In this document: positions 1-64,000 of the stretch, one piece after another | How positions within the stretch are numbered: position 1 is the stretch's first letter | How the letters are laid out: every line of letters starts with the position of its first letter | Assembly: GCA_902362715.1 (NCBI GenBank) | Contig: CABIXN010000003.1 | Location: forward strand, 229,586-293,585 | Direction: 5' to 3' | From: Lachnospiraceae bacterium | GTDB taxonomy: Bacteria > Bacillota > Clostridia > Lachnospirales > Lachnospiraceae | DNA length: 64,000 bases | Position numbers and translations under genes: made by a program | The notes under the pieces: generated by a model | The model's input: only the letters and a program-made list of their open reading frames with translations | Databases searched by the model: none | Told to the model about the DNA's origin: nothing

Positions 1-1
1 G

Positions 2-298
2 CTGGATAAGACGAAAATGCTGCCGGGCAGGGTCATGGTACTGCTTGTCTGCACCGGAAGTGTTCTTGGAGCGCTTCACATTTACAAACCGTTTCTGAAG
101 TTTGCAGGAGCAGGAGCAAGTGTACCTCTGCTTGGCTTTGGCAATGTACTTTGGGAAGGTATGAAAAAAGCTATTGATGCAGAAGGATTTTTAGGTTTAT
201 TTAAAGGCGGTTTTACAGCCTGTGCGGTGGGCGTTTCGGCAGCACTGATTTTCAGTTATCTGGTTTCATGGATTTTTGACTCAAAAATGAGAAAGTAA
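2..298 (+). CDS. spoVAE: Stage V sporulation protein AE (SpoVAE-like), 3' part only
   Basis: The frame is open from base 2, so the gene starts left of the window and only about 98 C-terminal residues are visible. The protein is hydrophobic, with glycine-rich membrane segments (FAGAGASVPLLGFGN, then a second helix before a short basic C-terminus ending KMRK). This pattern matches SpoVAE/SpoVAEb, a small inner-membrane component of the SpoVA channel that moves dipicolinic acid into the forespore and out at germination. The FAGAGA..PL.GFG motif is the recognition basis. It implies a spore-forming Firmicute. Other spoVA genes would be expected just upstream, outside the window. Confidence 0.8.
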   Translation: MDKTKMLPGRVMVLLVCTGSVLGALHIYKPFLKFAGAGASVPLLGFGNVLWEGMKKAIDAEGFLGLFKGGFTACAVGVSAALIFSYLVSWIFDSKMRK

Positions 299-371
299 AA
301 GCTGTGTGTATAAAAATGAACGGATATGACAATATTAGAAATGTAATTAAATTTCAAAGGAGATTTTAATC

Positions 372-779
372 ATGAAAAAAATTTTTGCAGTACTTATGAT
401 GGCGCTGATGTTAAGTTCTCTTGCAGCCTGCGGAAATAAGGACAAAACAACTACAGATAAGACAACTACAGAGAAAACAGATGACAAGACAACAACTACG
501 GACAAAACAACTACAGATAAAACAACAACAGACGATAATAACGCTCTGGAAAATGCCGGTGATGACATCAAAGATGGCGCTGAAGATCTGAAGGATGATA
601 TGAAAGATGCTGTGGACAATACCAACGACAACGTAACTGACAATAAAACTACAGATAATACTACCACAAATAATACTACTACAGATAATAAAACTACAGA
701 CAAAACAAAAACAACAACCAAAGACAATGCCACAGGGGATAAAACAACTACAAAAACAAAAACTACAACAAATGAATAA
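372..779 (+). CDS. Thr/Lys/Asp-rich low-complexity lipoprotein
   Basis: A 135-residue protein with a basic start, a hydrophobic stretch and a lipobox (SLAAC, Cys about residue 20), so probably a membrane-anchored lipoprotein. After the Cys almost the whole chain is made of KTTTDK, TTTDN and similar tandem units, interrupted at about residues 57-85 by an acidic helix-like stretch (ENAGDDIKDGAEDLKDDMKDAV) that resembles short YtxH/apolipoprotein-like amphipathic repeats. A good AAAGGAG site lies just upstream of the ATG. No enzymatic domain is seen. The Thr-rich tail may be a flexible or glycosylated spacer. The unit number could vary by slippage. Function unknown. Confidence 0.75.
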   Translation: MKKIFAVLMMALMLSSLAACGNKDKTTTDKTTTEKTDDKTTTTDKTTTDKTTTDDNNALENAGDDIKDGAEDLKDDMKDAVDNTNDNVTDNKTTDNTTTNNTTTDNKTTDKTKTTTKDNATGDKTTTKTKTTTNE

Positions 780-856
780 TTGTTGAAAAAGGAATCCTGA
801 CTGCGGGACTCTTTACCTATGGCGGGGAAATTCTAAGGACCTTCCTAAAGGAAATA

Positions 857-895
857 AAAAATCCGGAACGAGAATTTATTCGTCCCGGATTTTTT
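857..895. terminator. Bidirectional intrinsic terminator between the lipoprotein gene and guaB
   Basis: An A-run, AATCCGG/CCGGATT arms and a T-run form an inverted repeat between two convergent genes. It can terminate transcription from both sides because it is A-rich on the left and T-rich on the right. Confidence 0.8.
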
Positions 896-900
896 GGTCT

Positions 901-2424
<1,524 letters not shown>

Positions 2425-2451
2425 CTATTTTCTGCAAGATATGTTTTTTCA

Positions 2452-2480
2452 ATTATAGTAATAATAAAGTTTAATGTCAA
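2452..2480 (-). promoter_or_regulatory. Sigma-A promoter for guaB
   Basis: On the minus strand, TTGACA (2475-2480) and TATAAT (2452-2457) are separated by exactly 17 bases. This is a perfect consensus promoter about 90 bases before the guaB start. Confidence 0.85.
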
Positions 2481-2587
2481 TGGAATTAATAGTTTGATTC
2501 CCTTTTTCAACATATTGTGATATTTTTATAAAAGAACAGAGTTTTTATTAGAACAAATTACAAGAACAGAGGGACAGGGAGGTTATT

Positions 2588-3370
2588 ATGGAATTTCGGC
2601 CATGCATAGATATTCACAATGGAAAAATAAAGCAGATTGTAGGAAGCAGTTTAAAAGATGCCGGCAATCAGGCCAAAGAAAATTTTGTCTCTGAGCAGGA
2701 TGGGGCTTTTTATGCAGAATTTTATAAAAAGGACCGGATCCGGGGAGGGCACATTATACTTCTAAATGCCGCTGATTCAGAATATTATGAAGCCACAAAG
2801 GCCCAGGCCTTATCGGCGCTGAGGGCATATCCGGGAGGGCTTCAGGCAGGGGGCGGTATTCACAGTGAAAATGCGGAGGTATTTTTAGAGGCGGGCGCCA
2901 GCCATGTGATTGTAACTTCCTATGTGTTTAAAGATGGACATGTTAACTATGAAAATCTGGAGCGGATAAAAAGGGAAGTTGGAAAAGAACATCTGGTTTT
3001 GGATTTAAGCTGCAGAAAGAAAGAGGAGGGTTATTATATTGTTACGGACCGCTGGCAGAAATTTACCTGTGAGCGGATTGACAGACAGCTGTTGGATGAG
3101 TTAAAAGATTATGCCGATGAATTTCTGATTCATGCTGTTGATGTAGAGGGAAAAGCATCCGGCATTGAAGAGGAGCTGGTGAAAATGCTGGGAGCCTGGG
3201 GCAAAATCCCGCTGACCTATGCGGGAGGTGTAGGAAGTTTTGAGCATCTGCGTCAGTTAAAAGCGTGGGGACAGGACAAACTGAATGTTACCATTGGAAG
3301 TGCCCTGGACCTTTTTGGAGGACCTTTGTCTTATGAAAAAGTGCTGAAATTTATGGGAGAGCGAGCCTGA
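2588..3370 (+). CDS. hisA: Eukaryotic-type HisA (ProFAR isomerase)
   Basis: A 260-residue (beta/alpha)8 enzyme expected to isomerise ProFAR to PRFAR, the fourth step of histidine synthesis. The sequence looks like the yeast HIS6 / plant HISN3 branch rather than ordinary bacterial HisA: CIDIHNGKIKQIVG at the N-terminus, VTSYVF near the middle, DLSCRKKEEGYYIV.DRWQ, then FLIHAVDVEG, YAGGVGS and GSALDLFGG near the end. The catalytic Asp is in CIDIHNG. The start has GGGAGG 6-7 bases upstream. No other histidine gene lies near. It is followed by the glnA promoter, so it is probably transcribed alone. The eukaryote-like form is known in some Lachnospiraceae, but this is from memory. Confidence 0.85.
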   Translation: MEFRPCIDIHNGKIKQIVGSSLKDAGNQAKENFVSEQDGAFYAEFYKKDRIRGGHIILLNAADSEYYEATKAQALSALRAYPGGLQAGGGIHSENAEVFLEAGASHVIVTSYVFKDGHVNYENLERIKREVGKEHLVLDLSCRKKEEGYYIVTDRWQKFTCERIDRQLLDELKDYADEFLIHAVDVEGKASGIEEELVKMLGAWGKIPLTYAGGVGSFEHLRQLKAWGQDKLNVTIGSALDLFGGPLSYEKVLKFMGERA

Positions 3371-3379
3371 ACTTTCTGT

Positions 3380-3408
3380 TTGGAGATATCCGACAATTGT
3401 GGTATGAT
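3380..3408 (+). promoter_or_regulatory. Sigma-A promoter for glnA
   Basis: TTGGAG (3380-3385), a 17-base spacer, then TATGAT (3403-3408). It leaves a leader of about 125 bases before the glnA start. Confidence 0.7.
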
Positions 3409-3539
3409 AATTAAGGCTTTCCGGCTCATGGAAAATGCACTTATTATGAGGTGGAGAATACAAAAACGGTTGAATGAAATAGACATGAATCAATGAAAAC
3501 TGAAAGAAATTGAATGATAAAGAAACAGGAGAATGCAGA

Positions 3540-4865
3540 ATGTATACTCAAAAAGATATTATCCGCATGGTGGAAGAAGAAGATGTAGAGTTTATCCGTC
3601 TGCAGTTTACCGATATTTTCGGTATTCTGAAAAATGTAGCTATTACAAAAAGCCAGCTGGAGAAAGCACTGGCCAATCAGTGTATGTTTGACGGCTCCTC
3701 TATTGAAGGGTTTGTCAGAATTGAAGAATCAGATATGTATCTGTATCCGGATCTGGATACTTTTACGATCTTTCCGTGGCGACCACAGCAAGGAAAGGTA
3801 GCAAGGATTATCTGCGATGTTTACTGTGTGGACCGAAAGCCCTTTGAGGGTGATCCAAGATATGTGCTGCGCCGTGCAGTAAAAGAGGCTCAGGAGATGG
3901 GTTATAATCTGAATGTAGGACCGGAATGTGAATTTTTCCTCTTCCATACGGATGATTACGGCCGCCCTACTACAATTTCTCATGAACATGCGGGTTATTT
4001 TGATCTGGGTCCCGTTGATCTTGGAGAGAATGCCAGAAGGGATATTGTTCTGACGCTGGAGGAGATGGGATATGAGATTGAGGCTTCTCATCATGAGATT
4101 GCTCCGGCACAGCATGAGATTGACTTTAAGTATGAGCCAGCACTTCATGCGGCCGACAATATTATGACCTTTAAGCTGGCAGTGAAAACAATCGCAAAAC
4201 GCCATGGGCTTTATGCTACTTTTATGCCAAAACCGAAAGCTGATATCAATGGTTCCGGAATGCATGTGAATATGTCTTTGTCCAAAGATGGGAAGAATAT
4301 ATTCTGTGATGAATCATCCCAGGACGGCTTAAGTCAGGAAGCGCGCTGGTTTATGGGAGGACTTATGAAGCACATTAAGGCTATTACCGCCATTGCAAAT
4401 CCTCTTGTAAATTCATACAAACGTCTGCTTCCGGGATATGAGACGCCGGTTTATATTGCCTGGTCCGCCACAAACCGCAGCCCTTTAATCAGGATTCCTG
4501 CAGAGCGGGGAGAGAATACAAGAATTGAGTTAAGAAGTCCGGACCCGGCGGCCAACCCGTATCTGACACTGGCTGTATGTCTGGCAGCGGGACTGAAAGG
4601 AATACGTGAGAAAACGGATCCTCCGGCAAGTGTCAATCAGAATCTGTTTGCTCTGACGGAAGAAGAGCGCAGGGAACTTAAGATTGATGTTCTTCCAACG
4701 AACCTGAAACATGCCCTGTCAGAGCTGAAAAAGGATTCTTTTATCTGCAGCGTTTTAGGAGAGCATATCTGCTCTAAATATATAGAAGCAAAAGAAAGAG
4801 AATGGGCCCACTACAAGGCAAGTATTACAGACTGGGAGACAAACGCCTATCTTGAAAAATATTAG
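3540..4865 (+). CDS. glnA: Type I glutamine synthetase
   Basis: Joins ammonia to glutamate with ATP, the main nitrogen-assimilation step; active as a cytoplasmic dodecamer. The 441-residue length fits the GSI-alpha subtype of Firmicutes, which lacks the adenylylation insertion. Visible signatures: DGSSIEGF near the N-terminus, GPECEFFLF (metal site), [12 protein letters not shown] (ATP site) and NRSPLIRIP (glutamate/ATP site). The start at 3540 is preferred because AGGAG stands 8 bases before it; an in-frame ATG at 3510 has no ribosome site. The ANTAR gene follows after 15 bases, which suggests it controls or is co-transcribed with glnA. Confidence 0.97.
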
Positions 4866-4880
4866 CGCAGGATTTTTAGC

Positions 4881-5429
4881 ATGACAGGCATTATTATAGC
4901 ATTTCCAAAGTCTGAAAACGGACAGAATATAAAAAATATACTTACAAGAAACGGATATCATGTTCTGGCTGTCTGCGTCAGCGGAGCGCAGGTGCTGCAG
5001 GAGGCTTACAGCCTAAGAGATGGTATTGTAATCAGTGGATACCGTCTGACAGATATGTTTTACACAGAGCTTTTGAATGATCTGCCGGAGGACTTTGACA
5101 TGCTTTTGATTTCCGCAAAGGTACAGCTGGCAGAGCAGAGAAATTCTGCACTTTTGAGCCTTTCTATGCCAATGAAAGTACATGAGCTTCTTTCTACCGT
5201 GGAGATGATGGTTTATAACCGAGAGAAGAAAAAGAAAAAGCGTAAGTCAGCTCCCCGGAAACGGACGGGAGAAGAAAAGGAACTGATAGAAAAAGCAAAG
5301 GCAGTGCTTATGGAGCGGAATCATATGACAGAAGAGGATGCTCACCGTTATATTCAAAAATGCAGTATGGAAAGCGGCAGCAGCCTGCCGGAGACTTCCC
5401 AGATGATTATCAGTATGATTGATACATAA
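4881..5429 (+). CDS. ANTAR-domain regulator with degenerate receiver (NitR/GlnR-like)
   Basis: A 182-residue protein with an N-terminal receiver-like fold (about 1-110), a Lys/Arg-rich linker (KKKKKRKSAPRKR) and a C-terminal ANTAR domain (about 130-182: EKAKAVLMERN.MTEEDAHRYIQ). ANTAR domains bind paired hexaloop RNA hairpins and block transcription termination. The receiver position normally holding the phosphoacceptor Asp reads IVISGYRL, so phosphorylation is unlikely. Clostridia are known to carry such a regulator beside glnA (for example NitR), and the 15-base gap to glnA supports a nitrogen role. The family call is firm; the RNA target is not visible here. Confidence 0.85.
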   Translation: MTGIIIAFPKSENGQNIKNILTRNGYHVLAVCVSGAQVLQEAYSLRDGIVISGYRLTDMFYTELLNDLPEDFDMLLISAKVQLAEQRNSALLSLSMPMKVHELLSTVEMMVYNREKKKKKRKSAPRKRTGEEKELIEKAKAVLMERNHMTEEDAHRYIQKCSMESGSSLPETSQMIISMIDT

Positions 5430-5505
5430 ACATAACAGCAGAATATCTGCGCATCTGTCACCTGACAGGTCAGAAAACAGAAATAAAAAGTAAGGAGTGA
5501 TTAGA

Positions 5506-6720
5506 ATGTTTAAAGTAAATGACAATTTTTTAAAATTACCGGGCAGTTATCTGTTCAGCACAATTGCTAAAAAGGTAAATGCTTATTCTAAGGCCCATCC
5601 GGACAAAACCCTGATCCGCCTTGGAATTGGTGATGTAACCCAGCCTCTGGCGCCGGCCATTATTGATGCTCTTCATAAATCTGTAGATGAGATGGCACAT
5701 GCAGAGAGCTTTCACGGTTATGCGCCGGATCTTGGCTATGAATTTTTAAGAACGGCTATTGTGAAAAATGATTATACATCCAGAGGATGTGAGATATCGG
5801 CTGATGAGATTTTTGTTTCCGACGGCGCGAAATGTGATTCCGGAAATATTCAGGAGCTTTTTGCTTTGGATAATAAAATTGCAGTCTGCGATCCGGTTTA
5901 TCCGGTTTATGTAGATTCTAATGTTATGGCAGGAAGAACCGGAGTTTACGACCTGTCCACTGAACGGTGGAGCCAAGTGATTTATATGCCGTGCACAAAG
6001 GAAAACAATTTTGTACCGGAGTTTCCAAAGGAACAGCCGGATCTGATTTATCTGTGTATCCCCAATAATCCAACGGGAACAACTATTACAAAAGCCCAGC
6101 TGCAGGAGTGGGTAAATTATGCGAATAAGATTGGTGCAGTAATTATCTATGACGCTGCATATGAGGCATATATTTCGGAAGAGGACGTACCTCATTCCAT
6201 CTATGAATGCGAAGGGGCCAGAACCTGTGCAATAGAGCTGCGCAGCTTTTCAAAAAATGCAGGATTTACAGGTGTCCGTCTTGGATTTACCGTTGTACCA
6301 AAGGATTTAAAGAGCGGAGAGGTATCTCTTCATGACATGTGGGCCAGACGGCATGGGACCAAATATAATGGAGCGCCGTATATTGTACAGCGGGCCGGGG
6401 AAGCTGTCTATTCTGAGGCCGGAAAGGCACAGTTAAAAGAACAGGTGGCATATTATATGAAAAATGCGGCGGCTATTAAAAGCGGTCTTACAGAGGCAGG
6501 ATATGAAGTGTTTGGCGGTGTGAATGCACCGTATATCTGGCTGAAGACGCCGGAACATATGACCTCCTGGGATTTCTTTGATTATCTACTGGAAAATGCC
6601 AATGTAGTTGGAACTCCGGGCTCCGGGTTTGGCCCCTGCGGAGAAGGATATTTCAGGCTTACTGCATTTGGCTCCCATGAGAATACCAAGGCAGCTCTTA
6701 AACGGTTGAAAGCGCTGTAA
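5506..6720 (+). CDS. dapL: LL-diaminopimelate aminotransferase
   Basis: Converts tetrahydrodipicolinate plus glutamate directly to LL-diaminopimelate and 2-oxoglutarate, bypassing the DapD/DapC/DapE steps. A 404-residue fold-type I PLP enzyme with family features: [13 protein letters not shown] at the start, [20 protein letters not shown], and the PLP Lys in [10 protein letters not shown]. Start chosen at ATG 5506 with TAAGGAG 8 bases upstream rather than the overlapping GTG at 5497. It uses glutamate as amino donor, which fits its place after glnA. Together with dapA and dapB at 12-13.7 kb it defines the aminotransferase route to lysine and peptidoglycan DAP. Confidence 0.95.
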
Positions 6721-6736
6721 TACGGGGCCAGATGAG

Positions 6737-7930
6737 ATGATGCGTAAAAATAATTACAGTCAGACTGTGCGGGCGGCTTCTGTGGGCTATATTGTACAGG
6801 CAATGATTAATACATTTGCCCCTCTGTTGTTTGTTACATTTCAGAATATTTATTACATATCGCTGGCACAGGTATCCATGTTGATTCTGGTCAACTTTGC
6901 AGCACAGATTGCCCTGGATTTTTTTGCCTCCTGCTTTGCAGACCGGATCGGATATCGGAAATGTATCATTGCGGCCCATATTTTATCAGCGGCGGGGACC
7001 GCCGGGCTGGCGTTTTTGCCGGAGCTGTTTGCCAGTCCTTTTACAGGACTTGTTCTAGCCGTTGTGATATACGGTGCAGGGGGCGGTCTTACAGAGGTGC
7101 TGCTGACGCCCATTGTTCAGGCCTGCCCCATAAAAGAAAAGGATAAGGCAGTTAGTATGCTTCATTCTTTTTACTGCTGGGGAAGCGTACTTATTATCGG
7201 TCTTTCTACTGTCTTTTTTAAAGCTGCAGGAATTGATAACTGGAAGCTTCTTGCAGTACTCTGGGCGGTTCTTCCTATCGCAAACGCTGTTTATTTCGCC
7301 TTTGTTCCGGTTTATGAGCTTGTACCTGAGCAGGAGAAAATGCATTTTGGTGATCTTGCCAGATCGAAGGTTTTCTGGCTTCTCATGCTGTTTATGTTCT
7401 GCGCTGGCTCCTGTGAGATGGCCATTGCCCAGTGGGCTTCCAGCTTTGCGGAGGAAGGGCTCCATGTATCAAAAGAAATCGGGGACCTTGCGGGCCCCTG
7501 CATGTTTGCCGTATTAAAAGGCCTAGAGCGGCTCTGGTATGGACGGAAAGGAGAAAAGATACCTCTCTGGGGTTTTATGATGTTCTGCTCAGTACTGTGC
7601 GCGGTCTGCTATCTGGTGATCGGGCTTTCCTCCTCGGCAGTCATTGCCCTTATCGTCTGTGCCGTGGCAGGATTTTCCACCGGAGTTATGTGGCCGGGGA
7701 CTTTCGCTGCTGCAGGAGAAGTGCTGCCAAAGGGGGGAACGGCGCTGTTTGGAATGCTGGCTCTGGCCGGAGATTTAGGCTGCGGAGCCGGTCCTGCCAT
7801 TACAGGAGCTGTTTCTTTTGCAATGAATGATAATCTCCAGAGCGGATTTTTGTTTGGAACTATATTCGCGGTACTGATGATTACAGGTCTGCTGATGTTA
7901 AAGGGGATGCAAAAAAGAAGCTGCCAGTAG
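6737..7930 (+). CDS. Major facilitator superfamily transporter
   Basis: A 397-residue integral membrane protein with about 12 hydrophobic segments in two halves. The inter-helix 2/3 loop DRIGYRKC is the classic MFS loop motif (D-R-x-G-x-R-K). It resembles sugar/fucose-permease-like MFS proteins, but the substrate cannot be read from sequence. It starts 16 bases after dapL, without a strong ribosome site, so it is probably co-transcribed and partly translationally coupled. A terminator follows at 7973, which would end a glnA-ANTAR-dapL-MFS unit. Confidence 0.85.
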   Translation: MMRKNNYSQTVRAASVGYIVQAMINTFAPLLFVTFQNIYYISLAQVSMLILVNFAAQIALDFFASCFADRIGYRKCIIAAHILSAAGTAGLAFLPELFASPFTGLVLAVVIYGAGGGLTEVLLTPIVQACPIKEKDKAVSMLHSFYCWGSVLIIGLSTVFFKAAGIDNWKLLAVLWAVLPIANAVYFAFVPVYELVPEQEKMHFGDLARSKVFWLLMLFMFCAGSCEMAIAQWASSFAEEGLHVSKEIGDLAGPCMFAVLKGLERLWYGRKGEKIPLWGFMMFCSVLCAVCYLVIGLSSSAVIALIVCAVAGFSTGVMWPGTFAAAGEVLPKGGTALFGMLALAGDLGCGAGPAITGAVSFAMNDNLQSGFLFGTIFAVLMITGLLMLKGMQKRSCQ

Positions 7931-7972
7931 ATAAACTGCCGGCAGAAAAACTGATATTTTTATACAAAAACA

Positions 7973-8025
7973 GGACTGTACAGAACCGCTGATGATTCAG
8001 CCATTCTGTAACAGTCCCTTTTGTT
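7973..8025. terminator. Intrinsic terminator between MFS gene and typA
   Basis: Arms GGACTGT-ACAGAA and TTCTGTA-ACAGTCC around an 18-base loop, followed by CTTTTGTT. It lies between convergent genes. Confidence 0.8.
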
Positions 8026-8042
8026 ATGCGTGTGCAGTTGTT

Positions 8043-9872
8043 TTATTTTTTCATGGATGCACGTTTTCTCATAGTAGGATCCAGGATTTTTTTACGAATG
8101 CGCAGACTTTCTGGGGTTACCTCCAGCAGCTCGTCTGTATCAATGAAGTCCAGTGCCTGTTCCAGACTTAAAATTCTTGGAGGTGTCAGTGTCAGAGCCT
8201 CATCTGCACTTGAGGAGCGGGTATTGGTTAAATGTTTTTTCTTGCAGACATTTAATTCAATATCTTCTGCCCGGGAACATTGTCCAATAACCATACCGGA
8301 GTAAACCCGCTCTCCGGCTCCAATAAACAGGGCGCCTCTTTCCTGTGCGGAAAACAGGCCATAGGTAACGGATTCTCCCGATTCAAAGGCAATCAGGGAA
8401 CCAAGCTTACGGTACTGGATTTCGCCGCGGCAGGGCTCATAGCCTTCAAAAATCGTATTGATAATACCGTTTCCTTTTGTGTCTGTTAGAAATTCTCCAC
8501 GGTAGCCGATGAGACCCCGGGAGGGAATTTTAAATTCCAGGCGGGTATATCCGCCGCTGATGCTGCCCATATTCTGCAGCTCGCCTTTTCTCTGACTGAG
8601 CTTTTCAATAACAACACCGGTGAATTCATCCGGGACATCTACATAGGCAGTTTCCATGGGCTCCAGTTTTTTGCCGTTTTCATTTGTATGATACAGTACT
8701 TCTGCTTTGCTTACGGCAAATTCATATCCTTCCCGGCGCATATTTTCAATGAGAACAGAAAGATGCAGTTCCCCGCGGCCGGATACTTTATAGCTGTCGG
8801 CATTTTCAGTTTCTTCTACTCTGAGGCTGACGTCAGTGTTTAATTCTTTAAGAAGTCTGTCCCGGATATGACGGGAAGTAACGAATTTTCCCTCTTGACC
8901 GGCAAGCGGGCTATCGTTTACAATGAAGTTCATAGAAATCGTCGGCTCAGAAATCTTCTGAAAGGGAATCGCCTCCGGATTTTCCGGAGCACAGATGGTA
9001 TCACCGATATGGATATCAGCGATTCCGGAAATTGCCACAATGGAACCGATCTTTGCTTCTTTTACATCTACTTTATTTAATCCATCAAATTCATACAATT
9101 TATTAATACGGACTTTTTTCTGTTTCTCAGGCTCATGTGCATTGACAACAATTGCATCCTGATTGATTTTCAGACATCCGTTATCCACTTTTCCAACACC
9201 AATACGTCCTACATATTCATTATAATCAATGGTGCTGATCAGTACCTGAGTATTTGCATCCGGATCTCCGGTAGGAGCCGGGATATAATCAATGATAGTT
9301 TCAAACAGCGCAACCATATCTTTTTTCTCATCATTAAGGTCACGTACAGCGTATCCGTTTTTCGCAGATGCATAGATAAACGGACAGTCAAGCTGTTCAT
9401 CTGAAGCGTCAAGATCCATAAACAGTTCCAGCACTTCGTCAATTACATCATCAGGTCTTGCTTCCGGCCGGTCAATTTTATTGATACATACAATAACCGG
9501 AAGATTCAGGTCCAGCGCTTTCATCAGCACGAATTTTGTCTGAGGCATAGCGCCTTCAAAAGCATCTACCACAAGGACAACTCCGTCCACCATCTTTAAG
9601 ACACGTTCTACTTCTCCGCCGAAATCAGCATGTCCTGGTGTATCTATAATGTTAATTTTGGTATCCTTATAGATAACAGCAGTATTTTTGGACAGGATGG
9701 TAATTCCTCTTTCACGTTCAATATCGTTGGAGTCCATAACGCGCTCCTGTATATCCTGATTGGCACGGAAAACGCCGGATTGCTTTAAAAGTTCATCCAC
9801 CAGTGTCGTTTTACCGTGATCTACATGGGCGATTATGGCAATGTTGCGGATATCTTCTCTTTTCATTTTCAT
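8043..9872 (-). CDS. typA: Ribosome-binding GTPase TypA/BipA
   Basis: A translational GTPase related to EF-G that binds the 70S ribosome and assists 50S assembly and stress or cold adaptation. 609 residues, normal for the family. The GTPase motifs are in order: AHVDHGKTT (G1), GITI (switch I), DTPGHADF (G3), NKIDRP (G4), then EF-G-like domains and the BipA-specific C-terminus. Start at 9872 (MKMKRED) is favoured by AGAAGG 8 bases upstream; the ATG at 9866 is a second possibility. Monocistronic, with a promoter at 9992-10020. Confidence 0.96.
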
Positions 9873-9991
9873 GATGAAAACCTTCTTTCTATCAGATATA
9901 AATATATTATGTTTTATCTTCAGACAGTAAAAACCCGCCTGGGACAGGTCTTTTGTCTGCATTTAATAAGAAATAAATGCTCAGCCGGTTT

Positions 9992-10020
9992 ATTCTAGCA
10001 CGGGCTTAAGATAAAGTAAA
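9992..10020 (-). promoter_or_regulatory. Sigma-A promoter for typA
   Basis: On the minus strand TTTACT (10015-10020), 17 bases, TAGAAT (9992-9997). It leaves a leader of roughly 115 bases. Confidence 0.6.
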
Positions 10021-10267
10021 GAGGGTGAGAAAAATAGGCGTGAATGTAATTTGCTGTGGAAAAAAGCACAGAGATGACAGACTATCGTTTATACTGTCAC
10101 TTTGTGTCAACATTTAATTTTTTGCATTCGACAGATTATGGGAAATTGCGCGCAAAAAATGTGGTAAATTTGTTCAGGTCGACGGGTTCTAAATCTGCAG
10201 AATGAGAATAGTATTTTAAGAAACAATATGAATGAAAACGTACATGTGAAGAAGGGAGAATTACATA
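10021..10267. other. Intergenic region upstream of the SSB-like gene
   Basis: It holds an inverted repeat TGACAG-13-CTGTCA (10075-10099). I see no convincing consensus promoter, although transcription of the gene at 10268 must start here. AAGAAGGGAG just before 10268 is its ribosome site. Confidence 0.4.
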
Positions 10268-10900
10268 ATGACAGATAAAATGTTCGAAAATAATCAGGTA
10301 TCTATGATTGGTGAGGTAGTTTCGGAGTTTCAGTTCAGCCATGAGGTGCTGGGAGAAGGCTTCTATATGGTTGAGGTATCTGTAAACAGACTCAGTAACT
10401 ACGCAGACTATATTCCGCTTATGGTGTCAGAACGTCTGGTGGACACTCAGCAGGATTATACCGGCCAGCTGATTCATATTAATGGCCAGTTCCGTTCTTA
10501 TAACCGCCATGAGGAAAAGAAAAACCGCCTGGTGCTTTCTGTATTTGTCCGTGAATGGGAATTTGTAGATGAACTGGAAGAAAATGAAAAAACCAACCAG
10601 ATTTTTCTGGATGGCTATGTCTGCAAAGATCCGGTATACAGAAAAACACCTTTGGGAAGAGAGATCGCAGATCTTTTAATTGCGGTAAACCGGTCTTATG
10701 GAAAGTCTGATTATATTCCATGCATTTGCTGGGGAAGAAATGCACGGTTTGCTTCCGGATTTGAAGTGGGCAGCCATATTCAGGTGCTGGGAAGGATTCA
10801 GAGCAGGGAATATGTAAAGCGGATTAATGACGATGAAACGGAACACCGCATTGCTTATGAAGTATCTGTCAGCAAAGTAGATTTTCTTGAAGACATGTAG
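10268..10900 (+). CDS. Two-OB-fold single-stranded DNA-binding-like protein
   Basis: A 210-residue protein with two consecutive halves that both read like SSB/PriB OB folds: NNQVSMIGEVVSEFQFSHE at about 7-25 and NQIFLDGYVCKDPVYRKTP at about 110-128, the second followed by the SSB-type strand pattern ADLLIAVNRSYGKSDYIPCICWG. It lacks the acidic DDDIPF-type tail used by SSB to recruit partners. Firmicutes of this group carry such proteins annotated as single-stranded DNA-binding. It may act in replication restart or repair. The OB-fold call is fairly firm and the precise role is not. Confidence 0.75.
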   Translation: MTDKMFENNQVSMIGEVVSEFQFSHEVLGEGFYMVEVSVNRLSNYADYIPLMVSERLVDTQQDYTGQLIHINGQFRSYNRHEEKKNRLVLSVFVREWEFVDELEENEKTNQIFLDGYVCKDPVYRKTPLGREIADLLIAVNRSYGKSDYIPCICWGRNARFASGFEVGSHIQVLGRIQSREYVKRINDDETEHRIAYEVSVSKVDFLEDM

Positions 10901-10931
10901 TATAACAGCAAATAGATTTTAATGGTAAATC

Positions 10932-10960
10932 TTGCATTTTTACATAGAGTGTGTTATTTT
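10932..10960 (+). promoter_or_regulatory. Promoter for the CobO-like gene
   Basis: TTGCAT (10932-10937), 17 bases, TATTTT (10955-10960), about 78 bases before the start codon. Confidence 0.55.
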
Positions 10961-11038
10961 GAAAACCTGATAACTCATTGATATTCATAAAAACAAAATC
11001 ATTTAAGTGATGAAAATCGCTGAATGAAGGAGGGTTTC

Positions 11039-11527
11039 ATGGAAAAAGGGAAAGTGCAGGCGTATTATGGCTATGGCAGGGGAAAGACAACTGCGGCATT
11101 GGGATATGCCATACATGAGGCAAGTAAAGGCGGGAACAGTTTCATTATTCAGTTCCTGAAGGGAAAGGATGATGATGAGATTTCATTTATCCGCAGACTT
11201 GAGCCGGAAATCAAGCTTTTCAGGTTCCAGAAATCAGCAGATCTGTATGATAATCTTTCCACAGAAGAACAGTTCGAAGAAAAGATGAATATGAAAAATG
11301 GTGTGAATTATGCAAGAAAAGTGCTTGCAACCGGAGAATGCAGTATGCTGATTCTGGACGAAGTACTTGGATTAATAGATAAAAAGGTAATTACAGTTGA
11401 GGAATTAATTGCGTTGATTCAGGTAAAATCAGAGGAGACAACTGTGATTTTAACGGGGAGAGTGCTGAATGACGCATTAATACCGTATTTAGATGAAATT
11501 TATCGGATTCAGACTGAAAAAGACTGA
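11039..11527 (+). CDS. CobO/BtuR-like corrinoid adenosyltransferase family ATPase
   Basis: A 162-residue P-loop protein: YYGYGRGKTTAALG is the Walker A region and MLILDEVLGL the Walker B region. This layout is that of CobO/BtuR/CobA-type cob(I)alamin adenosyltransferases, which make adenosylcobalamin from ATP. It is shorter than E. coli BtuR. No cobalamin genes are nearby, so a paralog with another role is possible. Start at 11039 follows AAGGAGGG by 5-6 bases; the ATG at 11024 lies inside the untranslated leader. The lysine riboswitch promoter begins 24 bases after its stop. Confidence 0.75.
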   Translation: MEKGKVQAYYGYGRGKTTAALGYAIHEASKGGNSFIIQFLKGKDDDEISFIRRLEPEIKLFRFQKSADLYDNLSTEEQFEEKMNMKNGVNYARKVLATGECSMLILDEVLGLIDKKVITVEELIALIQVKSEETTVILTGRVLNDALIPYLDEIYRIQTEKD

Positions 11528-11550
11528 TCAGAAGTAACCGTGGATGAAGG

Positions 11551-11579
11551 TTGACATTTAGGCACAAGGGTGATATATT
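11551..11579 (+). promoter_or_regulatory. Sigma-A promoter for the lysine riboswitch and dapAB
   Basis: Perfect TTGACA (11551-11556), 17 bases, TATATT (11574-11579). The riboswitch aptamer begins about 25 bases after the expected transcription start. Confidence 0.8.
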
Positions 11580-11611
11580 TACCTTGTATTGACAAATAAA
11601 AACAAAATAAG

Positions 11612-11781
11612 AAAAGATAGAGGTTGCGTGATTCATCAGTAATCTGCCGGATGTGGCAGGCACAGAGGATGGCAGATGAAAGGGAAGAACGCCGAAAAGA
11701 AACATTTTCTGCAGATGTTTTTTTGGGCACAGGGCAAACAGGTCTGTGACTGTCATCAAAAGATGGGGAGCTATCGCTGAA
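11612..11781 (+). promoter_or_regulatory. Lysine riboswitch (L box)
   Basis: Conserved L-box blocks appear in the correct order: AGAGGTTGCG near the 5' end, CAGTAAT, GGGAAGAACGCCGAA, a GGGCA...CTGTGACTGTCATC block, and ATGGGGAGCTATCGCTGA at the 3' end. These are the hallmark elements of the five-helix lysine aptamer. It lies between a consensus promoter and dapA, whose product starts lysine synthesis, so it should reduce dapAB expression when lysine is high. The expression platform is the terminator at 11815-11845. Confidence 0.92.
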
Positions 11782-11814
11782 TGTTTTTCAAATGTTTATC
11801 ATAAGAAACAAACA

Positions 11815-11845
11815 GAGACCGGCTCATGCAGTCCGGTCTTATTTT
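11815..11845 (+). terminator. Lysine-riboswitch terminator
   Basis: AGACCGG ctcatgcagt CCGGTCT followed by TATTTT. It lies directly after the L-box aptamer and so is the likely regulated terminator. Structured repeat copy A begins at its T-tract. Confidence 0.8.
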
Positions 11846-12003
11846 ACTCTATAGGAAATACCGTGTTGTGATAAATCTGAAAAGTGCCGATTCCTATAGG
11901 GCAAAAAAACGCTCCGCTGTGGATCGCACTGCGGCGGAATGGAATTATGTTGCTCACGCAACCCGCCGCAGGCGGAGAATCCTGCTGCGGCAGGATTCTT
12001 TTT
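11846..12003 (+). repeat. Structured terminator-associated repeat, copy A
   Basis: A 158-base element. The 5' hairpin has arms CTCTATAGGAA and TTCCTATAGGG; the middle has CTCCGC pairing with GCGGAG, CTGCGGCGG pairing with CCGCCGCAG and an inner TTGC-tcac-GCAA; the 3' end is a terminator with arms GAATCCTGC and GCAGGATTC plus a T-run. The same element occurs at 20875, 41095 and 41250, with a fragment at 40149. This copy is inserted between the riboswitch terminator and the dapA ribosome site, so the dapA message must read through a second terminator-like hairpin. No coding potential is apparent. Confidence 0.85.
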
Positions 12004-12031
12004 ATAAGAATAATTACAGGAGGATTATATT

Positions 12032-12916
12032 ATGGCAATATTCAAAGGCGCTGGTGTGGCAATTGTTACACCTATGAAAGACAATTATGATGTGAACTAT
12101 GAGCAGCTAGAAGAAAATATCAATTACCAGATTGATAACGGAACAGACTGTATTATCATTACAGGTACTACAGGGGAAAGCTCCACACTGACGGAAAAGG
12201 AGCACCTAGAAGCCATCAAAGCTGCTGTAGAATTTACAAAACACAGAATCCCGGTAGTTGCAGGTACAGGGTCTAACTGTACAAGAACAGCTGTTGAACT
12301 TTCAAAAGAGGCCGATTCCTATGGGGTGGACGGCGTACTTGTTGTAACGCCATACTATAATAAAGCCACACAGGCAGGGTTAATCAGCCATTATTCACAG
12401 ATAGCAGGCGAAATCAAAGCTCCTGTAATTATGTATAATGTGCCAAGCAGAACAGGATGCAATCTGATGCCGGAGACTGTTGCCCATCTGGTAAAAAATG
12501 TAGATAATATTGTAGGAATTAAAGACGCCACCGGAAATCTTTCACAGGCTGCCCATATGATGAATCTCTGCGACGGTAATCTGGAATTATATTCCGGAAA
12601 TGACGATCAGGTTCTGCCTCTGCTTTCTATTGGCGGTCTTGGAGTTATTTCCGTATTGTCCAACATTGCCCCGAAACAGACCCATGATCTGGTTATGGAA
12701 TATCTGGAGGGAGACCGCAAAAAGGCAATGAAAATCCAGCTGGATGCGATTCCTCTGATCAATGCTTTATTCTGTGAGGTGAATCCGATTCCTGTAAAAG
12801 CAGCTATGAATATGCTTGGCATGGGAGCAGGTCCTCTTCGGGCTCCCCTGTCAGAAATGATAGATGCAAACAAAGAAAAGCTGCTGGCAGAAATGAAAAA
12901 ATTCGGATTATGCTGA
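12032..12916 (+). CDS. dapA: 4-hydroxy-tetrahydrodipicolinate synthase
   Basis: Condenses pyruvate with aspartate semialdehyde, the entry step to DAP and lysine. 294 residues, full length. The Schiff-base Lys is in GIKDATG (near residue 163) and the catalytic Tyr in MYNVPSRTG; TGTTGESSTL is the substrate loop. AGGAGG lies 8 bases before the ATG. It forms an operon with dapB (29-base gap). The L box plus a structured repeat make up its long leader. Confidence 0.97.
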   Translation: MAIFKGAGVAIVTPMKDNYDVNYEQLEENINYQIDNGTDCIIITGTTGESSTLTEKEHLEAIKAAVEFTKHRIPVVAGTGSNCTRTAVELSKEADSYGVDGVLVVTPYYNKATQAGLISHYSQIAGEIKAPVIMYNVPSRTGCNLMPETVAHLVKNVDNIVGIKDATGNLSQAAHMMNLCDGNLELYSGNDDQVLPLLSIGGLGVISVLSNIAPKQTHDLVMEYLEGDRKKAMKIQLDAIPLINALFCEVNPIPVKAAMNMLGMGAGPLRAPLSEMIDANKEKLLAEMKKFGLC

Positions 12917-12945
12917 TACCTTCGGGATTTTAGAAAGGATACGTT

Positions 12946-13704
12946 ATGACAAAAATTATTATGTGCGGCTGCAATGGCCATATGGGGCAGGTAATTACGG
13001 GAATCTGTAAAGCTGACCCGGATACTGAGATTGTTGCCGGCATTGATGTATATGATGGTATTAAAAATGATTATCCTGTATTTGCAAAAGCGTCAGACTG
13101 CCATGTGGATGCGGATGTGATTATTGATTTTTCAAATGTAAGTGTAGTGGATGATCTTCTTGATTTCAGTGTTGAAAGACAGATTCCCGTTGTACTTTGT
13201 ACAACCGGATTATCAGAAGAACAGCTTGCCCATGTGAAAACGGCCAGTGAGAAAATAGCAGTTTTGAAATCTGCCAATATGTCTCTGGGAATTAATACAT
13301 TGTTAAAGCTTTTAGCAGAGGCTGCGAAAGTGTTAGCTCCTGCAGGCTTTGATATGGAAATTGTGGAAAAACATCATAATCAGAAGCTGGATGCTCCAAG
13401 CGGTACGGCTCTGGCACTGGCTGACTCTATGAATGAAGCCCTGGAGGAGGATTATAATTATAAGTATGATCGAAGCCAGGAGCGTAAGAAACGTGAAAAG
13501 TATGAGATTGGGATTCAGGCTGTCAGAGGAGGAAATATTGTAGGTGAACATGAGGTGATTTTTGCGGGAACCGATGAAGTAATTACCTTTAAACATACTG
13601 CAACATCCAAAGCAGTATTTGGAAAAGGTGCTGTGGAGGCTGCAAAATATCTCGCCGGAAAACCAGCGGGAATGTATGACATGAGTAATGTGATTGAGGC
13701 GTAG
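12946..13704 (+). CDS. dapB: 4-hydroxy-tetrahydrodipicolinate reductase
   Basis: Reduces the DapA product with NAD(P)H to tetrahydrodipicolinate, the substrate of DapL. 252 residues. The nucleotide-binding motif CGCNGHMGQ is at the N-terminus and the family active-site signature EKHHNQKLDAPSGTA (catalytic His and Lys) is near residue 140. Second gene of the dapAB operon; a strong terminator follows. Confidence 0.96.
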   Translation: MTKIIMCGCNGHMGQVITGICKADPDTEIVAGIDVYDGIKNDYPVFAKASDCHVDADVIIDFSNVSVVDDLLDFSVERQIPVVLCTTGLSEEQLAHVKTASEKIAVLKSANMSLGINTLLKLLAEAAKVLAPAGFDMEIVEKHHNQKLDAPSGTALALADSMNEALEEDYNYKYDRSQERKKREKYEIGIQAVRGGNIVGEHEVIFAGTDEVITFKHTATSKAVFGKGAVEAAKYLAGKPAGMYDMSNVIEA

Positions 13705-13713
13705 GCTATCGGT

Positions 13714-13770
13714 CCGGGGATGTGTGCGGAACAGGGAATCTGTTTTGCGCACATCCCCGGCTTGTTTTTT
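13714..13770 (+). terminator. Intrinsic terminator of dapAB
   Basis: Long arms CCGGGGATGTGTGCG and CGCACATCCCCGG, then CTTGTTTTTT. Confidence 0.9.
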
Positions 13771-13832
13771 ATTCCGGAGTAGATTAAAATAGGGTTTGGG
13801 AGTACTGAAAAATTCAGAAAGGGGAACTATAT

Positions 13833-15797
13833 ATGAAGGACGCAGATATGAAATACCTTAAGGTATTGGCGAAACAATATCCGAATATAGCATCTGCAGC
13901 TACAGAAATTGTAAACTTAAAGGCGATCTTAAGTCTGCCAAAAGGGACAGAGCATTTTATAACAGACATCCACGGAGAATATGAACAGTTCAGACATATT
14001 CTCAGCAACGGCTCCGGAGCCATTCAAAGAAAGATTGAAGAGGAGTTTGGCAGCTCGCTGGCAATTCCGGATAAGCGGACCCTGGCAATGCTGATTTATT
14101 ATCCGGAATGTAAACTAGAGCAGATTCAGGAGCAGCTTTTAGACGGTGAGGCTTTGGAAGACTGGTATCGGGTGATTATATTCAGGCTTATCAGAGTATG
14201 CAAAACCGCATCATCTAAATATACCCGGTCAAAAGTGCGGAAATCTCTGCCTAAAGATTTTGCATATATTATAGAAGAACTTATGACCGGCCGGCCGGAT
14301 GTGGCTGACCAGGAGGCTTATTATAATGAGATTATAAATTCTGTAATCCGCACTGGCCGGGCCAGTGATCTGATTGTAGATTTCTGCTATCTGATCCGGC
14401 GTTTTACAGTAGATCATCTCCATGTGCTGGGAGATATATTTGACAGGGGACCGTATCCCCATCTTATTATGGATACACTGATGCAGCATCATTCCATTGA
14501 TATCCAGTGGGGAAACCACGATGTTCTCTGGATGGGGGCAGCTGCGGGGCAGACTGCCTGCATGTGCAATATGCTTCGCATTTCAGCAAAATACGGCAAC
14601 CTTTCTATCCTGGAGGATGCATATGGAATCAATATGCTGCCCCTGGCCAGACTGGCTTTGAATCAATACGCAGATGATTCGTGCAGCTGTTTCCATGTGG
14701 ACACTTCGGATGAAAATTATGATAACAGCTATGCGGAACTGGATGAAAAGATGCATAAGGCAATTTCCATTATCCAGTTTAAGCTGGAAGGCCAGCTGAT
14801 TTTAAAATATCCGGAGTGGGATATGCAGGAGCGGCTTTTGCTGGACAAAATGGATCTTGAAAAAGGAACGATTATTGTAGAGGGGAAAGAATACAAGTTA
14901 AAAGAAACCTGTTTTCCAACGGTAGATCCAAAGAATCCCTATCAGCTGACAGCAGAAGAAAAGGATGTGGTAGACCGGCTGCGGGCCAGCTTCTTAAATA
15001 GCGAACGTCTTCAGAAGCATACCCGATTTCTCTTTACAAAGGGCAGCTTTTATAAAGTATATAACGGAAATCTGCTGTATCATGGCTGCGTGCCCCTGAA
15101 TGAGGATGGAAGCTTTAAAGAGGTGGAAATTTACGGAAAGAAATACAGCGGTAAGGCTTTGTATGATATTTTAGAGCACTATGCCAGAAAAGGATATTAT
15201 TCCCTGAATCCGGTGGAAAAAGAAAAAGGCCGGGATATTATGTGGTTTATCTGGAAAAATAAAAATTCTCCGGTATTCGGGAAGGCCAAAATGACCACAT
15301 TTGAACGGTATTTTATTCTGGATAAGAAGACCCACGAAGAACCAAAAAATCCATATTATAAATTGATTGAAAAGGAAGAAGTGGTAAACCGGATTCTTAC
15401 TGAATTTGGCCTGCCCTCCGCCGGAGCTCATATAATAAACGGACATGTTCCGGTTGCCGTGAAAAAAGGAGAATCTCCGGTGAAATGCAACGGAAAGCTT
15501 CTGATTATTGACGGCGGTTTTTCCAAAGCTTATCAGAGTAAAACCGGAATTGCCGGCTATACGCTGATTTATAATTCATATGGTCTTGTGCTGGCCGCCC
15601 ACGAGCCCTTTGAATCCATGGAGAAAACCGTGCTCAATGAGACCTGCATCCATTCCCACATTGTAATGGAACAAAATGTGGTGAAGAGGAAAACGGTAGG
15701 TGATACGGATACCGGAAAAGTTCTGAGGGAAAATATCGCAGAGCTTGAGGAGCTTTTAGAAGCATACAGAAGCGGCTGTCTGATTGAGAATGTATAA
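13833..15797 (+). CDS. fbp: Class 3 fructose-1,6-bisphosphatase
   Basis: Hydrolyses fructose-1,6-bisphosphate for gluconeogenesis. The 654-residue length and the metallophosphoesterase motifs (FITDIHGEYEQF, LGDIFDRGPYPH, WGNHDVLWMGA) identify the Firmicutes class 3 enzyme, as in Bacillus subtilis Fbp (YydE). It begins after an AAAGGGG site. Monocistronic, followed by a long hairpin terminator. Confidence 0.96.
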   Translation: MKDADMKYLKVLAKQYPNIASAATEIVNLKAILSLPKGTEHFITDIHGEYEQFRHILSNGSGAIQRKIEEEFGSSLAIPDKRTLAMLIYYPECKLEQIQEQLLDGEALEDWYRVIIFRLIRVCKTASSKYTRSKVRKSLPKDFAYIIEELMTGRPDVADQEAYYNEIINSVIRTGRASDLIVDFCYLIRRFTVDHLHVLGDIFDRGPYPHLIMDTLMQHHSIDIQWGNHDVLWMGAAAGQTACMCNMLRISAKYGNLSILEDAYGINMLPLARLALNQYADDSCSCFHVDTSDENYDNSYAELDEKMHKAISIIQFKLEGQLILKYPEWDMQERLLLDKMDLEKGTIIVEGKEYKLKETCFPTVDPKNPYQLTAEEKDVVDRLRASFLNSERLQKHTRFLFTKGSFYKVYNGNLLYHGCVPLNEDGSFKEVEIYGKKYSGKALYDILEHYARKGYYSLNPVEKEKGRDIMWFIWKNKNSPVFGKAKMTTFERYFILDKKTHEEPKNPYYKLIEKEEVVNRILTEFGLPSAGAHIINGHVPVAVKKGESPVKCNGKLLIIDGGFSKAYQSKTGIAGYTLIYNSYGLVLAAHEPFESMEKTVLNETCIHSHIVMEQNVVKRKTVGDTDTGKVLRENIAELEELLEAYRSGCLIENV

Positions 15798-15865
15798 ATA
15801 TTCTTAAGCCAGCAATACGTGTAAGGCAAATATAGCAGGACGAAAGAGGTAAACTTTGTTTATAG

Positions 15866-15913
15866 AAAAATCAGGAGATGATCCTCCTATTTGTGGATAT
15901 TCTCCTGATTTTT
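15866..15913. terminator. Terminator after fbp
   Basis: AAAAATCAGGAGA and TCTCCTGATTTTT form a 13-base-pair stem with a secondary GATCC/GGAT pairing inside. It is symmetric, so it may also serve the opposite strand. It could instead be an end structure of the degenerate transposon next to it. Confidence 0.7.
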
Positions 15914-15933
15914 GATGTACTTTTATAAACAAC

Positions 15934-16155
15934 TTATAACCCATACTGAGTAAAAGAATCTCCAGTTTTACTTTTTTGTTTCTGCTCTCGTAAATACGTA
16001 TATCCTTCTTCGTTATCGTATCCAGAGTCTGTAGCGATACGGGGATACACAAAACCCAGTTTTGTCCCATCAATAAAAACCGTTTCCTTTGATAATTCTC
16101 TATTGAAGAGGTTAAAGACATAAAGGAGCATTCTTTTCTCAAAGTTTTCATCCAC
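15934..16155 (-). pseudogene. IS1182-like transposase remnant
   Basis: Two short stretches recall IS1182-family transposases: RELSKETVFIDGTK, which in intact proteins is the central DDE-region strand, and ATDSGYDNEEGYTYLRE, the second Asp region. Here they are joined within a few residues, so several hundred bases between them have been lost, and the N- and C-terminal parts are missing. A second piece of similar protein shows in another frame to about 15804. Inactive; marks a past insertion between fbp and the ECF operon. Confidence 0.6.
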
Positions 16156-17536
16156 TCAGTTCCCAGCGAAAATCACAGCAGGCTTGAATCAGCTCTTCGT
16201 CATGGGTGATTACCAATATGGTTTTCCCTTCGGCCGCGGCCTCCGCCAGTGAGGAGGCAATTTTCCGCATGTTTCCGCCATCCAGCCCCGATGTCGGTTC
16301 GTCGAGCAACAAAAGTTCTCTGCCGGATAAAAGCCCACAGGCAATGGAAAGGCGCTGTTTCTGCCCGCCGGACAGAATTACTGGGTGTGCGTCTTTGTAA
16401 GGGTAAAGGCCAAATTTCTTCAGCAAATTTCTGGCTTTCTCCAAACGTTCCTCTGTTCTTGGAACTCCTAAAAGAAGTTCTTCCGTTACGCTGTTTGTAA
16501 AGAAGTGCGTGCCTGTGTCGTTGGAGCTGTACCAGCAGCTTTTCCGCCGCTGCGTCGGCCCGATTTTCAGACCATGAAGAAAAATACTGCCCTTGGACGG
16601 GCGTTCCAAGCCGGCGACAATTTTTGCCAATGTTGTTTTTCCTGCCCCATTGCATCCGGTGATGGCGATGATTTGCCCTGCCCAGGCCGCAAGGTTTAAA
16701 TTCTCCCAAATCGTATGCTTCCCTCGTTTGCAGCAAAGGCCCTGTAGGGAAAGAATAGGTGTACCTATGCCGGTAGGTGAGGAAAGCCTTGAAGACCTAT
16801 ACTGACGCACAGCGCGAAGCTCCAGACGCTCCAGGCTTTCAGAGGAAAGCTTTCGCATTTGTTCGGGTGTGCACTCCCACTGGATGGCCCCATCCCGGAT
16901 ATATACAAACCGATCTGCTAAATCCATCAGCCAGAAAAGCCTGTGTTCCGCAATCAACAGTGTGCTGCCTTCCTGATGTAAGCTTTGAAGGGTTTCACGC
17001 AGTTCCTCAACGCCTTGCCCGTCCAGATTGGCAGTAGGTTCGTCGCAGACATAAACGGGAGGATTCATGGCGTAAACAGAGGCCACGGCTGTGCGTTGCT
17101 TTTCTCCACTGGAAAGCACATCGAGGGAACGGCTGCGCAATTGCTCCAAATGAAACCGCCGAATAGCCGTATTTGTTCGCAGGACAATTTTTTCATGAGG
17201 AAAGCCGTAATTTTCACAGCCGAAAGCAACTTCTCCCAGCATTTCAGAAGAGAAAAACTGGCTTCCCGGATCCTGGAACACACTGCCTACCGTTTTTCCC
17301 CGCTTCCAAAGGGGTTCCCCGCTTCGGTCCTTTCCATCAATTTGAATACAGCCGGAAAACCGACCTGTATAAAAAGTGGGAGCTAAGCCATTCACCAGAC
17401 GGATTAAAGTGGTTTTTCCATTCCCTGAGGGACCGGTCAATACCACGCATTCGCCTTCTCGGACATGCAGGCAAATATCTGCGACACCCGCATCGGAATC
17501 AGTGTATTGAAAGTTCACATGTTCAAACCGGATCAT
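16148..17536 (-). CDS. ECF transporter ATPase, two fused ABC domains
   Basis: A 462-residue fusion of two ATPase domains that corresponds to the EcfA1 and EcfA2 pair. First half: Walker A GPSGNGKTT, signature LSSGEKQR, Walker B VYVCDEPTANLD. Second half: GCNGAGKTT, LSGGQKQR, LLLLDEPTSGLD. It energises uptake of a micronutrient together with the T and S proteins encoded upstream. The start at 17536 follows AGGAGG by about 7 bases and overlaps the end of the T gene by 4 bases, so the genes are translationally coupled. The longer upstream frame has no ribosome site. Confidence 0.92.
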   Translation of the reverse strand: MIRFEHVNFQYTDSDAGVADICLHVREGECVVLTGPSGNGKTTLIRLVNGLAPTFYTGRFSGCIQIDGKDRSGEPLWKRGKTVGSVFQDPGSQFFSSEMLGEVAFGCENYGFPHEKIVLRTNTAIRRFHLEQLRSRSLDVLSSGEKQRTAVASVYAMNPPVYVCDEPTANLDGQGVEELRETLQSLHQEGSTLLIAEHRLFWLMDLADRFVYIRDGAIQWECTPEQMRKLSSESLERLELRAVRQYRSSRLSSPTGIGTPILSLQGLCCKRGKHTIWENLNLAAWAGQIIAITGCNGAGKTTLAKIVAGLERPSKGSIFLHGLKIGPTQRRKSCWYSSNDTGTHFFTNSVTEELLLGVPRTEERLEKARNLLKKFGLYPYKDAHPVILSGGQKQRLSIACGLLSGRELLLLDEPTSGLDGGNMRKIASSLAEAAAEGKTILVITHDEELIQACCDFRWELSG

Positions 17537-18225
17537 TTTATACCTCCTATTATGAAAAACAGGATAGTTCCAATCGTCCATATCCCCAGCCAGAGGAAAT
17601 CAGCTGCATGCATTTTTCTGGCATAGTAGCTTCCCCGTATTCCCGGCGCTTGGGCACCCCGCGCTATTGCCGATACGGAAAGCTGATCTGCGGTCTGCAG
17701 GCAGCGCAGCAGCAGAGGAACCAACACATATTCGCAAGTGACGGCAGGATGGCGGAGTACCTGCACAGGTCCGGTCAGCCTTCGGTTTTTCATGGACTGC
17801 CGAATCCCCTTCAGTTCTGTCTTTATGGTTGGAAAAAATCGAAACACCACCAGCAGCCCTAAGATAACCGGAGTGGGGGTATGAACTTTCGACAGAGCGG
17901 CCGAAAGCTGGCCCGGAGGCGTGGTAATGAGATTCCACGCCGTCAGGAACACCGGCATGAGATTGTAAAACATCAGCACATAGAATTCCGAAAAAACCAC
18001 CATATGCAGGCCGTGAAAGCGGATCAGATACAACAGCAGCGCTAACACCAGATAAAAAGCACCGAAAATCAGGCAAAGCCTCCATCGCCTTTCAAAAAAC
18101 AACTGGCAGAAAGCAAGCAGCGCAAGAAGACAGGTGAGCAAAGTGTTTGCGGTAAGCGAAACCCCAAGGATGGCGCAGGCTGCCGCCCACGCTTTTACCG
18201 GAGCAGATAAGGCTGTTTCCTGCAT
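17533..18225 (-). CDS. ECF transporter transmembrane (T) component
   Basis: A 230-residue membrane protein with about five hydrophobic segments. The cytoplasmic coupling helix carries SVSAIARGAQAPGIRGSYY, matching the Ala-Arg-Gly signature by which EcfT proteins contact the ATPases. It starts one base after the S-component gene ends and overlaps the ATPase gene. Confidence 0.85.
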   Translation of the reverse strand: MQETALSAPVKAWAAACAILGVSLTANTLLTCLLALLAFCQLFFERRWRLCLIFGAFYLVLALLLYLIRFHGLHMVVFSEFYVLMFYNLMPVFLTAWNLITTPPGQLSAALSKVHTPTPVILGLLVVFRFFPTIKTELKGIRQSMKNRRLTGPVQVLRHPAVTCEYVLVPLLLRCLQTADQLSVSAIARGAQAPGIRGSYYARKMHAADFLWLGIWTIGTILFFIIGGIK

Positions 18226-18819
18226 TTACAGTACCCCCGCTTTTTTGAAATGCTTTTGGATCAGCTTTCGTCCGATCAGACTGCCCAGAAATCCGCAGAG
18301 CATGGTAAAAATCAGGATAAAAATCACCCAGCCCGGCATTGTATAATACTGAACATAAGCGTTGATATAGCTCTGCTCCATACCGCTGGTAATCGCAAAG
18401 CTGTAATAGGTATCCCAGAAAAACCAAACGGGAAGCAGGTTTACCCCATTGTATAACAGGCTGGAAAGCGTCCAGGAGGCAGTCAGACGGTTTTGCGTAA
18501 TTTTTTTCCACAGAATGATTTCTGCAAGGATTCCCACTACGATAAACCACGGGAGTAAAAACCAGTTGCCCATCATTAGAAAGACAAGGCCCAGCAGTGT
18601 CATGTATACCAGTGAAACGAACCGTTTGCGGATGCGGTTTACCATCAAAAAATAAACAGGCCCGCAGACAAGCATGGTAATGCCTACGGAAAGCACCATG
18701 CTGACAAAATCATTTACCATGCAGACCATGTTGATCCCCAGCTGAATGACAATGAGCAGCACAGTCATCAGTACTAGGGTGATAACGTCTTTTACAGACC
18801 ATTTCTTTGCGTTTTCCAT
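18226..18819 (-). CDS. ECF transporter substrate-binding (S) component, MptD-like
   Basis: A 197-residue protein with five or six membrane helices. The length, NDFVSMVLSVGITMLVCGPVYF near the N-terminus and its place before the T and A genes match the MptD/Trep_Strep family of putative S components. The substrate is not known. The start at 18819 follows AAAGGAG; an upstream in-frame ATG at 18888 has none. The family assignment is from memory. Confidence 0.75.
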   Translation of the reverse strand: MENAKKWSVKDVITLVLMTVLLIVIQLGINMVCMVNDFVSMVLSVGITMLVCGPVYFLMVNRIRKRFVSLVYMTLLGLVFLMMGNWFLLPWFIVVGILAEIILWKKITQNRLTASWTLSSLLYNGVNLLPVWFFWDTYYSFAITSGMEQSYINAYVQYYTMPGWVIFILIFTMLCGFLGSLIGRKLIQKHFKKAGVL

Positions 18820-18937
18820 TTTGATTCTCCTTTGTTTTCTTTTTGGATTTATTGCAGCTTTCAGCCTAATGCCTGTTCGTACAGTCAACTTCTGTTTGGG
18901 GTTAGTTAATGCTAACCTATATGCAAAAATTTAAGAT

Positions 18938-19552
18938 TCATTTGAATCTTAAAAGGCCGTTCCAGCCACAGTTGAAAAATACTGCTAGTTCATTGACATA
19001 ATCAATCGCCTGTTCACGGGTCATGTCATGAGCCACTGTTTCAAAAACAGCGGTAAAATAGGCGCTTGTGATCATATGGTAAAGATTCCGGCTGACTGTA
19101 CCCTTCAATTTTCCGAGCTGGCAAAGCTGCTGATGGTAATCCTTTGTCTGATCGACCTCAAGCTCCACAAGCTCATGAACATAACTAGCGTATCGGGTTC
19201 CTTCGGAACAGCAGGTTACTAGCTTGAACGCGTCGAAATGATCGTAAATGTAATTGATAAAATAATTGAGATAACTGGTAGATAAATCCTGGCATTGTTC
19301 CGTTTTATCTTCCGGAATCAATTTATAATGTGCTTGTTGCGCCTGGATAAATTGATTGAGCAATCCGTCGGCCGCCGGGGAGACCAAGGCGTCGAACAAT
19401 GCTTCCTTGCTGTCATAATATCCATAAAAGGCGCCTTGGGTAAAACCGGCCTCTTTGACAATGGCCCTCAGGGAGGCGTCTTTAAATCCCTTTTCCAAAA
19501 ACTCTTGTTTCCCGACTTCAAGAATACGCCTTTGTGTATCAGTCAGTTCCAC
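18938..19552 (-). CDS. TetR-family transcriptional regulator
   Basis: A 204-residue protein. The N-terminal helix-turn-helix reads ILEVGKQEFLEKGFKDASLRAIVKEAGFTQGAFYGYYDSKE (written here in pieces: DASLRAIVKEAG is the HTH, AFYGYYDSKE the TetR end signature). The C-terminus is a helical ligand domain. It uses a GTG start at 19552 preceded by AGGAGG. It is transcribed towards the ECF genes, 118 bases away, and a palindromic operator-like repeat lies just upstream at 19573-19600, so it probably represses itself and perhaps the transporter. Confidence 0.9.
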   Translation of the reverse strand: MELTDTQRRILEVGKQEFLEKGFKDASLRAIVKEAGFTQGAFYGYYDSKEALFDALVSPAADGLLNQFIQAQQAHYKLIPEDKTEQCQDLSTSYLNYFINYIYDHFDAFKLVTCCSEGTRYASYVHELVELEVDQTKDYHQQLCQLGKLKGTVSRNLYHMITSAYFTAVFETVAHDMTREQAIDYVNELAVFFNCGWNGLLRFK

Positions 19553-19572
19553 ACTCTACCTCCTTTCTATGA

Positions 19573-19600
19573 TATATCGCTGATATATATCGGTGATATA
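19573..19600. promoter_or_regulatory. Palindromic operator upstream of the TetR gene
   Basis: A 28-base imperfect palindrome built from TATATC and GATATA units around a central GATATATATC; it mismatches its reverse complement at four positions. Two overlapping half-site pairs are typical of TetR operators. Confidence 0.6.
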
Positions 19601-19716
19601 TTAACATGAGCAATGTGATTTGTCAACAAGAATGGTTTGATCTAGACATTTGAAGGAAAAACAGTTGAAAAATCAGCATAGAAAAGCAGGCGTTAAAAAA
19701 CTTGATTTCTATGGGA

Positions 19717-19746
19717 TTGTTTTCTGGTTTGAAGAGAGGTTAAAAT
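19717..19746 (+). promoter_or_regulatory. Possible promoter for the sigma-factor gene
   Basis: TTGTTT, 18 bases, TAAAAT. The rest of 19601-19857 is AT-rich and shows no other gene or structure that I can support. Confidence 0.35.
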
Positions 19747-19857
19747 TTAGTATTAGAAAATATACCAGCAAAAAACATATTTGTTTCTAAAATTTTGACA
19801 GATTTGAAACTTTTTTGAAAAAAGGAAGCCACATAGTTAGTGAAAGGTGGTAAAAAA

Positions 19858-20415
19858 GTGATCGATCCCAATATTACAGCTTTTTTTAATGAGGTTTATG
19901 AGGAAACTCATAAGATGCTGTTGGTTTATCTGACAGGAAAATGCAGGAATCTGTCTGATGTCAGCGATCTATGTCAGGAGGTTTATCTTGAGTATTTTCG
20001 GATTCTGGCCCGGCGGGGAGTGAATTATGTGCGTTGTCCAAAGGCATATTTAAAGCGCATTTCTAAAAGAAAGCTGCATCAATATTACAATGCCAGAGAG
20101 TTTACGTACGAGACGGCCCTGTCAGAGGAGCAGAATGTTGAAGCTGTATCAAAAGAAGAAATAGAGCATTTCTGGGAGCGGGTTACAACCAGTGAAGAGG
20201 AAATTTTAGCGGAAGAAATTTATATATTTCTCCAAAGCAAACCAGAGGATGTGCAGAAAATTTTTTATTTATATTTCGAATTACAGCAGTCTATTGCACA
20301 GATTGCAAAAAGCCTGTCAATGAAAGAATCATCAGTAAAAAATAAGCTCTACCGGACGCGGAATGAACTTAGAAAACAGTATTTAAAGGAGGGCGCGGAT
20401 GAAAAAAGAAGATGA
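19858..20415 (+). CDS. Sigma-70-family (ECF-like) RNA polymerase sigma factor
   Basis: A 185-residue protein with a region 2-like part (VSDLCQEVYLEYFRILARRG, about 40-60) and a region 4 helix-turn-helix (QSIAQIAKSLSMKESSVKNKLYRTRNELR split around residues 145-175). Chosen GTG start at 19858 because AAAGGTGG is 7 bases before it; a GTG at 19840 lies further up. Its 3' end overlaps the next gene by 17 bases, so the two are coupled, a common arrangement for a sigma factor and its regulator. The target promoters are unknown. Confidence 0.85.
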   Translation: MIDPNITAFFNEVYEETHKMLLVYLTGKCRNLSDVSDLCQEVYLEYFRILARRGVNYVRCPKAYLKRISKRKLHQYYNAREFTYETALSEEQNVEAVSKEEIEHFWERVTTSEEEILAEEIYIFLQSKPEDVQKIFYLYFELQQSIAQIAKSLSMKESSVKNKLYRTRNELRKQYLKEGADEKRR

Positions 20416-20821
20416 ATTAATCAAAAAAGCAGTCCAAAGAGGCATGCCTGACAGAGAAAAGATTTTAAATTATTGCATCCATAGCCTGGAACTGGAACAA
20501 AAGGAGATGCAATCTATGAGAAGAAGAAAACTTAATCCAAGAAAGCTTATTGTACTGGGCTGTGTAGTTGTGGGAGTGCTGGCAGGCTCCACAATCTGCT
20601 ATGCGGCTACCGGAAAAACACCCCTGGAAAATGTAAGAGTGCTGGTAAATGGAAAAGAAGCCGATGTAACAACTTATCTGGGGACAGATGATACGATACG
20701 GTATGATTTTAAAGATGGGGGCAGTGTAGAAGTAAAAAATACAGGGGGATCTAAATACAAAGAAAATATAAAGATCACTGATAATAAAACAGAGCAGAGT
20801 GTAGAAGCGGAAATTAAATAG
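20399..20821 (+). CDS. Membrane protein coupled to the sigma factor, possible anti-sigma
   Basis: 140 residues: a charged cytoplasmic N-terminus (about 1-48), one membrane helix (LIVLGCVVVGVLAGSTICYA) and an extracellular part of about 70 residues rich in Lys, Asp and Thr. The layout and 17-base overlap with the sigma gene fit an anti-sigma or sensor partner, but no recognised domain is seen, so this is inference from context. It ends just before a strong terminator. Confidence 0.65.
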   Translation: MKKEDELIKKAVQRGMPDREKILNYCIHSLELEQKEMQSMRRRKLNPRKLIVLGCVVVGVLAGSTICYAATGKTPLENVRVLVNGKEADVTTYLGTDDTIRYDFKDGGSVEVKNTGGSKYKENIKITDNKTEQSVEAEIK

Positions 20822-20825
20822 CAGG

Positions 20826-20874
20826 AAAAGCCGGAGAGAAATTTGAATGTTCAGATTTCTCTCCGGCTTTTTTT
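20826..20874 (+). terminator. Terminator after the sigma/membrane-protein pair
   Basis: AAAAGCCGGAGAGAAAT pairs with ATTTCTCTCCGGCTTTT, followed by T residues. Repeat copy B begins at the end of the T-tract. Confidence 0.9.
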
Positions 20875-21014
20875 GCTCTATATATAGGAAATACTGTGTT
20901 GTGATAAAGCTGAAAAGTGCCGATTCCTATAGAGCAAAAAACGCTCCGCTGATGATCGCACTGCGGCGGAGTAAAATCATGTTGCTTGCGCAACCCGCGG
21001 CAGGATTCTTTTTT
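20875..21014 (+). repeat. Structured terminator-associated repeat, copy B (internally shortened)
   Basis: 140 bases. The 5' hairpin is kept (CTCTATATATAGGAA with TTCCTATAGAG; the left arm has a four-base insertion). The middle keeps CTCCGC and TTGC-ttgc-GCAA, but the segment containing the second CCGCCGCAG-GCGGAG arm is missing, so the inner stem now closes with CCCGCGG and runs straight to GCAGGATTC and a T-run. It lies between the sigma module and the recombinase gene. Confidence 0.8.
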
Positions 21015-21136
21015 ATTGATAGATTATAATTTAGGCTGATCTGTTAAAAATAATAATTCAGGTGAAAGAATCAGACCGTTTTTATAGAGCGGTGGTTTGG
21101 ATTCTGTGAATAACAAATAAAGAGAGGGAGCAGAAC

Positions 21137-21997
21137 ATGCGGAAAACAGATATAAAAATACAGCCTAAGATGGTAAATGGATTTAAAGATTATTTACAGG
21201 AGCGGGAAAATGCGCCGGCAACCATAGAAAAGTATATCCGGGATGTCAGAACCTTTCTGCGCTATGTGGATATGGTACAGGAAGATAAGATAAAAAAGGA
21301 TATATTGCTGGATTATAAAAGCTGGCTGCTTCAACATTATTCTATCAGCAGTGTAAATTCTATGATTGTGGCGTTAAATCAATTTTTAATCTATTTAGAA
21401 TTGGGAAGATTGCGGTTAAAAAGAGTTCGTGTGCAAAGGCAGGACATGGAAAATATGGAAAAAGAGCTTACAAAAGAAGAATTTCAAAAGCTGGTCAGAG
21501 ATGCAAGAAAACTGGGAAAGGATCAGCTGGCAATGATTATGGAAACGATGTGTGCCACGGGAATACGGGTCAGTGAACTGAAATTTTTTCGTGTGGAAAC
21601 AATGAGAACAGGTGTGGTTAAGGTCTGGAATAAAGGAAAGTACAGACTTGTGATTATTCCAAAGGAGCTTCAAATGCGGCTGCTGTTTTATATAAGAAAA
21701 AACGGACTTTCTCATGGGCCGATTTTTTGTACAAAATCTGGAAAAGAAAAGGACCGGTCAAATATATGGAAGGAAATGAAAAAGCTTGCAAAAGAAGCCG
21801 GAATTAATACGGATAAAGTTTTTCCGCATAATTTGAGACATCTGTTTGCCAGGACGTTTTACAAAACTACAAAAAATCTGATAAATCTGGCAGATATTCT
21901 TGGACACAGCAATCTGGAAGTAACAAGATCTTATGCTTCTGACGGGATTAAAGAATGGAAACGCAATCTGGAACGGATGCGGATACTAGAAGTTTGA
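21137..21997 (+). CDS. Tyrosine recombinase beside an invertible segment
   Basis: 286 residues: an N-terminal SAM-like DNA-binding half (ATIEKYIRDVRTFLRYV) and a catalytic half with the first Arg in ATGIRVSELKF, Lys in WNKGKYRLVII, HxxR in PHNLRHLFAR, the second His in LGHSNLEVTR and the nucleophile Tyr in TRSYAS. The size and layout match XerC/D-like and phage-type integrases that invert DNA in Lachnospiraceae and Clostridioides. Its stop codon overlaps the first base of a palindromic recombination-type site at 21997, and a matching inverted site lies at 22204. It probably inverts the DNA between them. A TATAAT at 21025-21030 could be its -10. Confidence 0.9.
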   Translation: MRKTDIKIQPKMVNGFKDYLQERENAPATIEKYIRDVRTFLRYVDMVQEDKIKKDILLDYKSWLLQHYSISSVNSMIVALNQFLIYLELGRLRLKRVRVQRQDMENMEKELTKEEFQKLVRDARKLGKDQLAMIMETMCATGIRVSELKFFRVETMRTGVVKVWNKGKYRLVIIPKELQMRLLFYIRKNGLSHGPIFCTKSGKEKDRSNIWKEMKKLAKEAGINTDKVFPHNLRHLFARTFYKTTKNLINLADILGHSNLEVTRSYASDGIKEWKRNLERMRILEV

Positions 21998-22020
21998 CAA
22001 CATAATATTAGTTATGTTGT
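21997..22020 (+). repeat. Left inverted recombination site
   Basis: Palindromic arms ACAACATAA and TTATGTTGT (9 bases each, perfect) around the 6-base spacer TATTAG. The spacer is the exact reverse complement of that at 22213-22218. Confidence 0.8.
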
Positions 22021-22203
22021 ATTATAGAAAATTCACAAATCAAACACGGTTTTCCTTTATTTTATAATACATATTTTTAATAGTCAAATTAAAAATCATA
22101 TTTTAATAGTAATAGTTTTTGTCTATATCTGAGAAAAGTTTTTGTTTCTTAAATCTATAATCTATAGAAATATTCCCTGATTTTACAGCTATACAGAGAA
22201 ATA
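22021..22203. other. Putative invertible promoter segment
   Basis: A very AT-rich 183-base stretch without a gene between the two inverted sites. On the minus strand it carries TTGACT-17-TAAAAT. On the plus strand I see only poor promoter matches such as a lone TATAAT near 22150. Crossover at the two 6-base spacers would turn it round and aim the strong promoter at the adhesin gene. Confidence 0.65.
22059..22087 (-). promoter_or_regulatory. Leftward sigma-A promoter inside the invertible segment
   Basis: Minus strand TTGACT (22082-22087), 17 bases, TAAAAT (22059-22064). As assembled it faces the 3' end of the recombinase gene and away from the adhesin. Confidence 0.7.
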
Positions 22204-22227
22204 ACTACATAACTAATATTATGTAGT
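22204..22227 (-). repeat. Right inverted recombination site
   Basis: Arms ACTACATAA and TTATGTAGT (9 bases, perfect) around CTAATA. The 18-base core (22207-22224) is the exact reverse complement of the core at 22000-22017. Confidence 0.8.
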
Positions 22228-22335
22228 ATCACATCCTCGTATCTGCAATGGAGAAGTTCATATGAGAAGACTGGTTTTTTATTCCATGTTAGCAGGCACA
22301 ATGTGTCACAAAAATATGAATGAGAGGAGAGTATT

Positions 22336-25300
22336 ATGTACAAGTCTAAAAAGACAAACAAAGCAGAGAAGAAACTGCGGCGTATTGGAACCAGACGAAT
22401 ACTTGCTATGGCGGCAGCGGCACTTATGGCGGCAGGTGCAGTGCCTCAGGGGACAGGCTTAGTCCAGGCAAAGGGCACGGTCTTAGAAGAAACAGATACG
22501 GCAAATAATTCGTCGGAAACATTTTGGTCCAGACTGACTGCCAAAGCAGCTTCTTTTTTTGGAATCGGCGATGACAGCAAAGAAAGGTCCGTGGATGATC
22601 ATACTGTAGAGGGAATATCCCCCCAGGGAACCACCATTAATCTGTTTGATTACTGGGTAAATCAGCGGGACAGCCCGGATTATGGATATAATAATGATGA
22701 TGGTGGTATTAATGCCGGGCATCAGCTGAAGTTTACAACCGGCAGCAGCGGTTCTATGAATTCCTGGACCGGGTTGGCGGCCCCAAGGGAGGGGATTGTT
22801 TCCAATAAGCTGGTTAACGGTTATCCCCAATTATCCGGAAGCAGTGAGCTTGGAATGACCAGAACGGAGTCGCTTGACTATCTGTTTAATGGAAATGATG
22901 TGGATTCAGAATCTGAGGTTGCGGGGAAAAAAGCTTATACAGATGTGGAAGGGCTTCTTCAGGTCAGCGATGACGGCTATTATTATTATGACAGTAAACA
23001 GAATTTTGCATCCTTTCAGGAGGAAAGCAATTCATTTGCGATATATGATGCCCCGGCGGTATATACAAATGAGGAGCCTAAAAATATAGGACAGTTTTTT
23101 CCTTTTAATACCGCAGAGACAGTTTTTAATGAAGTTGATGGAGCGCTGGAAGCCAAGGAATTGGGAACTCAGAATAATACAATAAAGCATTGGTTTGGGC
23201 TGACAATGACATCTCGATTTGTGCAGATGGATGGAGGAACTACCAGCAAAGGAGCTCCGGTTACCTATGAGTTCAGCGGAGATGATGATGTATGGATCTT
23301 TATTGACAATGTGCTGGTAGGTGACCTTGGAGGGATTCATTCAGCCGCATCGGTAAAGATTGATTTTTCCACCGGAGAAATTAGTATAAATGGTGAATCG
23401 GATGGAACGTTGAAAAGTAAATTTGATGCTGCGGGAGTGTCCACTGACGGATGGGACGAAAATACATTTCCTGATGATTCCCTGCACACGCTGCGGTTTT
23501 ATTATCTGGAGCGGGGAAATGTAGATTCCAATATGAGTCTTAAGTTTAACCTGGTTATGGTTCCTGAGAGCGATATTGTAAAAGTGGACCAGACCGGGAA
23601 TCCGGTTCAGGGAGCAGAATTTGCATTATATACAGCCAATGAAGATTTTGAGGTTACAAACCAGACGCCGGTTTCCACCGGGATTACAGACAGTGATGGA
23701 AAAATTGTTCTGGTGGATGAAAATGATACATTGATCAGCTTTGATGAGCTCCACAATGGAGGTTATGATTACTTTGTATTGGAGGAAACCAGTGTACCGG
23801 AAGGATATCGGAAAACCGGTGAGATGCATCTGCGCTATATTGCCAGTGAAAGCACGGGCAATATCGGGCGCGGGATTGTAGTTTCCGATAATTATGTAGA
23901 TACAGGTGCATTTGCCAATGCAAAGGTATCCACCACAGTTTCTACAGATATACAGGGGATTGACGGACGGAGCGTGCCGATTACAGATGGAAAGCTGGAA
24001 AGAGGAACCTTATTTGCAGTAATTCTTCATCGAAAAGAAGGAGGGGATCTGGAAGATTCTTCAAGCTGGTACGGCATCAGTGGAAGCGCACTTGAGGAGT
24101 GGACGACCTCTAAGGAAAATGGAACAAATCTTGCAGGTGTGCTGGAAACAGCAAAGAAAAATCCCATGGAATTTTACTTAAATTCCAGTGGTCTGTATCA
24201 GGTGGACATTCCGGAACTGCCGGGGGATATTCAATATTATTACAGTATGCTGGCAGATGATGAGAAAGAAGAGACAGAGTTTGCTATCGGATATTACTAC
24301 ACTTTCGCGGACAATATTGCAGATGCCGAGGAAGGGAATACTTTCCGATTGGATGATACACAATTTTCCAGCCAGTATGCGGCGAATTTTAATATTCCGG
24401 ATATCAAGAACCGTTTGCTGGTTCAAAAGCTGGATCAGGAGGGAAATCCTGTCAGTGGTGCAAAGTTCAGGCTTTATAATGCAGATGATGTAACGGTCAA
24501 TAATGACGGCAGTTATCAGGTGCGGGATGGCGCTGACAGTCAGGAAGTGACCACAGAGGATCTGACCAAAGAAAAGGACGGCATAACTATGCAGGGTGCA
24601 GCTGTATATGAAGGACTGTCCAATGGAAGATATTATCTTTTGGAGTCATCAGCGCCCAAAGGGTATCTGCTGAATAAATCAATTACAGAGGTAGTGGTGG
24701 ATGATTCCGGTGTCTATGCAGATGCAGGTGAGGCAGATGATGGAATTGTCACAGCCCGGGGTGTTGGCTCTCTGGTTCAGACGATGCTTCAGTTTGCCAC
24801 TAACGATGATATGGATACAACGTTCTATAACATACTGGCATCTTTGCAGACACAGGATACACAGCAATTTGACAGCTCCAAAGGCTGGTCTGACACTTCC
24901 CAGACAATGCATTTACAATATGATGCAGATACGGCAGCGTTAGAATATGTTCCAGGAGAAACTGATGGAGCAGTGCAGCTTTCTACAGATACCGGCTGGT
25001 CACGTTTAAGCATTAAGCAGTGTTATCAGCATGATGCCAATACTGACACAAGTACGAAAAAGAACCTGGGGGATACGGAACTGTCTCAGTTGTTTTCCGG
25101 AACGGTAACGGTTCAGGTAACGGATATTCGTTCGGCTGATTTAAAAATCAGTAAGACCGTAAACGGATATGAGGGAATTTCAGATGCCGATCTTGAGAAC
25201 CTGAAAGATCTTTCTTTTACTTTTCAGGTAACTCTTGAAGAAGAGTATGAAGAGGGAGGAACAGTAAACACAAGACCTCTGGAAGGAACCTGGCAGATTG

Positions 25301-28300
25301 TAAACCAGAATGGAGAACCGATTTTAGATGCTGATAGCAAAGAGATCGCAGTAGAAAACGGACAGGCGGTATTTACGCTGAAAAGTGGCCAGACAGCAGT
25401 AATCAAAGATCTTCCGGAAGGGGCAAAATATCAGGTTACAGAGAATTCTCCGGGACAAGGTTTTACTGCACAAGTAGAAAGTAACGATGCAGATGCAGAT
25501 CTTAATACAGCGGGAACCATCCGTGGAGATATCAAAGACTTAAATCCGGATATTTCCGGTCTGGAAGAGATTACGGCAGATTTTACAAACACTTATTCTC
25601 CGGCAGCTGTAACGGTAGAAGGGACAGATCTGTCCGGAACAAAAACTCTTGCCGGCAAGAACTGGGATGATACGGACAGCTATACCTTTGAAATTACAGC
25701 GGTAGAACCTCAGACAGCACCAATGCCGGAAAAGAAGACAGTTACACTGAACGGGAAGGAGCTGACAGTTTCCGGGAATACGCCGGTGTCCTTTAACTTT
25801 GGAGATATTACGTATACAAAGCCCGGCACATATATTTATAATATCAAAGAACAGCTTCCTGCCGGAATTGTACCGGGGGTAAGTTATTCCCAGGCCTCCT
25901 ATCGGGCAGTGGTTACTGTGACAGACCAGGATCAGAACGGCAATTATACAGGACAGTTAAGTGCGTCAGTTTCAATTGTAAAAGAGAAGGATGATACGGG
26001 TGCTGCGGCAGATACCCCTTCCCAACAGGCGGATTTTACAAATACATATAATTCGGATGCTGCTAATTTTGTATTGCTGGCCCAAAAAAACTATGATAAT
26101 CAGGGGAATCATCCGCTGACAGAAAATATGTTTTCTTTTGTGCTCTCCGGGAAAGAAGGAACAACAGAAAACGGTGCTAGTATAGATAAAGACAAAATTC
26201 CAATGCCGGATGAAACTGTGAATGGTATTTGTGAGTCCGGCAACAACAGTACGGGAGCTGTTTTTTTAGGAACACTCCATTTTGATCAGGCGGATGTAGG
26301 TAACGAATATGTTTATCAGGTATATGAAAAACAGCCTACAGATGATGGAACTTACCAGGGCAGCGCTTTGAAAGAAGGCTTACAGTCTGCATGGCAGGAC
26401 CCGGAAAAAGACAATGCCTGGGTATATAAAGGTGTAACTTATGATAAAGAGGTCAAAGAGATTACAGTATCAGTAACCCGGGATGCAAACAACACAATTA
26501 TTGTGACGGCAGAGTATGAAAATACCGGAGATACAATGCTGTACTTTGACAATACATATACACCAGATGCTGTCACGCTTTCCGGAAATACAGCTTTGCA
26601 GGGAGAGAAAACTCTGACGGGACGCAGTATGACAGCTGGCGAAGCTTTTGAATTTGAGCTTACTGCTGCCAATGATGCGGCTGAGACGGTACTGCCGGCA
26701 GCATTAACAGAAACGGTTAAGGATGTGGAAGATGGTACAGCAGAAAAATTTTCCTTTAAGGATTTGACGTTTACCGAAACAGGTACGTATATCTTCCATA
26801 TTACAGAAAAGCTGCCTGACGGTGTAAGTGCGGAGAATCCGATAAAAGAAGGAACTGTCTATGACACGCACACCACCATAGTAACAGTAGAGGTTACGGA
26901 CGATCAGGAGGGAAGTCTTACAGCGAAGGTTTCTTACAATAACGGAAGCGTAAGCAGTGAAACAGACCGGGCAGTTTTTTCCAATACTTACCGGGCTGTT
27001 GGAAGTTATAATATCACAGGTATAAAAGAAATAAGCGGCCGTGTATTTAACGGGAATGATCATTTTACTTTTAAAATAGAAGCTCTGGATAATGCTCCGC
27101 TGCCTTCCGGCGTTCTTGCAGACGGAACGATTGTTATTACACCTAAGTCAGGAACAAAGGCAGCCATAGACTTTGGAACAGTAAATTTTGATAAAGCAGG
27201 GCAGTCTTACAGCTATATTCTTTCAGAAGCAGAGCCGGCAGACAGTGAGAAGCCGGGAGGTATTTCTTACAGCAAAGATACCTACAAAATCACAATAACA
27301 GCAAAGGCCGGCGATACGCCGGGAACTTTGATTCCGGAAACTGTAATTGTTAAAAATCCGGGAGGTGATGATGAAACCGAAACTGATGAAATAGGATGGT
27401 TAAATCAGTACAGTGCCAGCGGAACACTGGAGGGAGCTGCAAATCTTGGCGGAACAAAAGTTTTAAGAGGAAGAGACTGGACTGCCGATGACAGATTTAC
27501 CTTCCGGCTGCAGGGCGGCAATCCTATGACCCAGGCAGCAATCTCGTCTGGAAAAGTGATTCTTCCGGCGGTTACGGAAAAAACAGTAAACAGTGATGAT
27601 CTGAATCAGGGTGAAGCAGCGTTTTCCTTTGATGATATTACTTTTACAAAGGCAACGGATCCGGGATATCCATACATCTTTCAGATAACAGAGAATCTGC
27701 CATCTGGGGTTAGTGAGGATCAGCCAAAAAAAGATGGGATCACTTATGATACACATAAATATCTGATTTCTGTTACGGTAACAGATAACGGGGACGGAAC
27801 GCTGGCGGTTGTTTCTGGACCTTTTTCGGGTTCTTCAACATTTACAAATGTTTACAGCTCCCTGATGCCGGAAGATGAGACGGCTAAAACAGATATTACG
27901 TTTACTAAAGAGCTTATTGGAAGAGACTGGACCGATACGGATGCATTTACATTCAGCATCACTGCACTGGATAATGCTCCCGTGCCAAAAGATCAGGACG
28001 GCAATGAGATCAGCCAGGTAACTGTGGAAAAAACGTCTGATTCGGATGTTTCAAAGGGTTCATTTGGAGAAATTCATTATACGTACGATATGATCAGCGG
28101 GGAGGCGGGATATTCAAAAACATTTGTTTACGAAATATCAGAAGTAATCCCTGAAGATTCCGGGAAACAGACTGGCATGAATTATGATAACAGTGTTTAC
28201 AGGGTGGAAATTACTGTAACCGATGACAAGAAGGGAACTATGACGGCAGATTCCGTTATAAAAAAGGAAAAAGCTGACGGAACTTATGAAGAAGTCAACG

Positions 28301-31167
28301 GGGTGGAATTTAAAAATACGTATAAAGCTCTTTCAAATACCCTGACTCCATTAAAGATTACGAAAATCTTAAGCGGCGGAAGAGAAGAAGCTTTACAGAA
28401 GGATGAGTTTTTCTTTGAGCTGTCAGTAACTGCTGTGGAGGGTTCACCGGAAGATGGTTTCCGGCTGCCGGCCAAGACAAAGTTAGGAAATGAGGCAGAT
28501 GGAAGCGTTCAGTTTGATGATATTGTCTTTACTGAAGAGGGAACTTATCAGGTAACAGTCAGTGAAGTAAAACCGGCGTCCGGTGTTTTGGAAGGGGTTA
28601 CTTACGATGACAATGTATTAACTTATACTGTGACCGTAAAAGATAATAACGGCAATCTGGAAGCGGAAATTTCAGATGTAACTGGCAGTCAGACCTTTAC
28701 CAATCAGTATCAGGCATCGGGAACTCTCAATGGTGCGGCAAATCTGAAAGTAACAAAAGAACTTTCCGGAAGAAACTGGCTTGATGATGACAGCTTTACC
28801 TTTGAGTTATCGCCGGGGGATGAGATTACCCAGAATGCGGTAAAAGATAAAACAGTAATTCTGCCGGAAGATACAAAACTGCAGATTACAGGTAAGGATC
28901 AAGTAAAGGAAAAAGCCTTTGGAGATATTACATTTACAAAAGCAGGGACTTATAAATTCCAGATTACTGAAGAAGAAGGAAAACAGGCGGGGATTACCTA
29001 TGATACAGTCCCGCGTATCCTGACAGTTAAAGTTACGGATAACAATGACGGAACACTGACCGTTGCAGGAACAGAAGTGGTTGAAAACTCTCTGACCTTC
29101 CATAATACGTATACAGCCGTACCGGCAGTGTCAGAAAATTTGACTGCTGAAAAAACATTAACAGGCAGGGATATGAAGGACGGTGAATTTTCCTTTTCTG
29201 TAACACCACAGAATCAGGCGCCTGCTCCTACAATGGTATCAGTGAAAAATACAGCGGCCAAAAATAATGAGACCAGTGAACTGAACTTTGGCAGAATTAT
29301 ATTTACAGAGGCCGGAAAGTACACATACCTTATAAAGGAAGAAAAGGGAAATCTGGGCGGTGTTTCGTATGACCAAAGAGAATATACCGTTACCTATATT
29401 GTGACGGACAACTTAAAGGGAAATCTGGAAATTGAATCTGAAGTTACTCTGGATGGAAAACCTGTTGATACGGTTTCCTTTAAAAATACTTATACGTCAG
29501 AAGCTGCAGAGATTTCAGGCAGTGCAGATTTAAGTGGAACAAAGACAGTTGTATCCGAGGATCCGGATTCTTCTTATACGATGAAGGGTAAAGAATTTGA
29601 ATTTGAAATAACTGCTTTAACAAAGGATGCTCCATTGCCGGAGGATACCATTGTTACGAATGATGCAGGCGGAAGTTTTTCATTTGGAAATATTACCTAT
29701 ACGGCTCCCGGCACCTACCGTTATCAGATTAGTGAGGTAAAGGGAAGTGCGGCCGGAATGTCTTATGACGGAAGTACGTATGAAGTTGTGGTGGAAGTGA
29801 CGGATAATGGCTTGGGACAGCTTCTTGCAAGTGTAAGCAAAAGCGGAGATTTAGAGTTCAGAAATCATTATAATCCCGAAAAAATCAGTGCTTCGATTTC
29901 AGGAACCAAGAGTCTTGCCGGAAGAGATCTGAAGGATCAGGAATTTAGCTTCCGTCTGGAGGCAGGGGATGATCTGACAAAGAAAGCAGTCAAGGAAGGC
30001 ATTGTAGTACTTGGCGGTCATGCAGACAGTCTGATTACAGACAATACACAGGCCGGTTCCTTCAACTTTGGACAGGATGCCATTACATTCTGCCAGGCAG
30101 GAAATTATACATTCCTTGTAACCGAAGAAAAGGGAGAAGATGCCAATATCACTTATGATGACACTGTTTATGAAGTAAAAGTGAATGTGACAGATGATAA
30201 TGGACTTCTGAAAGCAGAATGGAGCAAAGATCTGGATATTCACTTTGAAAATACCTATACTCCGTTTGAAACAGAGGTGTCCTTTGGCGGAACAAAAACA
30301 TTAGACGGAAGAACCATTAAAGATGGAGAATTCAAGTTTATTGTTACAGATGCACAGGGAAATGAAGTTTCAAAAGGAACAAATGATGCAGAGGGAAACA
30401 TTGAATTTGAGCCGGTTGTGTTTACAAAAGCCGGGGAATATTACTATGATATTACAGAGGTCAACAACGCAGTGGGCGGTATTGTTTATGACACAAATTT
30501 GTATCATGTGAAAGTTGTAATTGACGATGTTGACGGACAGCTGACAGCAGCATCTGTGATATATACTGCCGATGGCGGAGATTCTGAAAATGGTGCAGTA
30601 TTTAAAAATGTTTACCGGGCAGAGCATACTTCTGTTGTGTTAGGAGCAGTTAAAGAGCTGGAAGGACGCAGCCTGAAGGACAAGGAATTTACTTTTGTAT
30701 TGAAAGATGAGAACGGAAAAGTCATCGCTGAAGCACAGAATGACGAAACAGGTATGATTTTGTTTGAGGAAATTGCTTTTGACAAGGCAGGAACGTATCA
30801 GTACACTGTTTCAGAGGCTGCAGGAACAGAGGAAAACATTACTTATGATGAGACCGTATATTCGATTACGGTTACTGTGGAAGATAATCAGGAAGGATAT
30901 CTATCTGCGGCTGTGGATAATCACGGGCAAGATATAGTATTCCATAATCTGTATCAGGAAGCTCAGGCAGATCATCCAAAAGAGGATGATTCCAAAACAG
31001 ATCAGCCGGGGGCGGACAAAGACGATTTACAGATAGAGGATACAGCTGATGCACCAGCTACTGGAGACGGGCAGCCTGTATTTCAGAGTCTGGCAGTATT
31101 TGTAATCGCAGCAGCCGGTATACTCATTGCTGCAGGAGTGATAATCCGCAGAAGAAAACGGATGTAG
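22336..31167 (+). CDS. Giant cell-wall-anchored adhesin / pilin-like surface protein
   Basis: 2943 residues. A long signal peptide (basic start, then MAAAALMAAGAVPQG) leads to a fibro-slime/PA14-like domain at about 300-410 (FSGDDDVWIFIDNVLVGDLGG), two SpaA/Cna-B-type domains (KVDQTGNPVQGAEFALY near 415, VQKLDQEGNPVSGAKFRLY near 700), a further Cna-B-like domain near 935-1090, and about 13 tandem Spy0128/FctA-type pilin isopeptide modules to about 2870. Each module opens with a G-K-x-L-x-GR motif, has T.AGTY.Y.I.E and Y.V.V.VTD, and closes with an F.NTY motif. The C-terminus carries DAPATGD, a hydrophobic helix and RRRKRM: a variant sorting signal. It is expected to be secreted and sortase-linked. 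AGAGGAGAG precedes the ATG. Control is probably by the upstream invertible segment. Confidence 0.9.
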   Translation: MYKSKKTNKAEKKLRRIGTRRILAMAAAALMAAGAVPQGTGLVQAKGTVLEETDTANNSSETFWSRLTAKAASFFGIGDDSKERSVDDHTVEGISPQGTTINLFDYWVNQRDSPDYGYNNDDGGINAGHQLKFTTGSSGSMNSWTGLAAPREGIVSNKLVNGYPQLSGSSELGMTRTESLDYLFNGNDVDSESEVAGKKAYTDVEGLLQVSDDGYYYYDSKQNFASFQEESNSFAIYDAPAVYTNEEPKNIGQFFPFNTAETVFNEVDGALEAKELGTQNNTIKHWFGLTMTSRFVQMDGGTTSKGAPVTYEFSGDDDVWIFIDNVLVGDLGGIHSAASVKIDFSTGEISINGESDGTLKSKFDAAGVSTDGWDENTFPDDSLHTLRFYYLERGNVDSNMSLKFNLVMVPESDIVKVDQTGNPVQGAEFALYTANEDFEVTNQTPVSTGITDSDGKIVLVDENDTLISFDELHNGGYDYFVLEETSVPEGYRKTGEMHLRYIASESTGNIGRGIVVSDNYVDTGAFANAKVSTTVSTDIQGIDGRSVPITDGKLERGTLFAVILHRKEGGDLEDSSSWYGISGSALEEWTTSKENGTNLAGVLETAKKNPMEFYLNSSGLYQVDIPELPGDIQYYYSMLADDEKEETEFAIGYYYTFADNIADAEEGNTFRLDDTQFSSQYAANFNIPDIKNRLLVQKLDQEGNPVSGAKFRLYNADDVTVNNDGSYQVRDGADSQEVTTEDLTKEKDGITMQGAAVYEGLSNGRYYLLESSAPKGYLLNKSITEVVVDDSGVYADAGEADDGIVTARGVGSLVQTMLQFATNDDMDTTFYNILASLQTQDTQQFDSSKGWSDTSQTMHLQYDADTAALEYVPGETDGAVQLSTDTGWSRLSIKQCYQHDANTDTSTKKNLGDTELSQLFSGTVTVQVTDIRSADLKISKTVNGYEGISDADLENLKDLSFTFQVTLEEEYEEGGTVNTRPLEGTWQIVNQNGEPILDADSKEIAVENGQAVFTLKSGQTAVIKDLPEGAKYQVTENSPGQGFTAQVESNDADADLNTAGTIRGDIKDLNPDISGLEEITADFTNTYSPAAVTVEGTDLSGTKTLAGKNWDDTDSYTFEITAVEPQTAPMPEKKTVTLNGKELTVSGNTPVSFNFGDITYTKPGTYIYNIKEQLPAGIVPGVSYSQASYRAVVTVTDQDQNGNYTGQLSASVSIVKEKDDTGAAADTPSQQADFTNTYNSDAANFVLLAQKNYDNQGNHPLTENMFSFVLSGKEGTTENGASIDKDKIPMPDETVNGICESGNNSTGAVFLGTLHFDQADVGNEYVYQVYEKQPTDDGTYQGSALKEGLQSAWQDPEKDNAWVYKGVTYDKEVKEITVSVTRDANNTIIVTAEYENTGDTMLYFDNTYTPDAVTLSGNTALQGEKTLTGRSMTAGEAFEFELTAANDAAETVLPAALTETVKDVEDGTAEKFSFKDLTFTETGTYIFHITEKLPDGVSAENPIKEGTVYDTHTTIVTVEVTDDQEGSLTAKVSYNNGSVSSETDRAVFSNTYRAVGSYNITGIKEISGRVFNGNDHFTFKIEALDNAPLPSGVLADGTIVITPKSGTKAAIDFGTVNFDKAGQSYSYILSEAEPADSEKPGGISYSKDTYKITITAKAGDTPGTLIPETVIVKNPGGDDETETDEIGWLNQYSASGTLEGAANLGGTKVLRGRDWTADDRFTFRLQGGNPMTQAAISSGKVILPAVTEKTVNSDDLNQGEAAFSFDDITFTKATDPGYPYIFQITENLPSGVSEDQPKKDGITYDTHKYLISVTVTDNGDGTLAVVSGPFSGSSTFTNVYSSLMPEDETAKTDITFTKELIGRDWTDTDAFTFSITALDNAPVPKDQDGNEISQVTVEKTSDSDVSKGSFGEIHYTYDMISGEAGYSKTFVYEISEVIPEDSGKQTGMNYDNSVYRVEITVTDDKKGTMTADSVIKKEKADGTYEEVNGVEFKNTYKALSNTLTPLKITKILSGGREEALQKDEFFFELSVTAVEGSPEDGFRLPAKTKLGNEADGSVQFDDIVFTEEGTYQVTVSEVKPASGVLEGVTYDDNVLTYTVTVKDNNGNLEAEISDVTGSQTFTNQYQASGTLNGAANLKVTKELSGRNWLDDDSFTFELSPGDEITQNAVKDKTVILPEDTKLQITGKDQVKEKAFGDITFTKAGTYKFQITEEEGKQAGITYDTVPRILTVKVTDNNDGTLTVAGTEVVENSLTFHNTYTAVPAVSENLTAEKTLTGRDMKDGEFSFSVTPQNQAPAPTMVSVKNTAAKNNETSELNFGRIIFTEAGKYTYLIKEEKGNLGGVSYDQREYTVTYIVTDNLKGNLEIESEVTLDGKPVDTVSFKNTYTSEAAEISGSADLSGTKTVVSEDPDSSYTMKGKEFEFEITALTKDAPLPEDTIVTNDAGGSFSFGNITYTAPGTYRYQISEVKGSAAGMSYDGSTYEVVVEVTDNGLGQLLASVSKSGDLEFRNHYNPEKISASISGTKSLAGRDLKDQEFSFRLEAGDDLTKKAVKEGIVVLGGHADSLITDNTQAGSFNFGQDAITFCQAGNYTFLVTEEKGEDANITYDDTVYEVKVNVTDDNGLLKAEWSKDLDIHFENTYTPFETEVSFGGTKTLDGRTIKDGEFKFIVTDAQGNEVSKGTNDAEGNIEFEPVVFTKAGEYYYDITEVNNAVGGIVYDTNLYHVKVVIDDVDGQLTAASVIYTADGGDSENGAVFKNVYRAEHTSVVLGAVKELEGRSLKDKEFTFVLKDENGKVIAEAQNDETGMILFEEIAFDKAGTYQYTVSEAAGTEENITYDETVYSITVTVEDNQEGYLSAAVDNHGQDIVFHNLYQEAQADHPKEDDSKTDQPGADKDDLQIEDTADAPATGDGQPVFQSLAVFVIAAAGILIAAGVIIRRRKRM

Positions 31168-31224
31168 GAAAATGTATCAGAACTTATGAGCAGACAGATA
31201 AAAACTGTCAGTGTGTAAGCAGGC

Positions 31225-31268
31225 GGAAGGTGCCGGTTCAAAAAGGAATCGGCACCTTCTGTTTTGTG
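31225..31268 (+). terminator. Terminator after the adhesin gene
   Basis: GGAAGGTGCCGGTTC and GAATCGGCACCTTC form the stem, followed by TGTTTTGT. Confidence 0.8.
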
Positions 31269-31355
31269 TTTCAGAAGCAAAACAGAATATGCCACACTGC
31301 TCCGGCCTGTGTCCGTTTTTTGAATTTCTGTTAAGAGCCGGTTTTCCCGGATAAG

Positions 31356-31384
31356 TTGACGATTTTTTTAAAATTCGCTATGAT
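31356..31384 (+). promoter_or_regulatory. Sigma-A promoter for the Uup-like gene
   Basis: TTGACG, 17 bases, TATGAT; about 58 bases before the GTG start. Confidence 0.75.
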
Positions 31385-31442
31385 GATTAAACAATATATA
31401 AAAATCATATAGAAATAAAAATGACAGGCAGGGAGTGTTTTT

Positions 31443-33278
31443 GTGAACATTTTAAATATAGAACATATCAGTAAAGTATACGGAGAAAAGGTGATTTTTG
31501 ATGATGTGTCCTGGGGGATACAGGAAGGTGATAAAATTGGAATTATAGGGATTAACGGAACTGGAAAATCCACACTGCTTAAAATTGCGGCGGGACTTGA
31601 GGAAGCAGACTCCGGAAGCTGTATCAAAGCAAATCATATTGTAGTACAGTATCTTTCTCAAACCCCGGAATTTGACGGAGAATCCTGCGTGCTTGAATAT
31701 GTGATGAAGGAAATGTCTGCAGATGTTCACTGGGATATGGAAGGAGAAGCTAAAAATATGCTTCAGACTTTGGGGATTACGGACTGGAATCAGAAAATCG
31801 GGGAGCTTTCCGGAGGTCAGCGAAAAAGGCTGGCTCTGGCAGAGGTACTGTTAAAGCCCTGTGATCTGCTGGTGTTAGATGAGCCCACCAACCATCTGGA
31901 CCACAGTATGGCTCAGTGGCTGGAACAGTATCTGAAAAGCTGGAGGGGAAGTCTTTTGATGGTAACCCATGACCGGTATTTTCTGGACAGTGTTTCCAAC
32001 CGGATTTTGGAGATTGATAAAGGAAAGATTTATAATTATGATACCAATTATGCCGGGTTTCTGGAATTAAAAACCCAGCGGGAAGAGATGGAGCAGGCCA
32101 CAGAGAGGAAGCGCCAGTCAATTCTGCGCACAGAGCTTGAATGGGTGAAGCGGGGAGCCAGAGCCCGTTCTACCAAGCAGAAGGCAAGACTTTTGCGGTA
32201 TGAGGAACTAAAAAACCAGGGTGGTCCTGTCAGTGATGGCAGGGTGGAGATGAGTTCTGTTTCTACGCGTATGGGAAACACAACCATTGAGGTGGAAAAT
32301 CTCTGTAAATCATATAGAGAGAAGACTTTGGTCAGGGATTTTTCCTACATATTTTTAAAAAATGACCGTATTGGATTTGTGGGTGATAACGGCTGTGGGA
32401 AAACAACGCTGATGAAAATGCTGACGGGACGGATACAGCCGGACCAGGGAACAATTAAAATCGGGCAGACCATTAAAATGGGATATTATTCCCAGGAGAT
32501 TGAGACGGGAAAGGATGCGGGAATTGCTTATATGGACCCTGCTATGCGTGTCATTGATTATATCAGGGAGACCGCAGAATATGTGCGTACCGAAGATGGT
32601 CTTATCAGTGCTTCTGCGATGCTGGAACGGTTTTTGTTTCCCCCGGATGCTCAGTACAGCCTGATTGGAAAACTATCGGGAGGAGAACGCCGCCGGCTGA
32701 ATTTGCTCCGGGTACTGATGGAAGCGCCAAATGTGCTGATTTTAGATGAGCCCACCAATGATCTGGATATTTCCACATTGACCATACTGGAGGATTATCT
32801 GGATCACTATCAGGGAATTGTGATAACCGTGTCTCATGACCGGTATTTTCTGGACCGGACGGTGCGGAGGATTTTTGCTTTTGAAGATGGCGGGCGCCTG
32901 AGGCAGTATGAAGGCGGATATACAGATTATATTATGAAGGCCAAAGAAGCGGATGAGGAGAAACAAAGTCCGGCAGCGGCCGATGTTTTGGCAGAAAAAT
33001 CTGGAAGAGCAGGGAAAGATACTTATCGGGCTGCAAAAGAAAAGAAACTGAAATTTTCTTATAAGGAACAGCGGGAGTATGAGACCATTGAGGAAGATAT
33101 CGCAGCTTTAGAAGAGGCGTTGGAGCAGCTGGAGCAGGATATGATGGCAAATGCAACAAACTCTGCAAAATTATCAGAACTGACAGAATTAAAATCCAAA
33201 AAGGAGCAGGAACTGGAAGAGAAGATGGAGCGCTGGGAGTATCTGGAGGAGCTGGCTGAAAAAATTGCCGGGCAGTAG
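31443..33278 (+). CDS. ABC-F family ATPase, Uup-like
   Basis: 611 residues with two ABC domains and no membrane segment. First: INGTGKST, LSGGQRKR, LLVLDEPTNHLD. Second: DNGCGKTT, LSGGERRR, LILDEPTNDLD. After the second domain comes a C-terminal coiled coil (residues about 530-610, EEDIAALEEALEQLEQDM), which is the mark of the Uup subgroup that acts on ribosomes or branched DNA. It uses a GTG start with GGGAG 7 bases upstream and has its own promoter. Confidence 0.9.
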   Translation: MNILNIEHISKVYGEKVIFDDVSWGIQEGDKIGIIGINGTGKSTLLKIAAGLEEADSGSCIKANHIVVQYLSQTPEFDGESCVLEYVMKEMSADVHWDMEGEAKNMLQTLGITDWNQKIGELSGGQRKRLALAEVLLKPCDLLVLDEPTNHLDHSMAQWLEQYLKSWRGSLLMVTHDRYFLDSVSNRILEIDKGKIYNYDTNYAGFLELKTQREEMEQATERKRQSILRTELEWVKRGARARSTKQKARLLRYEELKNQGGPVSDGRVEMSSVSTRMGNTTIEVENLCKSYREKTLVRDFSYIFLKNDRIGFVGDNGCGKTTLMKMLTGRIQPDQGTIKIGQTIKMGYYSQEIETGKDAGIAYMDPAMRVIDYIRETAEYVRTEDGLISASAMLERFLFPPDAQYSLIGKLSGGERRRLNLLRVLMEAPNVLILDEPTNDLDISTLTILEDYLDHYQGIVITVSHDRYFLDRTVRRIFAFEDGGRLRQYEGGYTDYIMKAKEADEEKQSPAAADVLAEKSGRAGKDTYRAAKEKKLKFSYKEQREYETIEEDIAALEEALEQLEQDMMANATNSAKLSELTELKSKKEQELEEKMERWEYLEELAEKIAGQ

Positions 33279-33330
33279 AGAACTTCAGGATTATGCAAAA
33301 AAGGCATAGGTATCCATTTTAAACAGATAT

Positions 33331-33360
33331 TTGTAAAGCCAGTTTTTTCTGGCTTATACT
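33331..33360 (+). promoter_or_regulatory. Promoter with a palindrome filling the spacer, upstream of the aldo-keto reductase
   Basis: TTGTAA (33331-33336), 18 bases, TATACT (33355-33360). AAGCCAG-tttttt-CTGGCTT (33336-33355) occupies the spacer exactly. A regulator bound there would sit between the -35 and -10 elements, as MerR-type activators and many repressors do. Confidence 0.6.
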
Positions 33361-33426
33361 AAGAAATAATTGATAATAGAAATAAAATATAAAACAGAAT
33401 ATAAAAACAGAATGGAGTGACAGGTT

Positions 33427-34560
33427 ATGATTTATAAAGGATTTCAGGATTTAAAACTATCAGCCCTTGGAATGGGGGCCATGCGTCTGCCGGTTGTAGA
33501 TGGAGATGATTCAAACATTGATGAGGCTGCGGCAATGAAAATGGTGGACTATGCTATGAAGCAGGGGATTAACTATTATGATACTGCCTGGGGATATCAT
33601 GGAGGACAGTCGGAGCTGGTGATGGGTAAGGCGCTTGCCCGGCATCCCAGAGAAAGCTTTTATCTGGCAGATAAATTTCCCGGATATGATCTTTCCAATA
33701 TGGATAAAGTGGAAGAGATTTTTGAGACACAGCTGAAAAAGTGTAAGGTAGATTATTTTGATTTTTATTTGTTTCACAATGTCTGTGAAATGAATATTGA
33801 TGCATATCTGGATGAAGCTTATGGTATTTACGATTATCTTATGAAACAAAAAGCGGACGGACGCATCAGACACCTGGGCTTTTCTGTTCACGGAGCGTAT
33901 GATGTTATGGAACGGTTTTTAAAGGCATACGGAAGCGATATGGAATTCTGTCAGATTCAGTTAAATTATCTGGACTGGAGTTTTCAGGATGCAAAAGCTA
34001 AGATAGAGCTTTTAAAACAGTATCAGATACCAGTCTGGGTAATGGAACCCCTGCGGGGCGGACAGCTGGCATCCCTTGATCTTAAGCAGGAGCAGCAGTT
34101 AAAAAAACTGCGCCCAGAGGAAGGAATACCGGCATGGGCATTCCGGTTTCTGCAGACAATTCCGGAAGTGACAGTAACTCTTTCCGGGATGTCAGATTTT
34201 GGCCAGCTTCAGGAAAATATTCATACCTTTGAAACCAATCAGCCCTTAAATGATATGGAATTTGACGCTGTAATAAAAATTGCGGACAGTATCATAAAGA
34301 AGATTGCTCTGCCGTGCACCTCATGCAGATATTGTGTCAGTCATTGCCCTAAAGGGCTTAATATCCCGGTTTTAATCGGGCTGTATAATGAGCACTGTTC
34401 TACAAAGGGAGGTTTCCTTGCACCTATGGCGCTGATGGCTGTACCGGAATCAAAACGCCCTGCTGCCTGCGTGGGATGCAGAAGCTGTGAAGCAGTCTGT
34501 CCCCAGCAGATAAAAATATCAGAGGCTATGGCTGATTTTACGAAAATGCTGAATGCGTAA
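33427..34560 (+). CDS. Aldo-keto reductase with C-terminal 4Fe-4S domain
   Basis: 377 residues. The AKR TIM barrel (about 1-280) has the catalytic Asp-Tyr region NYYDTAWGYHGGQSE, a Lys in FYLADKFP and a His in DFYLFHNV. The last 90 residues carry two four-Cys clusters, CTSCRYCVSHCP and CVGCRSCEAVCP, as in bacterial two-domain AKR-ferredoxin proteins of anaerobes. It is probably an NADPH or ferredoxin-linked carbonyl reductase; the substrate is unknown. Monocistronic behind a promoter with an operator-like palindrome. Confidence 0.9.
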   Translation: MIYKGFQDLKLSALGMGAMRLPVVDGDDSNIDEAAAMKMVDYAMKQGINYYDTAWGYHGGQSELVMGKALARHPRESFYLADKFPGYDLSNMDKVEEIFETQLKKCKVDYFDFYLFHNVCEMNIDAYLDEAYGIYDYLMKQKADGRIRHLGFSVHGAYDVMERFLKAYGSDMEFCQIQLNYLDWSFQDAKAKIELLKQYQIPVWVMEPLRGGQLASLDLKQEQQLKKLRPEEGIPAWAFRFLQTIPEVTVTLSGMSDFGQLQENIHTFETNQPLNDMEFDAVIKIADSIIKKIALPCTSCRYCVSHCPKGLNIPVLIGLYNEHCSTKGGFLAPMALMAVPESKRPAACVGCRSCEAVCPQQIKISEAMADFTKMLNA

Positions 34561-34572
34561 ACTTTAAGAGAG

Positions 34573-34687
34573 AAAAATCCCACAGTCCGGAACCTTCCAT
34601 TGAACTGCCCGCCAAAAGCTAGACCAAAAATCTAACGATTGGGAGATTGGTTCAATGGGCCATGTGGTTCCTTACAGTGGGATTTTT
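34573..34687. repeat. 115-base imperfect palindrome / long hairpin
   Basis: Outer arms AAAAATCCCAC and GTGGGATTTTT pair perfectly, and further inside GGAACC pairs with GGTTCC and CATTGAAC with GTTCAATG. The A-run/T-run ends make it a bidirectional terminator between the convergent reductase and glucosidase genes, but it is much longer than usual and has three nested stems. No ORF. Confidence 0.75.
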
Positions 34688-34732
34688 GTTTCTCGGCCTA
34701 TTTTACTTTAAATAGTTATTTGTTTTTAAAAA

Positions 34733-36043
34733 TCAGCTCTCACATTTCCAGAAGAAAGCGCTGTAAGCAGGCAGCTGGCTGCCGCCGCCAAAGTCGTGCT
34801 CTGCACCGGTAATCAGATCTTTCGCCCGACCGCAGCCGGTGTCAAAGTGTGCCGTGTAAGGCGTTTCATCGGCATTGACTGCCACAAATACACGCTCGTT
34901 GTCTGTCCGGCGTTCAAAAATACATTGACGGTTTGTCAGAACTACTGAGCAAAAATCCCCATAGTTAAGGGCAGCGCTTTCTTTTTTTGCTTTGCTTAAA
35001 GCAGTAATCCATCTGGTAAGCTCATTTTCAAGAGGGGCGTCAAAACATGGACGTAATGCAGGATCTCCTTCATTTTTGTGCGCCTTTGCACCCCATTCGC
35101 TTCCGTAGTAAATACATGGAATACCAGGCATTCCAAAACAGAGGGCATAAATCAATGGAAGGTGCCGTTCATTGGTGAGATTGCTGGCAATCCGGGTTAC
35201 ATCATGATTATCCACAAATGAAAGCAGATGTTTTCCTTTATAAAGAGTCCAGTTTTCCGGTCCGAACTGGCGCAGTAAAGAGTGGATAATTTCAAACATA
35301 TTCATGCTGTTAAAGCTGGAGAACAGTCCTTTGTAGCATTCGTAATTCGTTACTGAATGCAGCATCTGATCATTCATCAGCTGGTTATAATCGCCGTGAA
35401 GCATTTCTCCTACCAGGAAGAATTCATTTTTTAGAGAATCACAGTGGCTCCGGAGACGGCGGACAAAGTCATGGTCAAGACAGTAGGCTACATCCAGCCG
35501 CAGTCCGTCGATATCAAAGGTATCAATCCAGTATTTTACGCTGTCTAACAGATAACGGATCACTTCTTCATTTTTCAGGTTCAGCTTAACCAGATCAAAG
35601 TTTCCTTCCCAGCCTTCATACCAGAGACCGTCGTTATAGTTGGAGTTCCCCTGAAAATTCAGGAAAAACCAATCCTTGTAGGAAGAGTTTTCACGGTTTT
35701 TTAAAACATCCTGAAAAGCAAAAAAACCCCGTCCCGCATGATTAAACACCCCGTCTAACACGATGCGGATACCTGCCCGGTGCAGATTTTTACATACTGC
35801 GGCAAAGTCTTCATTGGTGCCCAGACGCACATCCAGTTTTTTATAATCCCTTGTATTATATCCATGGGTATCAGATTCAAATAACGGTGAAAAATAAACG
35901 GCATCAGCGCCAAGCTTCTTGATATGGGGGATCCAGTCATTTACTTTTAAAATCCGATGTGTTAAAACTCCATCATTTTCAAAAGGCGCCCCGCAAAATC
36001 CAAGGGGATAAATCTGATAAAAAACACTTTCATAAGCCCACAT
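34733..36043 (-). CDS. GH13 alpha-amylase-family glycosidase (intracellular)
   Basis: 436 residues, no signal peptide, so it acts inside the cell on imported oligosaccharides. GH13 catalytic barrel: the nucleophile Asp in GLRLDVAY, acid/base Glu in FLVGEM, transition-state Asp in FVDNHDVT; DGVFNHAG is region I. It resembles small maltogenic or neopullulanase-like enzymes. CAGGAGG lies before the ATG. Monocistronic. Confidence 0.92.
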   Translation of the reverse strand: MWAYESVFYQIYPLGFCGAPFENDGVLTHRILKVNDWIPHIKKLGADAVYFSPLFESDTHGYNTRDYKKLDVRLGTNEDFAAVCKNLHRAGIRIVLDGVFNHAGRGFFAFQDVLKNRENSSYKDWFFLNFQGNSNYNDGLWYEGWEGNFDLVKLNLKNEEVIRYLLDSVKYWIDTFDIDGLRLDVAYCLDHDFVRRLRSHCDSLKNEFFLVGEMLHGDYNQLMNDQMLHSVTNYECYKGLFSSFNSMNMFEIIHSLLRQFGPENWTLYKGKHLLSFVDNHDVTRIASNLTNERHLPLIYALCFGMPGIPCIYYGSEWGAKAHKNEGDPALRPCFDAPLENELTRWITALSKAKKESAALNYGDFCSVVLTNRQCIFERRTDNERVFVAVNADETPYTAHFDTGCGRAKDLITGAEHDFGGGSQLPAYSAFFWKCES

Positions 36044-36063
36044 AGTTTTTCCTCCTGTTTCAA

Positions 36064-36087
36064 AACAGATATGAACAGAGATCTGTT
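36064..36087. promoter_or_regulatory. Inverted repeat in the glucosidase 5' leader
   Basis: AACAGAT-atgaacagag-ATCTGTT lies between the glucosidase promoter and its start codon. It could be a sugar-responsive operator; no experimental basis. Confidence 0.4.
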
Positions 36088-36094
36088 TTTCTTT

Positions 36095-36124
36095 ATAATA
36101 ACCTTATGATAAAATTTTACTCAA
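36095..36124 (-). promoter_or_regulatory. Promoter for the GH13 gene
   Basis: Minus strand TTGAGT (36119-36124), 18 bases, TATTAT (36095-36100). Confidence 0.55.
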
Positions 36125-36169
36125 TGTCTGTACAGGATACAAGGGGAACTTGCAAGTTTCTAAGAATAC

Positions 36170-36198
36170 GTGACATTCTAAAAAGTGTGTGCTATGAT
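36170..36198 (+). promoter_or_regulatory. Promoter for the AEC transporter gene
   Basis: GTGACA (36170-36175), 17 bases, TATGAT (36193-36198). Confidence 0.6.
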
Positions 36199-36259
36199 AG
36201 ATTTAATAAAAAAATCTTGTTTTATGCAAAATATATGAAAAATGAAAGGGGAGAGAAAT

Positions 36260-37192
36260 ATGGTTATTGCAACAACAATGTGTAAGCTTTTAGCTGCCAT
36301 GGTAGTTGGATTTTTTTTGTTTCGAAAAAAAATACTCACAGAAGAAACGAATAAGAAGCTTTCCGCCATGATTGTACAGGTTACCTGTCCGTGTATTATT
36401 TTAAACAGTGTTTCTTCCGTATCCCATGATGACCCGCAGATGGTACTGAAGCTTTTTCTGGCGGGAATTGTCATGTATGCGATATTTCCGTTTATCGCCT
36501 ATTTGGTAACAGGACTGATGCGGGTTCCAAAACATCTCAGAGGGACCTATATGTGTATGCTGATTTTTTCCAATAACTCTTTTATGGGATATCCGGTGGT
36601 CCAGGCATTATTTGGAGAAAGCGCAATCTTTTACATAACGATTTTTAATATGCCATTTAACATTTTGTTTTTCTCACTGGCACTGCATTTGTTCAAGAAA
36701 GACGCGGCAATCGGGTCCGGTGCTTCTGAGAAAGAGAAAATGAAGCTTCGCAGTTTTATCAATAATGGAATTATTGCAGCTGCAGCAGCCCTGGTGATTT
36801 ACTTTGCCAATATCCCAATGCCGGATATTTTCTTTGAATGTGTGGGATTTATCGGAAACATTACCACCCCGTTGTCCATGATTATTATCGGAAGCTCTAT
36901 GGCTGCGGCTTCCTTTAAGGAAATCAAAACAGAAAAAGGAATCTGGCCCATGCTTCCGGTGAGGCTGATTGGAATGCCCCTGTTAGTCTGGGGATTTATG
37001 CATTTTGTAACAGACGATCCTGTTCTGATCAGTATTTGTACTATAGGAGCCGGGATGCCGGTAGCTTCTTTAGTGGCCATGGGGTCTGCGCCTTATGCGA
37101 GACAAAACAAAAGCGCTTCTATCGGTGTTGTGATTTCGACACTTTGCTCGTTAATTACCATTCCCATTATGGCGGTGCTGCTGGGAGCCTGA
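36260..37192 (+). CDS. AEC-family (auxin efflux carrier-like) transporter
   Basis: 310 residues, about ten membrane helices in two halves. SNNSFMGYPVVQALFGE in the first half and IGAGMPVASLVAMG in the second are the conserved broken-helix motifs of the AEC/BASS-like fold. Bacterial members export malate or other carboxylates. Start at 36260 follows AAAGGGGAG; the ATG at 36242 overlaps that site. Substrate unknown. Confidence 0.88.
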   Translation: MVIATTMCKLLAAMVVGFFLFRKKILTEETNKKLSAMIVQVTCPCIILNSVSSVSHDDPQMVLKLFLAGIVMYAIFPFIAYLVTGLMRVPKHLRGTYMCMLIFSNNSFMGYPVVQALFGESAIFYITIFNMPFNILFFSLALHLFKKDAAIGSGASEKEKMKLRSFINNGIIAAAAALVIYFANIPMPDIFFECVGFIGNITTPLSMIIIGSSMAAASFKEIKTEKGIWPMLPVRLIGMPLLVWGFMHFVTDDPVLISICTIGAGMPVASLVAMGSAPYARQNKSASIGVVISTLCSLITIPIMAVLLGA

Positions 37193-37509
37193 GGAAATTT
37201 AACAGCAGGAAAAAGCGTTAAAAATATCAAGATAATTATAGAAAGCTGAAAAACACTGCTTTGCAGGAACGGACAGGATAAGGTGTCTTTAATTGCAGGG
37301 TGGTGTTTTTATTATAAATAATATATAATAACAAATACTTTATAATACAAAGTATAGTTGACAAAGAATGAAAAGATAGTAAAATAATCTATAAGATATA
37401 GTAATGGATGTCTTAAAATAATTATTTTATTTGAACAGATATATCTGCATTATTATGGCTGGTACTCTGTCGGAAGTGTATAGCAGAAAATGTTCAGAAA
37501 GGAATATCT
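37193..37509. other. Intergenic region with terminator-like hairpin and promoter
   Basis: A loose hairpin AAAAACACTGC...GCAGGGTGGTGTTTTT (37252-37315) could end the AEC transcript. TTGACA (37358-37363), 16 bases, TAAAAT (37380-37385) is a likely promoter for the following two genes. The rest is AT-rich without visible content. Confidence 0.5.
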
Positions 37510-37866
37510 ATGAAAAATATTTTATACATAATTTTAGTGCAGCTGATCGTTTTTATAGATCCGATTCTGCTGCATAAATTATATGATTATGCAGCCCGTA
37601 ACTATAATACATATCCAAGCCTGATCTATCAGGCCATTTCAGCATTGATATTTGGCGTCTTCTTATATCTGGCAATAAAAAAATCAGATGATGCCGCCAT
37701 AAACGTAAAAATACTTTATGTGATTCTGGCCTTTGTCAATGTAGTTATTAGTATTTACTGGTGGATTTCTTGGGGACAGATCGTTCGATTTGCATTGATT
37801 GCTCTTGTAGTATTTGCAGCTTTGTTTATCAGCCAGTGCCGTAAAACAAAAGGAGAACACCATTGA
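37510..37866 (+). CDS. Small four-helix membrane protein, unknown
   Basis: 118 residues with about four hydrophobic segments and a basic, Cys-containing end (SQCRKTKGEHH). GAAAGGAA lies before the ATG. Its stop overlaps the TTG start of the lipoprotein gene, so the two are co-translated and presumably work together. I do not recognise the family. Confidence 0.65.
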   Translation: MKNILYIILVQLIVFIDPILLHKLYDYAARNYNTYPSLIYQAISALIFGVFLYLAIKKSDDAAINVKILYVILAFVNVVISIYWWISWGQIVRFALIALVVFAALFISQCRKTKGEHH

Positions 37867-38369
37867 TAAAAAAGTGTAAGAAACTGACAGCTGTTATGGT
37901 TTTTGCTATGGCAGGTGTATTTCTGCTTTCCTGTGAGCAAAAAAATGTACAGAAAGAATCGGTCCAGAGCAGTACGGAATCAAAAGAAGCGGAAAAGTAT
38001 CAAGAAGAATCCCTGATTACAGAAAAAGATCTGGAACAGAAGTCATATGTGAACGTTGTGGAAGACTTTTTTGATGCTTTTTCCAGGGAAGATTACGAGA
38101 CCATGAAGAGCTATTGTACGGACAATTTTGCAAAAAACCTGATTCATGAAAATGTCGTCTGGGGAATGCGCCGGGCAAAACTGAAAGAACTGCCCACCGG
38201 CATAGAGGAAGCGGTTAAAATTGTGGACGGACAGCTGTGGGTCTTTGCAGAGGTAGAAATGGAAACGGTAAAAGAGTCTGCGCTGTATCCGGATACGGAA
38301 GGCGGATATTACGTTGTGCTGGATAAGACAGCTGACGGATGGCTCATTGACAGTCTGACAACCGGATAA
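37863..38369 (+). CDS. Lipoprotein with NTF2/SnoaL-like domain
   Basis: 168 residues. A TTG start at 37863 overlaps the previous stop (ATTGA) and has AGGAG 8 bases before it. A signal peptide ends in the lipobox FLLSC (Cys about 28), then a Ser/Glu-rich spacer, then about 100 residues (VNVVEDFFDAFSREDYETMKSYC...) with the length and pattern of the NTF2-like DUF4878/SnoaL fold. Probably anchored on the outer face of the membrane. Role unknown. Confidence 0.7.
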   Translation: MIKKCKKLTAVMVFAMAGVFLLSCEQKNVQKESVQSSTESKEAEKYQEESLITEKDLEQKSYVNVVEDFFDAFSREDYETMKSYCTDNFAKNLIHENVVWGMRRAKLKELPTGIEEAVKIVDGQLWVFAEVEMETVKESALYPDTEGGYYVVLDKTADGWLIDSLTTG

Positions 38370-38380
38370 TTTAAAGAAAG

Positions 38381-38400
38381 AAAAGAGAGGGCCGGCGGGT
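38381..38400 (+). terminator. Left half of a terminator split by the IS3 element
   Basis: AAAAGAGAGG (38381-38390) and GGCG (38394-38397) match CCTCTCTTTT (40138-40147) and CGCC (40128-40131) on the far side of the element. Removing 38405-40121 and one target duplicate restores a stem-loop followed by a T-run. The loop was the insertion point. Confidence 0.7.
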
Positions 38401-38481
38401 AAAATGAACTGCTTCCCGTCAAGTAGACAATTAAAAAAATAAAATTTTTTCTGCCAGTAGGTGTTACCTGCTGGCAGATTT

Positions 38482-39348
38482 TTATGCTGCCTGCAAATAT
38501 ATTTCATGTTTTTCCATTGGTGTTAACACACCCAAATTTCTCTGTAAACGTTTATTGTTGTAATAGTAGATATATTCTTCAATCATGGTTACTAGTGACT
38601 CTCGATCTGTGAAGCGTCTACTATAATAGCGTTCTCTCTTTAAAATTCCCCAAAATCCTTCCATAGGACCGTTATCGATACATTTCGCAACCCTAGACAT
38701 ACTTTGTGTCATTCCGGCATCTTCAAGTTTGGCGTGAAATATTCTGTTGGTATACTGGAATCCCCTATCACTATGAAATAAAGGATGCGCATCTGGATTC
38801 TTCATGACAGCATCGTCAAGGGTGTCAAAAACTAAAGAATTATTATTGCTGTTGCCAATACAATAAGCTACAATTCTTCTATCGAACAGATCCAGAATAG
38901 CACTTAAGTATACTTTGTGTTTCTCGGTTCCGATGTAGTACTGAAATTCTGTTACATCAGTAAGCCACTTCTGGTTTGGTGCTTCTGCCTTAAACTCACG
39001 GTTTAGTATATTTTCTGCTATATACTGTGGATTTACCGCCTGTCTTGTACATCCGTTATTCGCATACTTAATGGTAGATTTGATACCAAGTTTCCGGCAG
39101 ATACGCAAAATACGTTTATCATTCACATCGATCCCATGGTATCGTTCCAGTTCATCGCGGATCCTGCGGTAACCCTTATCTGGTGATTCGTTATGGATTT
39201 TTTCTATCAGTATTGCAATTCTTTGGTTCTCCTGCTCGTGTTCCGACATTTTCCGATTTAGCCATTTATAGTAGGCAGCTCTGGAAACACTGCCGAGTTT
39301 ACAAAGAGCCCGTACTGGATAATTATGTTCCTCATGTTCTTCTTTCAC
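38482..39348 (-). CDS. IS3-family transposase, catalytic part (OrfB)
   Basis: 288 residues from a GTG, but the frame is open back to the shift site at 39411, so the working product is probably an OrfAB fusion. The rve/DDE integrase core has Asp in WLTDVTEF, Asp in FHSDRGFQYTN and Glu in PMEGFWGILKRE. An HTH_21-like segment (KGYRRIRDELERYHG) precedes it. It cuts and joins the element ends. Confidence 0.92.
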   Translation of the reverse strand: MKEEHEEHNYPVRALCKLGSVSRAAYYKWLNRKMSEHEQENQRIAILIEKIHNESPDKGYRRIRDELERYHGIDVNDKRILRICRKLGIKSTIKYANNGCTRQAVNPQYIAENILNREFKAEAPNQKWLTDVTEFQYYIGTEKHKVYLSAILDLFDRRIVAYCIGNSNNNSLVFDTLDDAVMKNPDAHPLFHSDRGFQYTNRIFHAKLEDAGMTQSMSRVAKCIDNGPMEGFWGILKRERYYSRRFTDRESLVTMIEEYIYYYNNKRLQRNLGVLTPMEKHEIYLQAA

Positions 39349-39380
39349 CGCCTGATAGATTGACTCATGGCGAACCAGGC

Positions 39381-40052
39381 TCAGCCCCGCCTCCTCTCGA
39401 TTTCCTCTAATTTTTTTAAGAATGATATTTCCATTTCCGCTTTCTGTCGTTTTGCTTTTTCCATCTTTAATTCAGCCCGGAGTTTTTCAATTTCGGTCAG
39501 AGAATCTTCTGGTTTTCGCTTGCCGCGATGATCCTGAAGGGCATTGATACCGCCCGCTTCATACTTTACCGTGTAATTACGAGCCTGTTGATAGGATACC
39601 TGATACTTCTCTGCTGTTTCAGCATAGTTATGTTCATGTGCAATACAGTACTGCACGATTTCAATACGTTCTTCAAATGTTGTTTTTCTTCCTTTGGTCA
39701 TAAGGCTATGTCCTCCTGTTCCGGAAGCTTTCAGCTCCTTATGACCATTATATAACAAAATCCACTTCGATAATTGAGTAGATGAATGAATAGCATATTT
39801 TTTGCATAACCCCATTAAAGAATCCTTATCAGCCAGATAGTCATTTACCGCTTGTTCTTTCAGTTCTTTTGAGTATCTTTTGTACCCTGACTTTACAAAA
39901 GCATCCGTTCCCATAGATTCATATTTCATAAGCCATCTTTGAACAGAAATCTTATTGACTTGAAGGATCTTGGCTATTTGTCCTTGTGAAAGCTTACCCT
40001 CCAAGTACTGTTTACAATAATATATCTTGTCTTCTGCTGATATTTTTGACAT
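39381..40052 (-). CDS. IS3-family transposase DNA-binding part (OrfA)
   Basis: 223 residues with at least two helix-turn-helix units (LSQGQIAKILQVNKISVQRW at about 16-35; NYAETAEKYQVSYQQARNY near 140-160) and a leucine-rich coiled end (LRAELKMEKAKRQKAEMEI). It is longer than typical IS3 OrfA (about 90-100 residues), as in the IS150 group. It binds the ends and, by -1 shift, gives the OrfAB transposase. Confidence 0.88.
   Translation of the reverse strand: MSKISAEDKIYYCKQYLEGKLSQGQIAKILQVNKISVQRWLMKYESMGTDAFVKSGYKRYSKELKEQAVNDYLADKDSLMGLCKKYAIHSSTQLSKWILLYNGHKELKASGTGGHSLMTKGRKTTFEERIEIVQYCIAHEHNYAETAEKYQVSYQQARNYTVKYEAGGINALQDHRGKRKPEDSLTEIEKLRAELKMEKAKRQKAEMEISFLKKLEEIERRRG
39411..39417 (-). 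promoter_or_regulatory. Programmed -1 frameshift site
   Basis: On the minus strand an A-AAA-AAA heptamer in the correct phase lies 30 bases before the orfA stop. A -1 slip continues as IRGNREEAGLSLVRHES into orfB without a stop. Confidence 0.8.
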
Positions 40053-40148
40053 AGAAAATGCTCCCTCCTAAGCAAACAAGTTTTTATTATTTCACTTGTC
40101 TACCTAGAAGGGAGCATATCAAAAAAACGCCAATGCTCCTCTCTTTTT

Positions 40149-40182
40149 GCTCTATAGGAAATACTGTGTTGTGGTAAAGCTG
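40149..40182 (+). repeat. Structured terminator-associated repeat, 5' fragment (copy E)
   Basis: 34 bases identical at all but one position to the first part of the other copies (GCTCTATAGGAAATACTG, then TGTTGTGGTAAAGCTG). Like them it begins right after the T-tract of a terminator, here the one split by the IS3 element. Everything after AAAGCTG is missing. Confidence 0.75.
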
Positions 40183-40200
40183 TAATTTTTGTACCGGTTA

Positions 40201-41010
40201 TTATTTACTCATATCCTTTGATTTCTGACTGCAGGCTCTCTGGGCTTCGATAACAGCAGTGCGCAGCCCCATCTGCTCCAAAACAGCTACAGCTTCGATG
40301 GTTGTCCCTCCGGGTGAGCAGACCATATCCTTTAATTCTCCTGGGTGTTTTCCTGTTTCCAGTACCATTTTTGCGGAACCAAGTACAGACTGTGCTGCAA
40401 ATTTATAGGCCTGGCTGCGGGGCATACCGTCAGCAACAGCGGCGTCTGCCATAGCTTCGATAAACATATAAACATAAGCAGGAGAAGAACCGCTGACACC
40501 TACAACTGCATCCATCAGAGATTCGGATATAATTTCGGATTCTCCGAAGCTGTCAAACAGCTGTTTTACTTCATGGAGTTCTTCCTCAGAAACGTGATCG
40601 TTGCCGCATAAAGCGCTCATGGAAGCGCCTACAAGTGCGGGAGTGTTTGGCATAGCCCGGACTAGTTTTATGGGGTGCTCAAACAGATCTTCGATTTTCT
40701 CTAGAGACTGTCCGGCAGCAATGGAGACGATAATTGAGCTTTCTTTCAGATGATGTCTGATCTCTGGAATAACTGTGGGAAACATATTCGGTTTTACTGC
40801 CAGAAATAAAATATCAGCAAGAGAGCTGACTTCAATATTTTCAGTAGATGTCTGGATACCGAAAGTTTCTTTCAGACGATTGACGGCAGCCTGGGTTTTG
40901 TCTGCGGCAATAATATGTTCTTTATCAGAAAGGCCGGAGCTTATCAGTCCGCCGATAATTGCGCTGCCCATATTGCCGCCGCCGATAAATCCGATAATTT
41001 TTTGATTCAT
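40201..41010 (-). CDS. proC: Pyrroline-5-carboxylate reductase
   Basis: Reduces pyrroline-5-carboxylate to proline with NAD(P)H. 269 residues; GFIGGGNMGSAI is the Rossmann motif, MPNTPALVGASM and the C-terminal GSSPAYVYMFIEAMADA are family signatures. The start at 41010 has AGGAGG 10 bases upstream. No other proline gene is near. Repeat copies C and D lie upstream and fragment E downstream. Confidence 0.95.
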   Translation of the reverse strand: MNQKIIGFIGGGNMGSAIIGGLISSGLSDKEHIIAADKTQAAVNRLKETFGIQTSTENIEVSSLADILFLAVKPNMFPTVIPEIRHHLKESSIIVSIAAGQSLEKIEDLFEHPIKLVRAMPNTPALVGASMSALCGNDHVSEEELHEVKQLFDSFGESEIISESLMDAVVGVSGSSPAYVYMFIEAMADAAVADGMPRSQAYKFAAQSVLGSAKMVLETGKHPGELKDMVCSPGGTTIEAVAVLEQMGLRTAVIEAQRACSQKSKDMSK

Positions 41011-41060
41011 GTTTGTGTAACCTCCTTTGGATAAAACAGGATTTGTTTTTATATGAAAGA

Positions 41061-41094
41061 AAGCAGGGAAGTAAAAGCTTCCCTGCAATTTTTT
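41061..41094. terminator. Terminator upstream of proC
   Basis: GCAGGGAAG-taaaag-CTTCCCTGC followed by AATTTTTT on the plus strand. On the minus strand it would end transcription arriving from the crotonase gene. Repeat copy C starts at its T-tract. Confidence 0.75.
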
Positions 41095-41249
41095 ACTCTA
41101 TAGGAAATACTGTGTTGTGATAAAGCTGAAAAGTACCGATTCTTATAGAGCAAAAAACGCTCCGCTGAGGATCGCACTGCGGCGGAATGGAGTCATTTCG
41201 CAAAAACGACCCGCCGCAGGCGGAGAATGTGCTTTGCACATTCTTTTTT
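41095..41249 (+). repeat. Structured terminator-associated repeat, copy C
   Basis: 155 bases. 5' hairpin CTCTATAGGAA with TTCTTATAGAG (one G.U change), CTCCGC with GCGGAG, CTGCGGCGG with CCGCCGCAG, and a 3' terminator with different arms from copies A and D: GAATGTGC and GCACATTC, still fully paired. It is in direct tandem with copy D. Confidence 0.85.
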
Positions 41250-41409
41250 ACTCTACTAGGAAATACTGTGTTGTGATAAAGCTGAAAAGTACCGATTCCT
41301 ATAGAGAAAAAAAACGCTCCGCTGAGGATCGCACTGCGGCGGAATGGAATCATGTCGCAAAGGCGACCCGCCGCAGGCGGAGAATCCTGCCGTGGCAGGA
41401 TACTTTTTT
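41250..41409 (+). repeat. Structured terminator-associated repeat, copy D
   Basis: 160 bases, starting at the T-tract of copy C. Inner hairpin GTCGC-aaag-GCGAC differs from TTGC-GCAA in A and B, but pairing is kept. The 3' terminator has arms GAATCCTGC and GCAGGATAC. It lies downstream of, and convergent to, the crotonase gene. Confidence 0.85.
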
Positions 41410-41420
41410 ATTAATAGTAT

Positions 41421-42200
41421 TTAGAAATCAGTGAAGTTTTTCTCTTTCCGTTTTTCAAGGAAAGCAGTCATTCCCTCTGTCTTATCATGTGTGGAACATG
41501 TAATGCCAAACAGGTTTGCTTCATATTCAACAGCATTTTTGATATCCATATCATAACCGTTGTTGATGGCCGCTTTTGCAATAGAAACAGCATAGCTTGC
41601 ATTGCGGGCAATTTTGGATGCCATTTTTTTAGCGGTATCCATCAGCTCTGCCTGAGGAACAACTTTATTTACAAGGCCGATTCTGTAAGCTTCCTGAGCG
41701 TCAATGTTTGTGCATGCAAAGATCATTTCTTTTGCACGGCCCATACCTACCAGACGGGCAAGTCTTTGTGTGCCGCCGAAGCCCGGAATGATTCCAAGAC
41801 CGCATTCAGGCTGTCCAAACAGTGCGTTGTCAGATGCGATACGGATATCGCAGGCCATAGAGATCTCGCATCCGCCCCCAAGAGCAAATCCGTTTACAGC
41901 AGCGATGGTAACCTGACGCATATTCATTAATTTAAAGAATGGATCTGCCGCGCGCATACCAAAAGCACGTCCTTCTGCACCTGAGAAATTAACCATTTCA
42001 GAGATGTCAGCGCCTGCAACAAAAGATTTCTCCCCTGCGCCTGTAAGAATGACAACTTTGATGTCGCTTCTTCCTTCGATTTCTGTGAGTACTTCGTTTA
42101 ATTCAGTCAGCGTTTCGCTGTTTAAAGCATTCAGAGCCTTTGGTCTGTTGATTGTCAAGACCGCAATTGAATTTTCAACTTCCAGTGTTAAGTTATTCAT
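41421..42200 (-). CDS. crt: Crotonase / enoyl-CoA hydratase (3-hydroxybutyryl-CoA dehydratase-like)
   Basis: 259 residues, full length. Oxyanion-hole motifs AGADISEM and FALGGGCEISMACD, catalytic Glu region PECGLGIIPGFGGTQRLAR (both Glu-bearing loops present). It probably dehydrates 3-hydroxybutyryl-CoA to crotonyl-CoA in butyrate formation, but the usual bcd-etf-hbd-thl genes are not adjacent, so another enoyl-CoA substrate is possible. AGGAGG precedes the start at 42200. Confidence 0.9.
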   Translation of the reverse strand: MNNLTLEVENSIAVLTINRPKALNALNSETLTELNEVLTEIEGRSDIKVVILTGAGEKSFVAGADISEMVNFSGAEGRAFGMRAADPFFKLMNMRQVTIAAVNGFALGGGCEISMACDIRIASDNALFGQPECGLGIIPGFGGTQRLARLVGMGRAKEMIFACTNIDAQEAYRIGLVNKVVPQAELMDTAKKMASKIARNASYAVSIAKAAINNGYDMDIKNAVEYEANLFGITCSTHDKTEGMTAFLEKRKEKNFTDF

Positions 42201-42359
42201 TACCTTATACCTCCTGTGGTTTACCAACTTAAAGATACAACAATTATACACCAGAAAAATGAAAAATGAAAGCGCGGATTGTTTTGGGGATAGGAATTTT
42301 TAAGGGACTGTGTTACACTCAGTTAGAATGTGAACCAAAGAAATAAAGCAGGTGATAGA

Positions 42360-43523
42360 ATGAAAAAAACATATATATCGGATGTGGTTATGCAGATGCC
42401 TGATTCCGGCATTAAAGATTTTTTCGATGTGGCAAATACATTAGACGGCGCGGTATCTTTAGGAGTAGGGGAGCCGGATTTTGCAACGGCAGAGCATGTG
42501 CGGGATGCCGCCATAGAGGCCATCAGAGAGGCCCGGACAAAATACACGGATAACCGTGGAACGGTGGAGTTAAGACGGGCAGCCGCCAAATATCTGGAAA
42601 AGTTTGATCTTTATTATGACAGACAGGATGAGATTTTGATTACTGTGGGAGCAAGTGAAGGAATTGATCTGGCGCTTCGGGCTTTGATTAATCCCGGGGA
42701 TGAGGTTTTGGTGGTGGAACCATCTTATGTTTCCTACATTCCGTGTGTAATGATGTGCGGCGGTGTGCCGGTTCATCTTTGTATGCAGGAGAAAAACCGC
42801 TTTCGTCTCACACCGGAGGAGCTAAAAGAAAAGATAACTCCGAAAACAAAGGCTCTGCTGCTTCCGTTTCCCTGCAATCCTACCGGGGCTATTATGGAAC
42901 AGACGGATTTAGAGGTCCTTGTTCCCATTTTAAAGGAACACAATATTTTTGTAATCAGTGATGAAATTTATGCGGAGCTTACATATGGAAAGAGACACGT
43001 ATCCATTGCGGCGCTGCCGGGGATGAAGGAGCAGTGTGTAGTATTAAATGGATTTTCCAAGGCTTTTGCCATGACCGGATGGCGTATGGGGATGGCGGCA
43101 GGACCGGCAGAAATCATTGCGGCCATGAATAAAATCCATCAGTTTACAATAATGTCTGCAGGAACGATTGCACAGGCCGCCGCACTAGAAGCCCTTACCA
43201 GTGCCCAAAGAGAAGAAGATATAGAAGTTATGCGCAGGGAATATGATGCCAGAAGAATGTTAATGACAGAAGGTTTTAAAAACATGGGGCTGGATGTGGT
43301 GGAGCCGGAAGGCGCCTTTTATGTATTTCCATCCATTAAAAAGACCGGCATGAGCAGTCAGGAGTTCTGCCGCAGACTACTTGAGGATCAGAAGGTGGCT
43401 GTAATCCCGGGGGATGCCTTTGGAGCCTGCGGCGACGGTTACATCCGCTGTTCTTATGCATACAGCCAGGAAACCATCCGCATCTGTCTGGAAAAAATCG
43501 CGGCGTTTTTAAAGAAAATTTAA
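42360..43523 (+). CDS. Class I/II PLP aminotransferase (aspartate/aromatic type)
   Basis: 387 residues, fold type I. LGVGEPDFATAEHV near the N-terminus, PCNPTGAIME, SDEIYAELTYG, and the PLP Lys in FSKAFAMTGWRMG; a conserved Arg near RCSYAY binds the substrate carboxylate. Close to PatA-like aminotransferases. The amino donor is not clear from sequence. Start at 42360 follows GCAGGTGATAG. Divergent from crt. Confidence 0.9.
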   Translation: MKKTYISDVVMQMPDSGIKDFFDVANTLDGAVSLGVGEPDFATAEHVRDAAIEAIREARTKYTDNRGTVELRRAAAKYLEKFDLYYDRQDEILITVGASEGIDLALRALINPGDEVLVVEPSYVSYIPCVMMCGGVPVHLCMQEKNRFRLTPEELKEKITPKTKALLLPFPCNPTGAIMEQTDLEVLVPILKEHNIFVISDEIYAELTYGKRHVSIAALPGMKEQCVVLNGFSKAFAMTGWRMGMAAGPAEIIAAMNKIHQFTIMSAGTIAQAAALEALTSAQREEDIEVMRREYDARRMLMTEGFKNMGLDVVEPEGAFYVFPSIKKTGMSSQEFCRRLLEDQKVAVIPGDAFGACGDGYIRCSYAYSQETIRICLEKIAAFLKKI

Positions 43524-43536
43524 AGAAGATAAATTT

Positions 43537-44223
43537 ATGAAATACAAAAAGATAGTAAAGGGAAATTTTGTAAGCCGGCCCAACCGGTTTGTGGCAAATG
43601 TAGCTATTTCAGGAAAAGAGACGATCTGTCATGTAAAAAATACAGGCCGGTGCCGGGAGCTTCTGATTCCGGGGGCGGAGGTTTTTCTGGAGGAGAGCTC
43701 TAATCCTGCCCGGAAGACAAAATATGATCTGTTAGGGGTAAAAAAGGGAGATTTGATGATTAACATGGATTCTCAGGCTCCCAACAAGGCCGTGGCAGAA
43801 TGGCTTAAGAAAAAGATTTTATTTCCGGATCTGACTTATTTAAAAGCAGAACAAAAATACGGAACCTCCAGATTTGATTTTTATCTGGAAGCCGGAGAGC
43901 GGAAAGTTTTTCTGGAAGTAAAAGGCGTTACCTTAGAAGAAGACGGCACGGCCTATTTTCCGGATGCGCCTACCCAGCGGGGAGTGCGGCATATCAGGGA
44001 ATTAATTTCCTGTATGCAGGACGGATTTGAGGGAGTAATCTTATTTGTGATACAGATGAAACAGATTCGGCAGTTCTGCCCCAATGACCGCACCCATCCT
44101 GAATTTGGAGCTGCTTTAAGAGAAGCCTGGGGGGCGGGCGTTAAGGTTCTGGCTTATGACTGCCTTGTAACGGAGGATTCTATGGAGCTGGACAAAGAGA
44201 TTCCGGTAGTTTTGCACCAATGA
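43537..44223 (+). CDS. sfsA: SfsA family DNA-binding/nuclease-like protein
   Basis: 228 residues with the family pattern: FVSRPNRFVANV and CHVKNTGRCRELL at the N-terminus and a PD-(D/E)xK-like part (RFDFYLEAGERKVFLEVKGVTL). SfsA was named from a maltose-related phenotype in E. coli; the biochemical role is not settled and it may be a nuclease. It starts 13 bases after the aminotransferase gene and 15 bases before mutY, so it belongs to a three-gene unit. Confidence 0.92.
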   Translation: MKYKKIVKGNFVSRPNRFVANVAISGKETICHVKNTGRCRELLIPGAEVFLEESSNPARKTKYDLLGVKKGDLMINMDSQAPNKAVAEWLKKKILFPDLTYLKAEQKYGTSRFDFYLEAGERKVFLEVKGVTLEEDGTAYFPDAPTQRGVRHIRELISCMQDGFEGVILFVIQMKQIRQFCPNDRTHPEFGAALREAWGAGVKVLAYDCLVTEDSMELDKEIPVVLHQ

Positions 44224-44238
44224 AACAGGAGAAAAAGT

Positions 44239-45327
44239 ATGCTGACAGATTTTGATCTGACAAAAATAACAGAGCCGCTGCTTTTGTGGTATGAGCAGAA
44301 TAAAAGGTCTCTGCCCTGGAGAGATGAGGTTTCTCCCTATCGGGTATGGATATCTGAAATTATGCTGCAGCAGACAAGGGTGGAGGCGGTAAAACCGTAT
44401 TTTGCCCGGTTTACGATAAGCTTGCCGGATATAAAAGCGCTGGCAGAGTGCGAAGAGGAACGTCTGCTGAAGCTTTGGGAAGGTCTTGGATACTATAACC
44501 GTGTCAGAAATATGCAGACTGCCGCCAGGACGGTAATGGAAGCGTTTGGCGGAGAGCTTCCGGCGGATTATGAGAAACTGCTGACCTTAAAAGGAATCGG
44601 ACACTATACGGCGGGAGCTATTGCGTCTATTGCCTATGGGATACCGGTTCCGGCAGTGGATGGAAATGTGCTGCGCATTTTGATGCGCCTGACAGAAGAT
44701 GATTCCGATATTATGAAACAGTCAGTAAAAACTAAAGTGGAGCAGGAGCTTCTTAAGATCATGCCAAAGGGGCGGGCAGGAGCCTTTAATCAGGCTCTGA
44801 TGGAGCTTGGCGCTACTGTGTGCGTGCCAAACGGGGCGCCAAAATGCGGAGAATGTCCATGGAAGGAGTTCTGCCTTGCAAATCAGCATCAAACATGGGA
44901 CAGGCTTCCGGTAAAGACAAAAGCAAAAGCCAGAAGAATCGAAGATAAAACGGTTCTGGTGATTCGTGATGGTGAGCGGGTGGTGCTGAACAAGCGGGGA
45001 AAACGGGGGCTTCTTGCGGGGTTATATGAGTTTCCAAACAGGGAAGGGCATCTGTCTGCCCGGGAAGCCCTTAACTGTGTGCAGGAAATGAATCTGCATC
45101 CTATGAGGATTCAGCAGCTAGAGGAAGCCGTGCATATTTTTTCCCATGTAGAATGGCATATGACTGGTTATATGATACAGGTGGATACATTGACAAGAGA
45201 AAAAGCCGGACTTTTATTTGCAGAAACTGCAGAGGCGGAGCAGAAATATGCAATTCCCGCGGCTTTCGGAGCTTATACGAAATATATGAATCTCCGTCTT
45301 GGAAATGAAAAGTTTCAGGAGCAGTGA
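44239..45327 (+). CDS. mutY: Adenine DNA glycosylase
   Basis: Removes adenine mispaired with 8-oxoguanine or guanine. 362 residues: ISEIMLQQTRVEAVKPYF (catalytic Glu region), the helix-hairpin-helix LKGIGHYTAGAI with catalytic Asp in VPAVDGNVLR, a four-Cys iron-sulfur cluster (C-x7-C-x2-C-x5-C near residues 195-212) and a C-terminal NUDIX-like 8-oxoG reader. Last gene of the aminotransferase-sfsA-mutY unit. Confidence 0.96.
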   Translation: MLTDFDLTKITEPLLLWYEQNKRSLPWRDEVSPYRVWISEIMLQQTRVEAVKPYFARFTISLPDIKALAECEEERLLKLWEGLGYYNRVRNMQTAARTVMEAFGGELPADYEKLLTLKGIGHYTAGAIASIAYGIPVPAVDGNVLRILMRLTEDDSDIMKQSVKTKVEQELLKIMPKGRAGAFNQALMELGATVCVPNGAPKCGECPWKEFCLANQHQTWDRLPVKTKAKARRIEDKTVLVIRDGERVVLNKRGKRGLLAGLYEFPNREGHLSAREALNCVQEMNLHPMRIQQLEEAVHIFSHVEWHMTGYMIQVDTLTREKAGLLFAETAEAEQKYAIPAAFGAYTKYMNLRLGNEKFQEQ

Positions 45328-45666
45328 GGGCAGATCAGGAGAATATTTTAAGTTTGTGAAAGATATTGAAAAAGCAGGAAGGGTTACAGAAAGTTATGCC
45401 CAAAGACAAAGAGGAAGCCGGTGTGGTGGCACCGGCTATTTACATGAAAAAGATTTATGAAAAGAAATTGTCACTGCTAAGTTAATTTCTTAACTTGAGA
45501 TAAGTATAAAATTAAAATGTGTCAATCGTATGTTGAATATATGTTTATTTAGTAAATAAAATATGAACAGTTTATGAACGATAAAATTTTTAAAATAATT
45601 GATGAAAATTAGTATTTAAGTGTATAATGGGACGTAAGATGAAAAAAACAGAGTGAGGAATGTTTT
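45328..45666. other. Intergenic region with weak hairpin and promoter
   Basis: AGCCGGTG-tggtgg-CACCGGCT (45416-45437) is a strong stem but is not followed by a T-run. A very AT-rich stretch follows. TTGATG (45599-45604), 18 bases, TATAAT (45623-45628, with an extended TG) is a good promoter for the glycosyltransferase gene. Confidence 0.55.
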
Positions 45667-46683
45667 ATGAAACTGCTTACTGTAACGGTTCCCTGTTATA
45701 ATTCACAGGATTATATGGAAAGATGTATTGATTCTCTGCTTCCGGGAGGCGAGGATGTGGAGATCATTATTATAGATGACGGTTCTACAGACCGGACAGG
45801 AGAGATCGCTGACACATATGCGAAAAACTATCCTGACATTGTCAGAGTGATCCATCAGGAAAACGGAGGCCATGGAGCAGGCCTGAATGCCGGGATAAAC
45901 CATGCTGCAGGTCTGTACTTTAAGGTGGTTGACAGTGATGACTGGGTTGATCTTGATGCCTATCAGAAAATTCTTCTGACCCTTAGAAATTTGTGCAGCG
46001 GCGGCTGTATGCTGGATATGATGATCAGCAATTTTGTTTATGAAAAGATAGGAGCCAAGCATAAAAAGACTGTGCGCTATACAAATATTCTGCCCCAGAA
46101 TCAGTTATTTGGCTGGGCAGAAACAAAGAATTTTAACACAGGTAAATATATTCTGATGCATTCAGTAATTTACCGGACACAGCTGCTTCGGGACTGTCAT
46201 CTGGTACTGCCAAGGCATACATTTTATGTGGATAATCTGTTTGTCTATGTGCCCCTTCCATATGTAAAGACCATGTATTATCTGAATGTGGATTTTTACC
46301 GCTATTACATAGGCAGAGAAGATCAGTCAGTCAATGAATCGGTGATGATTAAACGCATTGATCAGCAGATCAAGGTTAATAAAATGATGATTGACGCATG
46401 TGATCTGTACAAGCTGACAGACCGCCATCTGCGCAATTATATGATGAATTATCTTGAGATTATCACTGTGATTTCCACAATTATGCTGATAAAATCGGGT
46501 ACGAAAGAAAATCTGGAAAAGAAGCGGGAGCTTTGGACTTATTTAAAAGGGCGTGATATACGCCTGTTTCATAAGCTGCGCAACCGGATTATGGGACAGA
46601 TTGTGCATCTGCCAGGGAAAGGCGGCAGGCAGATCTCACTGACAATTTATAAAATTTCACAGAAGGTAATTGGATTTAACTAG
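45667..46683 (+). CDS. Family 2 glycosyltransferase
   Basis: 338 residues with an N-terminal GT-A fold: VTVPCYNSQDYMERCIDSLL, IIIDDGSTDRTGEIAD (nucleotide-sugar site), and the DxD-like VVDSDDWVD. The C-terminal 150 residues are helical with basic patches and no clear membrane spans. It probably adds a sugar to a cell-surface polymer or lipid. It ends 3 bases before the ABC-F gene. Confidence 0.88.
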   Translation: MKLLTVTVPCYNSQDYMERCIDSLLPGGEDVEIIIIDDGSTDRTGEIADTYAKNYPDIVRVIHQENGGHGAGLNAGINHAAGLYFKVVDSDDWVDLDAYQKILLTLRNLCSGGCMLDMMISNFVYEKIGAKHKKTVRYTNILPQNQLFGWAETKNFNTGKYILMHSVIYRTQLLRDCHLVLPRHTFYVDNLFVYVPLPYVKTMYYLNVDFYRYYIGREDQSVNESVMIKRIDQQIKVNKMMIDACDLYKLTDRHLRNYMMNYLEIITVISTIMLIKSGTKENLEKKRELWTYLKGRDIRLFHKLRNRIMGQIVHLPGKGGRQISLTIYKISQKVIGFN

Positions 46684-46686
46684 ATT

Positions 46687-48240
46687 ATGAGCATTTTAAA
46701 TGTTGAACATCTGACCCATGGATTTGGGGACAGAGCGATTTTTGAGGACGTTTCCTTCCGGCTGTTAAAAGGAGAACACATTGGCCTTATAGGAGCCAAC
46801 GGAGAAGGAAAGTCCACATTTATGAATATTATTACCGGCAGATTGATGCCGGATGAAGGAAAAATTGAATGGGCAAAAAATGTCCGCGTTGGCTACCTTG
46901 ACCAGCATACAGTACTTCAAAAAGGAATGACAATCCGGGATGTACTGTCCTCGGCGTTTGATTTCCTGTATGAGATGGAAGAGGAAATGAACAAAATATA
47001 CGAAAAGCTGGGGGAAGCAGACCCAGAGCAGATGACTGTCTGGATGGAAGAGGCAGGGACGCTGCAGGACCTTCTGACCATGCATGATTTTTATATGATT
47101 GATGCCAAGGTTGAGGAGGTTGCAAGAGCTCTGGGACTTCTTGATCTGTCTTTGGACCGGGATGTAACGGACCTCAGCGGCGGCCAGAGAACAAAGGTGC
47201 TGCTTGGGAAGCTTTTACTGGAAAAGCCGGATATCCTGCTGTTGGACGAGCCCACAAACTATCTGGATACAGAGCATATTGAGTGGCTGAAACGTTATCT
47301 GAATGATTATGAAAATGCATTTATTCTGATATCCCATGATATTCCTTTTTTAAACAGTGTGATCAATCTGATCTATCATATGGAAAACCGGGCTTTAGAC
47401 AGGTATGTGGGAGATTATGATAAATTCCAGGAAGTACATGCCGCAAAAAAGGCTCAGCTTGAGGCGGCCTATAACAGACAGCAGAAGGAAATTGCTGATT
47501 TGAAGGATTTTGTGGCACGGAATAAAGCCAGAGTTGCAACCAGAAATATGGCTATGTCACGGCAGAAAAAGCTGGACAAGATGGATGTCATTGAGCTGGC
47601 AGCAGAGCGTCCCAAGCCGGAATTTCACTTTAAAGAAGCACGTACGCCGGGACGCTATATTGTTCAGACAAAGGAGCTGGTGATTGGATATGAGGAACCT
47701 TTGTCAAAACCTTTGAATCTTGAGATGGAACGGGGAATGAAAATTGCATTAACCGGCTCTAATGGTATCGGAAAAACGACATTGTTAAAGAGTATTCTTG
47801 GATTTATTCCGGCTCTGGAGGGAGAGATTTTTCTGGGGGATTATCTGGAGATTGGATATTTTGAACAGGAAATGAGCCAGGACGCGGATACAACCTGCAT
47901 TGAGGAAATCTGGAAGGAGTTTCCGGGATATTCTCAGTATGAAGTTCGCAGCGCTCTTGCAAAATGCGGCTTAACAACCAAGCATATTGAAAGTAAAGTA
48001 AGAGTATTAAGCGGCGGCGAGCAGGCAAAGGTTAGATTATGTAAACTTATAAACAGGGCCAGTAATCTGCTGGTTTTGGATGAACCTACAAATCATCTGG
48101 ATGTGGATGCAAAGGAAGAGCTGAAACGGGCATTAAAAGCATATAAGGGCAGTATTTTGATGGTCTGCCATGAACCGGATTTTTACGAAGACTGGGCAGA
48201 TGCTGTCTGGGACTGCACAGTGTGGACCACAAAACTGTAA
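46687..48240 (+). CDS. ABC-F family ribosome-associated ATPase
   Basis: 517 residues, two ABC domains, no membrane span. First: GANGEGKST, LSGGQRTK, LLLDEPTNYLD. Second: GSNGIGKTT, LSGGEQAK, LVLDEPTNHLD. The linker between them (EAAYNRQQKEIADLKDFVARN) is the ABC-F interdomain arm that reaches into the ribosome. The second H-loop reads CHEPDF. Closest in layout to YkpA/YbiT-type housekeeping ABC-F proteins; a role in antibiotic protection cannot be excluded. Coupled to the glycosyltransferase gene. Confidence 0.9.
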   Translation: MSILNVEHLTHGFGDRAIFEDVSFRLLKGEHIGLIGANGEGKSTFMNIITGRLMPDEGKIEWAKNVRVGYLDQHTVLQKGMTIRDVLSSAFDFLYEMEEEMNKIYEKLGEADPEQMTVWMEEAGTLQDLLTMHDFYMIDAKVEEVARALGLLDLSLDRDVTDLSGGQRTKVLLGKLLLEKPDILLLDEPTNYLDTEHIEWLKRYLNDYENAFILISHDIPFLNSVINLIYHMENRALDRYVGDYDKFQEVHAAKKAQLEAAYNRQQKEIADLKDFVARNKARVATRNMAMSRQKKLDKMDVIELAAERPKPEFHFKEARTPGRYIVQTKELVIGYEEPLSKPLNLEMERGMKIALTGSNGIGKTTLLKSILGFIPALEGEIFLGDYLEIGYFEQEMSQDADTTCIEEIWKEFPGYSQYEVRSALAKCGLTTKHIESKVRVLSGGEQAKVRLCKLINRASNLLVLDEPTNHLDVDAKEELKRALKAYKGSILMVCHEPDFYEDWADAVWDCTVWTTKL

Positions 48241-48248
48241 GGTGAAAT

Positions 48249-48301
48249 GAGACCTGACACAGATTATTCCAAAAGGAATGATCTATGGACAGGCCTCTTT
48301 C
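48249..48301 (+). terminator. Terminator-like hairpin after the ABC-F gene
   Basis: GAGACCTG/CAGGCCTC outer arms with one mismatch and an inner AGATTATTCC-aaaa-GGAATGATCT stem, then TTTC. The T-tract is short. Confidence 0.55.
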
Positions 48302-48411
48302 GCTGTTATGATAAATCAGGTGCTGATGCCTGAGAAAACGAAATTTTAAAATTGTAATGTATCAGTTTAGAGACTATTGGACTGTAAATTTTAAAAAATT
48401 TCTGATTTGTT

Positions 48412-48437
48412 GTCACAAATAAAGGGTTCCATACGTT
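48412..48437 (+). promoter_or_regulatory. Putative ECF-sigma promoter, copy 1
   Basis: GTCACAAA, 14 bases, CGTT. The same motif with the same spacing occurs at 49756 and 52020. It lies 22 bases before the sigma-factor start, consistent with autoregulation. Confidence 0.65.
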
Positions 48438-48459
48438 CTTGTATGGTAGAAGGAGGAAA

Positions 48460-49005
48460 ATGATACTATTTTATACAGTTCCACTGGAAACTGAAGCTGA
48501 GAAAACAAAGTTTGAACTTATATATGAAAAATATCACAAATTAATGCTGTATGTTGCCATGGAGATGCTGAATAATCAAATGGCAGCGGAGGATGCGGTA
48601 CACAGCGCTTTTTTAAAGCTGCTCCATCATTTAGATCAGGTGGAGGAAATCAGCGGAAATAAGACGAAACGGTTTGTACTGACGATAACGGAAAGAACTG
48701 TTATTGATATGATGAGAAGGAATAAAAGAGAAAGGAAAATTTCTCTGGATGAGGTAGAGGACTGGCAGATGCCTGGCAAATTTCAGGAGAGCTATTATGA
48801 GCTGCCGGAGGAAAACCGGGTGATCACTGCTATTAAAAATATGCCGAAGCTGTATCAAGATATTTTTCTTCTTAAGTACAGCAGTGGTTATGAAAACTGT
48901 GAAATTTCAAAGATATTGGATATTTCTGAGGATTCGGTCCGGAAACGTATTTCCAGAGGAAAAATAAAATTGGAAAAAATATTAAATGGAGAGGGAGTTT
49001 TATGA
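48460..49005 (+). CDS. ECF-type sigma factor, copy 1
   Basis: 181 residues. Region 2: IYEKYHKLMLYVAMEML and QMAAEDAVHSAFLKLLHHL. Region 4: LKYSSGYENCEISKILDI then SEDSVRKRISRGKIKLEK, a clear helix-turn-helix. Start at 48460 is chosen by analogy with its paralog (both begin M-hydrophobic-FY), with AAGGAGG only 3 bases before the ATG; a TTG at 48439 is the alternative. It overlaps the DUF4367 gene by 4 bases (ATGA). Part of a duplicated three-gene module. Confidence 0.88.
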   Translation: MILFYTVPLETEAEKTKFELIYEKYHKLMLYVAMEMLNNQMAAEDAVHSAFLKLLHHLDQVEEISGNKTKRFVLTITERTVIDMMRRNKRERKISLDEVEDWQMPGKFQESYYELPEENRVITAIKNMPKLYQDIFLLKYSSGYENCEISKILDISEDSVRKRISRGKIKLEKILNGEGVL

Positions 49006-49697
49006 GAATAGAAGTTACCGACGAGCTGCTTTATAAATATGTGCCAAAAGCAGATCAGGAGCTTTTAGATGAAATGCCGGAACAGCCGGATCTTAACTTT
49101 ACACCCGGCATTCAATTTCAGAAAAGAATGAATAAGCTGAAAAGGCAGAGCAGACATCCAGGGAGACATTTTCATTATATGTCTGCAGGCAGACGGATTG
49201 CAATGATTATACTTCTTTTGTTTGCCATCAGCACAGCTCTTTCCGCTGGCGTGAAGGCAGCTATTAATTTCAGAATGAAAATAGTGGAGACAAAAAAGAA
49301 TGAAAAATATGTAGAGGAGGAATATTCTATAGACGGAACCGGGTACGGTAGTCTTAAAAAATTCTCCTATATACCGTCCGGATATTTGATGGAACATGAA
49401 GAACTGTCGGATAATAGTTATTCCGGAGAATATGAAAATGGCGAAGGTTCCCTGCTTGTGTTTCAGCAGACTATTTTAGAAGACGGGGCGGTGACCGCCA
49501 GGGATGCGGAATTTTCAGAGTCTCATTATGCACAGGTGAGGGGAAACGATGTTCTGATTGGGACCACCCCGGATGGGTGGAAAGAATGTTTCTGGGTAGA
49601 AGAAGATATCTGGTGTGTGCTTCTGGCAGAAGATCTGCCGGAAGAAGAGCTGATAAAAATAATAGAAGAAATGGCAGAAAGCAGAAAAGAGGCTTAA
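49002..49697 (+). CDS. DUF4367 membrane protein, likely anti-sigma partner, copy 1
   Basis: 231 residues: a cytoplasmic N-terminus (about 1-65) starting EVTDELLYKYVPKADQELLDE, one membrane helix (IAMIILLLFAISTALSAGV) and an extracellular domain with the DUF4367 pattern (FSYIPSGYLMEHEE...GDVLIG-like core...LPEEELIKIIEEM). DUF4367 proteins commonly follow sigma genes. The 4-base overlap with the sigma gene suggests fixed stoichiometry. Anti-sigma activity is inferred from context. Confidence 0.8.
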   Translation: MRIEVTDELLYKYVPKADQELLDEMPEQPDLNFTPGIQFQKRMNKLKRQSRHPGRHFHYMSAGRRIAMIILLLFAISTALSAGVKAAINFRMKIVETKKNEKYVEEEYSIDGTGYGSLKKFSYIPSGYLMEHEELSDNSYSGEYENGEGSLLVFQQTILEDGAVTARDAEFSESHYAQVRGNDVLIGTTPDGWKECFWVEEDIWCVLLAEDLPEEELIKIIEEMAESRKEA

Positions 49698-49755
49698 GTT
49701 GTCTATTTCGTACAGATTAAGCAGAAAAAGAAATTAAAACTTGTCTAATTTTTTG

Positions 49756-49781
49756 GTCACAAAAGGGCATAGTTGAACGTT
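49756..49781 (+). promoter_or_regulatory. Putative ECF-sigma promoter, copy 2
   Basis: GTCACAAA, 14 bases, CGTT; 26 bases before the start of the secreted-protein gene. Confidence 0.65.
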
Positions 49782-49807
49782 ATAGTATGTTGGAGGAGGT
49801 GAAAGAC

Positions 49808-50200
49808 ATGAAAAAAATTATTTCTGTTATCATTCTGTGTGTGACGGTGCTGGCACTGGCTGTTATGCCTGCCATGGCTTCGGAGTCTCAGATCAGTCCG
49901 GCCAGTACACAGAATGTACATTGCGGACTGACCATCAGTGGATTAAAAGCAACGTCAACCTGCAGTGTCATTGTAAGCGGAGCAGAAAAAACAACTGCAA
50001 CGCTGTATCTGGAGAAGTACAAAAGCGGAAAGTGGAAAGTAATGCAGAGTGCTTCAAAAACCACCGGCAATAATACGTTATCTATTAAGAAATCAAGGCT
50101 GATTGTGTCCGGGAAGTTTCGTGCGAAGGTAAAAGTTACAACCGTGAAAAACGGTAAAAAAGAAACACATACATATTATAGTGCTGTAAAGAGCCGTTAG
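49808..50200 (+). CDS. Small secreted protein, copy 1
   Basis: 130 residues with a signal peptide (MKKIISVIILCVTVLALAV, cleavage near AMASES). The mature part is short, basic and beta-rich: CGLTISGLKATSTCSVIVSG, LYLEKYKSGKWKVMQSAS, then a Lys-rich end. Two Cys residues may form a disulfide. The start at 49808 has GGAGGTG upstream. A paralog lies at 52072. I do not recognise the family; context says it is a target of the sigma factor. Confidence 0.78.
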   Translation: MKKIISVIILCVTVLALAVMPAMASESQISPASTQNVHCGLTISGLKATSTCSVIVSGAEKTTATLYLEKYKSGKWKVMQSASKTTGNNTLSIKKSRLIVSGKFRAKVKVTTVKNGKKETHTYYSAVKSR

Positions 50201-50670
50201 GTATGTATGTGCGGGGATACAGGTAAAATGTTGAGAGTACTGTATCATGGAAAAGCGCTGTAAAGACAGGCATATCTGACGCAGGAAAAGCTGACGGCTG
50301 GTATTAACTTGGGGAAGGGATAGCGGCTTTGGGCTGAAATGAAAGTGGGGACTTTCACGGCATCAGATACAGCAGACACGGGGCTATAAAGGTAATGTAT
50401 TAGGAAACGTAAAAGAGTATTTAAGTGCAGACTGTAAGCTTACATATAGGCATTATAAATGGAACCGGAGCAGTTGCATGGGGCATGTATGTTGAACTGT
50501 CAGTCTGGACTGAATTATTCTTTGCAGAAGCTGAAAAGTTGCGGCGATGTATGATCAAAAGATTGTATGTGGCCGTTTTTTTTGATATGTGGTATTATAA
50601 AAGTAAATTATAAGTGACAGGGTGCAGAGGTGAAAGCGGATTGCATTTATTGTGTAAAAGGGGAAAACAA
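50201..50670. other. 470-base region without a supported gene
   Basis: Short frames occur (for example 50425-50613), but they lack ribosome sites or similarity. TTGTAT-17-TATGTG near 50561-50589 is a weak promoter candidate for the next sigma gene. The GTCACAAA-N14-CGT motif is absent here. Confidence 0.45.
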
Positions 50671-51216
50671 ATGCTTATATTTTATGCGGCAATACTGGAA
50701 ACAGAGTCTGAAAAAACGGAGATGGAACGTTTATATGAAAAGTACCACAGGCTCATGCTCTATACGGCGGTGAAGATGTTGAAGGAGCAGATGGCGGCAG
50801 AGGATGCGGTACACAGTTCTTTTTTGAAAATTATCAGGCATCTGGACAAAATTAGAAGTATGGATGATTATTGCAAAAAAAGGTTTGTATTAACAATTAC
50901 GGAACATACGGCGGTAGATATGCTCAGAAAGAAGAAAAAAGAGAGTTTCGTATCCTTTGATGAGATGGAGGACTGGAAGGTGCCGTCAGGGGGAACTGTA
51001 GATTTCTATGAATTGCCTGAGGAGAATCAGATTATTCTTGCAATAAAAAATATGCCTCTTTTGTACCGGGATATATTTTTGCTGAAATACAGCAGCGGAT
51101 ATGAAAACAGAGAAATTGCCTCTATATTTGGAATTACAGAAGAATCTGTACGGAAACGTATTTCCCGGGGGAAGAAAAAACTGGAGGAAATATTGAATAA
51201 AGAGGGGGTGCTGTAA
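50671..51216 (+). CDS. ECF-type sigma factor, copy 2
   Basis: 181 residues, clearly a paralog of the protein at 48460: same opening, QMAAEDAVHSSFLKIIRHL in region 2 and LKYSSGYENREIASIFGI...SVRKRISRGKKKLEE in region 4. The start at 50671 has AAAAGGGG 6-7 bases before it; the longer frame upstream has none. One base separates it from the DUF4367 paralog. Confidence 0.88.
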   Translation: MLIFYAAILETESEKTEMERLYEKYHRLMLYTAVKMLKEQMAAEDAVHSSFLKIIRHLDKIRSMDDYCKKRFVLTITEHTAVDMLRKKKKESFVSFDEMEDWKVPSGGTVDFYELPEENQIILAIKNMPLLYRDIFLLKYSSGYENREIASIFGITEESVRKRISRGKKKLEEILNKEGVL

Positions 51217-51217
51217 G

Positions 51218-51892
51218 ATGAAAGTAAATGATGAGTTATTGTATCACTATGTACCGTTAGCCGATCAAGAACTTTTAAATGAAATTTTGGATCAGCCGGA
51301 TCCCGGTTTTCTTCCCAGCAGAAGTTTTCGAAAAAAAATGAAAAAATTACTCCGTCAGAGCAGATATCCGAAACTGCATTTTCAATATATGTCCGCTGGG
51401 CGCAGGGTGGCAATGATTGTGCTGCTGTTGTTTGCCGTAAGTGCTGCATTATCTGTGGGAGTAAAGGCGGCCATTAACTTTAGACTAAAATTAATAGAAC
51501 ATAAAGAATACGAGGATTATGTGGAGGATCGTTATTCTGTGGAAGGAAACGGTGGGGGGGTTTTTAAACAGTTTTTGTATCTGCCCGGGGGATATGAGTT
51601 AAAGGATGAAGACTACAGTGAAGACTCATACAGCGGAGAATTTGCGAATCAGGAAGGGATGCAGATTATATTTATGCAGGTAAAAATGTCCGACAATATA
51701 ACAACTGCCAGAGACAACGAATTTGTAGAGTCGCACACTGTTTTGATTCGGGGAAATGAGGTTTTAATTGGAGTTACCGAAGACGGATGGCATGAGTGTT
51801 TCTGGACAGAACGTGATATATGGAATGTTATATATGCGGAGTCATTGTCAGAAGAAGAGATCATAAAAATGATCAATGAAATGAAAGAGTAA
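51218..51892 (+). CDS. DUF4367 membrane protein, likely anti-sigma partner, copy 2
   Basis: 224 residues, paralog of 49002: NDELLYHYVPLADQELLNE at the start, the membrane helix VAMIVLLLFAVSAALSVGV and a DUF4367 extracellular domain (FLYLPGGYELKDEDYSEDSY, LIGVTEDGWHECFWTERD). GAGGGGGTG precedes the ATG. Probably the anti-sigma or sensor of the preceding sigma factor. Confidence 0.8.
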   Translation: MKVNDELLYHYVPLADQELLNEILDQPDPGFLPSRSFRKKMKKLLRQSRYPKLHFQYMSAGRRVAMIVLLLFAVSAALSVGVKAAINFRLKLIEHKEYEDYVEDRYSVEGNGGGVFKQFLYLPGGYELKDEDYSEDSYSGEFANQEGMQIIFMQVKMSDNITTARDNEFVESHTVLIRGNEVLIGVTEDGWHECFWTERDIWNVIYAESLSEEEIIKMINEMKE

Positions 51893-52019
51893 AGGGAAGC
51901 GCTGGGGATTTTTAAAGTACGTGGAGAGTCTGGGTAATCAAAAGGAAGCTGTGGGCTTTTGATTAATGGGAATTGGTTAATAGTTACAAAAAAATAAAAT
52001 AAAATTGTGCACTATTTTT

Positions 52020-52045
52020 GTCACAAATTGAAATAACTTTTCGTG
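52020..52045 (+). promoter_or_regulatory. Putative ECF-sigma promoter, copy 3
   Basis: GTCACAAA, 14 bases, CGTG; 26 bases before the second secreted-protein gene and probably also serving the RHS gene 30 bases after it. Confidence 0.65.
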
Positions 52046-52071
52046 TTTTGTATGTATAGGAGGTGAATGAA

Positions 52072-52470
52072 ATGCGGAAGGTTATTTCTTTTTTATTAGT
52101 TTGTGTGACCGTATTTTTGCTGGTAACAATGTCTGCAATGGCAGCCGGCAGTGGTAAAAATAGTATTTCTGCCAGATTAAACAGTACAACATGCAGTTTA
52201 AAGATCAGTGGAATGACCGCTGAGTCCAGTTGTAATGTAATACTTCGAGGAACAGATAAGGCGACTGTTACACTATCTTTGCAGAAGTATAAAAACGGAA
52301 AATGGACGGTGGTTCAAAGCACAACGAAATCAACAACAGGAGCGCGTTTGAGTTTTTCCAGGAAAAAGCTGATTACAGCAGGAAAATTCAGGGCAAAAGC
52401 TGTTGTTACTGCAATCAGGGGAAATACCAGAGAAACTAAAAACTATTACAGTTCTATTGTAACAAAGTAG
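52072..52470 (+). CDS. Small secreted protein, copy 2
   Basis: 132 residues, paralog of 49808: signal peptide MRKVISFLLVCVTVFLLV, mature part with TCSLKISGMTAESSCNVILRG and LSLQKYKNGKWTVVQSTTK. The start at 52072 lies 6 bases after AGGAGGTG. The RHS gene begins 30 bases after its stop, so both are probably on one transcript. Confidence 0.78.
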   Translation: MRKVISFLLVCVTVFLLVTMSAMAAGSGKNSISARLNSTTCSLKISGMTAESSCNVILRGTDKATVTLSLQKYKNGKWTVVQSTTKSTTGARLSFSRKKLITAGKFRAKAVVTAIRGNTRETKNYYSSIVTK

Positions 52471-52500
52471 ATTAGACAACAGAAAGTGACAGGTATGATT

Positions 52501-55500
52501 ATGAAAAATACAAAAAAATACTTAAGACGTGGGATTTCCTGTAGTCTAGCAGCGTCTGTTTGTTTTACAGGATTTAACATAACACCATTGCTGGATGGAA
52601 GAATAGTAATGGCGCAGGAAATAGAATATCAAAAGCAGCTGGAAGAAACAAAAGTGGAAGTGTCTGAAGAGAGAACAGAGGACACTACCAGCTATCAGCT
52701 GGCAGATGGAACAAAGCAGCTTGTAATTCACTCAGGGGATGTCAGATATGAGAATGAGAGTGGAGAGCTGATAGATTATGATCCTACTTTAACTCAGATT
52801 ACAGAAGAAGTTTCTGAACAAAAGAGAAGTCTGGAAGGATATACATACGAAAATACAGAAGGTGATATGAAACATTACCTTCCTCAAAAACTGGATCCGG
52901 ATACTCCGCTTTTACTGGAAAATGGAAAGATGGCTATTGAGCTTCAGCCGGTAACAGACCAGGACAATAATGTATTTGGCATGGCCGGAGAATATGAAAA
53001 AGTACAGGCAGTTAAGGAAGATTATACGGATATTTATGATGAAGAAGAACCGGCAGTTGTCGGCGCCGTATATGAAACAAAAGATGAAAGTCTGGAATTA
53101 TCATATATTTCCAATACGGATGGGGTAAAAGAGACGATAGTCCTAAATGAAAAACCAAAAGGAAATGTATTTCGCTATTATCTTCAGTTAAATGGTCTTG
53201 AGCCGCTGATAAATGAAGAAACAAAAGAGATTGAGCTATACCGTGCAGGAGATACGGATGATCCTGCGGCTGTTATTGAAGCGCCCTATATGAATGATGC
53301 CACACAGGAGGCTTATAGTGAGGATATATATTATGATATTGAATCTAAAGACGACGGCCGCTATCTTCTTACCATGATAGTAGATCAGGGTTATTTAGAT
53401 AAGGCTCAGTATCCTGTTATAATTGATCCAACGGCTACCTGGAGCGGCAGTGCAAAAATAGATGATGTTTATATCGCAGATGGCGCACATAAAAACAGTA
53501 ATTTTTATGCGGCGGCTTCACAGGCATTTTTTGCAGGACAGAACCACAGCGGGTTAAAACTCAGATCATTAATAAAATTAAATGATTTGAAAAAGACACT
53601 GGACGGAAAGTGTGTGACCAGTGCAGTGTTGAATATGTATGAGGCAGGGGGAGATTCAGGAGTAACAGTAAACTCTTATGCTTTAACGTCTACCAGAGCT
53701 AACAGCTCCGCTACCTGGGCGAATCAGCCTACAATTAGCTCCACAGTGCTTGGAACCTGTAAAAGTACCGGAACCATAGGAAATAAAGTTACTATGAACA
53801 TGACAAAATTTGTTCAGGAGCTGTGTAACGGAACAAGATCTTATAATTATGGGATCATGATGAAGAGTACCAGTGAAGCAAATAAAAAATATGCTAAATT
53901 TTATGGCGTTCGTTTTACCACTGCAGGTAAGCGTCCCACTCTGGTTGTGAATTATGTAGATGGCCCGACAACAGCGACTTCTGTCAGCGCCAGTCCAAAT
54001 TATATCAAAAAGGGCGGGACAACGAAAGTTACCTGGGCAGGTATTAATACGTCCTATTTAAGCTATGTACAATACCGGATACAAAAAAGTGGTGCGGAAG
54101 ATAATTTGGTAAATTATTCATCCAGCACTAAAATCGGAACAACCGGTTCCGGTTCTGCCAATGTAACATTGGGAAGCTGGGCAGATGGTACGTACCGCAT
54201 TTATGTCCGGGGAGTAGATAAAGGTGGAATAAAAGGTGTTGCTAAAGGCGTGAATGTGGTAATTGACAGCACCAATCCGGTATTTGATAAAAATTCCGTA
54301 TCACCGGCAACATCGGCATCCGCTTATTCTAAAAGTTTACCGACCATGAGCTGGAAAGTAACGGATACAAATTTCAGGGACCTGTATTATTCTATAGATA
54401 AGGGGACTACCTGGAAAAAATTAAGCACGGCAAAAGAAGGCAGTGCAGCACTTCCGGCGTCAGATTTTAAAAAGACCGGAACATATCGCATTTTTTTAAG
54501 GGCTTATGACAAAGCGGGGAATTATAAAACATCCGCAGGGATGGATTATTATTATGATAATACGGCACCCAAAGCAAAAACAGTTACCAGATCAAACGAT
54601 GGTACCAATGTTTTAATATCTTTGTATGGATTATCAGAGGTAATTGATACAGATAAGGTGTACTATGCAGTTTCTGCAGGCGGTGCAGGCAGACCGGCAA
54701 AGACCTCTTATACTCCGGTTACAGCTCTTTCATATAAGGACAATAATCTTACAGTAAAGGTGCCAATAGACTCTAAAATCAATGCAGAGAAAGTATATGA
54801 TATTTATGTGGCGATAGGAGATAAAGCAGGAAATATTTCTTATGATAATCCGGTGAAGGCAGGATGGTACAATATAAAAAATGCTGTTTATGATGGTACT
54901 CTAATTGTGTCTGCGGATAAAAATGAAGAAAATCCTACGGATGACTGGTATTTATTTTGGGATACAGGTAATTCATCAAGTGGGTCAGCAGATAGTGTGA
55001 TTACATCAGCAGACATATATGAGAGTTTGGATGGAAATACATTTAAGAAGATAGGTACCAATACTACAGGACAGCAAGTGATTTCTGTCCCGGAAATGAA
55101 AGATTATGTTTCATATAGAATTGTAGCTTCCTATAAAGATGGGAGTAAACGGTTGTCTAATGTACAAAGTTTACGAAAAACAGCATTAGATGAATATGTC
55201 GAGACACAGGAGCAGGAATTGGGTGCATCTATTTCAGAAGAAGATGTAGATGAACTGGTTGCTATGGATGCAGTTGCAGTAAAGGAGGAATCGCCGGATA
55301 TTATTTCAGGAAAACAGCGTGCTGCAGAAAATATTGCGGAAGAATATGTTTATCTGAATGAAGAGATTGATACGGACGGCGACCAGCTATTGGATGGCTA
55401 TGAGATGTGGGAGATTGGAAGTGATAAAACATCAGCAGATTCTGATACAGATGGTTTTGATGATTATTATGAAGTGACTGTGTTAGGAACCAGTCCGGCC

Positions 55501-58182
55501 ATATACACGGCTGACGGTGATAACGATAAAGATGGAGTGCTAAACAGCAAGGAGAAACAGCTTGGAACAAATCCATATCTTCCGGACACTGATTTTGACG
55601 GTGTGAATGATTCTTCTGATAAGGAACCTTTAAAGACCAATACCGGTAATGGAGCAGCAGTATCTTATAGTATTATAGAGAATAATAATATTTATGAGCA
55701 TAAAATATCTAAAACAGAGGAAGGTTTGACGTTTGTTTACTGGTATAATCCCTACAGTGATTTAATTCGAAAAATTGAGCGGAGTACGGAAAAGAATGGA
55801 AAAGTTCAAGAATATTATTTTTATGATTCTAAAAAGCAGCAAATAGGACTTTTGCGTAATTATGGGAATAATAAATATGACGTAGTAACCAGTACATATG
55901 ATGGAAATGATGAAGTAAATTTTGCAGCTTATAATGGATTAGGATATACTATAAACAGAAATGATGATGGTGATCTATTATCTGTATCTGTAAATGGAGT
56001 GAACTTAATTAGTAATTCATTTGCTGTTACAGGAACGGGTGAAGATGCGTATACTTATCAGTCAAAGGCCTGGTTTGCCAATAATCAGGGAGAAACATAT
56101 GATTATACTCAGATTAATGTAACTGATGCAGACGGGAATGTATCCAAAGAGAAGGCGTTAAAAGGTGTTAAGATTGACGGAGCCTCAGCTTATAGTTATG
56201 AATATGCGTATGATTCTCAGGGAAATGTTCAAAAGTTAAAGGATAATGAAAATAATGTTCAATATACATATGAATATGATTCCCAAGGGGAAGTAGCCGG
56301 GATTACTGCAAGCAATGGATTTAAAATAAATAAGCAGAAGGATTCTGATACCGGAGATCAAAGGAGAACATATTCCTTTGGGAATGTTCAGCATAGCGTT
56401 GCGTATACGGAAAGCGGCTCTGATACATCAACAAAGAAAACATCCGTTATAGATACAGATTTATCTGTAGAGGAGCAGACAGACTCAAATTCGAAAAATG
56501 ATTCAAAAGTGATAAAATTCAAGAATAATTTGATTTTAGAAAATAAACAGGTTTTAGAAACAAATCAGCTTAGCTTGAGTTTGAAAAATAACAGAAAGCT
56601 GTTATACAAATATGATACCTGGGGAAATATTGCGTCAATATCATATTCAGATGGAAACAGTACAGCTAAAAACTATAGTGCAGAATATGAGTATAATACG
56701 AAAGGTGAATTAACCAGCGAGAAAAACAGCTTTTCAGGCACAAGTAAGAAATATGAATATGATGGAAATGGCAATAGGGTTAGTAAAAAGGAATATGATA
56801 AGGCAGGCAAGCTTGTGAAAACAGGTTCGTTTACATATGATGCTGTCTGGCGTGATAAGATTGCAGGATATACCGAAAATGGTGTAAAAAAATCTATTTC
56901 CTTTGATAAACTTGGAAATCCGATAAATTGGCTCAATGATTTGAAGTTTACCTGGAAAAATGGGAGACGTTTAAACACAGCAGAAAATCCTGAATATTCT
57001 GTCGTGTATAAGTATGACGTAACCGGATTAAGAACACAAAAGAAAGTAACAGAAAAAGCAGGAAATATTAGTACAACCTATGACTATATCTGGGACGGAA
57101 ATGCGCTCTTACGGGAAACAAGAACAACCGGACAAAAAAAGCTGGTATTTGATTATTTGTACGACGGTAATTATAATATAATTGGCTTTAAATTATCCGG
57201 AAGCGGGATTGCCGAAAAAACATATATATTTGAACAGGATGTACAGGGGAATATAGCCGCTGTATATGAATTAGGTGATAAGTCAGCGGCCTGCGTGGCG
57301 GAATATGTTTATGATGCATATGGCGAGTTAGTTAAAGTAACAAATAATACAAATGATAATATAGGGGATTTAAATTTATTCCGATACAGAGGATACTATC
57401 AGGATGTGGAGACAAATCTTTATTATCTGCAGAGCAGATATTATGACGCATCTGCCGGAAGGTTTTTAAATATGGACAATATTTTATATCTAGGAGTTAA
57501 TCCGGATATATACAATTGTTCTTATAATTTGTTTGTATATTGTGAAAATGATCCGGTAAATTATGTTGATGAGACAGGAAGTTTACCATCATTTAAAACA
57601 ATTAAAAAAATGGTTAACAAGTATCTAGGAGGCTGGTATTACCGGAATGGTAAAACAATATATTATTGGGGGAAGCGTTCACCACAATCATTAGCGGGAT
57701 ATAATGATATGTATGATGGATTATCCGGAATGATAGGATGTAATTTGTCTAATAATAAAATAATAGAATATAATTCAAAAATTTGGTGGAGATTTCAATT
57801 TTGGAAAGGCTCATATGGGTTTACCAGGTTATATGGGGCAGAAATAGGAGTTTATTATAAAAAAGGCGGCGGTTCTGGTGGACACTATACATGTGCCAAA
57901 AAATATCCGTTAAAGATGTCATTTTCATTATATAATAAGAAAAACCAGCGTTTGTTTTCGACAATTTCAGAAAATACGTGGTGGAAAAATGGATTTGTCT
58001 GGGGGTATCAACACCGGAACAATTTAATAATGGTTTCTAAAATATATTTTCCGAATACTTCAATAGGAAATTCTCAAAAAGCTGCATTTGTCAAAGGTAA
58101 GAAAAATCTAAAAAATTGTGAAATATCTCAAAAAGGAAGAATTTATACAATTAAATGGAAGAAAAATGGGAATGAGAGATAG
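52501..58182 (+). CDS. Large secreted RHS/YD-repeat protein with DNRLRE and DUF4474-like C-terminus
   Basis: 1893 residues. Signal peptide (RRGISCSLAASVCFTGFNI); a DNRLRE-type domain at about 313-485; Ig-like repeats at about 490-800; a Ca-binding thrombospondin-3-like stretch at about 956-1045 (DTDGDQLLDGYE, DSDTDGFDDYYE, DGDNDKDGVLNS, DTDFDGVND); YD repeats from about 1060; the RHS core end at about 1628-1695 (RYRGYYQDVETNLYYLQSRY, AGRFLNMD, ENDPVNYVDETG). The last about 195 residues after the core form a variable tip with WRFQFWKGSYG and GAEIGVYY, which I recall as DUF4474-like. RHS proteins display C-terminal toxic or effector tips. Start 52501 or 52495; the ribosome site is weak, suggesting coupling to the gene before. 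Confidence 0.85.
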   Translation: MKNTKKYLRRGISCSLAASVCFTGFNITPLLDGRIVMAQEIEYQKQLEETKVEVSEERTEDTTSYQLADGTKQLVIHSGDVRYENESGELIDYDPTLTQITEEVSEQKRSLEGYTYENTEGDMKHYLPQKLDPDTPLLLENGKMAIELQPVTDQDNNVFGMAGEYEKVQAVKEDYTDIYDEEEPAVVGAVYETKDESLELSYISNTDGVKETIVLNEKPKGNVFRYYLQLNGLEPLINEETKEIELYRAGDTDDPAAVIEAPYMNDATQEAYSEDIYYDIESKDDGRYLLTMIVDQGYLDKAQYPVIIDPTATWSGSAKIDDVYIADGAHKNSNFYAAASQAFFAGQNHSGLKLRSLIKLNDLKKTLDGKCVTSAVLNMYEAGGDSGVTVNSYALTSTRANSSATWANQPTISSTVLGTCKSTGTIGNKVTMNMTKFVQELCNGTRSYNYGIMMKSTSEANKKYAKFYGVRFTTAGKRPTLVVNYVDGPTTATSVSASPNYIKKGGTTKVTWAGINTSYLSYVQYRIQKSGAEDNLVNYSSSTKIGTTGSGSANVTLGSWADGTYRIYVRGVDKGGIKGVAKGVNVVIDSTNPVFDKNSVSPATSASAYSKSLPTMSWKVTDTNFRDLYYSIDKGTTWKKLSTAKEGSAALPASDFKKTGTYRIFLRAYDKAGNYKTSAGMDYYYDNTAPKAKTVTRSNDGTNVLISLYGLSEVIDTDKVYYAVSAGGAGRPAKTSYTPVTALSYKDNNLTVKVPIDSKINAEKVYDIYVAIGDKAGNISYDNPVKAGWYNIKNAVYDGTLIVSADKNEENPTDDWYLFWDTGNSSSGSADSVITSADIYESLDGNTFKKIGTNTTGQQVISVPEMKDYVSYRIVASYKDGSKRLSNVQSLRKTALDEYVETQEQELGASISEEDVDELVAMDAVAVKEESPDIISGKQRAAENIAEEYVYLNEEIDTDGDQLLDGYEMWEIGSDKTSADSDTDGFDDYYEVTVLGTSPAIYTADGDNDKDGVLNSKEKQLGTNPYLPDTDFDGVNDSSDKEPLKTNTGNGAAVSYSIIENNNIYEHKISKTEEGLTFVYWYNPYSDLIRKIERSTEKNGKVQEYYFYDSKKQQIGLLRNYGNNKYDVVTSTYDGNDEVNFAAYNGLGYTINRNDDGDLLSVSVNGVNLISNSFAVTGTGEDAYTYQSKAWFANNQGETYDYTQINVTDADGNVSKEKALKGVKIDGASAYSYEYAYDSQGNVQKLKDNENNVQYTYEYDSQGEVAGITASNGFKINKQKDSDTGDQRRTYSFGNVQHSVAYTESGSDTSTKKTSVIDTDLSVEEQTDSNSKNDSKVIKFKNNLILENKQVLETNQLSLSLKNNRKLLYKYDTWGNIASISYSDGNSTAKNYSAEYEYNTKGELTSEKNSFSGTSKKYEYDGNGNRVSKKEYDKAGKLVKTGSFTYDAVWRDKIAGYTENGVKKSISFDKLGNPINWLNDLKFTWKNGRRLNTAENPEYSVVYKYDVTGLRTQKKVTEKAGNISTTYDYIWDGNALLRETRTTGQKKLVFDYLYDGNYNIIGFKLSGSGIAEKTYIFEQDVQGNIAAVYELGDKSAACVAEYVYDAYGELVKVTNNTNDNIGDLNLFRYRGYYQDVETNLYYLQSRYYDASAGRFLNMDNILYLGVNPDIYNCSYNLFVYCENDPVNYVDETGSLPSFKTIKKMVNKYLGGWYYRNGKTIYYWGKRSPQSLAGYNDMYDGLSGMIGCNLSNNKIIEYNSKIWWRFQFWKGSYGFTRLYGAEIGVYYKKGGGSGGHYTCAKKYPLKMSFSLYNKKNQRLFSTISENTWWKNGFVWGYQHRNNLIMVSKIYFPNTSIGNSQKAAFVKGKKNLKNCEISQKGRIYTIKWKKNGNER

Positions 58183-58344
58183 GTGAATATTAAAAGCACA
58201 AGAAATTCAAATAATGTTCTTGATAGTTCTTTTAGTTTTTTTGGAGGAATGCTGTTTGTAAATAATGAAATTTTTGTAAAAATGAAGACGTCGTATAGTT
58301 CGTGAGTATTCAAGGGAATATGTGTTATCGGTTGAGGTGAGCAT

Positions 58345-59784
58345 ATGAAAAAATATATAATACTATTTGTTGCTTTGCTATTTTTATTCTTACAGGGATG
58401 CGAATTAAAAATCCCTTCAGAGAAAGATGAGGCACAGGAAAAGCTTTTGGCATCTATGGAATTTTCACTGCATGAAACTTTAAAGGAGAGTATTGAGCAG
58501 GGCGTTGACTTAAATCACTTTTCCAGAGAATATCGCAGGAGAACGAATAATGGGAAATCTGAGAGTAATCCGTTGCGTATTGGATTGTATAATATGATTG
58601 AAAATTATCTGGTTCAAGAAATGCTGGAAGCTGGAGCAGACCCCGATCTATACGACAGTGATGGTTATCCTGTGTTTTTTTACAGTGCCTGGGAAGATGA
58701 TACAGACCTGTGTCAGATTTTTTTTGATCACGGAGCAGATATTTCCAAAAGAAGTAAAGATAAGTGTACAATTCTTGACTACTATCTTCAGACAAAAGCA
58801 CCCGGAGGTGCAGACTTAGTGAATCGAAAGTTTGTACAGCTGCTTTTGGAGCAGGGAGTTCCTGTAGATAAAAATACCTGGAAACTGGCAGAAAAAACCG
58901 GAGCCTATCATATTTTCGATCTATTGTATCATGCTCCTCAAAATGAATTGGATGATTTTTCCCAGCTGCAGAAAGCTTATCTGGAGGGAAAGATAGAGGA
59001 GGGGAATGCTCTGCTGAGACAGACGCTGATACCGGATCAGGAGGATACATATCTTGCGGCTGTATACGGGAATCGTGAAACGATTGAGATTTTAAAGGTA
59101 AAAAACCGGGAAATTTCCTTTGACCAGGAAAACGATTCAAAACCGTCTTTATTATTTTTGGCTTTTTACAATGGAAATGCCAAAACGGCATCGGAAATGC
59201 TTCAGCAGGCAGAACGAGGAGATGTAACTCTGGGCGATTTGAAGGAAATCGTATTTAAAAATGACGATACAGTTTTATTTGAATATTTGTGTCAAAGAGA
59301 ATGGCTTAGTGTTACAGATATTTCTAACGAAGATATCGGAACGATTGCGGTAAAAGATGCCAGAGAGATCATGAATTATCTGTTTCAAAACGGATATCGG
59401 TTTTCAGATCACACAGGGGCATCTAACGAGACGTTAAACAGGGCAATTATGTTTGAGCGGGAGGAGATGCTGGATTTATTATTAGAAAATGGCGCTGATC
59501 CCAATGAAGATGGGGAACTTGGTTATCCGCTGATTGAAAGCTGTCAGGGAGGGGATCCCAAAGCGATGGAGAAACTGCTGTCCTATGGTGCAGTTTTAGA
59601 TAAGTGTGGAGAAGCCGCAATGCAGGACGCTGTTGTATGTGCAAATCTGGATGCTGTAAAATGGTTAACAGAGCACGGCGTGAAAATTTCAGAGACCGCA
59701 TATAAGGATGCAAAAGAAGCTGGTATTTATAAGAATGATCACACCTGGGAATTTGTGAAAAAAGTGTATGAAAGTCAGAAATAA
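58345..59784 (+). CDS. Ankyrin-repeat lipoprotein 1
   Basis: 479 residues. Signal peptide and lipobox FLFLQGC (Cys 19), then ankyrin repeats throughout, seen as LEAGADPDLYDSDGYPVFFYSAWEDD, FFDHGADISKRSKDKCTILDYYL (both in pieces) and LLENGADPNEDGELGYPLIESC. Probably anchored outside the membrane. Ankyrin arrays often follow RHS or other polymorphic toxin genes as immunity proteins; it is the first gene after the RHS gene, but here the lipobox is unusual and immunity is an inference. Three more copies follow. Confidence 0.82.
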   Translation: MKKYIILFVALLFLFLQGCELKIPSEKDEAQEKLLASMEFSLHETLKESIEQGVDLNHFSREYRRRTNNGKSESNPLRIGLYNMIENYLVQEMLEAGADPDLYDSDGYPVFFYSAWEDDTDLCQIFFDHGADISKRSKDKCTILDYYLQTKAPGGADLVNRKFVQLLLEQGVPVDKNTWKLAEKTGAYHIFDLLYHAPQNELDDFSQLQKAYLEGKIEEGNALLRQTLIPDQEDTYLAAVYGNRETIEILKVKNREISFDQENDSKPSLLFLAFYNGNAKTASEMLQQAERGDVTLGDLKEIVFKNDDTVLFEYLCQREWLSVTDISNEDIGTIAVKDAREIMNYLFQNGYRFSDHTGASNETLNRAIMFEREEMLDLLLENGADPNEDGELGYPLIESCQGGDPKAMEKLLSYGAVLDKCGEAAMQDAVVCANLDAVKWLTEHGVKISETAYKDAKEAGIYKNDHTWEFVKKVYESQK

Positions 59785-60010
59785 TCCTCTCGGACAAGGA
59801 GAGCTTTTGGCAGGAATTTCTTTGGAGTGGGATATCAATATATGTGATGAAGAGATCGCAAAAGAAATTATTGAATTGATGTAGGGATGTGCAGGATCCA
59901 TTTTGGTTTCGCCTTCTTAGTCTGTGCATTAGTGCTATTAAGAAGGCGGTACAGTATTTAGATAAGCCATTTATCATTTCATTGAATAAAGCAGAGAAAT
60001 AGGGTGATCT
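59785..60010. other. Intergenic remnant between ankyrin genes 1 and 2
   Basis: Contains a gene-end fragment (59817-59884, reading ISLEWDINICDEEIAKEII in one frame), a hairpin CGCCTTCTTA...TAAGAAGGCG (59910-59948), and a tail (TTTAGATAAGCC...TTATCATTTC) matching the DNA after the membrane-protein gene at 62965-63474. It looks like the same unit with that gene deleted. Confidence 0.6.
59910..59948. repeat. Hairpin repeat, copy 1
   Basis: CGCCTTCTTA and TAAGAAGGCG arms around a 19-base loop. A second copy with loop changes lies at 62879-62919. No T-run follows. Confidence 0.7.
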
Positions 60011-61385
60011 ATGAAAAAATATATAATACTATTTGTTGCTTTACTATTTTTATTCTTACAGGGATGTGAATTAAAAATCCCTTCAGAGAAAGATGAGGCA
60101 CAGGAAAAGCTTTTGGCATCTATGGAATTTTCACTGCATGAAACTTTAAAGGAAAGTATTGAGCAGGGCGTGGACTTAAATCACTTTTCCAAAGAATATC
60201 GCCGGAGAACGAATAATGGGAAATCTGAGAGCAATCCATTGCGAATTGGATTGTATAATATGGTTGACCGTTATACAGTCAAAAAAATGCTGGAAGCTGG
60301 AGCAGATGCCAATGCATATGATTGTGAAGGCTATCCATTGGTTTTTTACAGCGCATGGAATGAAGATGAAGCTCTGTGCCGGCTCTTTTTATCTTATGGT
60401 GCAGATGTGTCTCTAAAAAATAAGCAGGGTGATTCCATTTTGGACTATTATTTAGAAACCAATGAAACGGGAATTTATTTAAGCAGAAAAAATCTGGTAA
60501 AGCTGTATTTGGACGAGAGCGCTAAGGTAAGCAGACAAACGTTAAAGATCGCTGAAAGCTGTCAATACGGAGCTTAAACGGTGCTTTCTGGAAGGAAATA
60601 TCCATCGGGGAAATCAATTATTGGAATCGAATGAAAAATTGGAAGAAACGGATCAGTATCTTGCCGCTGTTTATGGTAATGCAGAGTCAATTCAGATTTT
60701 AGAGGAAAAAGGAACGGATTTTTACGAAAAAGGAGAAAATAGGGCATCTATTTTGACGACAGCGGTATATAACGGGAATTTGGAGACTGTTGCGGCTATG
60801 TTAGAACAAACTGACAAATCTAAAATTGATATCCAGGATTTCCTGCAGGGAATTTATCAAAATGACGATGCCGTTTTGATGGATTATTTGTGTGAAGAAA
60901 TGTGGGTAGATGCTTCAAATATTTCAGGCAGCGAAATCGAGATAATCGTATGGGAAAATGCAGAAAGTGTTCTGGAATGTCTAATAAAACATGGCTTTAA
61001 GTTACCGGAACATAAGGAAATCGGGAACCAGGCATTAGTTTTAGCTATTCAATCGGAAAATGATGGTATGCTGAAATTTTTGCTGGAAAATGGGACAGAT
61101 CCAAATGTAAAGAATGAAGTTTCATATCCGCTGGTAGATTGCTGTTCGTGGTCGGATCCGGAAAATATCAATATATTATTAGAGCACGGTGCAGATTTAG
61201 AATTAATGGGTGAGGAAGCAATGAAGACTGCCGTGTGGGCTCAAAATTTAGACGCTGTAAAGATTTTGTATGAAAATGGAGTAGAAATAACGGAAGAGTG
61301 TTATCTATATGCAGAAGAATGCAAATCACTGGATAATAATCATACTTGGGAATATGTGAAAGAACGATATGAAGAAACAATGTAA
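60011..61385 (+). pseudogene. Ankyrin-repeat lipoprotein 2, broken by an internal deletion and frameshift
   Basis: Starts with the same signal peptide and first 75 or so residues as ankyrin gene 1 (about 10 base changes in 250), with lipobox FLFLQGC. It then diverges (KKMLEAGADANAYDCEGYP). Around 60565 the frame stops after AESCQYGA, while the matching continuation (TELKRCFLEGNIHRGN...) is in another frame from about 60563 and runs to 61385. Compared with gene 1, about 20 codons plus a frame change were lost at this point. An alternative is expression of two shorter proteins; the second half has no signal peptide or ribosome site. Confidence 0.75.
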
Positions 61386-62826
61386 AGCAAAAAGAATTTT
61401 ATTAACTGTAATTATGAGCTGCCTATTCCTTCCCGGCTGTGGTGTCTATACAGGAGAACTTTCTGCTGAAGACAAGTTAAAACGAGCCATGGAGACAGGA
61501 GAACATGAAGTTTTAAAAGAAGCAGTAGAAGAGGGCGTAGATCTGAATTGGTTTGCCAGAGATAATGGAGAATGGACGGAGAACGGAAAATTTGACAGAA
61601 ATCCTATGAGAGTAGGAATGTTTGGCTCTATGGACTTATATTCGGCAGAGTATATGCTGAGATCCGGGGCCGATGTAAACGCTTATGATGCATATGGCTA
61701 TCCATTGATGTTTTATGGTTTATGGGAAGACGATGAAGCACTGGTAAAGCTGTTTCTGCAGTATGGGGCGGATATTTCTCTGGAAGGTAAGGAGGGTATG
61801 TCTGCTCTTGACTATTATTTTTGTGAAGGTGGATTGGATTATTTTTATGAGAATTGCTTTGGTTTTGCAAAGAAAACTATGGTGGAGATTCTGCTGGACC
61901 ATGGTGCGAAAGTAGACTGTCAGACTATGGAATACGCAAAGGAGCAGGGAGCTTATCATGTCATGGGACTTCTGTATTCGAAACTAGAGGATCAGGAAAA
62001 CTGTGTTTCTGAATTACAGCGGAAATATTTTGAAGGGAAGCTTACGGAAGGAAATGAATTATTGAAAAAATCCGGAAAGCTGGTATCCGCAGATCTGTTT
62101 GCAGCTGTGACCTATGGAAACGAAGAAACAGTGAAAATTCTTGAAAAAAAAGAAATCGACTTTTCTCAAAGTTATGGAGAACCGCATTCTCTGCTTTCTA
62201 TAGCAGCCTGGAATGGAAATGTGCAGACTGTATCAAGAATCGTTGATGGAATGGTTTTAGACAAAAATGAACTTGATGAGATATTGTATGCAGCATATTC
62301 TAATGATGATTTGGAACTGATAAAATTATTGTGTGATAAAGGGTATGTGGATTTGAAAAAACTCACAGACAGTCAGCTGCAGAGCGTTTCTGAGGAAAAT
62401 GCTATTGCGGTTATGGAATATTTTTTAAGCAGCGGATGTGATTTAAAAAAGCTGCCGTCGAAAGGTGCTGCTGAATTGTTAATGGCGCTGTATCGTGACA
62501 ATGATGAGATGGCAAAGTTATTGTTAGAGAATGGGGCCGATCCCAGCCGGATGTCAGATGACACTTATCCTTTTGAAATTGCGTGCAGATATGGTACTCC
62601 GTATGAGGTAAAGCTTATGATAGAAGCCGGAACAGATCTTAAGAAACTTGGGAAAATTGGTATGGATGCTGCACTTGAGGGCGGTGATTTTGATATAATA
62701 AAAATTTTAACGGAACATGGTGTTGCGATCACGGAGGCGCAGTATAAATATTACCAGGAAATGGGAGGCAGTAATCATATTCTGGAGTATTTAACGGAAT
62801 ATTTTGCTCATTCCAAGGAGGAGTGA
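61369..62826 (+). CDS. Ankyrin-repeat lipoprotein 3
   Basis: 485 residues. Lipobox LFLPGC (Cys about 24), then ankyrin repeats such as MLRSGADVNAYDAYGYPLMFY, LQYGADISLEGKEGMSALDYY (in pieces) and LLENGADPSRMSDDTYPFEIAC. It is more diverged from copies 1, 2 and 4 in sequence but has the same organisation. It overlaps the end of copy 2 by 17 bases, with only a weak ribosome site, so it may depend on upstream translation. Confidence 0.82.
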   Translation: MKKQCKAKRILLTVIMSCLFLPGCGVYTGELSAEDKLKRAMETGEHEVLKEAVEEGVDLNWFARDNGEWTENGKFDRNPMRVGMFGSMDLYSAEYMLRSGADVNAYDAYGYPLMFYGLWEDDEALVKLFLQYGADISLEGKEGMSALDYYFCEGGLDYFYENCFGFAKKTMVEILLDHGAKVDCQTMEYAKEQGAYHVMGLLYSKLEDQENCVSELQRKYFEGKLTEGNELLKKSGKLVSADLFAAVTYGNEETVKILEKKEIDFSQSYGEPHSLLSIAAWNGNVQTVSRIVDGMVLDKNELDEILYAAYSNDDLELIKLLCDKGYVDLKKLTDSQLQSVSEENAIAVMEYFLSSGCDLKKLPSKGAAELLMALYRDNDEMAKLLLENGADPSRMSDDTYPFEIACRYGTPYEVKLMIEAGTDLKKLGKIGMDAALEGGDFDIIKILTEHGVAITEAQYKYYQEMGGSNHILEYLTEYFAHSKEE

Positions 62827-62878
62827 GCCACCCCAAATTATTAAACGAGCGAAAGGAAATTTAAGTCTCATTTTATTT

Positions 62879-62919
62879 CCGCCTTCTTGGTCTGCGCATT
62901 TGCACTGCTAAGAAGGCGG
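62879..62919. repeat. Hairpin repeat, copy 2
   Basis: CCGCCTTCTT and AAGAAGGCGG arms around a 21-base loop, after ankyrin gene 3. Matches the hairpin at 59910. Confidence 0.7.
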
Positions 62920-62964
62920 TATAGCCACAGAAAGAGTAAAATAGCTGTCAGAAGGGAAATAACT

Positions 62965-63474
62965 ATGAATTACTTATTTTATTTGGATACATTTTCCTAT
63001 CATGTATTTATGAACTTTTTGTTTGTAATAATTATTATACTGATACCTTTTGCGGTGATAACTCGTGTATTTCGCAGGAAGTCATGGAAAAGGGAGATTC
63101 CAACTTATATGTTTTGTCAGTGGGAGACCTCATTTATATTAGTTTTGATTTCCTGTATTTTGGGAATTATTATAAAACCTGTCTGGCAGCAGATTTTTGT
63201 CTTTGCTGGATTAATTTTCCTGACATTTTTTGCAGTGTGGGCCGGGAAAAGACACTGCGTCAATTGGTGCGGCAGGGGAAATTTTTATGTACTGGGAGAA
63301 AAGTCCTGGGATCAGCTTTCCAGAGAAGAAAAAGTGTTATCCGCGGAAGAAATTGCCAAAAACAGAATCATTGGTCGGGAACAAATAAAATATTGGAAGC
63401 CGATATGGGTATTTTTTATACCGGCGTTTGTTCCCCTTGTGTTGATGGAAATCGTTCTTTTTTTAGTTAGATAA
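62965..63474 (+). CDS. Membrane protein with about four helices, unknown
   Basis: 169 residues: hydrophobic stretches near 12-35, 50-75, 80-95 and 150-169, with a charged loop (RHCVNWCGRGNFYVLGEKSWDQLSREEK) between the third and fourth. Start at 62965 follows GAAGGG. It sits between ankyrin genes 3 and 4; the same gene seems to have been deleted between 1 and 2. Family not recognised. Confidence 0.7.
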   Translation: MNYLFYLDTFSYHVFMNFLFVIIIILIPFAVITRVFRRKSWKREIPTYMFCQWETSFILVLISCILGIIIKPVWQQIFVFAGLIFLTFFAVWAGKRHCVNWCGRGNFYVLGEKSWDQLSREEKVLSAEEIAKNRIIGREQIKYWKPIWVFFIPAFVPLVLMEIVLFLVR

Positions 63475-63520
63475 GCCTTTTATCATTTCGCTGAATAAAG
63501 CGGAGAAACAGGGTGAGCAT

Positions 63521-64000
63521 ATGAAAAAAATAATAGCAGTATTTGCACTTGTTATTGTGTTTTGTATTTCCGGATGCGGGAGTTTAAAGAATGAATTCCC
63601 GGACACAGCAGAGGGGAAACTGGCAATGGCAATGACGAATTTTGTGCATGAGCCGTTAGAAGAAGCAATTGAACAGGGAGCAGACATCAATTATTTTTCC
63701 AAAGAATATCGTCAGCGAACGAATAATGGGAAATATGAGAGCAATCCCTTAAGAATAGGAATGTATCATGGAATTGATCATTATATGGTCGGACGAATGC
63801 TGGAAGCCGGAGCAGACCCCGATCTATACGACAGTGATGGTTATCCTGTGTTTTTTTACAGTGCCTGGGAGGATGATACAGACCTGTGTCAGATTTTTCT
63901 TGATCACGGAGCAGATATTTCCAAAAGAAGTAAAGATAAGTGTACAATTCTTGACTACTATCTTCAGACAAAAGCACCCGGAGGTGCAGACTTAGTGAAT
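63521..64000 (+). CDS. Ankyrin-repeat lipoprotein 4, 5' part (runs off the window)
   Basis: 160 codons are visible and open to the last base. Signal peptide MKKIIAVFALVIVFCISGC with Cys 19 as lipobox. The first about 90 residues differ from copy 1, but from about 63797 to the edge the DNA is almost identical to 58620-58822 (about three changes in 200), a sign of gene conversion or recent recombination. AGGGTGAGCAT precedes the ATG, as in copy 1. Confidence 0.8.
   Translation, partial: MKKIIAVFALVIVFCISGCGSLKNEFPDTAEGKLAMAMTNFVHEPLEEAIEQGADINYFSKEYRQRTNNGKYESNPLRIGMYHGIDHYMVGRMLEAGADPDLYDSDGYPVFFYSAWEDDTDLCQIFLDHGADISKRSKDKCTILDYYLQTKAPGGADLVN

Follow-up and report, generated by a model that had tools for sequence, protein, structure and literature searches.

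Genes and features of the locus

The window, by which we mean the whole 64,000-nucleotide stretch of DNA analysed here, carries a tyrosine recombinase gene, a short cassette bounded by inverted sites and a giant adhesin-like gene, in that order. The recombinase gene (21137-21997, + strand) encodes a Xer-like protein of 286 amino acids (Pfam Phage_integrase, E 8e-23) that is the candidate inverter of the cassette. Residues R144, K168, H231, R234, H257 and Y266 do not vary across 15 aligned recombinases, the window's included; we take them to be the catalytic R-K-H-R-H-Y set, by which the protein belongs to the tyrosine recombinase superfamily. Within that superfamily it scores below the NCBIfam cut-off of every model matched, and so classifies neither as a XerA, XerD or XerC equivalog (134.1, 108.9 and 98.6 bits against cut-offs of 220, 329.6 and 335.15, respectively) nor as a FimB/FimE-type invertase (18.4 bits against 222 for NF007371, the tyrosine-type DNA invertase model, which presumably covers FimB and FimE). 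Its nearest relatives, among the best 80 of at least 559 loci, are in records named Egerieimonas, Lachnoclostridium and Blautia. A phage or plasmid origin was considered and rejected: a single-protein scan of viral contigs, which detects close relatives only, confirmed no match, and all recombinase matches in phage and plasmid records are below 60% identity.

Downstream of the cassette, an open reading frame encoding 2943 aa (22336-31167, + strand) confirms the giant adhesin-like gene that the sequence-only reading had placed from 22336. A ribosome-binding-site-like AGAGGAG, read from the sequence, lies at 22323-22329 (+ strand), 6 nt upstream of the ATG. Domain searches and reading of the sequence give a signal-like N-terminus, SpaA, 13 FctA isopeptide stretches, a weak PA14/fibro-slime-like region (with the fibro-slime score under its cut-off) and a C-terminal sortase-type anchor consisting of PATGD, a hydrophobic stretch and RRKRM. 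The repeats are matched by four solved pilin-backbone sequences. A structural model of the N-terminus (mean pLDDT 67) shows only weak resemblances, with pilin backbones as top matches at TM-scores below 0.2 and PA14 (sugar-binding) and SpyCatcher-like or CnaB-type folds among the lower-ranked ones. We name the protein adhesin-like, and predict it to be wall-anchored with pilin-like repeats. Its closest relative (70%) and the closest non-identical relative of the recombinase (78%) are each on a contig of 169182 bp; these are probably one and the same contig, so that an adhesin-like gene would lie beside the recombinase of the closest relative. An identical recombinase is encoded on a public contig of 7,080 bp (P0001).

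Several other features of the window were recorded. A lysine riboswitch (118.6 bits) is found at 11610-11781. An ECF-type sigma factor gene is followed by an overlapping 140-aa ORF without a Pfam match (together 19840-20821), and a strong terminator-like hairpin (20826-20871) lies between this pair and the recombinase gene. Further downstream, an ORF of 1898 aa (52486-58182), which contains RHS repeats and has DUF4474 at its C-terminus, resembles a polymorphic RHS-type protein, and beyond it lies an ankyrin-repeat ORF (61369-62826).

A pair of inverted sites directly 3' of the recombinase gene

The cassette spans 231 bp (21997-22227) including both sites. The left site (21997-22020, + strand) reads ACAACATAA-TATTAG-TTATGTTGT and the right site (22204-22227, + strand) ACTACATAA-CTAATA-TTATGTAGT, so that inverted sites flank a short segment, as in promoter invertons. 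The two 24-base sites with perfect 9-bp dyad arms and mutually reverse-complementary 6-bp spacers, reported from sequence alone, are thus present in the DNA. The 183 bp between them (22021-22203), which have no strand of their own, are the candidate invertible segment, and related segments are found inverted. The overlap claimed between the recombinase stop and the left site is also borne out, as the final base of the TGA (21995-21997) is the first base of the site.

Left and right sites are complementary at 22 of 24 bases and differ by one base per arm. No other pair in the 64-kb window is as complementary (at least 22/24) at a spacing of 80-1000 bp, and among 300 dinucleotide shuffles of the region 20500-23500, one has such a pair. 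If at most one mismatch is allowed, the core ACATAA-N6-TTATGT is present twice in the window, at these two sites (mean in shuffles 0.38; two or more in 6 of 100). Since seven 24-mers in the window form a perfect 9-6-9 dyad, the dyad by itself is unremarkable; what is notable is the matched pair adjoining a recombinase gene.

Site pairs and spacers across the recombinase family

The family sample was gathered by recombinase similarity and not by sites, from 80 loci on genome contigs (the best 80 of at least 559), whole genomes and regions taken by position. After copies with identical 3' ends were dropped, it holds 193 distinct recombinase genes, including that of the window. Sites were picked by the 12 arm bases alone, with up to two mismatches. 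Two downstream sites are found for 122 of the 193 genes, and at 121 of these 122 loci, the window among them, the spacers are exact reverse complements; the single mismatching pair, L177, has two mismatches in each of its sites. The paired loci have 74 different spacers, and 5000 permutations of the spacer pairings give a mean of 1.7 matches and a maximum of 9, against the 121 observed. When the outermost two sites within 1.2 kb were taken instead (the first and the last), in an earlier form of the test, reverse-complementary spacers were seen at 62 of 68 loci. These counts support the proposal that the spacers dictate inversion and not deletion. Although the loci do not count as phylogenetically independent, 74 different spacers imply many changes that struck both sites together. 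Between L095 and L131 a single spacer base differs, and it is altered in both sites of each locus.

Among genes with at least 700 bp of downstream sequence (n = 132), 107 have the pair, 9 are missing the second site and 16 the first; divergent arms are seen at some of the loci without a recognised pair, L028 and L031 among them. At 117 of 121 loci no more than 60 nt separate the recombinase stop from the start of the left-site core, and at 27 of the 121 the stop codon is itself the TAA of ACATAA. The arm sequence is common to recombinases from 69% down to about 41% identity with that of the window.

Genome G006 (6.2 Mb) contains eight exact copies of the core motif, which form four inverted pairs with four spacers, each pair adjoining a recombinase match, and a fifth recombinase relative there (L101) has imperfect arms. 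Seven further genomes were scanned, of which six have exact motif matches and one (G055) has none: G278 holds 14 sites in six switches, G175 one pair, and G016, G017, G384 and G072 hold pairs plus partnerless exact sites. As a reversed-pattern control gives 0 to 6 matches per genome (2 in G006, 6 in G278), a lone motif has little meaning, and it is the pairing that bears the weight.

These distributions bear on which enzyme would act at the sites. Arms shared over so wide a range of recombinase identity make cross-action conceivable, and the cassette might be flipped in trans by another recombinase, as by RecV at cwpV of C. difficile, where recV is not near its target in the available text of PMC2784873. 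The partnerless motifs of four genomes would fit such action. We consider it unlikely, given that the site directly follows a recombinase gene at nearly every paired locus and that all eight exact motifs of G006 adjoin such genes.

Two further ideas about the sites found no support. One was that spacers form a deliberate address code within a genome: identical spacers are seen in 4 of 56 pairs from one genome and in 83 of 9260 (0.9%) from different genomes, and when pairs are compared at like recombinase identity (matched bins, 17 same-genome pairs) those from one genome are no more diverged. The other was a link to dif: TTATGT resembles what we take to be the XerD arm of dif, but a dif-like pattern (up to three mismatches, seven genomes) gave 13 matches against 10 for its reversed control, which leaves the likeness as a lead.

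Two or three tandem site copies at one or both ends were seen at L008, L011, L034, L045, L047, L051, L057, L075 and L080; between L047 and L051 the extra copy has shifted from the left end to the right end, as expected from inversion via the outer sites. Recombinase matches split in two occur beside a site pair at L109 (G007) and beside a single site at L103 (G002), and it is possible that these are locked switches.

A predicted promoter at a fixed position

A consensus scan finds one promoter-like match inside the segment, the predicted sigma-A promoter TTGACT-17-TAAAAT (22059-22087, - strand). It points left, away from the adhesin-like gene, as the sequence-only reading had said. The segment scores 12.3 leftward against 5.9 rightward, and for this reason the assembly is predicted to be in the OFF state, in agreement with that reading. 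An internal promoter that would face the target in one of the two orientations, as in a promoter inverton, is at this locus a prediction from sequence. An AT-rich dyad with 9-bp arms (22073-22096, no strand) has the -35 hexamer of the predicted promoter as its 6-bp centre, and may be an operator or a chance occurrence.

The scanned region as a whole has fewer promoter-like matches than shuffled sequence (3 against a mean of 5.6), which makes the call weak on a single sequence, and it therefore leans on comparison with the family. Scores were computed for 108 of 109 paired loci, those whose segments contain no ambiguous bases. In 93 of the 108, the top promoter-like sequence faces outward at a distance of 20-60 bp from a site core, against 21.1 expected from shuffles, and 63 of the 108 score above the 95th percentile of their shuffles. 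All 14 listed loci with at least 51% recombinase identity (13 relatives and the window) have a TTGAC-type -35 at the best match, and the window's ATGTATTATAAA stretch is also present in L082 and L137.

The same scans bear on a different way of switching, in which the adhesin would be transcribed from a promoter external to the segment, and a terminator or mRNA structure would be formed or abolished by inversion. This is the mechanism proposed for C. difficile cwpV in the available text of PMC2784873. The family's segments are enriched in terminator-like hairpins (of 120, 15 have one in the first direction and 21 in the other, where 2.3 and 2.7 are expected), and a weak rightward promoter-like match (9 of 12) lies at 21804-21832, within the recombinase gene. 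The segment of the window (22021-22203), however, has no terminator-like structure by scan, and the consensus scan gives no rightward promoter-like match between 21833 and 22336; the family signal is moreover that of a promoter at a fixed position. For the first two of these reasons a cwpV-type mechanism is disfavoured, and we regard it as highly improbable here.

Both orientations among relatives

Five pairs of related loci have the segment in opposite orientations between collinear flanks. In L003 and L139, whose two genomes are assigned to a single genus, the left flanks are 86.6% identical over 800 bp and the right flanks are collinear, and the 147-bp interior aligns only once inverted (score 185 against 19). 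L047 and L051 likewise align inverted (286 against 75), as do L095 and L131, and L187 and L204, the latter two being paralogues on a single contig; these four pairs span 147-212 bp. The fifth, L012 and L154, is based on 55 aligned bp, and L012 is likewise in opposite orientation to L178, its paralogue within one genome. The promoter caller assigns opposite states in 9 of 9 inverted segment pairs and equal states in 14 of 14 same-way pairs, which is a consistency check and not independent evidence because the pairs were chosen from the inversion list, are homologous and overlap.

Contig ends may carry a trace of the same process. Of 34 contigs that end within 600 bp past the recombinase stop, with the left site recognised in 23, seven (L018, L024, L085, L059, L225, L014 and L202) stop 0-6 bp beyond the left site, whereas ends spread evenly over the 600 bp would put about 0.4 there. 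L018 and L059 are records with strain names and not MAG labels. Breaks at the left site are what a population of mixed orientation would cause. Both orientations are thus seen in relatives, the contig breaks are suggestive, and the strain of the window is represented by one orientation.

That single known orientation, together with the one-base difference per arm between the sites, is what would be seen if the locus belonged to the switch family and no longer flipped in this strain. Yet the core and both spacers are undamaged, the full-length recombinase ORF retains the residues invariant among relatives, and inverted forms are found in nature even where the outer arms are unequal (L003/L139). 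A locked relic is therefore, in our judgement, very unlikely.

Target genes across the family

For the 121 paired loci a target gene could be assigned in 105; seven have too little downstream sequence and nine no ORF. A heuristic finds a signal-like N-terminus in 62 of the 105, and not all targets look like surface proteins. Pfam searches on the first 600 aa at most of 71 of the 105 targets give 83 families, none in more than four members. The 25 families listed of these 83 include SpaA, leucine-rich repeats, Listeria-Bacteroides repeats and von Willebrand domains, and also capsule genes, GGDEF/EAL proteins and TetR regulators. Among seven related loci searched for a gene resembling the window's adhesin, three (L138, L167 and L168) have one next to the recombinase, with long matches, and these have the most similar recombinases of the seven (64-68% identical); the match is absent at L139, L169 and L170 (recombinase 54-61%) and short only at L171.

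Proposed mechanism

Sites, spacers, promoter-like sequence and gene order can be read directly from the DNA, and relatives of like layout occur in both orientations. We consider it highly likely that the recombinase inverts the 231-bp cassette and thereby connects or disconnects the predicted promoter and the adhesin-like gene, with the assembly in the predicted OFF state. The four ACATAA/TTATGT half-sites would be occupied by two recombinase dimers, with strand exchange taking place inside the 6-bp spacer. As the arms are palindromic, direction would be set by the spacer alone, giving inversion and not deletion here. Inversion would move the promoter to 22137-22165 on the + strand, facing right; transcription in the ON state would start near 22172, with a leader of about 165 nt running via the right site to the ATG at 22336. 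The 5' leader folds no more strongly than shuffled sequence (z 0.19). Flipping of the cassette would in this way switch the adhesin-like gene ON and OFF. The sequence-only reading holds on nearly all points, and each step that it had inferred now has comparative support from relatives.

A feedback is conceivable, though doubtful: in the OFF state the promoter would run antisense through the recombinase gene and damp it, so that OFF would be self-stabilising, while ON would lift the brake. The short distance between the recombinase stop and the left-site core in most loci fits this proposal, as do a scan that gives no leftward terminator-like match inside the recombinase gene (21137-21997) and the excess of predicted OFF over ON states (80 against 28 of 108 segments; 91 against 29 of 120 in a second count), which could also come from selection or culture bias. 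Against it, the stretch from the site to 300 bp along the antisense path contains a terminator-like structure at 19 of 91 OFF loci, a count without a shuffle control.

Relation to known switches

The fimS element of E. coli holds a promoter, with the fimbrial genes beyond it, and the fim switch has host-factor sites for IHF and Lrp. Layout and logic match those of fimE-fimS-fimA, where a recombinase gene likewise lies immediately 5' of the invertible element; the fim switch differs in having two recombinases against one here, while the sites here are perfect dyads with a 6-bp spacer, and the window recombinase scores far under the tyrosine-type DNA invertase model. Our working model is a predicted fimE-fimS-fimA-like promoter inverton that would be OFF in the assembly. 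According to the available text of the sources, fimE is directly 5' of fimS (PMC5386303) and the E. coli fim invertible element measures 314 bp (PMC9993118).

The sequence-only reading had also taken it as established that tyrosine recombinases flip promoter cassettes in C. difficile. As far as the available text of the sources goes, this stands for cmr and pdcB, which carry an invertible promoter (PMC9286219), and fails for cwpV, which has none (PMC2784873); the cwpV and flg switches act after transcription start (PMC9286219). By the same partial texts, the C. difficile switches resemble the locus in belonging to Clostridia, in the use of a tyrosine recombinase (RecV serves cwpV, flg and cmr) and in having short inverted repeats, which flank 195 bp at cwpV and belong to a 174-bp element at pdcB. 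They differ in that recV is remote from cwpV, whereas the recombinase gene here abuts the site, and in that their repeats are imperfect (21 bp at cwpV, 19 bp at pdcB).

A closer match is described in the available text of PMC11892184, where hCom2 inverton group 139 with invertase group 35 comprises 33 invertons, 32 of them in Clostridia, with a nearby tyrosine-type recombinase, and where orientation shifts of group 139 are seen in reads of Clostridium sp. D5 and Intestinimonas. The locus probably belongs to this family, a likeness by description and not by comparison of motifs. The same text holds invertases near invertons to be generally non-regulatable by the switch promoter, and in the part available makes no mention of antisense control of the recombinase.

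The promoter inverton is an established type of switch, of which the locus would be a further member. Among the literature matches listed, none is by its title or abstract an account of these sites or of the locus, and none dissects a switch of this make in Lachnospiraceae-type Clostridia. Also not found in print among these matches are an explicit site rule, palindromic arms with spacer-only polarity, and a conserved junction of recombinase stop and site with a predicted antisense consequence.

Significance

In a bacterium with Lachnospiraceae-type Clostridia as its nearest relatives, phase variation appears to act on a predicted wall-anchored protein of 2943 residues with pilin-like repeats, a kind of protein that is expected to determine attachment. 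The family comparison yields a rule, which is a recombinase stop, ACATAA-N6-TTATGT, an outward promoter 20-60 bp inside, the same site with the reverse-complementary spacer, and then the target; it would list such switches, with their predicted state, in any genome without the need for reads. The model also predicts orientation-dependent antisense control of the recombinase. If true, the antisense loop would be a built-in bistable feedback common to a large family in Clostridia, in which the switch sets its own flip rate.
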